From Bacteroidales bacterium (GTDB taxonomy: Bacteria; Bacteroidota; Bacteroidia; Bacteroidales; JAIPAH01), in contig JAIPAH010000005.1 of the NCBI GenBank assembly GCA_021740175.1, forward strand, positions 1 through 47,484: 47,484 nt of DNA, in the 5' to 3' direction. The translations under genes were made by a program, and so were the position numbers. The notes below the pieces were generated by a model. It made no database searches. It saw nothing but the letters and a program-made list of their open reading frames with translations, and was not told where the DNA came from. Shown piece by piece: positions 1 to 47,484 of this stretch (position 1 is its first letter; each line of letters begins with the position of its first letter).

Positions 1-503
1 TCAGCTTCTGTTTTCGAGTAATTGTAAGCTTGATGCTTCTCATTGCTCGTTTGGTTCCAATGCTCCTCGGTGAGCAAATTTCCCGGGGTTTTGTAACACT
101 CAGAATTATCGCCATGCACTGCGGCAACCGAAGAGGTGACCACTACTTTTTTGACTTTTTCTTCTTTTTCCACCGCCTGCAAAACATTGCGCGTACCTTT
201 TACAGCAGGCTCTATAAGCTGTTGGCGGGCATGCTTTACACCTGATATAAAAAATGGCGAGGCTGCATGGATAACAGCATCACAACCTTTAACCGCTTCA
301 TCAAAGGAGCCTTCCTGCAAAAGGTCGGCTTCAAAAAATGTTAAGTTGCCTTTCGCCTTTTCAGCAAGGCCGGTCAGATGTTCGGTTTTACTTTTGTTGT
401 TGATATCGCGGACTGTGGTATTCACATCATGCCCGTATTCAAGAAGATATTTGATAACCCAGGATGCAATAAATCCCGTTCCACCGGTCACTAAAATTTT
501 CAT
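1..503 (-). CDS. NAD-dependent epimerase/dihydroflavonol-reductase-like protein (partial, runs off window start)
   Basis: Reverse strand from CAT at 501-503 reads MKILVTGGTGFIASWVIKYLLEYGHDVNTTVRD...VIHAASPFF...VVVTSSVAAV...YNYSKTEA: Rossmann TGGTGFIA and YxxxK motifs. Confidence 0.9.
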   Translation of the reverse strand, partial: MKILVTGGTGFIASWVIKYLLEYGHDVNTTVRDINNKSKTEHLTGLAEKAKGNLTFFEADLLQEGSFDEAVKGCDAVIHAASPFFISGVKHARQQLIEPAVKGTRNVLQAVEKEEKVKKVVVTSSVAAVHGDNSECYKTPGNLLTEEHWNQTSNEKHQAYNYSKTEA

Positions 504-669
504 GAGTGTTGTTTTTTTTATGTTCGCTTGCCTTATAAACAGTCCATCAGACAGGTAGTTCAAAATTACCGGATAATAGTAGCCCAGTAACCGGTTAAAA
601 GGATGTTAATAAGTTTCCCAATGGTGAATTATTTGAACTTTGGTTGCGTATTGCGGTTATTTCTCTGTC

Positions 670-1269
670 ATGAAATATTTATTGATATCCATAGCAATCT
701 TTTGTATGGCTTTCACCGTGCAAAGCCAGTCGCCCCACTTTATCTTATCGGAATTTTTTGCTTACCAGGAGGATAATGTAGTGAAACTGCAATGGAGCAT
801 CAAAGAAGGAAATACCTGTAATGGAATCGACATAGAGCGGGCAGGAAAAGAAAAAAAATTCGAAAAGATCGGTCGAATCAGCGGAGTCTGCGGTGCTCCC
901 GATCAGAGTGTCACCTACCGTTATGTGGATAGCCTGCCCTTAAAAAACCAGGTAAATCATTATCGCCTGGAGCTGGGAACGCAGGGCTACTCTTCTCCCG
1001 TGCAGGTAGAAACCCGGTTTTATAACAGTAAATCATATGTCGTAAAAAGGAACCCTTCATCGTCAAACATTTCCATACTGTTTAAAAACGAAGAAAACAT
1101 TCATTATACTTTTAAGATTTTTGATACACAGGGGAACCTGGTCAGGGAAATCACTACCCGGAGCGACCGGCTGGATATGCCGGTTCGTAAGCTTTCAACG
1201 GGGATATATATTTTCCGGGCTGTCTCGGCCGGCGGTTCCAAATTCAAAGGTAAATTCGCAGTTTTGTAA
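670..1269 (+). CDS. Secreted protein with T9SS type A C-terminal sorting-like domain
   Basis: Signal peptide MKYLLISIAIFCMAFTVQS from ATG 670; C-term IFDTQGNLVREITT...LSTGIYIFRAVSAGGSKFKGKFAVL resembles Por-secretion tail. Confidence 0.7.
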   Translation: MKYLLISIAIFCMAFTVQSQSPHFILSEFFAYQEDNVVKLQWSIKEGNTCNGIDIERAGKEKKFEKIGRISGVCGAPDQSVTYRYVDSLPLKNQVNHYRLELGTQGYSSPVQVETRFYNSKSYVVKRNPSSSNISILFKNEENIHYTFKIFDTQGNLVREITTRSDRLDMPVRKLSTGIYIFRAVSAGGSKFKGKFAVL

Positions 1270-1277
1270 GAAATGAA

Positions 1278-1784
1278 TTGCTCATGAAGAAAATTGGATT
1301 GCTCTCCGATACCCATGGATTTTTACATCCCGGTATTATGGAATTTTTTGAGCACGCTGATGAGATTTGGCATGCCGGAGATATCGGCGATATGCAGATT
1401 ATAAGCAAGCTTGAGAGTATTGCTCCCGTAAAAGGCGTGTACGGTAATATCGACCGCACGGAAATACGCCATCGGTTCCCTGAAGACAATATTTTTTGGG
1501 TGGAAGGAGCTAAGATTTATATGAGACATATTGGAGGCTATCCGGGAAAATATAAACCCGAAGCCAAGAAACTTATTGATTCCGAAAAGCCCCATTTATT
1601 CATATCCGGGCACTCCCACATTTTAAAGGTTATGAATGATAAAAAACGCGGCATGCTCCACATGAATCCCGGAGCTGCAGGTAAATCGGGATTTCATAAA
1701 AAAATTACCGCCCTGAGATTTGAAATTAACTATGGCCGCTTCGAAAACCTGGAAGTTTTTGAAGCGTCCCGGAAAAGCAATTGA
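1278..1784 (+). CDS. YfcE/MJ0936-family metallophosphoesterase
   Basis: GLLSDTHGFLHP...HAGDIGD...GNID...SGHSHI...NPGAAG motifs. Confidence 0.9.
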   Translation: MLMKKIGLLSDTHGFLHPGIMEFFEHADEIWHAGDIGDMQIISKLESIAPVKGVYGNIDRTEIRHRFPEDNIFWVEGAKIYMRHIGGYPGKYKPEAKKLIDSEKPHLFISGHSHILKVMNDKKRGMLHMNPGAAGKSGFHKKITALRFEINYGRFENLEVFEASRKSN

Positions 1785-2270
1785 TTATCTTAACCGATCC
1801 ACCGATCTTACCATTTTTTCATCTTTTCGTATGAATCGATTGGCCAGAATAAGAAACACCAAAGATATCAACGGCAAATAAATGCCGATGTCCTGGTAGT
1901 TGGCCATTGTATCTGTCACTTTTTCGATTTGGTCGATATAGAAAAACAGGATACCCATCACCATAATTATATTGAGAAATATGCCGATTTGGGTTAATTT
2001 CATTTGCAGAGGACGCTTTTTGTATAAAAATACAGTAGTAATGGAAATAACGGCTATTGCTGCTACAAAAACCAGTAGCGGAAGGTTGAACCAAAAGGAA
2101 AAGGGATTGGGTCCTACCTCGTTGGAGACCTCAAAAATGGTAAAAATCATATATTTCGTATTGGTTTCGGCGGCAGCAGCGTCCGTGAAAACAGCAATAG
2201 GGAAAAAGGCCATTAAAATAATGGCGATTCCTGATAAAAATAAGAAAATCGTTTGAACTCGTTGTATCAT
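1785..2270 (-). CDS. DUF4293-family membrane protein
   Basis: MIQRVQTIFLFLSGIAIILMAFFPIAVF start and four hydrophobic segments. Confidence 0.75.
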   Translation of the reverse strand: MIQRVQTIFLFLSGIAIILMAFFPIAVFTDAAAAETNTKYMIFTIFEVSNEVGPNPFSFWFNLPLLVFVAAIAVISITTVFLYKKRPLQMKLTQIGIFLNIIMVMGILFFYIDQIEKVTDTMANYQDIGIYLPLISLVFLILANRFIRKDEKMVRSVDRLR

Positions 2271-2360
2271 ACCTTTGTTTATGTTTTTAAAAAGCAAATA
2301 TAAAACAGTTGAGCATTTTTAACATGAAAACATGCTTTTTGGATTGAGATATTTTTTAAA

Positions 2361-2394
2361 TTTGCATTGTTGATTTAAATATTTTATATATTTG
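2361..2394 (+). promoter_or_regulatory. Bacteroidota-type promoter (TTG / TAnnTTTG) upstream of rho
   Basis: TTTGCATTGTTG...TATATTTG; about 160-nt leader follows before the rho ATG. Confidence 0.5.
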
Positions 2395-2557
2395 CAGCCG
2401 AGAAAAATCCCTGTTTTTCTAGTTGGTTGTTATCAAAATAAATCAGAAATAAAAGGGGTAGAGAGGATAATTGGAGTAGTTAATTTTTCAGTAAATTTTA
2501 TCATAGCAAATAATGAAATAACTTACCTCAAGTTTTATAATTCATAAACAACTATTT

Positions 2558-4273
2558 ATGTACGATATCATAGAATTAAATAGCAAGCTGGTATCAGAGC
2601 TCAAAGAAATTGCAAAAGAGCTCAATATCACCAAGGTCGAGGGTTTAAAGAAGCAGGATCTGATATATAAGATTCTGGATTACCAGGCATTAAATCCTGA
2701 TGATGAGACTGCGAAGAAAAAAGAGACCAAGAAAAAGCCCGGTCGACCCAAGAAAGAAAAAACCAATGCGGAGTCGGAAAATTCGGAAAATACCGAAGCG
2801 GCTGAAAACACTCAGGATAAACCTGAAGAGGAATCAAAAGATTCTAAAGACTCCAAGGATTCCAAAGAGAAAAAATCCAGGCGACGTCGTCGTGTCACTA
2901 AAGTAACGCCTGAGTCAGGAAAATCTGAGGAAAGCCAGGAGCCCCAAAAAGAAGAAGCGGCAGCGGAGTCTGAAAGCGACAAAACGCAGGAAAGCAAGAG
3001 TAAAGCTCCCGAAGTCGAAAAAAGCACTTCTTCGCCGGAAAAAATGACGGATGATGTTGAAAAGCGTATGTCGGATCATACTAAAGAACCTCAACAACGC
3101 GAAAGACATGCCCACAAAAAAGAGAAGGAAGAAGAATATTTTCCCTTTGAATCGGAAGGTATTGTTTCAAGCGAAGGTGTTCTGGAAATCATGCCGGACG
3201 GATATGGATTCCTCCGCTCGAGTGATTACAATTACATGAACTCACCGGATGACATTTATGTCTCCCAGTCCCAAATCAAACTGTTTGGACTGAAAACCGG
3301 TGATACGGTAAGGGGAAGCATACGCCCACCCAAGGATGGCGAGAAATTCTTCCCGCTGATAAAAGTAGAAAAAATCAACGGTAAAAATCCGGACACCATC
3401 CGCGATCGCATTCCCTTTGATTACCTGACTCCGCTATTCCCGAAAGAGAAATTTAATATTACGGCTCATAAAGATAAAGACAATCTCTCGGTACGTATTA
3501 TCGACCTGTTCTCCCCGCTGGGAAAAGGTCAGCGCGGTTTGATTGTGGCCCAGCCGAAAACGGGTAAAACTGTTCTTTTGAAAGAAATTGCCAACGCCAT
3601 AGCGGCCAATCACCCGGAAACCTACCTCATCGTATTGCTTATCGATGAGCGTCCGGAAGAAGTTACTGATATGGCTCGTAACGTCAAAGCGGAAGTTATA
3701 TCTTCCACTTTTGATGAACCGGCCGAGCGGCACGTTCGTATTTCAAACATCGTGCTGGAAAAATCCAAGCGCATGGTTGAAAGCGGCCATGATGTAGTTA
3801 TCCTGCTGGATTCTATTACACGCCTGGCAAGAGCTCACAACACCGTTTCCCCGTCCTCCGGAAAAGTATTATCCGGCGGAGTTGAAGCAAATGCCCTGCA
3901 GAAGCCCAAGCGTTTCTTCGGTGCTGCTCGTCAGATCGAAAACGGGGGTTCACTCACTATTCTCTCCACAGCTCTCATCGATACGGGCTCGAAAATGGAC
4001 GAGGTAATCTTTGAGGAATTTAAGGGAACCGGTAACATGGAGCTGCAGCTCGACCGCCGGTTGTCCAACAAGCGAATCTGGCCCGCTGTGGATGTTGTAT
4101 CATCAGGAACACGCCGCGAAGAATTGCTGCTTAGCAAAGAGTTCCTTCAGCGCGTATGGATCCTCAGAAACCACCTGGCCGATATGACAGTACTTGAGGT
4201 GATGGAATTCCTGAAGGATAAAATGGAAATGACAAGAGATAATGCTGAATTCCTGGCTTCTATGAACAGTTAG
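2558..4273 (+). CDS. rho: Transcription termination factor Rho with long low-complexity N-terminal insertion
   Basis: [17 protein letters not shown] Walker [34 protein letters not shown]-rich region in N-terminal third. Confidence 0.97.
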
Positions 4274-4311
4274 GAAATCCTCTTGCATTTTAGTTCGACA
4301 TTGAATAAAGG

Positions 4312-4338
4312 CCATCTCCTTTTGGAGATGGTTTTTTT
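4312..4338 (+). terminator. Rho-independent terminator downstream of rho
   Basis: CCATCTCC-TTTT-GGAGATGG followed by TTTTTTT. Confidence 0.85.
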
Positions 4339-4357
4339 ATGTTTAAAAATTAAGTCG

Positions 4358-4473
4358 AGTCTAAAAAGCCTTATGACCCCTAAATCCCCTAAAGGGGACT
4401 TTTTCAAACTGCTGATTTTTAGCAGTTAGGGATAAAAATGGTAAAAATCAGCTGTTTGAAGGCTTTTTAGACT
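4358..4473. repeat. Composite palindromic intergenic element (MITE/REP-like)
   Basis: Outer perfect 15-bp IR AGTCTAAAAAGCCTT (4358-4372)/AAGGCTTTTTAGACT (4459-4473); inner 18-bp IR with one mismatch (4404-4421/4442-4459); CCCCTAAATCCCCTAAAGGGG core. Confidence 0.75.
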
Positions 4474-4507
4474 GCTCTCATAATTCCTTTCAAGACGAGC
4501 CATAAAA

Positions 4508-5857
4508 TTAAAGGAACAGCTCCTGGATACTTATTCCTCCCAAATTGCCGGAACTCATGATTAAAACCGCAGAATTTTGATAATCCCGGCGTTTTAAGAA
4601 TCGGCTCAAGGCATCACTATCCGTAAAAACCTGAAGGTCTCCCCTATCAAACGCTTTTTTTACTTCACTTTTCCGGAGAGCAGGAAGTCGCTTTAACTCC
4701 AGGGTGTGGGGATTGAAAAAAATGACAGCTATATCAGCTTCAGCCATAGTTCCCCGGTATTGAGCCAAAAATGATTTGTTAAGACTGCTATAAGTATGTA
4801 ACTCGAAGACAGCCACCAGCTTCCTATCAGGGTATTGTTCCCGTACAGCCTGCAGGGTAGCTTTTACTTTGGAGGGAGCATGAGCAAAATCCTTAAAAAG
4901 GACAAAATATTCGGTTTCGCGAACTTTTTCCAGGCGCTGTGAAGCTCCTCCGAAAGTTGAGATGGAACAAAAAAAATCCCTTTCACTTATACCCAAATCA
5001 TCGCAAACCAGCCTTGCAGCTTCCAAATTTAGCAGATTATGGCGTCCGAATATTTTTAATGGATAATTACCGGAGGAAGTTTTAAGGTAAGTCACACCAT
5101 CTTCAACAAAATGCGGAGGCAGCGAATAGCTTTCTGTTCGGGCCGGCATGCGATTGTTTTTGACCAATTGCGGAAGATGCTCATCTTCCCGGCAATAAAA
5201 TAAAGAGCCCCCGGGATCAATCTGGCGGATAAATAACCGGAACTGTTCAAGATAATTTTCAAAAGTAGGAAATACATTCATATGATCCCATGCAATCCCT
5301 GTGATAACAGCAGTATGGGGTTTGTAGACATGAAACTTGGGGCGCGGATCAAGCGGTGAGGTTAAGTATTCATCGCCTTCGAGCACCATAATGTCAGCTT
5401 CGGAGGAAAGCGAAACCATTGTTTCAAAACCTTCAAGCTGCGCCCCAACCATAAAATCGCACGCTATATTGAGGGTATGTAAAACATGCAGGATCATCGC
5501 CGTCGTTGTCGTTTTGCCATGGCTTCCGCCGATGACTATCCGCTTTTTATTTTTGGCATGTTCATAAAGATACTCCGGGAAAGAAAAAACAGGAAGATTC
5601 TGTTTACGGGCTTCCAGGAGCTCGGGATTGTCTTTTTTTGCATGCATACCGACGAGTACGGCATTAAGGTTGTTATGAATGCGTTCGGGAAACCATCCTT
5701 CTTCCGGAGGTAACAGGTTATATCCAGCCAGCCGCGTGCGGGAGGGTTCAAAAATTTCATCATCCGAGCCGGTTATTTCATATCCCTTCTTGTGCAAAGC
5801 TATGGCCAGGTTGTGCATGGCACTACCGCCAATAGCAATGAAATGGATTCGCTGCAT
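4508..5857 (-). CDS. mpl: Mur ligase family protein, Mpl-like UDP-N-acetylmuramate:L-Ala-gamma-D-Glu-meso-DAP ligase
   Basis: IHFIAIGGSAMHNLAIALHKKGYEITGSDDEIFEPSRTRL; IGGSHGKTTTTAM; FGRHNLLNLEAA; DFAHAPSKVKATL. Confidence 0.92.
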   Translation of the reverse strand: MQRIHFIAIGGSAMHNLAIALHKKGYEITGSDDEIFEPSRTRLAGYNLLPPEEGWFPERIHNNLNAVLVGMHAKKDNPELLEARKQNLPVFSFPEYLYEHAKNKKRIVIGGSHGKTTTTAMILHVLHTLNIACDFMVGAQLEGFETMVSLSSEADIMVLEGDEYLTSPLDPRPKFHVYKPHTAVITGIAWDHMNVFPTFENYLEQFRLFIRQIDPGGSLFYCREDEHLPQLVKNNRMPARTESYSLPPHFVEDGVTYLKTSSGNYPLKIFGRHNLLNLEAARLVCDDLGISERDFFCSISTFGGASQRLEKVRETEYFVLFKDFAHAPSKVKATLQAVREQYPDRKLVAVFELHTYSSLNKSFLAQYRGTMAEADIAVIFFNPHTLELKRLPALRKSEVKKAFDRGDLQVFTDSDALSRFLKRRDYQNSAVLIMSSGNLGGISIQELFL

Positions 5858-6017
5858 GGTTTCTTTTTTTAGATAACCACAAAAATAAGAATACGCTGCA
5901 TTTCGTGGACTATGGCAGGAAATATTTAAGCATTTTTCGTCGGTCTAAAAACAATTTTTGCAAGCTACCTTGATTGCCTCACAGTTTATCCTGACATTTG
6001 CGAAAAAGCAAAATCCT

Positions 6018-6857
6018 ATGAAAATATCAACGGTCATAGCCGATACCTGGAAAATGGATGGTGGGGTATGTTTTGGTGTAGTGCCCAAAACTTTGTGGCG
6101 CAAGCATTATCCCGAAGCGGGAGATAACCTTGTCAATGTTGTCTCGCGTTGCTTGGTGGTTGAGACGGAAGAAAGAGTCTTTTTGGTTGATGCCGGTATG
6201 GGGCGAAAGCAAACGGCCAAATATTATGGCTACAAATACTTATCCCCGGAAGACGAGCTTCTCCAAAACCTTTCACGTTTGGGATATAAACCGGAAGACA
6301 TTACCGATGTTCTGCTTACTCATCTGCATGATGACCATGTGGGAGGAGCTTCCAGGCTTAACGAAAGCGGAGAGCCTGAGTTGCTATTTCCCAATGCCCG
6401 CTATTGGGTTAGTCTCAATCAATGGCAATGGGCCCGAAATCCCAATAAACGCGAGCAGGCTGCCTTCCTGGAAAAGAATCTGACTCCTTTGGCTGAATCG
6501 GGGCGCCTTTACCTTGTGGAAGAAGACAGGGAGCTGGCTGAGGGTTTCTTCGTGAAACATTTTTCCGGTCATACCAGCGGGATGCTTGTCCCCTATATTA
6601 ACTATAAAAACCGGTTTTTGGTATTTGTATCCGATTTAATTCCATTAACCGGCAACCTCCCGGTGGTTTATCTTGCCAGCGTGGATATACAGCCGCTGGT
6701 AGCTATGGAAGAGAAAGAAAAATTCCTTGAGGAAGCTGTGAAAAATGCTTATGTACTGGTTTTCGAGCATGATTACTACACCGAATGTGCCACATTAAAA
6801 AGAACAAACAAGGGGTATGCCTTGAATGAAACTTTTACTTTGCAAGAGTTAGGGTGA
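6018..6857 (+). CDS. MBL-fold metallo-hydrolase
   Basis: TDVLLTHLHDDHVGG, FSGHTSGM, FVSDLIPL; ATG at 6018. Confidence 0.9.
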   Translation: MKISTVIADTWKMDGGVCFGVVPKTLWRKHYPEAGDNLVNVVSRCLVVETEERVFLVDAGMGRKQTAKYYGYKYLSPEDELLQNLSRLGYKPEDITDVLLTHLHDDHVGGASRLNESGEPELLFPNARYWVSLNQWQWARNPNKREQAAFLEKNLTPLAESGRLYLVEEDRELAEGFFVKHFSGHTSGMLVPYINYKNRFLVFVSDLIPLTGNLPVVYLASVDIQPLVAMEEKEKFLEEAVKNAYVLVFEHDYYTECATLKRTNKGYALNETFTLQELG

Positions 6858-6931
6858 ATGATTCATATACTTTCTCCATTGATAATAGGAGTTTCAAGGA
6901 TAGTGGCATACGTGTCTTAAGAAATAAAAGA

Positions 6932-7250
6932 TTCAGAACTCCTGACTTGCTTCATGAAATTCAATAATTTTACTGTCATCCCGATGAAAAATTAGACATT
7001 ATGTTTTATGGCGCATCAGGAGTTCTGAAACTAATACTTACATATGGGTTTGGGCAGCCAGAGGCCCGCCCGTACCGAATCCCGAGCCTTCGGGATTCGG
7101 GCGGGCTGCAAGAATTCCGGGTCAAAACGAAGACGTTTTGACGAACCTCTCTAACGTTGATTGTACGGCCTAAACGTTAGACGAAGCGTCATCGCTTCGC
7201 CTTCTTTCATTTTTTAAGTTTACCCGATTTTTACAAGCGGGCCTCTGGCT
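6932..7250. repeat. Dispersed multi-hairpin intergenic repeat, copy A
   Basis: IR TTCAGAACTCCTGA (6932-6945)/TCAGGAGTTCTGAA (7016-7029); IR AGCCAGAGGCCCGC (7056-7069)/GCGGGCCTCTGGCT (7237-7250); segment from about 7011 to 7190 recurs inverted at about 21990-22110. Confidence 0.75.
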
Positions 7251-7323
7251 TCTGAAAATGATTAACTTTGTACAAAGTTGTATTTTATGGAAACTGAAGG
7301 ATTCAAAATATCATTAAGTTATA
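7249..7323 (+). repeat. Direct repeat (leader and first codons of antitoxin), copy 1
   Basis: 7249-7315 matches 12058-12124 with one mismatch (67 nt); homology continues after a 3-nt indel. Confidence 0.9.
7264..7279. promoter_or_regulatory. 16-bp perfect palindrome AACTTTGTACAAAGTT overlapping TAACTTTG -7-like element; putative VapB operator
   Basis: Sequence identical to its reverse complement; 7 bp upstream of ATG 7287; repeated at 12073-12088. Confidence 0.5.
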
Positions 7324-7535
7324 ATCAAATACGCGAATTGGTACGCCAGTTACCAAAAGAGGAAAAGCTTCAACTCAGTAAGGAATTGGCTAAAGAAACT
7401 ATTGATATAAGACTAAGCCGATTGCTTAAGTCATTCAAAACGGATGAGCTCACTCAAGATACTATAGATAAAGAGGTAGAGAGAATACGAAAAGAAATCC
7501 ATGAAGGAAAAAGATATAGTCAGGATTATCATTGA
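7287..7535 (+). CDS. VapB-like antitoxin
   Basis: METEGFKISLSYNQIRELVRQLPKEEKLQLSKELAKE; precedes PIN-toxin-like ORF. Confidence 0.65.
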   Translation: METEGFKISLSYNQIRELVRQLPKEEKLQLSKELAKETIDIRLSRLLKSFKTDELTQDTIDKEVERIRKEIHEGKRYSQDYH

Positions 7536-7603
7536 TACTCATTTGTTAATCATTAAATTTCATTACTTAATAAAAGATATTTGATAGTGATTAAATTTGT
7601 ATA

Positions 7604-7816
7604 ATGAAATACAGGATTTATATAGATACCTCAATTGTTGGTGGATATTTTGATAAAGAGTTCAAAAGTAAAGACAAAGAATTTGACGCAGTAAAAATGA
7701 TGCGTGAGATAAGGAATAAAATTACTTCTGAGACAAAAGACATGTCTTATGAAGAATTTAAAAGATATATCGATACAAAGTTGAAAAAAAGTGGTAAAAA
7801 ATCTGTAAAAAGATAA
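7604..7816 (+). pseudogene. PIN-domain toxin, apparently internally deleted remnant
   Basis: MKYRIYIDTSIVGGYFDKEFK resembles a PIN N-terminus, followed directly by a tail-like EFDAVKMMREIRNKITSETKDMSYEEFKRYIDTKLKK; only 70 aa. Confidence 0.65.
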
Positions 7817-7940
7817 GATACTATTCCTCTAATTGGAACTATACAATTCACATAGTAGTATTGTTTTATATTTCACATGATCTTGTCTATAATACAATTA
7901 TAATCAGAAGTATTCATCTCCTACTACTATTATATCTTCT

Positions 7941-8107
7941 TTACCTAAACAACTCCTTAATATCCCCGGCACTCATGTTCCGGAACGGGTCGTTGGAATT
8001 GATGAAGGTCTCGGCCAGTTTCGACTTTCGCTCCTGGAGCTTGTAAATCTTTTCTTCGATGCTTCCGCGGGAAATCAGGCGGTAGACAAAGACGTTTTTC
8101 TCCTGGC
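7941..8107 (-). pseudogene. Duplicated 3' end of SNF2 helicase gene (last ~55 codons)
   Basis: 167 nt collinear with 12886-13052; QEKNVFVYRLISRGSIEEKIYKLQERKSKLAETFINSNDPFRNMSAGDIKELFR. Confidence 0.9.
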
Positions 8108-8632
8108 TGACGGGGGCGAGGGCACGGTCGATGCACTGGTGGCTGCCGCCGGAGGCACAAAAACGAAAGTACACGTGCACGACCCGCTCATGCGGGAAAT
8201 AGAAGCCGAATATGGTATCATTCACAACGATACGGCAGTCATCGAAATGGCGGCGGCTTCGGGACTGGAGCTGCTTTCCCGTGAAGAGCGAAATCCTATA
8301 ATTACCACCACTTTTGGCACCGGCGAACTTATCAGGGAAGCTATCCAAAAGTGCTACTCCCGTATCATCGTCGGGGTGGGTGGCAGCTCTACCAACTCGG
8401 GAGCCGGTATGGCGGAAGCACTCGGAGCTAAACTTTACAATAAGGAGAGTGAGGAAATTAACAAAGGAGGGACTCGCTGGGCAAACTAGCCTCGATTGAT
8501 CTTACCGAAAAGCCCGTAAGGCTCGAAGAGTCCATGCACAACGCCGAAAGGCTGCTGATACAGGCGGCGGCCAGAAAGACCCGGAGCCTTATGATCGGGA
8601 AGAAGTTACCGAATAAGAAACCTAAAATATAG
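8106..8632 (+). pseudogene. Glycerate kinase remnant (5' truncated, frameshifted, internally deleted)
   Basis: ADGGEGTVDALVAAAGGTKTKVHVHDPLMREIEAEYG...VIEMAAASGLELL...TTTFGTGELIREAI...VGVGGSSTNSGAGMAEALG, then apparent 1-nt deletion near 8470 (GG(D)SLGKLASIDLT in another frame), then C-term-like RLEESMHNAERLLIQAA. Confidence 0.85.
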
Positions 8633-8637
8633 AGAGT

Positions 8638-9436
8638 TTGATTGGAGCGATTGCCGGTGATATCATTGGTTCGGTGTTTGAAGCGATGCCCGTGAAAACC
8701 AAAGATTTTCCGCTTTTCCAGTCGCAAAGCCGCTTTACCGACGATTCGGTGCTGATCATAGCCATAGGAAAAGCCATTATCGATAAAGGTTCCTACCTGG
8801 AGTACGTCAAAAAAATCGGGCGAAGCTATCCCCATTGTGGGTATGGGGCTTCTTTCATTCGTTGGCTTCTCTCGGAAAGCACCCGGTCCTACTATAGTTT
8901 TGGTAACGGCGCCGCTATGCGGGTTTCGCCGGTGGGATTTGCTTTTGAAAGTGAAGAACAGGTCTTGCAGCAAGCCCAAAAAACCGCCGAAATAACCCAC
9001 AATCATCCCGAAGGCATTAAGGGAGCACAGGCCGTTGCATTAGCCGTATACCTTGCCCGCCACCGTTACAAGCAAAACGAAGATACGCAGCACTCTTGCC
9101 GCAGAGTTTGAGTATGATCTTGACAGGACCGTCGAATCCATCCGTCCCTCCTACCATTTTGATGTCACCTGCCAGGGTTCTGTACCGGAAGCCATCATCG
9201 CTTTCCTCGATTCGGAATCGTATGAAGAGGCCGTGAGAAATGCTGTTTCATTGGACGACGACAGCGATACGCTGGCCTGTATGGCAAGGGCAATAGCAGA
9301 AGCTTTTTACAGGGAGATTCCCAGCGAAATACTCAGACAAATTCCAACGCTTTTGTCGAAGGAGTTATGGAATTATACGATGGAGTTTTATCAATCCCAC
9401 GGTATCCGCCGCATCAAAAAACACATCCTGAACTAA
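8638..9436 (+). pseudogene. ADP-ribosylglycohydrolase family gene, frameshifted
   Basis: TTG-start MIGAIAGDIIGSVFEAMPVKTKDFPLF...RFTDDSVL (8638-9111), continued in another frame as IRSTLAAEFEYDLDRTV...AVSLDDDSDTLACMARAIAEAFY (to 9436). Confidence 0.85.
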
Positions 9437-9640
9437 TTTATTTTATTCCTAAATTGGTTGAAAAAAGATATAAAAAAATCAGTAATTTGATTGAGTTTTG
9501 AAAGATTTTGATTTAATTTAGAGTTTTGAAATTCAATCTTCCCATTATGGTAGCACTTCGTGGCATAGAATGGTTATCCGATTGGCAATCTTACCGGGCC
9601 AAAGCTATTGTTAATACTCAACCAATAAAATACAAAGTCT

Positions 9641-10921
9641 ATGAAAAAATGTACAATTGTTATGGTCCTCCTCCTTGGGTTTATTACGCTCCAGGCTCAG
9701 GATTATGAAATCACGTTTACAGGTTCGGGTGAAATTAACAACGTTGACAGCGTGTATGTCAAAAACCTTGACCAGCAAACAGAACTCACGATGAACGGCT
9801 CAGATATTCTTTATCTGACCGAAACGTTAGGAATAATCAACGCAGAAAGCTCATTGAATGAAGTGGCCGTATATCCCAACCCGATGAGCAATCAAGCCAG
9901 AATTCGTATTCACACTGCAGCTTCCGGGAATATGAAACTCAATATCTATTCGATAGCGGGAAAAAAAGTTGCTTCCATGCAAAAGCACCTCAAGGGTGGC
10001 GGGCATACCTTCAGGATAAGCGGCTTACCGGCAGGGGTATATACCCTTATGGCCAGTACCCAATCCTCCAGGCACGAATCAAAAATTGTAAGCCTCGGGA
10101 GTCACCGTTCTAACCCGTCCTTTACGTACTCAGGTAGCACAGGAATACCCAAGAAACTAACACACCCAAAGGGAACCGTAGATATGCAATACAACGACGG
10201 TGAACGGTTGCTTTTGAGGGGGTATGCGGAGCAGTATGGCAGAGTGAAAACTTTCATTCCTACCGAATCACAAACACAGGATTTTCATTTTATAGAATGC
10301 ATGGACTATGATGACAACAGCTATCCGGTAGTCACCATCGGCGAACAAATCTGGATGGCAAAAAACCTGCAAACCAGTCATTATATGGATGGCACCGAAA
10401 TACCTCTTGTGGAAACGAATGATGCATGGGATAACCTGGGGTATGAGCAACGCGCCTGGTGTTACTATGATAATTCGGATGCCAATGGGGCGACCTATGG
10501 CGTCTTGTACACCTGGGCTGCTGCATCCGACAACACCAGCAGTAAAAGTAGCCATAGTGATGTGCAGGGCGCGTGTCCGGGGGGATGGCATCTGCCCAGT
10601 GATGCTGAATGGACAGAACTCGTTGATTTTCTGGACGGAGAGGACGAAGCAGGCGGTGATTTGAAAGAAACCGGTACCGAACATTGGTACTCACTCAATG
10701 AAGGCGCCACCAACAGCAGTGGGTTTACTGCTTTACCCGGCGGCCATCGAAAAAGCTACGGAGAATTCTGGACTATCAACAGCCAGGTTAACTACTGGAC
10801 CTCCACAGAGAATACCGGCAACCATTCATGGATGAGAAGCCTGGATGCCTATGGAACACAAGTCAGCCGCATGGCCGACGAAAAAGATCACGGATTTTAT
10901 GTGCGCTGTGTAAAGGATTGA
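9641..10921 (+). CDS. FISUMP-domain (Fibrobacter succinogenes major paralogous domain) secreted protein with internal T9SS sorting-like domain
   Basis: Signal peptide; VAVYPNPMSNQARIRIHTAASGNMKLNIYSIAGKKV...LPAGVYTLMAS; then MDYDDNSYPVVTIGEQIWMAKNLQTSHYMDGTEI...ACPGGWHLPSDAEWTELVDFL. Confidence 0.85.
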   Translation: MKKCTIVMVLLLGFITLQAQDYEITFTGSGEINNVDSVYVKNLDQQTELTMNGSDILYLTETLGIINAESSLNEVAVYPNPMSNQARIRIHTAASGNMKLNIYSIAGKKVASMQKHLKGGGHTFRISGLPAGVYTLMASTQSSRHESKIVSLGSHRSNPSFTYSGSTGIPKKLTHPKGTVDMQYNDGERLLLRGYAEQYGRVKTFIPTESQTQDFHFIECMDYDDNSYPVVTIGEQIWMAKNLQTSHYMDGTEIPLVETNDAWDNLGYEQRAWCYYDNSDANGATYGVLYTWAAASDNTSSKSSHSDVQGACPGGWHLPSDAEWTELVDFLDGEDEAGGDLKETGTEHWYSLNEGATNSSGFTALPGGHRKSYGEFWTINSQVNYWTSTENTGNHSWMRSLDAYGTQVSRMADEKDHGFYVRCVKD

Positions 10922-11075
10922 TCAACCCTTTTCGGCATGATACAAACCTCAGGAAGCCAACTTCGCCAACAGGCATAGTTGGCTTCATCGTTTTAATAGA
11001 CTGATCAGGTTCGGAATACTTGCAGGATAGTAAAAATGCGCTATCTTTGACATCAACCCAAAAGAAAAACTTCTT

Positions 11076-12068
11076 ATGCGAACATATCACGTGCTCCTAT
11101 TGATGACAGTTTTGCAATTCTATTTTGTTGAGGGTAAAGCAACGTCTTTTAAGTCCGAAGTTGAAATCATTATACCGGATTCATCCCAAAATGAGTTATA
11201 TATTTGGAAGCTTCGGTATTTTTCATCGAAAGCAGAAAAAATAGACACTACTTTAAAAAGAGAGGTTGAAGGAGTTTTCCACTACACTTTAAATCACAAA
11301 AACCCTGTACTGATTCGTATCCTTCCTGATACAGGATTTGCCAAAGGAACTCGCATGCTAATCAATCCAGAGAAATATTTTTATTATACCATGTGTCACA
11401 ATTTTTATAACAAAGGATTGGATTTGTTCCTGGAACCCGGAGAAAGTTTGGAAATCAGAGTGCCTGATGCCAGGGATTTTAGGTATTCAGCCCGTTTTTC
11501 CGGGAATGGGGCTTCAAAACAAAAGTTTCTCCGCCATTTCAGGGACGAGTTTAACCGTCTGGCATATAACGATGAAATCGGGCTGCAAACAACTTCCGCA
11601 AAGGACTTAAATAAAAAGAAATTGCTCAAGAAGACTAACAAAGCCAAAAAAAAGTTACTCGGAATGCTTGAAGCCAAACGCGAGGTGCTTACACCGACAG
11701 CGGCTAATTACCTGAAAAATGAAATCATCTTCAAAACCCTTAACCGGAGGATACTTTATTTAAATAACTTTTTCCCGGAGTTTGTGAAAAATAGTATTTA
11801 AAATCCCAAAAAAAAGTTTTACGACTCCTTATTTTATGTACCTGACAGTATCGGAAAAATATCTACACTAAGCCGTGAATATATGGAGTTTCTCGAGTAC
11901 AAAGTAACCCATCATATGAATAAGGAATCTCAAGAGTTTCACAATTATTATCCCCCTAATAAGAAAAAACTTCAAGCAGCTAAAGATCTTTTGAGTGGAA
12001 AAAGCAAGGAAATTTATATCAAGAATTTAATAAGCAATAACCAAGACCTTTCGACTACTTCTGAAAAT
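11076..12068 (+). pseudogene. TlpA/DUF4369-like protein N-terminal part, frameshifted and truncated before any thioredoxin domain
   Basis: ORF 11076-11801 stops at FVKNSI; FYDSLFYVPDSIGKISTLSREYMEFLEYKV... continues in another frame to about 12068, ending at the 12058 repeat. Confidence 0.55.
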
Positions 12069-12136
12069 GATTAACTTTGTACAAAGTTGTGTTTTATGGA
12101 AACTGAAGGATTCAAAATATCATTGATAAGTTATAT
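12058..12136 (+). repeat. Direct repeat of VapB leader/first codons, copy 2 (no functional ORF: METEGFKISLISYIKSRKDYK-stop)
   Basis: 12058-12124 = 7249-7315 with one mismatch; contains the AACTTTGTACAAAGTT palindrome at 12073-12088. Confidence 0.9.
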
Positions 12137-12157
12137 TAAAAGTAGAAAGGATTATAA

Positions 12158-12394
12158 ATGAAAACAAATGCTGAAATATTAAATAATTACCTCGGATTAT
12201 TGAAGAATCTCAACCAAGAGACCAAATTGGAATTAATAGAAAAACTAGCTAAGTCTATCAAAACCGGAAAAAAGGAAAAAGAAAACCGTTTTGAGAAATC
12301 TTTTGGGTCGTGGAAAAGTAAGAAAAACTCGGAACAAATAATTAATGACATTAAAGAATCAAGAACGTTTAATCGTGAAATTGAGTCATTTTGA
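12158..12394 (+). CDS. Antitoxin of VapBC-type module
   Basis: 78-aa charged protein overlapping the following PIN ORF (TTGA overlap). Confidence 0.65.
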   Translation: MKTNAEILNNYLGLLKNLNQETKLELIEKLAKSIKTGKKEKENRFEKSFGSWKSKKNSEQIINDIKESRTFNREIESF

Positions 12395-12789
12395 AAAGTT
12401 ATCTTTTTGATACTAATATTTGCATCTATTATATTAACGGGAAATTCCATTTAAAGGATAAAATCAAATCGATACCCAAAGAAAATCGATATATCTCTGA
12501 AATTACGCTTGCCGAACTAAAGTTTGGGGCTAAAAACAGTGATTATCCATTGAAAAATATGAAAAACCTTGAAGATTTCCTAACAGGGTTTCAAATATTA
12601 CCAATCTTCAATTCATTAGATAAATATGCTGATGAAAAAACCCGTTTGAGAAAGTCAGGCCTTACAGTAGATGAGTTTGACTTACTAATCGGCTGTTCTG
12701 CTGTTATGAATAATTTAATCATGGTTACCAACAACGAATCACATCTTGGAAGAATTGAAGGTATTACGCTAGAAAACTGGATAGAATAA
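12391..12789 (+). CDS. PIN-domain toxin (VapC-like)
   Basis: MKSYLFDTNICIYYING...ISEITLAELKFGA...DEFDLLIGCSAVMNNLIMVTNNESHLGRIEGITLENW. Confidence 0.88.
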   Translation: MKSYLFDTNICIYYINGKFHLKDKIKSIPKENRYISEITLAELKFGAKNSDYPLKNMKNLEDFLTGFQILPIFNSLDKYADEKTRLRKSGLTVDEFDLLIGCSAVMNNLIMVTNNESHLGRIEGITLENWIE

Positions 12790-12885
12790 TCATTTTAGAT
12801 CGGGAATTGTTTATTAGAGTATTATATAGCTATTCATTGATTCAGATATTATTGAACTTTTAGATCCTAAAAATTTAAGTTATTT

Positions 12886-15828
12886 CTACCGAAACAACTC
12901 CTTAATATCCCCGGCACTCATATTTCGGAACGGATCATTGGCATTGATGAAGGTCTCGGCCAGTTTCGACTTTCGCTCCTGGAGTTTGTAAATCTTTTCT
13001 TCGATGCTTCCGCGGGAAATCAGGCGGTAGACAAAGACGTTTTTCTCTTGGCCGATGCGGTGAGCGCGATTAAGGGCTTGTTGCTCGGCGGCCGGATTCC
13101 ACCACGGATCAAGGATAAATACATAGCCTGCAGCCGTGAGGTTCAAACCGGTTCCCCCGGCTTTTAGGGAAACAAGAAAAAATTTAACTGTTTCATCTTC
13201 CTGAAACTTATGAACTTCCTCCTGCCGGTTGCGGGTCTGGCCGGTGAGCATGGCAAACGGATACCCTTGTTGCCTGAGATAGCGCGAGATAAGCTTGAGA
13301 TGTTCGACAAATGAAGAAAAGAAAATAGCCTTGTTTCCCTCGGCACGTAGTGATTCAATCGTCCGGAGCACCTCGTTGAATTTGCCGGAATCGCCTTCAT
13401 ACTCTTCATCGGCCAGCACCGGGTGATTCGACATCTGGCGGAGCCGTAGAATAGCTTCCAGCACCTGCATCCGGTGTTCCTGCAAATCCTGGTCGAGCAG
13501 GTTGTCGATGAGGCTGTTGCGAATACCCGATTTATAGCGCTCGTAAGCCTCGTACTGTTCCTCGGTCATCTCGCAGTAGTACACCTGCTCGGACAACGGT
13601 GGCAACTCTTTGGCCACATCCGTCTTTTTGCGCCGTAACAAGAAAGGCCGGATAATCCGGTTAAGCTTATCCTCCTGGGCTTCATCCTTCTTCCTTTCGA
13701 TAGGGGTGACAAACTTCTCGATAAAATTGCTGTAATTCCCCAGTAAGCCCTCGTTCAAAAAATTCAACTGCGACCAGAGGTCGGTCAGGGAGTTTTCGAT
13801 AGGCGTTCCGGTAAGCACCATTCCATGTTCGGAAACCAGAGAGGTTATCGCTTTGTAGGTTTTCGACTCAGGGTTTTTCACATACTGACTTTCATCGAGA
13901 ATGATGTAGAAAAAACTAAACGCCTTCAATGCTTCACTATCAATTCGGGCTACACCATAACTGGTGAGTATGAGGTCGTATTCAGGAAATTTTTCTATCA
14001 AACCTTCCCGCTTTCCACGGAAAACCAATACCTTCAAGTGGGGGGCAAACTTAGCAATTTCGGCTTCCCAGTTGTGCAGCAGCGAGGTGGGCATGATCAC
14101 CAGGCTGGTTTGCGAATGTGACGTATCCTCTGTTTCCTTGTCAAACATGGAGAGTTGATTTTCGGTAGCCTTCGGTTTGGTGGGAGCATTATCGCCTTCT
14201 TCCTCAGATGCAGCTTTGAGTAACAATGCCAGGGCCTGTACGGTTTTTCCCAGTCCCATATCGTCGGCCAGGCAACCACCGAAGCCATGTTGATGCAGAT
14301 GGTACAACCATGCATAGCCTTCCTTTTGGTAAGGACGCAGTCGGGCTTTCAAACCCTCCGGCGGCTCGATGTCTTTTTCAATGCGGCGGGTATAAAGCTG
14401 TTCCAGGCTCTCCGAAATTGGCGACTCCTTTTCAACCCCGGCATCCTCAAGCAAGGTGTAATGGAATTTCCGAATCAGCAGATTTCCTTCCTCTCCTTCG
14501 CGGGCATAGGTAATCAAATCGGCATATTGTTCAAACCATTCATCGGGAATGATAAATGTCGATCCGTCGGGTAGTTTGTAAAACTTCTCTCCCTTTAACA
14601 GATGGTTTCTTAGATTAATAAACGGGATTTCGAATTTCCCGGCCTTAACCTTGGCATACACATCAAACCAGTCGTTGGTTTCGTCTCTAAGGGTAGTGTC
14701 GAACCGAACCGGCCCGATATGATATTTGGGCGCTTCGCTACTACGAATCAGGGTAAAACCGGCTTTTGAAAGTGCGGCGGAAAGACGGTTAATCCAGGTA
14801 ACCAACTTAATCCCGTCAGTATCTTCCTTATCCAGGAAAAAGTAAACCCCGTCCCGGGATTGCAATTCATGTTGTTTTAGCTTTTTTACGGCTTGTTGTT
14901 CGCTTTCATAATCGCGGATGATCTTATCATAATGTATACCCTTATCTTCATACAGCACAACCAGGTTTTTCTTATCATCCGATGGCAAAACCTTCTTTTG
15001 GAGGTAATCAAAACTCAACTCCAGGCTGATGCTGCCGCTGATATCTTTGGTAAGCGTCAGTTTCCATTTCGGTTCGGGGCGATGCTCCTGTACCTCAAAG
15101 CCTTCGGCAATGACATCATAATCGCGCACCACTTTTTTTACAAATCCTTTAAAGTATTGCTCTTCGAGGCGTTTGGGGACCAGTATGTAATCCTTTGAGA
15201 AAAAGGGTTTTAACTTCTTACCATCAAACTGACGGAATGTTACCAAGGTATCATTGATCACCACAGCACAAGGTTGAAGGGATAGAAAAATGTGTGAAAA
15301 CCCTTTCAATGTGTTGGAATGGCCATTGTATGAGTACTTCATAGAATAACGTATGCCCTCATCAGTGTATCGGAAGTGAAAAAGAGGCTCAGCAAAACCA
15401 TTCTGTACGTAAATTCTTTCAGTCAACTGCAGGTTCAAACCTTGTCTTTCCTTTAATAATACAGGAATTTTCGTCTCTTTCAGCCATTCCACAATATGGT
15501 AGACTTTTTTCTGAACATAGGGCCGGATGTAATTTTGGGCATAATCATCCGGCACCGAATCGTAGAATTGCTGAATCCCCTTGTTTTTGTATCGGTTGGT
15601 CCGGGCAAAGCGCCTGAGGATTTCCGTATCGCTGTATTCGCCGGTCAACCGAACCACTTTAGCTTCCAATTCCTCCCATTCATCACCATCAACATCCTGC
15701 GCGGTAAGGTTATCCTGAATCTTCCACGCTTCTATTTCGGGGTTATATTCAGCCAAAAACGGCTTGAAAATATACCCGAGCACTCTGTGATATTGTATGG
15801 CAATGATTAGCTGCTGAGTCATCCGCAA
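12886..15828 (-). CDS. SNF2-family DEAD/DEAH-box helicase
   Basis: GFGGCLADDMGLGKTVQAL, LVIMPTSLLHNW, ILDESQYVKN, VLTGTPIENSLTDLWSQ, LVSLKAGGTGLNLT, LDPWWNPAAEQQALNRAHRIGQ. Confidence 0.96.
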   Translation of the reverse strand: MRMTQQLIIAIQYHRVLGYIFKPFLAEYNPEIEAWKIQDNLTAQDVDGDEWEELEAKVVRLTGEYSDTEILRRFARTNRYKNKGIQQFYDSVPDDYAQNYIRPYVQKKVYHIVEWLKETKIPVLLKERQGLNLQLTERIYVQNGFAEPLFHFRYTDEGIRYSMKYSYNGHSNTLKGFSHIFLSLQPCAVVINDTLVTFRQFDGKKLKPFFSKDYILVPKRLEEQYFKGFVKKVVRDYDVIAEGFEVQEHRPEPKWKLTLTKDISGSISLELSFDYLQKKVLPSDDKKNLVVLYEDKGIHYDKIIRDYESEQQAVKKLKQHELQSRDGVYFFLDKEDTDGIKLVTWINRLSAALSKAGFTLIRSSEAPKYHIGPVRFDTTLRDETNDWFDVYAKVKAGKFEIPFINLRNHLLKGEKFYKLPDGSTFIIPDEWFEQYADLITYAREGEEGNLLIRKFHYTLLEDAGVEKESPISESLEQLYTRRIEKDIEPPEGLKARLRPYQKEGYAWLYHLHQHGFGGCLADDMGLGKTVQALALLLKAASEEEGDNAPTKPKATENQLSMFDKETEDTSHSQTSLVIMPTSLLHNWEAEIAKFAPHLKVLVFRGKREGLIEKFPEYDLILTSYGVARIDSEALKAFSFFYIILDESQYVKNPESKTYKAITSLVSEHGMVLTGTPIENSLTDLWSQLNFLNEGLLGNYSNFIEKFVTPIERKKDEAQEDKLNRIIRPFLLRRKKTDVAKELPPLSEQVYYCEMTEEQYEAYERYKSGIRNSLIDNLLDQDLQEHRMQVLEAILRLRQMSNHPVLADEEYEGDSGKFNEVLRTIESLRAEGNKAIFFSSFVEHLKLISRYLRQQGYPFAMLTGQTRNRQEEVHKFQEDETVKFFLVSLKAGGTGLNLTAAGYVFILDPWWNPAAEQQALNRAHRIGQEKNVFVYRLISRGSIEEKIYKLQERKSKLAETFINANDPFRNMSAGDIKELFR

Positions 15829-16175
15829 ATTTTTAATTCCTCAAATATGACAAAAAAAATTAACCATATAAGCGATGAATTTGGTAAAAAAATAAGCGTC
15901 CGGAATTTTATAACTCGCTTCATTAGTAACGTATCAAAAGATGTAGTACTTTTACGGGAGGGAAAGATATCCCGGTATGGAGTCTCACTATGTGCTTTGT
16001 GCTTTTTACAATACTTTGACCGAACTTATTATCCTCTGTAAATATATACCCGGAGATGATAGTGTATTTCAAAATCCAAAAAGCAGTTAATTACGTTAGC
16101 AATTCGATTCTAATAGCACTAATAGCAAAATATGTAATCTAAAATACGCTTATTGAAATACCCGGCGGGGAGCAG

Positions 16176-16253
16176 AAAAAAAAAGTAAAAGGCTGCTCTA
16201 AAAGGGAAGTCGTAGTTTTGTCATTTGTCCCTTCCCTAATAAAACAGCCTTTT
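16176..16253 (-). terminator. Intrinsic terminator downstream of ferredoxin
   Basis: AAAAGGCTG (16187-16195)/CAGCCTTTT (16245-16253) with inner AGGGAAG/CTTCCCT; minus-strand T-run. Confidence 0.65.
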
Positions 16254-16297
16254 CCGTTACCTTGAACAATATATTCTTATCCGGTTGGCTTAATTAA

Positions 16298-16612
<315 letters not shown>

Positions 16613-16740
16613 TCATTTTTTTAGGTTAAACACTGAGCTCAAAGATAATGAATTTAATACTACCGCCCATTAAAACCGATTCTAAATTATGGTCTTTTAA
16701 AATTTTAATGATCGCCTTCTGGAAATAACCTTTGTTTTTC

Positions 16741-16998
16741 TCATCTTTTATCCAGATAAACGATTTTTACTTCCGGAACTTTCTCCTTAAGAATAGCTTC
16801 TACTCCTTCTCCGGTAATCCCTTTATTGACAGGACAAGAACGACATTGCCCCTTTAATTTCAGATAAACCTCATTGTCATCATTGATTTGCACGAGTTCG
16901 ATATCACCCCCGTCTTTTTGGAAAAAGGCTCTCAATTTTTCAACTTCTTGTGTTATTATATCTCGATCCATATCCCATTTATCTTTTTTAAAATTCAC
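16741..16998 (-). CDS. NifU C-terminal-domain Fe-S scaffold protein
   Basis: EKLRAFFQKDGGDIELVQINDDNEVYLKLKGQCRSCPVNKGITGEGVEAILKEKVPEV. Confidence 0.92.
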   Translation of the reverse strand: MNFKKDKWDMDRDIITQEVEKLRAFFQKDGGDIELVQINDDNEVYLKLKGQCRSCPVNKGITGEGVEAILKEKVPEVKIVYLDKR

Positions 16999-17202
16999 AT
17001 TTAATCCATAAAATTAATAATTTTTATTTAGTTTAATTAAATTGACCTCGGATAAAATCCAATTAGAACGTTTTTTGCTTCAAATTAGGTTGTAAATTTT
17101 ATTTTTTACGGCATAATAGCGGAATCCGAAAATGACGTAAAAGTATACCGGTACATTGTATTCTTCCTATATTATCGTATTTTTGCTTTAAAATTCCGTT
17201 GC

Positions 17203-19170
17203 ATGAAGCTTTCGGTGATCATTGTCAATTACAACGTACGGCATTTCCTTGAGCAATGCCTCCATTCTGTGCGCAAAGCTTCGGAGAATCTACCGATGGA
17301 GACTTTTGTTGTTGACAATTCATCGGTAGATGGGTCGGTGAAAATGGTCGAGGAAAAATTTCCTGAAGTCCGGCTAATTGCTAACAAGGAGAACATTGGT
17401 TTTTCCCGTGCAAACAACCAGGCTATGCGGCAAGCCTCCGGTGAATACATCCTTCTTTTAAATCCGGACACTATTGTGGAGCACAGCACCTTCAGGGATG
17501 TGACGGATTTTATGGATAAACACCCTGAAGCCGGGGGATTGGGAGTAAAAATGGTGGACGGTAAGGGACATTTTCTGCCCGAATCCAAAAGAGGCCTGCC
17601 CACACCGGAAGTCGCCTTTTATAAAATTTTCGGGCTTTCCCGTTTATTCCCACATTCCAAACGTTTCTCACGATATCATCTAGGGCATCTTCCCCAAAAT
17701 GAAATTCATGAAGTCGACGTGCTTGCCGGAGCTTTTATGTTATTGCGGAAGGAAGCCCTCGATACCGTAGGTTTACTCGATGAGACATTTTTCATGTACG
17801 GAGAGGACATCGACTTGTCGTATCGCATTCTCAAAGCCGGATATAAGAATTACTATTTCCCAAAAGCACGTATCATCCATTATAAAGGAGAAAGCACAAA
17901 AAAAGGGAGCCTTAATTATATTTTCGTCTTTTACCAGGCTATGGTCATTTTTGCCCGGAAACATTTTTCCAGACAAAAAGCCTCAATATTTTCCTTTTTT
18001 ATTAATATGGCCGTTTATTTCAGGGCTTTCCTGGCTATCCTAAGTCGTTTCTGGACTAAGGGGCTTTTTCCCTTACTGGATGCCGTGGTTTTATCAGGGG
18101 GAATTATCGCTATAAAAAATTTGTGGGAGAGCAAGGTCATATTTTCCGGAGGAGAAGGGCAGTTTCCTCCGCACCTTGTCTATATCATGCTTCCTGCTTA
18201 TATTTTGATTTGGCTCTTTTCAGTGTTTTTAAGCGGGGGATATGATAAGCCGGTATACCGGTATAAAATATTGCGGGGATACCTGGTGGGAACCATCATC
18301 ATCCTTGCCGGTTATGGGCTCTTGAGTGAGGAATATCGTTTTTCGCGGGCAATAATTGTCTTCGGAGCTTTATGGGGGAGCATGGCGAGTATCGGGCTTC
18401 GATACATTGCCCGCTTCCTGCGAGTGAAAAATTTCCAAATGGGAACTGAAGACTCCCGCCGCTTTATCATCGTAGCCAACGAGCAAGAAAGTGAACGTAT
18501 CTCCGACCTGATTCGCAAAACCTACAGTCGGCCCGGATTTATCGGCCTTGTAAGTCCTTCAAAAGCTGTGCCCGATAATCATGGGTACCTGGGAAGTCTA
18601 TCACAAATCCGCGATATTATCACGATTTATGGCATCAATGAAATCATCTTCAGTGCCGATGATATTCCCGCCCAGGACATTATCGACCAGATGTCTTCGC
18701 TGCAGGGTATGCAAGTGGATTATAAAATAGCTCCACCCGAAAGCTATAGCATTATCGGCAGTAACTCAATCAGTACTACCGGCGATTTGTATATCATTGA
18801 TATCAATTCCATATCCAAGCCCAATAATAGAAGAAATAAGCGCTTGCTGGATTTCGTGCTGGCAACTGCTTTATTGATTAGCACGCCGGTGAATATATTC
18901 CTGGTCAAAAAGCCCTTAAGGTTTTTCTCCAATATGCTTAAAGTTATAGCCGGAAAAAAAACATTGGTGGGTTACGCCGACTCCGGAGGAATGGAGACCT
19001 TTAACCTTCCGCATTTGAAATCCGGAATCCTTTCACCGGCCGATAATGTTAAACTGAATTCATTGAACGGGGAAACCCTCCGGCGACTGAACTTGTTGTA
19101 TGCACGCAACTACAATGTATACAATGATTTGAATATTATATATCGCGGTTATAGGGAATTGGGCCGGTAA
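17203..19170 (+). CDS. GT2 glycosyltransferase fused to membrane/CoA-binding/sugar-transferase-like region
   Basis: MKLSVIIVNYNVRHFLEQCLHSV..NENIGFSRANNQ...LLNPDT; C-term KRLLDFVLATALLISTPVNIFL...LPHLKSGILSPADNVKLNS. Confidence 0.85.
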   Translation: MKLSVIIVNYNVRHFLEQCLHSVRKASENLPMETFVVDNSSVDGSVKMVEEKFPEVRLIANKENIGFSRANNQAMRQASGEYILLLNPDTIVEHSTFRDVTDFMDKHPEAGGLGVKMVDGKGHFLPESKRGLPTPEVAFYKIFGLSRLFPHSKRFSRYHLGHLPQNEIHEVDVLAGAFMLLRKEALDTVGLLDETFFMYGEDIDLSYRILKAGYKNYYFPKARIIHYKGESTKKGSLNYIFVFYQAMVIFARKHFSRQKASIFSFFINMAVYFRAFLAILSRFWTKGLFPLLDAVVLSGGIIAIKNLWESKVIFSGGEGQFPPHLVYIMLPAYILIWLFSVFLSGGYDKPVYRYKILRGYLVGTIIILAGYGLLSEEYRFSRAIIVFGALWGSMASIGLRYIARFLRVKNFQMGTEDSRRFIIVANEQESERISDLIRKTYSRPGFIGLVSPSKAVPDNHGYLGSLSQIRDIITIYGINEIIFSADDIPAQDIIDQMSSLQGMQVDYKIAPPESYSIIGSNSISTTGDLYIIDINSISKPNNRRNKRLLDFVLATALLISTPVNIFLVKKPLRFFSNMLKVIAGKKTLVGYADSGGMETFNLPHLKSGILSPADNVKLNSLNGETLRRLNLLYARNYNVYNDLNIIYRGYRELGR

Positions 19171-19269
19171 AGGTCATGCAAATATGATAAACATTTTGTT
19201 TGATGATTTGTTAAAAAGTTGCATTCACGAATTGAATAGAGATCAGAATTATTACTTAACTATAAAACT

Positions 19270-20655
19270 ATGGCAAAATATGAAATAGTGATGCCCAAAA
19301 TGGGCGAGAGTGTTATTGAAGCAACCATCACTAAATGGCTGAAAAAAGAAGGCGATACCGTCGAAGAAGATGACTCGATTGCTGAAATAGCAACCGATAA
19401 AGTGGACTCGGAAATTCCCTCCCCGGTTGAAGGCACTATCAAAAAACTTCTTTACAATGAAGGCGATACGGTAGCTGTCGGAGAAGTCATTGCTGAAATG
19501 TCGGTAGAAGGAGAAGAAGGCGAAGAAAGTGAAGAAGAAGCGACCGAGGAAAAGTCCGCGGCTTCCCCTGCCAAGGAAGAGAAAAAAGAAGAATCCGCAG
19601 AGCCTGAAAAAGGACAGGTGCCTGTATCTGAGACTGACATCAAGAATTATTCGGCCAAGGACTTCGAATCCCTGAGTGGCTTTTACTCTCCCCTTGTAAG
19701 AAGTATAGCCCAGAAAGAAGATGTCAGCGTTGAAGAACTTCAGGCCATACAAGGAAGCGGCAAGGAAGGAAGAGTAACCAAACGTGACATCCTGGATTAC
19801 ATTGAAAAAAGAGGCGAAAAAGGCAAAGCGGCTGCTACCGGCGAACCGGCAGCCCCGAAAGAAGCACCCGCTTCCCAACCCGCTGCTGCTTCTCAACCTT
19901 CAGGAGCCGCGCAAACCATACAAGCTCCCAAAGTGCAATCATGGGAAGGCGATAATATCGTTGAAATGGACCGCATGCGCCGCATGATTGCCGATCATAT
20001 GGTTACTTCCAAGCACGTCTCGCCGCACGTAACCATGTTTATCGATGTAGATATGACCGAGATCGTGAACTGGAGAAATAAGGTTAAGAAAGACTTCCAG
20101 CAACGGGAAGGCGAAAAGATCACCTTTACGCCCATCTTCCTTGAAGCAGCCGCTAAAGCCCTGAAAGACTATCCTCGGGTGAATGCTTCCGTAGATGGCT
20201 ACAATATTATTGAACGCAAAAAAATCAACATTGGCATGGCAACGGCTTTGCCCGACGGAAACTTGATTGTTCCGGTTATCAAAGATGCCGACCAGAAAAA
20301 TCTCCTGGGACTGACAAAGAGTGTCAATGATTTGGCTAAAAGAGCCAGGGACAGGAAACTGACCCCGGATGAAATTTCAGGCGGCACCTTCTCGCTCACG
20401 AATTTTGGTTCTTTCAATAACATTACGGGCTCCCCCATCATTAATCAGCCTGAAGTGGCTATTCTTGGAGTAGGTGCTATTCAAAAGAAACCGGTGGTTG
20501 TGGAATCCCAGGCCGGCGATATGATAGGAATTCGCCATATCACCATTTTATCCATCACCTTTGATCATAGAGTTGTCGACGGTGCCATGGGTGGTATGTT
20601 CCTGAACCGGGTTAAGCATTACCTGGAGAATTTCGATACCGAACGCAACATGTAG
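19270..20655 (+). CDS. 2-oxo acid dehydrogenase E2 component (dihydrolipoamide acyltransferase)
   Basis: Lipoyl domain EIATDKVDSEIPSP; E3/E1-binding YSPLVRSIAQKEDV; catalytic ITFDHRVVDGAMGGMFL. Confidence 0.95.
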   Translation: MAKYEIVMPKMGESVIEATITKWLKKEGDTVEEDDSIAEIATDKVDSEIPSPVEGTIKKLLYNEGDTVAVGEVIAEMSVEGEEGEESEEEATEEKSAASPAKEEKKEESAEPEKGQVPVSETDIKNYSAKDFESLSGFYSPLVRSIAQKEDVSVEELQAIQGSGKEGRVTKRDILDYIEKRGEKGKAAATGEPAAPKEAPASQPAAASQPSGAAQTIQAPKVQSWEGDNIVEMDRMRRMIADHMVTSKHVSPHVTMFIDVDMTEIVNWRNKVKKDFQQREGEKITFTPIFLEAAAKALKDYPRVNASVDGYNIIERKKINIGMATALPDGNLIVPVIKDADQKNLLGLTKSVNDLAKRARDRKLTPDEISGGTFSLTNFGSFNNITGSPIINQPEVAILGVGAIQKKPVVVESQAGDMIGIRHITILSITFDHRVVDGAMGGMFLNRVKHYLENFDTERNM

Positions 20656-20679
20656 AATTTTTCAGAGAAGAAAAAAACG

Positions 20680-20732
20680 AAGCTTTGCAAGGGAAATTTT
20701 TTTATCTTTGCCCCCACTTGCAAAGCTTTTTA
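20680..20732 (+). terminator. Stem-loop with T-run between E2 and exonuclease, overlapping a promoter-like TATCTTTG
   Basis: Perfect 12-bp IR AAGCTTTGCAAG (20680-20691)/CTTGCAAAGCTT (20717-20728); TATCTTTG at 20703-20710 in the loop. Confidence 0.5.
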
Positions 20733-20745
20733 ATTAAATGAAACT

Positions 20746-21570
20746 ATGGATCTTAAGCTGACAAAACCGCTCGCTTTTTTTGATTTGGAAACCACCGGTA
20801 CGGATGTGGGGAAGGATAAAATCGTGGAGATAAGTATTCTGAAAGTATACCCTGATAATACCCAGGAGACTTATACCAAAAGAATTAACCCCGAAATAAC
20901 TATACCGGAAAAAACCATAGCTATTCACGGTATCACGAATGAAGATGTGAAAGACGCCCCAACTTTTCCGCAAGTAGCCGGTGAGATCAATCAATTCTTA
21001 AAAAACTGCGATCTTGCCGGATATAATTGCCTGAAATTCGATGTGCCGCTATTAGTGGAAGAATTTCTCAGGGCGGATATGGATTTTGACATTGATAACC
21101 GTCGGGTGATCGATATTCAGAATATTTTTCATAAAATGGAGCCGCGGACTTTGCATGCCGCCTATCGCTTTTATTGCGAGAAAGATTTGTCGAATGCCCA
21201 TAGTGCCGAAGCGGACACTATTGCTACTTACGAAATCCTTAAAGCCCAGCTGGAGCGCTATCATGAACAACCTTACCATGACAAAAAGGGCAATAAAACC
21301 TATCCCGTACAAAATGATACCAATACGCTGCATGAGTTCTCCCACTACCACAGGAGTGCTGATCTTGTAGGACAAATCATTTATGATGAAAACGGGGTAG
21401 AAATTTTCAATTTTGGTAAACATAAAGGCCGGGCGGTTCGGGATGTTTTCAAAAAGAATCCCGCTTATTATGATTGGATGATGAAGGCCGATTTTCCGCT
21501 CTATACCAAAAAATTAATCACCTCCATCAAACTCCGGGAATTTAACAAAGGGGAAAGCAAAATGAAGTAG
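20746..21570 (+). CDS. DnaQ-like 3'-5' exonuclease with C-terminal DUF3820-like region
   Basis: LAFFDLETTGTDVGKDKIVEISI, IHGITNEDV, AHSAEADTIATYEIL; FNFGKHKGRAVRDVFKKNPAYYDWMM. Confidence 0.93.
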   Translation: MDLKLTKPLAFFDLETTGTDVGKDKIVEISILKVYPDNTQETYTKRINPEITIPEKTIAIHGITNEDVKDAPTFPQVAGEINQFLKNCDLAGYNCLKFDVPLLVEEFLRADMDFDIDNRRVIDIQNIFHKMEPRTLHAAYRFYCEKDLSNAHSAEADTIATYEILKAQLERYHEQPYHDKKGNKTYPVQNDTNTLHEFSHYHRSADLVGQIIYDENGVEIFNFGKHKGRAVRDVFKKNPAYYDWMMKADFPLYTKKLITSIKLREFNKGESKMK

Positions 21571-21671
21571 CTCTTTTGAATTTTCCGAGGTGTTCAAAAA
21601 ATCCGAACTCGTTCAGATGGCTGGTTTATTGATCAAGCTGCCGCGGGGCCATCCCAAAAGCTTTATAATAG

Positions 21672-21745
21672 GATATTCAGCAACTTTTACCCTTAATTTC
21701 CCTGAAGGGAAGTTGCTGAATATCATTGAGTTTCGATTTTTAATT
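21672..21745 (+). repeat. Dispersed hairpin element, copy 1
   Basis: GATATTCAGCAACTT (21672-21686)/AAGTTGCTGAATATC (21710-21724); related inverted copy at about 23860-23930. Confidence 0.75.
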
Positions 21746-21808
21746 GGACTTTACCAAATTACTTTAACGGTAAATAGTTACCTTTTTGGACGTCCCCGTG
21801 GCAAATAG

Positions 21809-21893
21809 TCTTTGCGTTTGTAACGCCATTGCGGAGCTTAAGCATTATAAAACAAATTAAGCGACTTACACCAATGCGTCACAGACGCAAAGA
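21809..21893. repeat. Imperfect inverted repeat TCTTTGCGT(T/C)TGT(A/G)ACGC
   Basis: Arms at about 21809-21830 and 21872-21893. Confidence 0.55.
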
Positions 21894-21989
21894 AGGGGCC
21901 GCACGCGAAGCATTCGCGCGCGAGCTGTACCTTTATTAAGGAAAAACATGAAATTACTCCTATCCATGTTTTCTCTAATCTAACGTATA

Positions 21990-22110
21990 GGCCGTGCAAT
22001 CAACGTTAGAAAGGTTAGTCAAAACGTCTTCGTTTTGACCCGGAATTCTTGCAGCCTCTGGCTGCGACCCCCACATTCAAACATTAGTTCCAGAACTCAT
22101 GAGCAGCTTA
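21990..22110 (-). repeat. Dispersed multi-hairpin intergenic repeat, copy B (inverted relative to copy A)
   Basis: Reverse complement reads GAGTTCTGGAACTAAT...GCAGCCAGAGGCTGCAAGAATTCCGGGTCAAAACGAAGACGTTTTGACTAACC..CTAACGTTGATTGCACGGCCTATACGTTAG, matching 7020-7190. Confidence 0.85.
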
Positions 22111-22141
22111 TAACCTTTATTTTCAAAACACGATAAAGGAT

Positions 22142-22175
22142 AAAAAAAACCGCCCCGGTACTGCTACCAGGGCGG
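22142..22175 (-). terminator. gdhA terminator
   Basis: CCGCCCTGGTAGCAGTACCGGGGCGG followed by TTTTTTTT on minus strand. Confidence 0.85.
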
Positions 22176-22205
22176 CCCTAATCAAATAACAAACCAAAGA
22201 TGATA

Positions 22206-23543
22206 TTATACTACGCCTTGCTCAAGCATTGCGTTGGCAACCTTGAGGAAGCCGGCAATATTCGCTCCTTTTACGTAGTCGATATGACCGTCTTCTTCAG
22301 TTCCATACTTTTGGCATTGGTTATGAATGTCCCGCATAATTTTCTGCAGGCGCTCATCTACCTCATCGCGTCCCCAATTCAATTTCATGGAATTTTGTGT
22401 CATTTCCAGTCCCGAAGTAGCGACGCCTCCGGCATTTACAGCTTTCCCGGGCCCAAAAAATACTTTGTTTTCATCAAATACTTCGATGGCCTCAGGGGTT
22501 GACGGCATATTCGCGCCTTCAGCAATACAAATGCAACCGTTGTTTACCAGCGTCTCAGCATCTTTTTCATTAAGCTCATTTTGAGTGGCACAAGGCATGG
22601 CCACATCTACCTTAGCTTCCCAGGGGTGTTTACCTTCATGAAACTGGGCATCGGGGAATTCGTAGGAGAAAGGTTTGACGATGTCCTGGTTGGAGGCTCG
22701 CAGTTCCAGCATATAATCTATCATTTCATCGTTGAGCCCGTCGGGGATATGAACATAACCATCAGGGCCGGAAAGCGTAACCACTTTACCTCCCAGTTGA
22801 TTAATTTTTTGAGCTGCACCCCATGCGACGTTACCAAAACCCGAAAGCGCTACGGTCTTACCTTCAAAGTTATCATCGCGGGTTCTCAGCATTTCCTGGG
22901 CAAAATATACCGTGCCAAACCCGGTAGCTTCAGGGCGAATGAGAGAACCGCCCCAGTTAAGCCCTTTGCCGGTCAGCACGCCCGTATTTTCGCGGGCCAG
23001 TTTTTTATACATTCCATAAAGGTAGCCGATTTCACGTCCGCCAACGCCGATATCACCTGCAGGCACGTCGGTTTCGGGGCCAATCATTTTCCAGAGCTCC
23101 AGCATGTAGGACTGGCAGAAGCGCATAATTTCGTCGTCCGATTTGCCTTTGGGGTTAAAGTCCGATCCGCCTTTACCTCCACCCATGGGCAAGGTGGTGA
23201 GGGCATTTTTGAAGATCTGTTCGAAACCCAGAAACTTGAGGATGCTGAGATTAACGCTGGGGTGAAATCTCAAACCGCCTTTATAAGGGCCAATGGCATT
23301 GTTAAACTGGATACGGTAACCAATGTTTACTTCCACTTTACCATTATCCGTTACCCAGGGTACTTTGAAGGTGAGCACGCGATCAGGTTCTATTAATCGC
23401 TCGACGATGTTTTTGCTCTCAAACTGTGGATTCTCGTTTAATACGTCTTCAAGTGTTTCCAACACTTCACGTACTGCTTGTAAATATTCTCCTTCACCCG
23501 GGTGCTTTTGCTCCAGGTTACTCATTACTTTTTCAATGTCCAT
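22206..23543 (-). CDS. gdhA: NADP-specific glutamate dehydrogenase
   Basis: PYKGGLRFHPSVNLSILKFLGFEQIFKNALTTLPMGGGKGGSDFNPKGKSD; VALSGFGNVAWGAAQK. Confidence 0.97.
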   Translation of the reverse strand: MDIEKVMSNLEQKHPGEGEYLQAVREVLETLEDVLNENPQFESKNIVERLIEPDRVLTFKVPWVTDNGKVEVNIGYRIQFNNAIGPYKGGLRFHPSVNLSILKFLGFEQIFKNALTTLPMGGGKGGSDFNPKGKSDDEIMRFCQSYMLELWKMIGPETDVPAGDIGVGGREIGYLYGMYKKLARENTGVLTGKGLNWGGSLIRPEATGFGTVYFAQEMLRTRDDNFEGKTVALSGFGNVAWGAAQKINQLGGKVVTLSGPDGYVHIPDGLNDEMIDYMLELRASNQDIVKPFSYEFPDAQFHEGKHPWEAKVDVAMPCATQNELNEKDAETLVNNGCICIAEGANMPSTPEAIEVFDENKVFFGPGKAVNAGGVATSGLEMTQNSMKLNWGRDEVDERLQKIMRDIHNQCQKYGTEEDGHIDYVKGANIAGFLKVANAMLEQGVV

Positions 23544-23618
23544 TGCTTCAACTTTTTTATGTTTCCAAATTGATATTACTACGTTAAAATATTAACATTG
23601 TTATTTTATTAACAAAAG

Positions 23619-23651
23619 CAAAGGTATAAACTTCCCATGAATTCTACCAAA
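23619..23651 (-). promoter_or_regulatory. Promoter of gdhA (TTTG-N19-TATACCTTTG)
   Basis: Minus strand TTTG at 23651-23648 and TATACCTTTG at 23628-23619, spacing 19. Confidence 0.6.
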
Positions 23652-23859
23652 CTTTTGTCAAAGATTAGTCTCTTTGATTATCAGGATCTCCATGGATCGA
23701 AAACGATTGCATAACTAGCTAAAAATTAAATGCTTATGCAAGCATGTTGTCAAAGAACTTCCGCAAAATTCGGAAAAATAATTTGTTGATTGATTATAAA
23801 TTATGAAGCTGTCCAAAAAAACACAAAACTTGATGCTAAAAGAACCGGAAACTCCATTC

Positions 23860-23930
23860 AAAAAACGAGATTCAATGATATTCAGGGCCTTCCCTTCAGG
23901 AAATTTAAGGGTAAAAAGTCACTGAATATC
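23860..23930 (-). repeat. Dispersed hairpin element, copy 2 (inverted relative to 21672-21745)
   Basis: Reverse complement GATATTCAGTGACTTTTTACCCTTAAATTTCCTGAAGGGAAGGCCCTGAATATCATTGAATCTCG aligns with copy 1. Confidence 0.75.
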
Positions 23931-23943
23931 ATTTTATATGGTT

Positions 23944-24603
23944 TTATTGGATAGCCCCTTCTTTCTCTTCAACTACCTTTCCCTCGTCATAGATAATGAT
24001 TTTATTGACTTCTCCGCTTTTGTCATAATGAATAGCTTTTCCATGCTTCTCGTTGTTTTTATAGGGTATTTCCCTTTGCTTTTTCCCGTTGGGATACCAT
24101 GAAACCTGAACACCGTCCCCGTTTTTATATTCGGCTTCCCCGGTCTTCGTCCCATATCCACTCCACCATACCCATTTTCCGGAATACAACCCATTTTGAA
24201 AAGCTCCCCAAATTTTGAGTTGCCCGTTACGATACCACTCCTTGTATTCGCCGTGAAGCGTATCGTTTTTGTAGGTCTCAAGCCTTTTCTTTTGTCCGTT
24301 GGAAAAATATTTTATCGATTTGCCATTAAGCTTGTCATTTTTATAATGCTCCACTGCTTTTTTGTCCCCATCGTAAAAATACCGGGCAACTTTCCCGTCA
24401 AGCTGCCCTTCATCGTATTCAGCGACCATCTTCAAATTTTCATTATCGTGATACCAGGTGCATTTTCCATGATATTCACCACCCTTAAGCTGAAGTTCCG
24501 CTTTTTTATTTCCGTTCGAATAATATTTTGTTTCCGTTTGCTCACAAGCAACAAAAAGCAGCGCTAATATTGCTATTATCCCTGTAAAGGCTATCTTCTT
24601 CAT
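23944..24603 (-). CDS. YwqK-family (MORN-like repeat) lipoprotein
   Basis: Lipobox LLFVACEQ; repeated YxxGQxKxxxxYKNDxxHGxxxxWYxNG units. Confidence 0.85.
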   Translation of the reverse strand: MKKIAFTGIIAILALLFVACEQTETKYYSNGNKKAELQLKGGEYHGKCTWYHDNENLKMVAEYDEGQLDGKVARYFYDGDKKAVEHYKNDKLNGKSIKYFSNGQKKRLETYKNDTLHGEYKEWYRNGQLKIWGAFQNGLYSGKWVWWSGYGTKTGEAEYKNGDGVQVSWYPNGKKQREIPYKNNEKHGKAIHYDKSGEVNKIIIYDEGKVVEEKEGAIQ

Positions 24604-24627
24604 ATTTATTTTAGTTTATAACGAAAA

Positions 24628-26517
24628 TCAATACCCATAAGCTGATATTGACAGCTTATCCATAAGCAAGGTTTCGCTTTTGCGGTTCCAAATATACACT
24701 TTTAATGAATAATCGGCCAAAGACATTTCATCCGTTTCGGGGGTAAAGATGATGTCTTGCCATTCCTCCGGCCTCCTGGAAAAATGTTTCAAAGGCATTC
24801 CTTTCCAGAATACCTGCTCCCCTTCATCATTTGTAAGGGATACAACCAACATAGCTTTTGAAAGGGGTTGGCCGGAAAACAGTTTCCCCCGGACCGCAAT
24901 TTCATTAATTCCTTGGCTGCCGAATTCATAATTCCCGGAAAAATTCAAATCATATTTTTGTTGACTTCCGACCCGATATGCTTTCTTACCCAATGTGTCA
25001 ACGATATTTTCCGTATTGATATCCAAATCCATTTCCTTATCGGAAAAATCTTCGTAAACCAACACATCCGGAGTGAATCTCTTCCTGAACACCGAGTCAT
25101 ATATTTGACCTTCTGTTTCGGAAAAAAGTGTAATCCGGGAAAGGTCGCCATAGTTTTTATCTTCTATTACCAATGGAAAATACCCCCTTATGATATCATA
25201 TACCTGCGGGTTGAAGGGTCTGGTCCGGGCATAGCATACTTTTGAATCTTGTGTATCAGCAAGATAATTCGACAAGTCATCCAGTTCTCCCTCCTCTCCA
25301 TATAAAACCTTATCAAACTCCACCTTGTTCCCATCAAAATAATATTTGATGTAATAGGGATCATTAACCACAAGGATATTGGACACTTCTTCGTCGCCGT
25401 ATTCCCTGTTCCATTGAATAAAACGTTCCGAGACACCCTCAAATTCGCCGAAATGCTGTTCTTTATAAAAACCGGTAATCCCGTCGGGGGGTATTAAAAG
25501 AAAAGCTGCCAGTAAATAGATGAGATATCGCGATACTTTGTTGCTTTTGACCCACGAAAAAATCATAAATAGCAAAAAGGGAAAAACGAAAATCATGGTG
25601 GAATTTTGCAATACGGGGTCTACTAAGTGTGAATAGCCAAACCCGATAACGAACACTGTTAAGAAAAGTGCTGATGATATCGTGTGATATTTTGTCCATC
25701 GGGGTATTTGGTTGGCATAAATACACGTAGCTGCCACGATAACTAAAGAAACAAACAGTAAAAACCTCGATTCGTTGAAGACGTATACCAAATGATTAAA
25801 AATCCAGACCCCGGACGGCTTCCCGAGCCAGCCGCCCACGCCGCCGATAGACAGATGGTGAAGGGTGATGGGAATATGGGGTAAAAATAAGACCACCGCT
25901 ATAATACCTGCCAGCAGGTAAGGCCACAGCCTTTCTTTTTTCACATAAAACAATCCAATAATGCCCAGTACGAATACGGTCAGGAAGCTGAAATAATGAT
26001 TGTACATAGCCAATGCATAGCCCAGTCCTGTCAATATAGCATAAGTCCGTTTTGGCTTATTTCTGAAAGTAAGACCATCCCAAAAGTAAACGGTCAATAG
26101 AATAAAAAACAACCCCGATATGTAAGGACGAGCTACCTGGCTGTACAAGACGGAAAATTCCAGCAGTGCCATGGCAAGCCCTGCATACAAAGCAGGCGTT
26201 TTCCCAAACCAGCGCCGGGCAATAATATACCCCAAAACTACCGAGAAAATACCCATAAGCACAAAAGGCAAGCGCACGGCGGTAGCCGATAAACCAAACA
26301 ATTGCGTCCAGTAGAACAAAAACACTTGTACCCCGGCCGGATGCCCATCCACCTTCACACCTCCTTCAATCAATTGGCTGAAAGAATCAAAGTGAAGGCG
26401 TAATATAGCGCTTAATTCATCATTACTCAGCGACCAGGCATCATAATGGTAAAAGCGTACTACCGAAGCAATGACAAGAATTATCGCAAGAGGGAGATAC
26501 GTTTTCAGTTTATTCAT
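24628..26517 (-). CDS. GT39-family-like (ArnT/PMT) membrane glycosyltransferase
   Basis: Multi-TM; FYHYDAWSLSNDELSAI...DGHPAGVQVFLFYWTQLFGLSATAVRLPFVLMGIFSV. Confidence 0.8.
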   Translation of the reverse strand: MNKLKTYLPLAIILVIASVVRFYHYDAWSLSNDELSAILRLHFDSFSQLIEGGVKVDGHPAGVQVFLFYWTQLFGLSATAVRLPFVLMGIFSVVLGYIIARRWFGKTPALYAGLAMALLEFSVLYSQVARPYISGLFFILLTVYFWDGLTFRNKPKRTYAILTGLGYALAMYNHYFSFLTVFVLGIIGLFYVKKERLWPYLLAGIIAVVLFLPHIPITLHHLSIGGVGGWLGKPSGVWIFNHLVYVFNESRFLLFVSLVIVAATCIYANQIPRWTKYHTISSALFLTVFVIGFGYSHLVDPVLQNSTMIFVFPFLLFMIFSWVKSNKVSRYLIYLLAAFLLIPPDGITGFYKEQHFGEFEGVSERFIQWNREYGDEEVSNILVVNDPYYIKYYFDGNKVEFDKVLYGEEGELDDLSNYLADTQDSKVCYARTRPFNPQVYDIIRGYFPLVIEDKNYGDLSRITLFSETEGQIYDSVFRKRFTPDVLVYEDFSDKEMDLDINTENIVDTLGKKAYRVGSQQKYDLNFSGNYEFGSQGINEIAVRGKLFSGQPLSKAMLVVSLTNDEGEQVFWKGMPLKHFSRRPEEWQDIIFTPETDEMSLADYSLKVYIWNRKSETLLMDKLSISAYGY

Positions 26518-26535
26518 ACTTTTTTTTTCCTGTTG

Positions 26536-27273
26536 TTACGATCTTTGCCTGACAGTTTCATAAAGGACGATGCCATTACTTACCGATACATTCAGCGAAT
26601 CTATCGAACCCATCAAAGGAATTTTGGCAAAAGCATCGGCCTTTTGCAGGAGGGTGGCTTCGATTCCCTTATCTTCTGAACCCAGAACAACAGCTGTGGG
26701 TTTGGAATAATCATTTTCGTAGTAGAGCTCCCCGTTATTTTCAGTGCAGGCTACTACCTGCACCCCATAGCCCTTGAGTAAGTCAACGCTCTTGGCGAGG
26801 TTAAAACTTCTGTTGACAGAGATTTTCAGCAATGCCCCTGCCGAAGTTTTTATGGCATCGGCGTTAATCATGGCCCCTCCCCTTGCGGCCGTAACAATCA
26901 CGTCCACTCCCGCACATTCGGCCGTGCGGGCAATAGAGCCAAAATTACGTACATCCGTGATATGGTCCAAAACCAGCACCAACGGGGCCCGTCCTTCCTC
27001 AAATCTCCGCATCAACACTTCTTCAAGGTCAACATAGGTCACCTGGGCGATATAGGCTATCACCCCCTGGTGATTCTTTCCCGTCACCTTATTCAAAGCT
27101 TCCGGGGGTAAGGGTTGTATGGGAATCATTCTCTCCTTTGCCAGGGCGCGTAAATCCGAAACCAGCTCCCCTTTCAGGCCTTTCCGGAGAAGGATTTTTT
27201 CCAGTTCACGGCCGCTCTCAATCGCTTCTATTACCGGCCTTATTCCGTAAAGTAATTCGGTCTTAGTTTTCAT
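26536..27273 (-). CDS. rlmB: 23S rRNA (guanosine-2'-O)-methyltransferase RlmB (SpoU/TrmH family)
   Basis: LYGIRPVIEAIESGRELEKILLRKG; LDHITDVRNFGSIARTAECAGVD; VLGSEDKGI; LMGSIDSLNVSVSNGIVLYE. Confidence 0.95.
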   Translation of the reverse strand: MKTKTELLYGIRPVIEAIESGRELEKILLRKGLKGELVSDLRALAKERMIPIQPLPPEALNKVTGKNHQGVIAYIAQVTYVDLEEVLMRRFEEGRAPLVLVLDHITDVRNFGSIARTAECAGVDVIVTAARGGAMINADAIKTSAGALLKISVNRSFNLAKSVDLLKGYGVQVVACTENNGELYYENDYSKPTAVVLGSEDKGIEATLLQKADAFAKIPLMGSIDSLNVSVSNGIVLYETVRQRS

Positions 27274-27276
27274 GAT

Positions 27277-28530
27277 CTATTTTTTCCATTTTTCCACCGC
27301 CTTGTACCAGGGCAGCCTGTATTCTTCCTTTCTTTCCAGGACAAAATTATTAAAAGCGAAGGGTTCTGTACTGCGTTCAAAACGAAATTTTAGCGATTCG
27401 ATATTTCCCGGTTTACCGTAAATCCATTCTTCGCTGTCTTCAAAGAAATGAACGATGTCGGGCGGCCCCATAACAATATACAACATGCCGCGGTCCGTTT
27501 TCCATCCGGATTTATAGGAGGTGTACAGGATATTGGCCATTTCCACCCTTTCGTAATATTTTTCTCTTAGGTTAAATGTCCGCCTCGAATCGCCACCGGC
27601 TTTATACCAATAATCTTCCAGGGCAGCTTTGGGATCGGACGCCCTTTGGATGGTTGTATACTCTTTGTTCGTAGTAATGTATCGCAGGGCATTGATTCTC
27701 GTCTCTAATGAGCTGACTTTGGGAAAATCACCGGGCGCGGTATAAAACAAGCCCGTTGCTTGTTGCGAGTTCCGGGTCTTGATATGATACAAAAGCGGTT
27801 TTTTCGATACTTTGATATGGTTGTTCGGCAGCGAGGTGGTTTCTTGTTTATCTAACCCGCTTTCACTTTCCAGGTTGGGTACAAAAGGAGGAGCGGCAAT
27901 GGAGAAGGCATCGGCCGAAAATAGATCCGCCATAAGCTCATCCCGGCTCTTACGGTATTGAACCTGGTACTCTTTATAGTACCTGCTAAAGTGAGAGAAG
28001 TGAACCCGTTGGTTGGCTGTGCGGAATAAAAAATTCTGCTGACCGGGCTTTTTCCTTTTGTTTACGCGATAATACCTGCGAAGCTTTTTACCGGAATTTT
28101 TATCTGTGAAAGTAATTTCCATATGTCCTTTCAAGCCTTCATTGGCGGGTAAGACGATTTGATGCGTCAAAAATTTATCCCGCCCGAAATACAAAGAGTC
28201 CTCATAGACCACGGTGGAGGTGTCGACCAATTCATTGGAGGTATAGGAGGAATAGATTTCATAAAAAAGCGAATAGGTGGCCGAGTAGTTATCTTCATCC
28301 TTCTCCTTTTCATATTTGAGTCCCGGGAGATAAATCCTGAAGATATAAAGCGAGCTGCTATCGGATTGATGAAGTACTCTTCCCCGGAATTGGGTAGCCG
28401 TCGATGTTCTTTTATACAAGTGGTCGTAATTTCGCGTTGTAAGCTTATTGGTTGATATACAGCTGTTCAGAACCATCACGGCTGCTAAGCCAATAAACGC
28501 AATTACCGGTATGAAAAAGACTTTTCTCAT
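27277..28530 (-). CDS. GWxTD domain-containing lipoprotein
   Basis: Lipobox VLNSC; YTSYKSGWKTDRGMLYIVMGPPDIVHFFEDSEEWIYG. Confidence 0.85.
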   Translation of the reverse strand: MRKVFFIPVIAFIGLAAVMVLNSCISTNKLTTRNYDHLYKRTSTATQFRGRVLHQSDSSSLYIFRIYLPGLKYEKEKDEDNYSATYSLFYEIYSSYTSNELVDTSTVVYEDSLYFGRDKFLTHQIVLPANEGLKGHMEITFTDKNSGKKLRRYYRVNKRKKPGQQNFLFRTANQRVHFSHFSRYYKEYQVQYRKSRDELMADLFSADAFSIAAPPFVPNLESESGLDKQETTSLPNNHIKVSKKPLLYHIKTRNSQQATGLFYTAPGDFPKVSSLETRINALRYITTNKEYTTIQRASDPKAALEDYWYKAGGDSRRTFNLREKYYERVEMANILYTSYKSGWKTDRGMLYIVMGPPDIVHFFEDSEEWIYGKPGNIESLKFRFERSTEPFAFNNFVLERKEEYRLPWYKAVEKWKK

Positions 28531-29882
28531 TGTTCCTCCTCCAATTCATTGAGATAATTTCCCGGAATATCCTTACTGGTTTTAGCCCCGAGCTCTTTAA
28601 GGCGCTGGGCTGTACGCGATATACTTTGCTGGGACCCTGACAGTTTATTTTTTAGCTCATAATACGAGTTTTCGGTTTGTTTGATAGGTTTTTCCAGTTT
28701 TTCAAACTCGGTAAGGAACGCAGCAATACGATCGTAGAGTTTCCCGCCTTCGCGGGCGATTTTCAGTGCATTGTGGGTCTGCTTTTTCTGCTTCCACAAA
28801 GAAGCTATGGTCTTAAGTGTAGCCAGGAGCGTCGTGGGGCTGACGATAACAATTTTCCGTTCCCAGGCATAGGAAAACAGCTCTTTGTCATTCTGCAGCG
28901 CCACGCTGAAGGCTGACTCAATCGGTAAGAAAAGCAACACAAAATCCGGAGTATCCAGTTTATCAGAGAGGTGATACTCTTTTTCACCAAGGCTTTTGAT
29001 GTGATTGCGAATCGACAGCGTGTGGCGCTTGAGGTGTTTTTGTCGCTCCTCATTGGTTTCAGCCTCCACCATGTCGTTGTAGGCTGTTAATGAGACTTTG
29101 GCATCAATGATAACATGCTTGTCATCGGGCAGGAAGACGACCACATCGGGACGGTAGGTATCCCCGTCATTGCCTGTCAGGGAAACTTCCCGCTTATATT
29201 CGGCATCTTTCTCCAGGCCGCTACGCTCCAGCACTTTTTCCAGCAACAATTCGCCCCAGTTCCCCTGCTTCTTGACATCTCCCTTCAGGGCCCGCGTAAG
29301 ATTATTGGCCTCATCGGCCATACGCTGGTTTAACTCATACAGGTTTTTTAGCTCCGTACGGAGACTCGACTGTTCTTTTATATTGTGCTGATGAGTTTCG
29401 CTGACTGTTTTTTCAAATTTCTCAATGCGCTCTTTCAAAGGGGAAAGGATCTCGTCGAGCTTTTTCTGGTTGGCATCGGCAAAGTCGCGGGAGTTGTTTT
29501 TTAAAAGCCGGGAGGCAATATTTTCAAACTCGGTGGTGAATTTCTTCCGGATTTCATCATATTCCTTGTTTTTTTCTTCCAGCCTTTTATCCCTGTTTTG
29601 CAATTCGCTCTCTTTGGCCGAAAGTTTGCGCCCGAGCTCAAACGAACGCTCCTGCTCGCTATGCAGCTCTTCCTTTTTTTCGTCCAGTTCCTTTTTGACG
29701 TGATGATACTGATTTTGGCTCACTTCAAGCTTTGTGTTCAACGTTGTAATCTGATGGCGGAGTTCCGCTGTTTGTTCATCACATTTCTTCCTAAACCTAC
29801 TTTTCAGCAAAAAAGAAAAGATTACCCAGCTTATCAATGCTGTGACTCCAACAGCCAGTATGAGAAGCGTAACTGATGCCAT
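28527..29882 (-). CDS. rmuC: DNA recombination protein RmuC
   Basis: Coiled coil; KGDVKKQGNWGELLLEKVLERSGL...YRPDVVVFLPDDKHVIIDAKVSLTAY...LFLPIESAF. Confidence 0.95.
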   Translation of the reverse strand: MASVTLLILAVGVTALISWVIFSFLLKSRFRKKCDEQTAELRHQITTLNTKLEVSQNQYHHVKKELDEKKEELHSEQERSFELGRKLSAKESELQNRDKRLEEKNKEYDEIRKKFTTEFENIASRLLKNNSRDFADANQKKLDEILSPLKERIEKFEKTVSETHQHNIKEQSSLRTELKNLYELNQRMADEANNLTRALKGDVKKQGNWGELLLEKVLERSGLEKDAEYKREVSLTGNDGDTYRPDVVVFLPDDKHVIIDAKVSLTAYNDMVEAETNEERQKHLKRHTLSIRNHIKSLGEKEYHLSDKLDTPDFVLLFLPIESAFSVALQNDKELFSYAWERKIVIVSPTTLLATLKTIASLWKQKKQTHNALKIAREGGKLYDRIAAFLTEFEKLEKPIKQTENSYYELKNKLSGSQQSISRTAQRLKELGAKTSKDIPGNYLNELEEEQ

Positions 29883-29968
29883 AATCCTATAATTTCAGAT
29901 AAAGGTATAAAAAACTAAGATTTCTGCGATTTTCATTGCTTCATTACTGTCTGACTTTACCACTGACA

Positions 29969-31156
29969 TCACTCAAAGTCAGGATATAAAAGATACTTTT
30001 TACGCAGTTGTCTGAATTCCTTTAAATCTTCTTCCCACGTTTCGCGTATTTGCTCGGCCGTCATGCCCTTTTTGATTTGTTGGCGCAAACGGGAAGAGCC
30101 CGCCAGCTTATCAAAATAGGAATTAAAGAATTCCCCTTCTCCTTTCAGGGAGTGATAGGCTTTAATCAGCCACTCCAGGTTCAACTGATGGGGTTTCTCC
30201 TGGAAACTGCGCCCGTAATCAACCAGCTTTTCCCCGCGGCATTCTTCGCCCTGCAATTTAGGATGCCGGCTTCCTTCGTTGGGCTGCGGCACGAACGTAT
30301 AATCCCCGTAATCAAGCCGGGGATGGCCGTAAATGGAAAAAGGATGTTCTGTTCCCCGGCCTACGCTTACCGTTGTTCCTTCAAAAAAGCACAGCGACGG
30401 ATACAAATAGACCGAGGCCATATCAGGGAGGTTGGGCGATGGTTTTACAGGAAGTTTGTAGTATTTGTCATGGGTATAATTTTCAGCCAATACCCATATC
30501 AAATCACAGTCACCGTTTATCCAGCCTTCATCATTCACCATCTGAGCGTATTCGGCAGCCGTCATACCATGTACCACGGGGATCGGATGCATCCCGACAA
30601 ATGACTCATGGCCGGGTTCCAACATCGGCCCGTCAACATAAAATCCATTGGGATTGGGGCGGTCAAGGACGACAAGCCTGGTGTTCGTTTCCGCACAAGC
30701 TTCCATCACATAGGTGAGGGTCGAAAAATAGGTGTAAAAGCGGGCGCCCACATCCTGGAGGTCAAAAAGGACAATATCCACATCCTCAAGATGGCGGTGC
30801 TTCGGTTTCCTGTTATCGCCATAGAGCGATATTACGGGCAAACCGGTTACCGTATCCGTCGAATTATAAAGATAGGTTCCGGCATCGGCTTTCCCGCGGA
30901 AGCCGTGCTCGGGACTGAATATTTTTTTAAGATTGTAATTCATCCCCACCAGGGTATCCACAAGATGCGTGTCTTCGACCATTGAAGTATGATTGGCCAC
31001 CACCGCAAAAGGCTTATCCCCGATAAAAGGGAGATAAATCCAGATACGCTCAGCTGCGGGGGTTATATCACTGCTGTATTGATTTTGTCCCTGGAGCGGT
31101 GAAATCTTGATGAGCGTTACCGCTATCAATATCAAAACAAATTGGTATTTTCGCAT
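29969..31156 (-). CDS. DUF1343-family secreted protein
   Basis: MRKYQFVLILIAVTLIKISPLQG signal; VANHTSMVEDTHLVDTL...FSPEHGFRG..ADAG...DIVLFDLQDVGARFYTYFSTL..VLDRPNPNG. Confidence 0.9.
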   Translation of the reverse strand: MRKYQFVLILIAVTLIKISPLQGQNQYSSDITPAAERIWIYLPFIGDKPFAVVANHTSMVEDTHLVDTLVGMNYNLKKIFSPEHGFRGKADAGTYLYNSTDTVTGLPVISLYGDNRKPKHRHLEDVDIVLFDLQDVGARFYTYFSTLTYVMEACAETNTRLVVLDRPNPNGFYVDGPMLEPGHESFVGMHPIPVVHGMTAAEYAQMVNDEGWINGDCDLIWVLAENYTHDKYYKLPVKPSPNLPDMASVYLYPSLCFFEGTTVSVGRGTEHPFSIYGHPRLDYGDYTFVPQPNEGSRHPKLQGEECRGEKLVDYGRSFQEKPHQLNLEWLIKAYHSLKGEGEFFNSYFDKLAGSSRLRQQIKKGMTAEQIRETWEEDLKEFRQLRKKYLLYPDFE

Positions 31157-31190
31157 AGCAAAATTTTGTGCAATATTAAAGAAATAAAAG

Positions 31191-32408
31191 GTGAATACAG
31201 AATTATTCATATCCCGAAAGACACTTTCAAAGGACAGTTTTAACTATTCCCGCCCTATCATACGTATCGCTATCCTCAGCATTGTCCTGGGTATAAGTGT
31301 CATGATTATTTCCGTAGCCATTGTCACAGGTTTTCAACAGGAAATCAGGGACAAGGTAGTGGGCTTTGGCTCCCATCTCCAAATCTCCCGTTTTGAATCC
31401 AATCAATCTTATCAGCGGGACCCGGTCTCCACGCAGCAGGATTTCTACCCCGATGTCAATATTGGAAATATCCGGCGCATCCAGATTTTTGCCATGAAGG
31501 CCGGCATTATAAAAACGAAAAATCAAATCCAGGGGGTGGCTCTTAAAGGAGCCGGCAGGGACTATGACTGGAGCTTTTTTGAGGATAAAATCAAGCAGGG
31601 CGATATTCCGCAGTTCCCGGAAAATGAAGCCTCAAACGAAGTGCTGATTTCCAAAACATTGAGTAAAAAACTCAAGCTGGATGTGGGCGAGGAATTAAGG
31701 ATGTATTTCATCATCGGCAAGCATCAGCGAGGCAGGAAGTTTACCATTTCGGGAATTTATGAAACGGGGCTGGTGGATTTTGATAAAAAATTCGTGATCG
31801 GTGATATACGCCATATTCAGAAGCTCAATGGATGGGAAGAAAACGAAGTAGGCGGTTTTGAGGTTCTGGTTAATGATTTCGACAAATTGAATGAAACCGG
31901 GAGAAAGCTCTATAAGGAAATTCCCTATGATTTAAATATTCAGTCCATTAAATCGTTGCACCCGGAAATCTTTGATTGGCTGGAGCTACAGGATATGAAT
32001 GTTGTCATCATTCTCATTATCATGATTTTGGTAGCCTCCATCACCATGATCAGTACCCTGCTCATCCTCATCCTGGAGCGCACCAACATGATAGGCATTC
32101 TGAAAGCCCTGGGCATGAAAAATAAGAGTATACGAAAAGTCTTCCTTTACAATGCTACATTTATTGTGATTCGCGGGTTGATTATCGGCAATATAGCAGC
32201 CCTGCTTCTGGCTTTCGTCCAGGACTACTTCGGCCTCATCACCCTCCCCCAGGAGTCCTATTTTGTAAGCGTTGTCCCCATCAACCTCCAAATTATGGAT
32301 TTGCTATGGATCAATGCCGGTACCCTCGCCGTATCTTACCTGATGATGATTGTGCCCTCCATGATTATCAGCGGTATTTCCCCGGTGAAGGCTATCCGGT
32401 TTGAGTAG
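31191..32408 (+). CDS. LolC/LolE-like FtsX-domain ABC transporter permease
   Basis: IRIAILSIVLGISVMIISVAIVTGFQQEIRDKVVGFGSHLQI; MISTLLILILERTNMIGILKALGMKNKSIRKVFLY; GTG start. Confidence 0.92.
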   Translation: MNTELFISRKTLSKDSFNYSRPIIRIAILSIVLGISVMIISVAIVTGFQQEIRDKVVGFGSHLQISRFESNQSYQRDPVSTQQDFYPDVNIGNIRRIQIFAMKAGIIKTKNQIQGVALKGAGRDYDWSFFEDKIKQGDIPQFPENEASNEVLISKTLSKKLKLDVGEELRMYFIIGKHQRGRKFTISGIYETGLVDFDKKFVIGDIRHIQKLNGWEENEVGGFEVLVNDFDKLNETGRKLYKEIPYDLNIQSIKSLHPEIFDWLELQDMNVVIILIIMILVASITMISTLLILILERTNMIGILKALGMKNKSIRKVFLYNATFIVIRGLIIGNIAALLLAFVQDYFGLITLPQESYFVSVVPINLQIMDLLWINAGTLAVSYLMMIVPSMIISGISPVKAIRFE

Positions 32409-32532
32409 GGGGGATTTGTTATTGGAAGGAATGGAGGTGTTTGGGGGGTTTAAGTGCGTTGTTGTTTAAGCGACTTGTCCTGAAATAAGTTCACAGTGGA
32501 AATAAACGAAAATTAGGATTATGAAAAGAAAA

Positions 32533-32698
32533 ATACTCCAATCTCTCTTTGCTCCAGACGCTTCAACTCCTCTTCGCTATGCACTATCTGACCGAGGCAA
32601 TACAGCTCCACTCCGGCATCCAGCAATGCTTCCGCCTTACAGATGATACCCACCTTCCCGTAACAAAATCCCGCACTTTAGTTGGCATTTGCCTGCAT
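32533..32698 (-). pseudogene. ispH (HMBPP reductase) N-terminal remnant
   Basis: Minus strand MQANAN*SAGFCYGKVGIICKAEALLDAGVELYCLGQIVHSEEELKRLEQREI; compare IspH SGFCFGVV...LYCLGxIVHNxxEVxRL; in-frame TAA and truncation. Confidence 0.8.
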
Positions 32699-32861
32699 AA
32701 TAATCCTTTTGGGGAGATTAAAGGTAATGGGTTTTTGGGAGAGGAATAATAAAAAGTCCTTGTTAATAATTCATTTTATTAACATTAGGAATTTTAAAAA
32801 CACTTTTTTTATTTTGAATGATATTTAGGGTAGTTACTTATTTACTTAATGATATTAGCCT

Positions 32862-33575
32862 ATGAATAATTTAATCCTTTTAGACATTGATGGAACCTTA
32901 ATAAAAGGAAAATTCAAAAGATCATCAGAAGCATTTTATGAAAATATTAAAATGCAAGCTATTAAAGAAGTGTATAAAATTAATGTTAATATCGATTGGA
33001 GAATTATTCAAGGGAAAACAGATCAGCAAATTATAATAGATGCACTTACTGAAGCTAACCTAAATAGATATTATATTAAACAATACCTTAATAAATGTAT
33101 TGACACTATTATTGAAAAATTTGCTGATAATTTGGATGACTATTATGCTGAACCTTTACAGGGAGTAAAAAATCTACTTGATATCTTTAGGGCAAAAGGC
33201 GAATTGATAGGATTGGTTACCGGAAACATTGAGAAGGTCGCTAGAATGAAATTAAACAAAGCGGGGATTATGGATTATTTCGAATTTGGGGGTTTTGGGA
33301 ATGAAGATATTCTCAGATCTAAGCTTATTAGAAATGCCATTGATAAAGCTTCTTCATCTTCTAAATTCCAAAAAAAGGATAATGTTTACTATTTCGGAGA
33401 TTCTCCAAAAGATATACAAGCAGCTAAGGAAGCAAATGTCTATTCAGTAGCTGTTGCAACAGGAGTTTATGATGTAAATGAATTAAAAGAACATCAGCCC
33501 GATATACTGATTGAAGAATACTCAGATTCATCTATAAATAAAGTAATTAAAAGCATATACTATAATAATTATTAA
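32862..33575 (+). CDS. HAD-superfamily hydrolase
   Basis: LLDIDGTLIKG, GLVTGN, YYFGDSPKDIQAAKEANV. Confidence 0.9.
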   Translation: MNNLILLDIDGTLIKGKFKRSSEAFYENIKMQAIKEVYKINVNIDWRIIQGKTDQQIIIDALTEANLNRYYIKQYLNKCIDTIIEKFADNLDDYYAEPLQGVKNLLDIFRAKGELIGLVTGNIEKVARMKLNKAGIMDYFEFGGFGNEDILRSKLIRNAIDKASSSSKFQKKDNVYYFGDSPKDIQAAKEANVYSVAVATGVYDVNELKEHQPDILIEEYSDSSINKVIKSIYYNNY

Positions 33576-33648
33576 AAATTGGATATTAGATTTATAAATA
33601 AGGCTAAACAAAAATTTTATAATATCTGAAATATAAATAGATGTAATA

Positions 33649-34029
33649 ATGGAAATTATCAGGGATGGCATTACTAATACTAAAGAAGATGGTACAATTG
33701 TTACTTATTATATTTTCCCCGAATATGAAATCCATTACAACAAAATGCCGCCAGGTGTAGAGCAGAAATGGCATTATCACGATGCTATTGAAGAAACCAT
33801 TTATATTATTGATGGTGAAATAGATATTCTATGGAAAGAAAACAATCAATTTAATAATCAGAAAGTTGTGCCAGGTAATATTGTAAGAGTGGAAAAAACA
33901 TTGCATACAATAAAAAATAGCTCGCAATATAATGCTAAATTTATTGTATTTCGTATGATCTTATCAGGTACTGATAAGAGGGATGTAATAAAGAAAGATA
34001 AACACATCATAAATAATAAAAATACGTAA
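33649..34029 (+). CDS. Cupin-domain protein
   Basis: KMPPGVEQKWHYHDAIEETIYIIDGEIDILW...VVPGNIVRVEKTLHTIKNSS. Confidence 0.88.
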   Translation: MEIIRDGITNTKEDGTIVTYYIFPEYEIHYNKMPPGVEQKWHYHDAIEETIYIIDGEIDILWKENNQFNNQKVVPGNIVRVEKTLHTIKNSSQYNAKFIVFRMILSGTDKRDVIKKDKHIINNKNT

Positions 34030-34054
34030 GTAGTTTTAATTATTTTAGATCAAA

Positions 34055-35362
34055 ATGAAAGGATTTAAAACTTTACCGGAAATAGTATTAATAAAACCAC
34101 CGATACCCTATCACATGGCGCCTTCGGAACAGCAGCCTTTGGGTATTGCATATATTGCCTCTCAAACCAGAAAAAAGGGATACCAAGTATCTTTGGCAGA
34201 TTTGGGAGAACTGGAATTAAATGACAATAGCATAGAAAAAATACCTTATGGAGATATTTATGGGCTAACAGCTTCATTTTTAGATTTAAAGGCAAGCCAT
34301 TATATAGCCACTCAGTTAAGAAAAAGGAATCCACAATCAAAAATAATAATCGGAGGACCAGGACCTACTTCTTTACCTGAATTGATAGATTTTAATATTT
34401 TCAATTCCATGATTTTAGGCGAAGGTGAGAATGCGTTCATTGATTTAATAGAAGATTTCCAGGATAGCGGCATAATGAAATCACAGTATTCTGCTTCTTT
34501 TATTCATAATTTGGATAACATTCCCTTTCCAGCCAGGGATTTATTCAGAGTAAAAGGAGGTCGAATATTTTCCTTTGGGGCTTATTATGGAAGTGACAGA
34601 AGTACTGGATTGATTACGAGTCGCGGATGCCCTTATGATTGCGCTTATTGTTCCACTAATGCAATGTGGGAAAGAAAAGTAAGGTTCAGATCGGCTGAAA
34701 ATGTGGTAGATGAAATTGATGAATGTATCAATAAACATAATATAAGACAATTTAGAGTTCAAGATGACAATTTTACTTTAAAAAAAGAGCGGGTTGAAAA
34801 GATTTGTAATGAAATATTAAACAGAAAACTTAATATATATTGGCGATGCTCTACAGCGTCCTCCCTTGTAGATAAAGAGTTGCTGAAATTGATGAATAGG
34901 GCGGGATGTATGGAAATAAGCTATGGGGCGGAAAGTGGTGATCCGGATGTATTGCGACTTATGAACAGAAAACAAGATCCCGAAACTATTGCTCAATCAA
35001 TTGAAAAAGCCCATCAAGCAGGAATTAAAGTGCGCCTGTTTTTCATGGTGGGTTTACCCGGTACGAGCCAAAAAACTGCTGAAAGGGATATTGAATTTTT
35101 AAAGAAAGCAAAACCTGATGCACTAAACCTTGCTGTCTATACCCCTTACCCCGGTAGTGATATTTGGAATAATCCGGGTAAATACGGTGTTACGATTAAT
35201 ACAAAAAACTTTGATTACTATAATATGCATCTTTTTTCAGGGGAAAACAGGAGTATTGATTCTGTTATCTCTTCGAATACCATTGATAAAAAAACTTTGG
35301 AAATTCAAAAGAAAACAGTAATTGATTTTGCAGATAAAAAAGGAATAATTCATAAGTCTTAG
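34055..35362 (+). CDS. B12-binding-domain-type radical SAM protein
   Basis: IKPPIPYHMAPSEQQPLGIAYIAS...IIIGGPGPTSLPE; GCPYDCAYCSTNAMW (CxxxCxxC); EISYGAESGDPDVLRLMNR. Confidence 0.92.
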   Translation: MKGFKTLPEIVLIKPPIPYHMAPSEQQPLGIAYIASQTRKKGYQVSLADLGELELNDNSIEKIPYGDIYGLTASFLDLKASHYIATQLRKRNPQSKIIIGGPGPTSLPELIDFNIFNSMILGEGENAFIDLIEDFQDSGIMKSQYSASFIHNLDNIPFPARDLFRVKGGRIFSFGAYYGSDRSTGLITSRGCPYDCAYCSTNAMWERKVRFRSAENVVDEIDECINKHNIRQFRVQDDNFTLKKERVEKICNEILNRKLNIYWRCSTASSLVDKELLKLMNRAGCMEISYGAESGDPDVLRLMNRKQDPETIAQSIEKAHQAGIKVRLFFMVGLPGTSQKTAERDIEFLKKAKPDALNLAVYTPYPGSDIWNNPGKYGVTINTKNFDYYNMHLFSGENRSIDSVISSNTIDKKTLEIQKKTVIDFADKKGIIHKS

Positions 35363-35409
35363 TTGAATCAGTTTAACTAAATTTAAGCTAATTGTGGTAA
35401 AAAAATATT

Positions 35410-36843
35410 ATGAGTATGAATAAATTAATAATGATTGTGTTTTTTATATTTCAATTTCTTATAGGAGAAGGTGCTAAATATGATAATAATATACCTTATT
35501 ATGCTTTATCATCAGATTTTATTTCAATTCCATTTGATATGAAAAAAAATAACTTGTTTAGTAGAACAGGATTATTGTTATGGCTTAATACTTCAAAAAT
35601 TTTACCTTCAAACAAAAGTGTTAAAAAAGATGATTCTGAGAATATTAAGTATTCATATTTTAATAATATAAAAAAGGATACATTAAGAAAAAGGATTATT
35701 TATGTAAACAAACGTTTTAAAGATTCTATTGATATTGATTTCTCGCATAAAGTTTTCAATAACAAAGTGGATTTTTACAATTGTGTTTTTATTAATAATG
35801 GTAAACTTACATTTAAAAGTTCAAAATTCAATTCTATATGTGCTTTTGAAAGAAACACATTAAGACATGCCCAATTTAGATATTCTACATTTAACTCTTA
35901 TGCTAGTTTTAAGAATTCTAGTTTTACAACTGCAACTGATTTCTATAAAGCACAATTTGATTCTACAGTAAAATTCAATAACTCATTTTTCAATAATGTT
36001 GTTGATTTTAGAAAAGCTTATTTTAACTCAACAAGTTATTTTATTAACGTAAAGTTTGATTCAATTGCAGATTTCAAAAATGCAGAATTTACATCAAAAG
36101 TAAATTTCCAAAAAGCAACGCTACCGGACATTCTAATTTTATCTGATGTAAAAACCAATCAAGAAATTGATTTAACCAGTGCAAAGTTGAAAAATAACAG
36201 CCCTTGTAAAATAAAAATATTAAATACTGATATCAATAAAATAAGATTTCGTTACAAAAGATTTAAATTATTATTTCCAGAAGAAACTCCCTCGGAGATA
36301 AAATCTAATGTTTATCAAAAACTCATTCATAAACAAAAAAAAGAAGGTTTTATAAGCAGTGTGGAAAAACTAGACAAGGAATACCAAGAATTTAAATATT
36401 TAAAAAGCGGAAATTATAGTTTAGTATGGGGACATTTTAAGAATTGGCTTAAAAAAAACTGGTGGGGTTATGGTTATGAAAAAGAATTAATAATTTTAAA
36501 TACATTCATTCTCTTTTTAACTTTTGTTATTATAAATACTTTTATATTAAATTGTGTAACCCAGAATATTTATCATATACCATATATATCTCAATCATCT
36601 AATACCAAATTTAAGAGTAGAAATAATCCTTGGGTCATAGTAGAACAAATTATGAGTCGTTTTGCTAGAGCATTATTATATACAGGTTTTATTTTTTTTG
36701 GACTTAAATTTGATATTAAAAAACTAAACTATAAGGATAACTTACACGGAAAAAAAATTATTAATTTAATTTATTTTTTCCTGATTTACATTATTGGTTT
36801 AATTTGTATTGGCTATCTGGCAAACTTTGTTTTGAATGATTAA
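35410..36843 (+). CDS. Pentapeptide-repeat-like protein with C-terminal transmembrane region
   Basis: Signal-like N-term; FKSSKFNSICAFERNTLRHAQFRYSTFNSYASFKNSSFTTATDFYKAQFDSTVKFNNSFFNNVVDFRKAYF; several C-terminal hydrophobic segments. Confidence 0.75.
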   Translation: MSMNKLIMIVFFIFQFLIGEGAKYDNNIPYYALSSDFISIPFDMKKNNLFSRTGLLLWLNTSKILPSNKSVKKDDSENIKYSYFNNIKKDTLRKRIIYVNKRFKDSIDIDFSHKVFNNKVDFYNCVFINNGKLTFKSSKFNSICAFERNTLRHAQFRYSTFNSYASFKNSSFTTATDFYKAQFDSTVKFNNSFFNNVVDFRKAYFNSTSYFINVKFDSIADFKNAEFTSKVNFQKATLPDILILSDVKTNQEIDLTSAKLKNNSPCKIKILNTDINKIRFRYKRFKLLFPEETPSEIKSNVYQKLIHKQKKEGFISSVEKLDKEYQEFKYLKSGNYSLVWGHFKNWLKKNWWGYGYEKELIILNTFILFLTFVIINTFILNCVTQNIYHIPYISQSSNTKFKSRNNPWVIVEQIMSRFARALLYTGFIFFGLKFDIKKLNYKDNLHGKKIINLIYFFLIYIIGLICIGYLANFVLND

Positions 36844-36938
36844 ATAAATATTAATTTTAATGAAATTTATGGTTCTAACTACCCAATAAATTTGGACAGA
36901 TATTGTAATTTTGGAAGAACCATTAAAATATAACAATT

Positions 36939-38237
36939 ATGAAAACTATTAAGAAAATTCACTACATTTTATTGTTATTGATTATTGTTTTTGCAGTAAG
37001 TTCTTGTAAAGACAAGAAATCAGAAGCAATTAAAGTAGCTTTATTCAAAGCCCCAGCCAGTGAGGCTTTAATTGAGCAAATTCCCAAATTTGAAAAGGAA
37101 ACCGATTTAAAAGTAAAATATGAGATTTTACCTTATTCTGATTTGAAATCCAAATTAGAACAACAGTTTCTAACAAAAAGCGGGGATTATGATGTCATTA
37201 TGGCTGATTGTATATGGATCCCCTCTTTTGCAGATAGAGACTATCTTGGAGTCTTAGATACAACAGCTTATGAGAAGAATTACGATTTCAATGATATCCT
37301 TCCGAAATTAAAAGATTACCTCGGTAGATATCCACACAATGGTTCTTTATATGGTATGCCTTTCATGAGTAATACGCACATGCTTACCATCCGTAAAAAT
37401 ATCGTAAAACCGGTTGCTGATTCATTGGGTTATGAGTTGCCAGGAAAAACCATGGAGTCTGCATGGACTTGGAGTGAATATATGGAGATTTCCAAGGCTA
37501 TTACCCAAAAATATGAACAGGAAAATGTTTATGGCACCTCTTTACAAGCCCGGTCAGGAGCGTGGATAATATATGAATGGTATAGTGAGCTATTTGGTTT
37601 TGTAGAAAATGAAAAAGCACGCATAAACGGTTTACCCGAATTCAACGAAAATACAAAACAGGCTATACAATATTATGCTGACCTTTATCAAAATGCAGCA
37701 CCAAAGGCAGCTCTTACCTGGGGACATGAAGAAGAGACCAGTGCGATTTGTTCCGGTAAATGTGCAATGGATGCAACCTCAAATGTGGAGTTAGCTGCCA
37801 GCTTTTTCGATAGGGATTGTAATGCTCAGGAGCTTAAATTTGCATTTCCACCGATAGGGAAATCAGGACAGGCCTCACCGGATATGGGCGGATACGGACT
37901 ACTGTTAAATAAATTCAGTGATGATAAGGAAAATGCCAGTAAATTTATTATGTGGGCTGCAAGCAAAGAAATACATACTAAAGTCGTTTTAAATGGCGGA
38001 ACACCGATACGATATAGTGAAATAAGGAATGAAAAGGTGCTGGAAAAATATCCTTATTTTGAGTTTTATGATAAATTAATTGCAAATTCGGTTTATAGAG
38101 CCCGAATACCAAAATGGCCGGAATTACAGGATGTACTATCGAGGGAGTTGGTGAGTGTTATGAAAGAGGAGAAAAGTGCAGGTGAAGCCAATCAGGCTAT
38201 AAAAAACTGGATAAATAATAATATAGCTCAACAATAA
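36939..38237 (+). CDS. ABC transporter extracellular solute-binding lipoprotein (family 1 type)
   Basis: Lipobox FAVSSCKDKK; YDVIMADCIWIPSFADRDYLGVLD; NGSLYGMPFMSNTHMLTIRKNI; DMGGYGLLLNKFSDDKENASKFIMWAASKE. Confidence 0.92.
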   Translation: MKTIKKIHYILLLLIIVFAVSSCKDKKSEAIKVALFKAPASEALIEQIPKFEKETDLKVKYEILPYSDLKSKLEQQFLTKSGDYDVIMADCIWIPSFADRDYLGVLDTTAYEKNYDFNDILPKLKDYLGRYPHNGSLYGMPFMSNTHMLTIRKNIVKPVADSLGYELPGKTMESAWTWSEYMEISKAITQKYEQENVYGTSLQARSGAWIIYEWYSELFGFVENEKARINGLPEFNENTKQAIQYYADLYQNAAPKAALTWGHEEETSAICSGKCAMDATSNVELAASFFDRDCNAQELKFAFPPIGKSGQASPDMGGYGLLLNKFSDDKENASKFIMWAASKEIHTKVVLNGGTPIRYSEIRNEKVLEKYPYFEFYDKLIANSVYRARIPKWPELQDVLSRELVSVMKEEKSAGEANQAIKNWINNNIAQQ

Positions 38238-39076
38238 TGAATTATTTTTCCGTATTATTCGGAAATACCAGGTATTCCATTAAAGTAATGACAACAGGGG
38301 CATTTGCACTGTCTTTACTCGCAGCTATTATGCCCTTTGTTTTCATTATTGTTTCGGCCTTATCGTTGCAGGATTTTAGTTTCTCGAGATTTGTTGATAT
38401 TATTGGAGATCCCCGTCATCTTGCCTCTTTGGCCAATTCCTTTTTCATTGCATTTGTGGCCGCTGTTTTAATCACCTTATTAAGCTTCTTAATAGCCTTA
38501 TTTTTCAGAAAAATCAATTTAACCGGTAATAGGATAATATATGCCCTTGCCATAATACCCGTATTTATCCCTGACCAGGTTTTCGGCATTGCCGGGCGAA
38601 TCGTTTTTGATCCCTCTATTGGAATCTTTGCCGATACTTTTAGTACTTTAATAATTAACAGGTACTCATCACTTGCTTTGGTTGTTTTGTTTGTCATTTT
38701 AAAATGGTTACCATTAATGATAGTATTATGCGATGCAGTAATTAGTTCCATACCAAAAGATGAATACTATCAAACCATTATGGATCATAGCTCGTTTTTC
38801 AGACAAATTAAATATACATACTATCCTTACAGTAAAGGAATTCTGATACTAATATTCAGTATCATGTTTCTGATAGGTTTCCGTCAGCATGAAATGGCTT
38901 TCGAACTTACAAGCAGCGGTGGGGGATTCGTGTCTGAAACATGGTCATTGTGGAATTATAAAGAAATATTTGAGTTTGTGAATTTTGGCAGTGCGGCTAT
39001 TGAGGCGTTGATTGTATTGATATTGTTACTTATACCCATTATAGCAATTAAAAACCAAGCGCAAAAAATTATATGA
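38237..39076 (+). CDS. ABC transporter permease (type I importer)
   Basis: Multi-TM, ANSFFIAFVAAVLITLLSFLIALFFRK...; TAATG coupling with SBP. Confidence 0.88.
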   Translation: MNYFSVLFGNTRYSIKVMTTGAFALSLLAAIMPFVFIIVSALSLQDFSFSRFVDIIGDPRHLASLANSFFIAFVAAVLITLLSFLIALFFRKINLTGNRIIYALAIIPVFIPDQVFGIAGRIVFDPSIGIFADTFSTLIINRYSSLALVVLFVILKWLPLMIVLCDAVISSIPKDEYYQTIMDHSSFFRQIKYTYYPYSKGILILIFSIMFLIGFRQHEMAFELTSSGGGFVSETWSLWNYKEIFEFVNFGSAAIEALIVLILLLIPIIAIKNQAQKII

Positions 39077-39903
39077 AGTTGGTTTTAAATCCATATAAAA
39101 GTTCTCGTTACACCATGCTTATTATTATGGCTATCATAACCCTGATAATACCAATGCTACTTTTCTATGTCGGATTAAAACCCGGAGGAATCAACTTAAA
39201 CAGTGCCATTGCAAGTTCTGAATTCACATCGGAGAATTATGCCAAGTTATTATTCGGTAGCTCGGCAGGAGCTGAAGTATTCAGAGGCAGTATTCTGAAC
39301 AGTATTGTTTATTCTGCAATTGCAAGCTTTTTTGCCACACTTTTTGCTTTGATTGCCGGTGTATGGATTAGCGGGTATAACAAGAAAACCGCTGTGGGAT
39401 TGACGTTTATATTACTAACATTAGTACTTTTACCCCAAACCTATCTGGTATTAGCTGGTTTGAAGATTATTGGACATGTGCCGTTTTTAGAAAGTGAATC
39501 TATTCGTATAGTTTTTTTCCTGTTTCTTAGTGTTATCCCCTTGTCTATATGGTTTTTCTATTTTATGGGAGGTGAAAAAATTCGTCAAATGCTCACCTTA
39601 GTTGCCCTTGACGGAGCAAATACCAAGAAAATGATGTGGCTGATTTATAAGAATATAAAGATAGAAACGTTAATAGTTTTCTTATTTACATTTGCATTTG
39701 TATGGGGAAATTTCTTAATTCCATTTGCATTTGGCTCTACTGATAGTTTTACGGCCACGGTACAAATAAGTTCTTTTACTACTCATCTAGGAAAGGATTG
39801 GGCATCTATAGCAGCTGCTGGTTTTACAATGTTAATACCGTTAATATTAATAATAGTAGTCATAAAACTTTATAATTATGAAAATTACAGAAGACTCTCT
39901 TAA
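39073..39903 (+). CDS. ABC transporter permease (type I importer)
   Basis: RGSILNSIVYSAIASFFATLFALIAGVWISGYNKK; EAA-like LVALDGANTKKMMWLIYKNIK; ATGA overlap with upstream permease. Confidence 0.9.
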   Translation: MKLVLNPYKSSRYTMLIIMAIITLIIPMLLFYVGLKPGGINLNSAIASSEFTSENYAKLLFGSSAGAEVFRGSILNSIVYSAIASFFATLFALIAGVWISGYNKKTAVGLTFILLTLVLLPQTYLVLAGLKIIGHVPFLESESIRIVFFLFLSVIPLSIWFFYFMGGEKIRQMLTLVALDGANTKKMMWLIYKNIKIETLIVFLFTFAFVWGNFLIPFAFGSTDSFTATVQISSFTTHLGKDWASIAAAGFTMLIPLILIIVVIKLYNYENYRRLS

Positions 39904-42208
39904 ACAATTTAAGACTGAATTGAACAAATTCTTGAGTGATTTATCTAAGTTTGAAAAACTTTCTGATATTCAGATCTATTTAAATTATTTTAATTTGTAT
40001 TTATATTCAATTGAATTATTATCACAAGGTAAAACCACAGATGCAATAAAGAAATTATGGGAAAATATCGTAAATAAACCTAATGGTAAAGAATCCGAAC
40101 TTTATATTAAAAGTTTTGGTGAAAAATCTTACAAACTTGAATTAGAAAAATCAATATTGCATGATATTTATTGGAATAAGTTTAAAAATAAATCTGTTTA
40201 TAAATATAACTATACTTTGATTACAATGGTATCTTTGGTAATCTTTCTTAATAAAAAAGGATTATTACCTGAAATGTCTCATAATCCAGCTAGTTATATA
40301 AAAAGTTTACTAAGTGATATATTACCTCACATTATATTCGAAGACCCCCAAAATTTAGGAATTAACACCTTACTATCAAATAAGCTAAATTCAATTGATA
40401 AAGATGTTTGGGATAAAATCTTAAGACGACCACAAACTGAGATTACTTTTTATTATTGGCCAAACATTGATCATAACTTTTATGCTACAGATTCAAATAT
40501 CTATTCAATACGAAGTTTCATCAAATATAAGAATTCAAATATAAATCTTAAAGATACATACATTATTGATGCTAGTAATGACAATATACTCTCGTATGAT
40601 CAATATAACTTTCGTTTTGATCAAGTATTAAGAAATAGATATGATAAACCTGATTTGTTTTTGATTGATTCAGTGAATCTTCCAGAGTATTTAGAAAAGG
40701 GTATATTAACAGGTACAAATACATTTTTTACTACTAGTATAGAAAGTACCTTAGATAAATTGTCTAAGCAAGATCAAGAGCTTGCCAAAACTATAAATGG
40801 TACACGGGAAGCTATCCCTTTGACAAGAAACTTTAATATTGTTGGATTTTCGAAAAATCTGAAGAATAGAGATGATTTTGATGATGCACTCGATAAAGGC
40901 ATTCATGATATGTTAAACAATGATGACATGACATTTAAGATAGATAAATGTTTAAGTCATTTAAAAATCAAAAACTTCATGAGCTTATTTAAAGGTCAAC
41001 AATACAAGTTAAAAGAAGGATGTTTTTCAACTTATGATATAGGCAGCAATAATTTGGTTATTCCAATGCAATTAGCAAAGGGAGCACATACAGCTTATAC
41101 TTTTTTCGCATACTTTGCAAATACTTATAAAGAGGAAGATAGAAATCAATATGAGAGTTTTATACACATAGAAAAACACAGTGATGATGAGGAGGAAGAA
41201 GAAATAGAAAAAAAATATTGTTACTTACCGAACAAGAATACTTCAGTTGAAGCATTTATTGATTTTTTTAAGTTGTTATTTAATTATGTTCCTATAATAT
41301 CTTTATTTATGGATCAAAAATATTCAGCAATGTATAGGACTAAGAGGGAATTGAAATGGTTTGATCCTTGTTTACCTATTGAAGCAATCAAATTTCAAAA
41401 GGATAAAATTATTAATATAAAACGCTCAAAAAGTGCTGAAAACAAACTAGAACCAGCCACCTCTCTAAATCAATATGATAAAAAAATGTCTTGCTTAGGA
41501 GGTTATGTAATTTCTTTATCAAAAGAAAGTAAAGAGCCATTTCAAGCAGTGGATTTTTCTATAGAACTTGCTCAGGAATATTTGAAAAAGGTCAAAGACA
41601 ATGCTAAAATTGAAAATATAAAAGACACAGATGTGGTTACAAAAATAAATTATAATGTCCTAAATGAAACAGAGAAAAAAGAGTTATATGAAGATAATAA
41701 ATACTTCAACACACCAGAAAATATTGCAAAAAGGCCTAGTGTCAGTCAATGGAAAGAAATTGAATCTAAGATTTCAGATTTGATAAGACCATATTCATTT
41801 GCGGTTTTCTTATTAAGAATATACACTTCTCTTATTCAATCTGTGGATTATCAGAACCAATCATTAGATACACAATCAATTGTTAATGAAATAGAGGATA
41901 ATTTTGATAGTATTCTTGCAGTCATTGAACAAAACATCAATACTTTCTTTAAACGTGACATATCTGATGACGAAGAAATAAATCTTAAAGAATGGATAAA
42001 AGATAATCTTAATGATATTAAAGCCAATAAACTTTTTATTTTAAGCCTTATTCGAATGCTAACAGATGAGAAGCTTCCGAAAGAAAATTATGATAAAAAA
42101 ATTGATAAGGTTATTGAGCAATTTGCAGAAAATATTACAGATTCTCTTTATCAACGAATAGCAAGTATATGTTTTAAAAGCGATTGGAATAGAGAATTTG
42201 AAATATAA
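39878..42208 (+). CDS. Large SBP-like protein without recognisable signal peptide (776 aa)
   Basis: Overlaps permease stop by 26 nt; order of ITFYYWPN, YDQYNFRFDQVLRNRYDKPDLFLIDSVNLPEYLEKGIL, INGTREAIPLTRNFNIVGFSKNL, AHTAYTFFAYFANTYKEE, VEAFIDFFKLLFNYVP, CLGGYVISLSKESKEPFQAVDFSIELAQEYL, YFNTPENIAKRPSVSQWKEIESKISDLI parallels family-1 SBPs. Confidence 0.65.
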   Translation: MKITEDSLKQFKTELNKFLSDLSKFEKLSDIQIYLNYFNLYLYSIELLSQGKTTDAIKKLWENIVNKPNGKESELYIKSFGEKSYKLELEKSILHDIYWNKFKNKSVYKYNYTLITMVSLVIFLNKKGLLPEMSHNPASYIKSLLSDILPHIIFEDPQNLGINTLLSNKLNSIDKDVWDKILRRPQTEITFYYWPNIDHNFYATDSNIYSIRSFIKYKNSNINLKDTYIIDASNDNILSYDQYNFRFDQVLRNRYDKPDLFLIDSVNLPEYLEKGILTGTNTFFTTSIESTLDKLSKQDQELAKTINGTREAIPLTRNFNIVGFSKNLKNRDDFDDALDKGIHDMLNNDDMTFKIDKCLSHLKIKNFMSLFKGQQYKLKEGCFSTYDIGSNNLVIPMQLAKGAHTAYTFFAYFANTYKEEDRNQYESFIHIEKHSDDEEEEEIEKKYCYLPNKNTSVEAFIDFFKLLFNYVPIISLFMDQKYSAMYRTKRELKWFDPCLPIEAIKFQKDKIINIKRSKSAENKLEPATSLNQYDKKMSCLGGYVISLSKESKEPFQAVDFSIELAQEYLKKVKDNAKIENIKDTDVVTKINYNVLNETEKKELYEDNKYFNTPENIAKRPSVSQWKEIESKISDLIRPYSFAVFLLRIYTSLIQSVDYQNQSLDTQSIVNEIEDNFDSILAVIEQNINTFFKRDISDDEEINLKEWIKDNLNDIKANKLFILSLIRMLTDEKLPKENYDKKIDKVIEQFAENITDSLYQRIASICFKSDWNREFEI

Positions 42209-42231
42209 AATAAAATTATAATTATAAACTT

Positions 42232-43110
42232 ATGGATGTAAATATATTTTCTATCTGGGTATCAATAATAGGAGCGCTTTTTGTTATTGTTTTGTCAATT
42301 AAAATTACTATCAATAGTATTATCTTAAATTACAGTGATAAAAGCAAAGACTTGAAAGAAAACATAAGTGATATAATAAATGAGTTACAGAAAGATATTT
42401 ATAGTTTATCTGAACAATTAAATAAAGAGTCTAAACTACCAAATATTGAAAAAACAAAATCTGAATTTGATAAAATATATTCATCATTACTTGAAATAGG
42501 TAACAAAATCCTGTATGAATATAAAAGTCTGGATTATAAAACACTAATATATCGATTAAAAAATGACGTGTTTTTCTATTCATTAAGAACGAGTATTTTG
42601 TTATTAAAAAGTAGATACGAAGATCTTCAAACTAAATATACTTTACCTGCTATTAATAAAGAGATAGAGAATGCTAATATTTACGAAATATACGATGACT
42701 ATAATAGCAACGATGAAAAACTATATAATATGACTAAAATATTCGTTCGAAAGTATACTAATGTTGAAAAAATTAATCATATTGAAGAAAATATAAAGGA
42801 TTATTCGAAATTGGCAAGCCATCAATCATTTCTAAATAAAATAAATAAAAAAGTTAATCAAACAATTCTCATTTATTTTATATCTTTAATCACTTCAATA
42901 TTAGGACCAATTTTATATATTCATAATGAAATTAGGTTAAGTTATTCAATTCTACTTTTCGGTCTTATTATATTTCTTTTGATATCATCAATTACTTGGT
43001 TATCAAAGTATGAGAATATGGAATCCAAAGGTTTTGTTGTATTTTATTATATTTCAATTTTCATCAGTATTATTATTAGTATATTATTTTATTTTTTTCA
43101 TTCATTCTAA
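42232..43110 (+). CDS. Membrane protein of unknown function (one N-terminal TM, coiled-coil-like middle, about three C-terminal TMs)
   Basis: Intact 292-aa ORF between SBP-like gene and ATPase; hydrophobic IFSIWVSIIGALFVIVLSI and ILIYFISLITSILGPILYI...SILLFGLIIFLLISSI...VVFYYISIFISIIISILFYFF. Confidence 0.75.
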   Translation: MDVNIFSIWVSIIGALFVIVLSIKITINSIILNYSDKSKDLKENISDIINELQKDIYSLSEQLNKESKLPNIEKTKSEFDKIYSSLLEIGNKILYEYKSLDYKTLIYRLKNDVFFYSLRTSILLLKSRYEDLQTKYTLPAINKEIENANIYEIYDDYNSNDEKLYNMTKIFVRKYTNVEKINHIEENIKDYSKLASHQSFLNKINKKVNQTILIYFISLITSILGPILYIHNEIRLSYSILLFGLIIFLLISSITWLSKYENMESKGFVVFYYISIFISIIISILFYFFHSF

Positions 43111-43125
43111 TTTGTAACTTCGCTT

Positions 43126-44175
43126 ATGTTAGAGTTTAATAACCTAGAATATAAAACGCAAAATATAATTATATTGTACAATTTTACTTTAATAGTGAAT
43201 AGAAGTATAATTACTGGAATTATTGGACCCTCAGGTTCTGGTAAAACAACTTTGCTTAGAAATATAGCTGGAATAGTCACTCCTACAAATGGCAATATTA
43301 AATTTGATAAAAAGAAAATAAATCCTGTACCCGTTGCAAAAAGACCCATTTCCTATCTTCAACAATCTTTCCCATTATATGAGCGATTGACGGTAATGGA
43401 AAACATACTGGTTAGTTACAAAAAGGTTCAAAAGAAAGATATAGAAAAGACAAAAAATCTTCTCAATGAGTTTTTTATCAAAGAAGAGCAATGGAATAGA
43501 GTTCCGCTAAATTTGTCGGGAGGAGAAAGACAACGTATAGCCCTGATCAAAGCTATGATGAAACCTGCCGATATATTGCTTCTGGATGAACCTTTCAGTA
43601 ACCTAGACAAAAATTTAAAGAATAAAGCCTCTGCTATATTGATTAATCATATCAGAGAGAACAATAAAATTTGTCTATACGTCACCCACGATGAAAGTGA
43701 AGTGATTCTGAATTCGGATAAGCTTGTCGTTCTTGAGGACGGAAAACTTATCCAGGAAGGCACGCCTGAAGAACTTGTTAACCAACCATACAACAGTAAT
43801 ATAGCCTCACTTGGTAATCCATTAGGCTTGCAAAGCATTGAAGTGTCAATGCTTCCTGATAATACGAATCTGCATTATCCGAATAGTGTAAAAAAGCTTG
43901 CGTGGCATCCTCATAAAAGCAAATTAGTGGACTACTCCCATAAAGAAACCGTAACCTCTGACATCATGCTTCCAATGCAAATAGAGCAAATTAAAAAATC
44001 CGCGAACCGTGTGTTATACGCCTTAAAACCACTTAATGGGAAAGCAGATCATCTTTTACTTTGGCATGAATTTTATGGAATGAATTATAATTATACGAAG
44101 AATCAAAAAGTAACGCTAAGGGTAGCTAAAGAAGACATTATTAAATTGGATGAAAATAATAAAGTAGTCAACTAA
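43126..44175 (+). CDS. ABC transporter ATP-binding protein
   Basis: IIGPSGSGKTTLLRNIAG, LSGGERQRIALIKAMMKPADILLLDEPFSNLDK, LYVTHDESE; TOBE-like C-terminus. Confidence 0.96.
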   Translation: MLEFNNLEYKTQNIIILYNFTLIVNRSIITGIIGPSGSGKTTLLRNIAGIVTPTNGNIKFDKKKINPVPVAKRPISYLQQSFPLYERLTVMENILVSYKKVQKKDIEKTKNLLNEFFIKEEQWNRVPLNLSGGERQRIALIKAMMKPADILLLDEPFSNLDKNLKNKASAILINHIRENNKICLYVTHDESEVILNSDKLVVLEDGKLIQEGTPEELVNQPYNSNIASLGNPLGLQSIEVSMLPDNTNLHYPNSVKKLAWHPHKSKLVDYSHKETVTSDIMLPMQIEQIKKSANRVLYALKPLNGKADHLLLWHEFYGMNYNYTKNQKVTLRVAKEDIIKLDENNKVVN

Positions 44176-45321
44176 ATGAACGATTATTACAGTATTTTAT
44201 ACGATATAGATTTTTTCTCAACAGATGAATATAAAAATGAATTAGGCAAATCAAGTATTAGTGTGAATAATCCAGGTAAGATTGAATGGAACTCCTGGAT
44301 TGACGGAAATATAAACGGACAGGAAGCAAAATCCATTTTTGAATCGAATATTGAAAATTTTAATCAAAAGAAAAACCTTGAATTACTTACAGAACAAAAA
44401 CCAGAAGAATCATATCTTATAACGTTATTGATCGCAGAATATGCTTATAGAAATAATAATGAAAAATTATTTCTCAATTCTTTTGCTTTGTTAATTAAAT
44501 CTCCTTATCAAAATATAAAGTTAAAGGCTGTAAAATTATCTCATGCCTTTTACTCACTAAAAATGTTAGTTGATAATTTAAAATATAATACTGAAGCTCA
44601 ACTTAATCGTATTGAAAAAATTCAGAATCATGCTTTATCATTCCTTAATCAAAGATTTGAACAGAATTATAAACAAAAGGATATTAAAGTTGAGAAGTCC
44701 GTTAAAAAGGAATGGTTAAAGCACAATATGAATTTTTCCGATCCAAAAAGACTTGAAAACTTTTATAAAACTACCTCTTCCTATGTACTTGAATTAACTG
44801 CTGCAAATCATCAAGTAGAAACACTTTTTAACTATTCGTTGGTTATTAAAAAATTAAAGGAATTAGGAATTACACATCTTTATGATTATGCAGGCGGTAT
44901 AGGCACCTTTGTTTTAATGGCCAAGCTTAACGGATTGTCAGTTGCCTTCTCTGAATTAGATTCTATAACAAGAGAGTATGCTATACAAAGAATTAATGAT
45001 TCAGGGGATGACATGGATTTCCACGTTATTGAATATGACTCACCGGACTTAGAGGATAATCAAGGATGCATCGTCTGTACAGAAGTTCTGGAACATATAT
45101 ATGAACCGGAAAAACTGGTTGAATACTTCTATCAAAAATTAAAGTCAAATGGCATTTTGGTTGTCTCAGAATCTTTTGACTATGTAGAAAACTTTTGCAC
45201 CCATTTACCTAAACACAAAGGAAAAGGAGGTAAGAATTTTATCAATTACATGAAAAAGGTGGGTTTTGATTTAATTCCATTGAAATATCAAACCCACCCT
45301 AAGGTTTTCAGAAAAAGATAG
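44176..45321 (+). CDS. Class I SAM-dependent methyltransferase with long N-terminal extension
   Basis: HLYDYAGGIGTFVLMAKLNGLSVAFSELD; CIVCTEVLEHIYEPEKLVEYFYQKLKSNGILVVSE; starts immediately after ATPase stop (TAA|ATG). Confidence 0.88.
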   Translation: MNDYYSILYDIDFFSTDEYKNELGKSSISVNNPGKIEWNSWIDGNINGQEAKSIFESNIENFNQKKNLELLTEQKPEESYLITLLIAEYAYRNNNEKLFLNSFALLIKSPYQNIKLKAVKLSHAFYSLKMLVDNLKYNTEAQLNRIEKIQNHALSFLNQRFEQNYKQKDIKVEKSVKKEWLKHNMNFSDPKRLENFYKTTSSYVLELTAANHQVETLFNYSLVIKKLKELGITHLYDYAGGIGTFVLMAKLNGLSVAFSELDSITREYAIQRINDSGDDMDFHVIEYDSPDLEDNQGCIVCTEVLEHIYEPEKLVEYFYQKLKSNGILVVSESFDYVENFCTHLPKHKGKGGKNFINYMKKVGFDLIPLKYQTHPKVFRKR

Positions 45322-45325
45322 AGCC

Positions 45326-46228
45326 TTATATCCTGTTTAAGGCTACCGCTGCAATCTCACGCATTTTTTCATGTTCATGATTTTCTTTAATATCATTGAG
45401 CAGTTCAATTACATGTTCAGAAGCAAATTTGTGTATGCTAAAAACATTGATTGGAGCAATACTTTGCCTATAACCAGATTGTACTATTTTCCAATAAAGA
45501 ATGTCGCCTGCCCGCTCGGGTGTTTCGCAGCTTTCAATGAAATGGCGGGTCTCATACTCCACCAGTTGCGGTTCATTCATCATACGATCCACAAATGGAA
45601 AGAGTGGCTCTTTTCCTTCAACAGTTGTTAGAGTAACCCTGGCATCACGCTGTACGGTAAATTCAGGATATGAATTTATTTCATTTGGAAGCTTCTCAAT
45701 GTAATTCTTTAGCCATTTTTCCCATTTCACATTACCCTCTACACCACATCTTCTCAATAATAAGAACAGAAACCTGATATAATGGGGATTATTAGAATTT
45801 TCTATTGCATTAATAATTGGCTCACCATCTTCTCCTGTAATAGCTGGCCTCAAATAACTTATTATATCATAAGGCATAAGTGTGTCCAGAAGATCGAGAT
45901 CTACCCCTTTAATAAATCTTTCATAAAAGCTTACACATACAGCAGCAACATGAAATTTTTCTTGTGTAAATGAAATATACCTACCATTTACATCAATAAA
46001 AGGTATTTTAACTAGGTTGCTGTAATCAAGCTCACCTACTTCATTTTCGAATTCTTGAAGTAAAAGCGGTTCTTTTCTGTTTAGGAGTCTATAAGCCAGA
46101 TTATCAATCCAGTAATTTTTACCAAAATGAAGTTCATGGCCTTTTTCTTGAAATATTTCTCTATCGGAACCTCTGTAGATGTAAATTTCACCTACTCCTG
46201 GGATGTCATCAAAAATTTTTGTGTGCAT
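45326..46228 (-). CDS. Hypothetical protein
   Basis: Intact 300-aa ORF converging with methyltransferase; no family recognised. Confidence 0.65.
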   Translation of the reverse strand: MHTKIFDDIPGVGEIYIYRGSDREIFQEKGHELHFGKNYWIDNLAYRLLNRKEPLLLQEFENEVGELDYSNLVKIPFIDVNGRYISFTQEKFHVAAVCVSFYERFIKGVDLDLLDTLMPYDIISYLRPAITGEDGEPIINAIENSNNPHYIRFLFLLLRRCGVEGNVKWEKWLKNYIEKLPNEINSYPEFTVQRDARVTLTTVEGKEPLFPFVDRMMNEPQLVEYETRHFIESCETPERAGDILYWKIVQSGYRQSIAPINVFSIHKFASEHVIELLNDIKENHEHEKMREIAAVALNRI

Positions 46229-46333
46229 AAAATATTATTTTGGTTTGTAATTAGTAATTATCAAATAGTTTCCTTGTATTAAATCCTTACATCAAATATT
46301 GCTTATAAAACGAATAGTATAGAATTTAATTTG

Positions 46334-46579
46334 TTAGTCCAAAACACCCATTGGTTTGGCTGCAAAAAATTCCACATGATAACATTTATTACAAATCACC
46401 TCTACTAATGGAAGACTATCTCCTCCCATATTTATTTGACCTTTACTGTTCATATTTGGTGGGCTTACCATATCACCAATTTGCCAGTTATTGCTGTCAC
46501 ATATCGGGCAACTAAAATTTCCAGCATTATCATCCAAGTATTCTTTTACTTTCTGAGTTTTTTCTTCATCTAAAGGCAT
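46334..46579 (-). CDS. Small zinc-ribbon-like protein
   Basis: FSCPICDSNNW ... VEVICNKCYHVEFF: two CxxC pairs. Confidence 0.6.
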   Translation of the reverse strand: MPLDEEKTQKVKEYLDDNAGNFSCPICDSNNWQIGDMVSPPNMNSKGQINMGGDSLPLVEVICNKCYHVEFFAAKPMGVLD

Positions 46580-46668
46580 AATAAATTATTTTTAAGTTGA
46601 ATCATTTATTTAATTTTATGTTAAGTTATAATCCAATTTCCCAACAACGCCAGTTAATAAGAGATTTA

Positions 46669-46965
46669 TTACCAACCTTTATCACATCCTAAGTTAACCC
46701 CCTTTTCATCTCTTGTGCCCCAGGCTCTTGCTATTTGCATTGTTTGGTAGTTGATAGGATTGGTTTCGTCAACGAGTTGTTCGTAAGTGCCGTTGGGTGA
46801 AATCTTCTCCATCATCACCACGTATTCAAAAAATGCATTATTGTGTGGGCTGAAAAGTTGTCCCACCCCTGGGAAACCTTCTAGTTTGTTTTTAAAACCG
46901 GTTGAGAGATTATACTTCTCATCATTACGGAAGTAGCTAAAAACGATAGAATGATATACAGACAT
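46669..46965 (-). CDS. Hypothetical small protein
   Basis: 98-aa ORF with ordinary amino-acid composition; no family recognised. Confidence 0.45.
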   Translation of the reverse strand: MSVYHSIVFSYFRNDEKYNLSTGFKNKLEGFPGVGQLFSPHNNAFFEYVVMMEKISPNGTYEQLVDETNPINYQTMQIARAWGTRDEKGVNLGCDKGW

Positions 46966-47354
46966 GGTTTTGTTTTTTAATTATAGAGTTTGTTTTATTG
47001 ATTCTGTTTAATAAAAATATGCATTCTTTCAGATATTACAAAAATTTTTTTGAAAAAAATGACTAAATAGAGCTTTAATCCGCTCATGATCTTCTGACAG
47101 TAAATACATTAATTAAGTTATTTTAGTAAATCAATAAGGTTGATTATACGAAGATTTCTGTGGCATCCAACAAATATTTCCCATCATTAGTGATTCTATT
47201 CCAGTCTAACTGGGAAATTTGACAGAACTGCCATGATATTAGTATCCAATGCATACAATTTCCAATCCGGCAGGTCGGACACATTTATACTACAAAACCT
47301 GTAAATAAGCTAATAAGGTTCATCTTTCACAGGGGATTTGCTTATTGGATATAC

Positions 47355-47484
47355 CGGAGCAAGCTGACCCCCCAATTCTGCCGATAAAAAGGAAGATTTT
47401 TTTCTGTCATTCCGGCGGATGTTGACCCCCAAATCCTGATAATAGGGAAAATTTCCGGAGCATATTGACCCCGGATTATAGCAT
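47355..47484. mobile_element. IS21-family-like terminus (partial, runs off window end)
   Basis: Iterated CCGGAGCAAGCTGACCCCCC / GCGGATGTTGACCCCC / CCGGAGCATATTGACCCC motifs, typical of multi-repeat IS21 ends; transposase outside window. Confidence 0.55.

Follow-up and report, generated by a model that had tools for sequence, protein, structure and literature searches.

An orphan protein with a probable SBP_bac_1-like domain and no export signal, encoded within an ABC importer operon of a Bacteroidales bacterium

The window analyzed here, a 47,484-nt stretch of a Bacteroidales contig, carries an unbroken run of plus-strand genes separated by short gaps (32862-45321). In order, they encode a HAD hydrolase, a cupin, a B12-type radical SAM protein, a pentapeptide-repeat membrane protein, a lipoprotein of the SBP_bac_1 family (designated S), two permeases, a 776-aa protein (X), a membrane protein (Y), an ABC ATPase and a methyltransferase-domain protein. 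S (36939-38237) is the solute-binding protein (SBP) of the importer and matched PF01547 with an E-value of 2.9e-30, and its nearest relatives in the PDB are the sugar/polyol SBPs 5iai and 4rya. Permease 1 (38237-39076) showed similarity of the CysT/Wtp type, permease 2 (39073-39903) is divergent with six transmembrane segments, and the ATPase (43126-44175) belongs to the GlcV/PotA/MalK type of importer ATPases. Y (42232-43110) has a hydrophilic central part flanked by one transmembrane segment on the N-terminal side and three on the C-terminal side, and is separated by 24 nt from X (39878-42208) on one side and by 15 nt from the ATPase gene on the other. The genes of the HAD hydrolase, cupin and B12-type radical SAM protein (32862-35362) and that of the methyltransferase-domain protein, assigned by a family match and the last of the run (44176-45321), flank the importer on the same strand, and these enzymes possibly form a small biosynthetic or modification cassette. 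Directly before the S gene, the pentapeptide-repeat protein (35410-36843, GC content 23.5%) has a hydrophobic segment at its N-terminal end and two transmembrane segments at its C-terminal end.

The reading frame of X starts with an ATG at 39878 and stops at 42206-42208, giving 776 aa, and it overlaps the permease 2 frame by 26 nt. At a GC content of 27%, an open frame of 776 codons has a probability of about 1e-30 of arising by chance, and X is a genuine gene rather than a chance ORF. The N-terminus of X is hydrophilic, and no 19-residue window exceeded a Kyte-Doolittle mean of 1.6 (maximum 1.60, at residue 460), while S, the permeases and Y all displayed clear hydrophobic segments in the same scan. 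Neither a signal peptide nor a lipobox nor a transmembrane segment was found in X by inspection of the sequence and hydropathy, and hydropathy also ruled out a membrane signal anchor that had been considered near residues 112-128. The open frame comprises 780 codons, only four of them upstream of the ATG, so an upstream start that would add a signal peptide is impossible. The coordinates and overlap given in the initial annotation were thus correct, its description of a protein without hydrophobic signal or lipobox was borne out, the upstream start it had named as a possible objection is absent, and its placement of X inside an ABC transporter operon agrees with the gene order and family matches. 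As far as sequence can indicate, X is likely located in the cytoplasm.

The initial annotation had further described X as an apparent homolog of the operon's own SBP. When the two were compared directly, X scored 1.0 bit against S and ranked 88 among X and its shuffles, within the shuffle range; evident homology to S itself was therefore not upheld, whereas a relation to the SBP family was supported by profile tests. The main profile was built from S and 28 Bacteroidota SBP_bac_1 proteins (29 SBPs) with X left out. In hmmsearch X reached 15.0 bits against it (E = 4.3e-7, Z = 1, single test), above all of 2000 shuffles of X (maximum 8.1 bits), and the alignment consisted of two collinear stretches, with X256-316 on an N-lobe stretch and X515-636 on a C-lobe stretch. 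Among 718 ORFs from the same genome, S alone scored above X with this profile and the next reached 4.3 bits. With a wider profile of 69 SBP sequences X obtained 11.4 bits, and still 10.5 bits when S was removed, indicating that detection does not depend on the operon SBP. One further ORF reached 7.8-14.2 bits with the 69-sequence profile and most half profiles; it is a PBP-fold protein (PF12849) and, judged by this family assignment, genuinely related, so that it does not count as a false positive. Besides X, only S and the PF12849 protein exceeded about 8 bits among the 718 ORFs.

The signal was confined to one part of the protein. X186-640 (40433-41797) scored 16.7 bits on its own (E = 1.3e-7, Z = 1), and residues 1-185 and 641-776 scored nothing, in agreement with the domain boundary that had been placed at ITFYYWPN. 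Within this SBP_bac_1-like domain, the N-lobe motifs KPDLFLIDSVNLPEYLEKGIL...NGTREAIPLT occupy residues 256-316 (40643-40825), where HHalign placed X255-334 on the N-lobe with P = 0.002, and X249-330 with P = 0.005 when the wider profile was used. The C-lobe motifs CLGGYVISLSKESKEPFQAVDF...RPSVSQWKEIESKISDLI occupy residues 515-636 (41420-41785; hmmsearch E = 9e-6, Z = 1). Motifs that the first reading had paired with those of S (KPDLFLID..., NGTREAIPLT, CLGGYVISLSKESK... and RPSVSQWKEIESK) fall within these two profile-aligned stretches. The N-terminal region (residues 1-185, 39878-40432) is predicted with very low confidence to be mostly helical, and the C-terminal helical region (residues 641-776, 41798-42208), like it, matched no family.

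An alternative is that the SBP likeness arose by chance or from composition and that X is an unrelated orphan. Besides the chance-level pairwise similarity to S, several results favor it: SBP_bac_1 was not reported for X by Pfam hmmscan (E ≤ 10), X lying below the curated Pfam cut-off for this family (26 bits); half profiles of 34 sequences lowered X to 3.8-11.6 bits; and AlphaFold2, run without alignment depth, gave no confident fold for X alone (pLDDT 31.8) or for X186-640 together with the operon SBP (pLDDT 28.9). Nevertheless, X surpassed its 2000 shuffles and 716 other ORFs, bar the one true PBP-fold protein, profiles built from reversed sequences as decoys gave it no more than 2.1 bits, and the signal is limited to a single domain with the motifs in correct order, which makes a chance match improbable. 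Correction for the roughly 3000 proteins of a genome puts the E-value of X at an estimated value of about 0.001-0.015, so that a relation to SBPs is likely while some doubt remains. We consider X186-640 to be probably, though not beyond doubt, a diverged relative of the SBP family.

No relative of X emerged from any collection searched. X had no match in Pfam, NCBIfam, PADLOC, PHROGs or the PDB sequences, no credible homolog in the sister species of the genus or in 296 genomes of the order, 396 of the class and 255 of the phylum, and no homolog among the plasmid and phage records searched at E ≤ 10. Scanning 85,488 species genomes and IMG/VR by pattern, a method that catches close relatives only, likewise returned nothing. 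The genome samples were partial, and "orphan" is used here in the sense of these searches. The two strongest of the weak matches of X were discarded as a prolyl-tRNA synthetase and a histidine kinase. Y had no credible relative in the searches made, with only insignificant matches in PADLOC, and two weak hits proved to be an FtsX protein and a helicase. No orthologous operon was detected with permease 2 in 296 genomes or with S in 399 genomes, the latter search yielding one SBP of 26% identity whose neighbors included no X-like or Y-like gene. Genome contigs and plasmids also contained no operon orthologous by S, the best plasmid match having about 28% identity. The contig bearing the 26%-identical SBP (G554:C17), from a genome searched as belonging to the same phylum, holds ABC and TRAP transporter genes of the mannitol/sorbitol type with a proteobacterial appearance, and perhaps represents contamination.

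Most known cases of feedback control in ABC importers involve small domains fused to the ATPase. In Bacillus subtilis, Btr (YbbB), in which an AraC part is joined to a FeuA-like domain, acts as a sensor inside the cell through its SBP-like part and is tied to an ABC importer operon; X differs from it in lacking an AraC domain (Pfam, E ≤ 10) and in its SBP class. With SBP_bac_1 proteins (PF01547; for example 5iai and 4rya) X shares remote profile similarity over both lobes in the same order, as well as its place in an ABC importer operon, but it falls below the family thresholds, has neither signal peptide nor lipobox, and carries extra helical regions at both ends, with 776 aa compared with about 430. 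For MetNI and ModBC it is established that substrate exerts trans-inhibition via cytoplasmic domains added to the transporter (PMC10710835). In NrtC, truncation of the regulatory domain, which has a putative nitrate site, abolished the ammonium inhibition of the nitrate importer (PMC6603209), and the C-terminal domain of CmpC, 50% similar to NrtA, is thought to be regulatory (PMC11349869). X resembles these components of the cyanobacterial nitrate and bicarbonate importers in having an SBP-like domain without export signal encoded with an ABC importer, the location of X being deduced from sequence only. Their domain, however, is of the NrtA family and forms part of the ATPase polypeptide, whereas X is a separate, SBP_bac_1-like protein and the ATPase has its own gene (43126-44175). 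The transcription factors SgrR and DsvR are cytoplasmic and have an SBP domain that follows a helical domain at the N-terminus (PMC13060122), an arrangement that X recalls. They consist of a helix-turn-helix and SBP_bac_5, neither of which had a Pfam match in X or its N-terminal part (E ≤ 10), and X thus differs by the lack of a detectable helix-turn-helix family and by an SBP-like domain that matches another SBP family. Compared with NrtC/CmpC, SgrR/DsvR, MetNI and ModBC, X stands out as free-standing, as related to a different SBP family and as accompanied by an orphan membrane protein.

Taken together, an SBP-derived domain, no sign of export and a gene location between those of permease and ATPase point to an intracellular ligand-binding protein that would act on or with the importer. 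We tentatively suggest that X may reside in the cytoplasm, with two helical domains enclosing a strongly diverged SBP_bac_1-type domain, and may serve as an intracellular ligand sensor or regulator of the importer. The profile similarity restricted to one domain, with collinear motifs and a score above all shuffles and unrelated ORFs of the genome, was counted in favor of this reading, and so was the translational overlap of X with permease 2 in a gene set between permease and ATPase. Counted against it were the low confidence of the AlphaFold2 models and the fact that the collections searched contained no X homolog, and hence offered no conservation or transporter linkage. In the suggested mechanism, X would be co-expressed with the importer, and X186-640 would be the intracellular binding domain for the imported solute or for a compound derived from it. 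X might then alter importer activity through contacts of its helical ends or through the membrane protein Y. The outcome would be a substrate-dependent feedback, as with the SBP-like C-terminal domain of NrtC/CmpC. We infer the fold, ligand binding, partners and regulatory role of X alike. A more specific form, in which X is a free-standing cytoplasmic SBP_bac_1-derived subunit at the inner face of the importer, possibly anchored by Y, and gates transport in response to the substrate present inside the cell, appears rather doubtful.

The setting of the operon bears on a different explanation. In the sister species of the genus (one relative), DNA identity of 85% ends exactly at the end of an FtsX-type gene (32408) and different genes follow, showing that the low-GC region from 32409 to the contig end (47484) is absent at that site in this species. 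No tRNA gene or clear direct repeats were found at the borders of the region. The sister genome has several copies of the sequence found at the contig end (about 47346-47472), which in this respect resembles the terminus of a mobile element. X and Y have GC contents of 27% and 22%, lower than those of the genes for S, the permeases and the ATPase (34-37%), and may therefore be later insertions unrelated to transport, which was also counted against the sensor reading. It is conceivable that an SBP-derived domain has been put to another use here, whether enzymatic, as a scaffold or in sensing some unrelated cue (an invader, for instance), with X and Y as accessory cargo in the operon of a strain-specific region. 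This would fit the low GC content that X and Y have in common with the pentapeptide-repeat protein (22-27% for the three), the absence from the sister species of everything from 32409 on at this site, and the orphan status of both proteins. On the other hand, the tight packing between the importer genes, with its 26-nt overlap and its gaps of only 24 and 15 nt, argues for co-function, and PADLOC, which returned nothing for X and only the insignificant matches for Y, provided no support. On balance we regard accessory cargo as somewhat unlikely.

Alternatively, X could be an intracellular carrier or acceptor that passes the solute from the importer to the enzymes of the run, namely the HAD phosphatase, the cupin, the B12 radical SAM protein and the methyltransferase. 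The single-strand arrangement of 32862-45321, with short gaps and enzyme genes on either side of the importer genes, is consistent with such a role, but the literature gave no free cytoplasmic SBP acting as a carrier and we know of none, leaving this quite unlikely. That X is an accessory SBP outside the membrane, exported by an unusual route, is very improbable, as its SBP-like domain and its place beside a normal SBP are outweighed by the lack of an N-terminal signal, a possible upstream start or a transmembrane signal anchor.

Should the more specific reading, with X at the inner face of the importer, be true, the operon would encode an importer with one SBP outside the cell and an SBP-derived sensor inside. 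A separate cytoplasmic protein of this origin would show the recognition module of an importer turned inward as a sensor, and X could in that case provide a natural model on which to base sensors of sugars inside cells. X is a single orphan without relatives, and for now a lead and not yet a family.

Several further features were observed in this genome. An isolated second copy of the C-terminal end of a Snf2-type helicase, in part frame-scrambled, lies at 7941-8348 on the minus strand, about 5 kb from the full gene (12886-15828, minus strand), and its last 54 residues are nearly identical to those of the full gene. At 8638-9436 on the plus strand, an apparent gene of the ADP-ribosylglycohydrolase type, recognized by eye, is divided between two frames that overlap, which suggests a frameshift. 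On another contig of the same genome (C15), a gene at 5704-7383 encodes an unusual fusion of a PBP_like_2 domain, a hydrophobic stretch (about residues 325-345, by eye) and a GcvH lipoyl-type domain.
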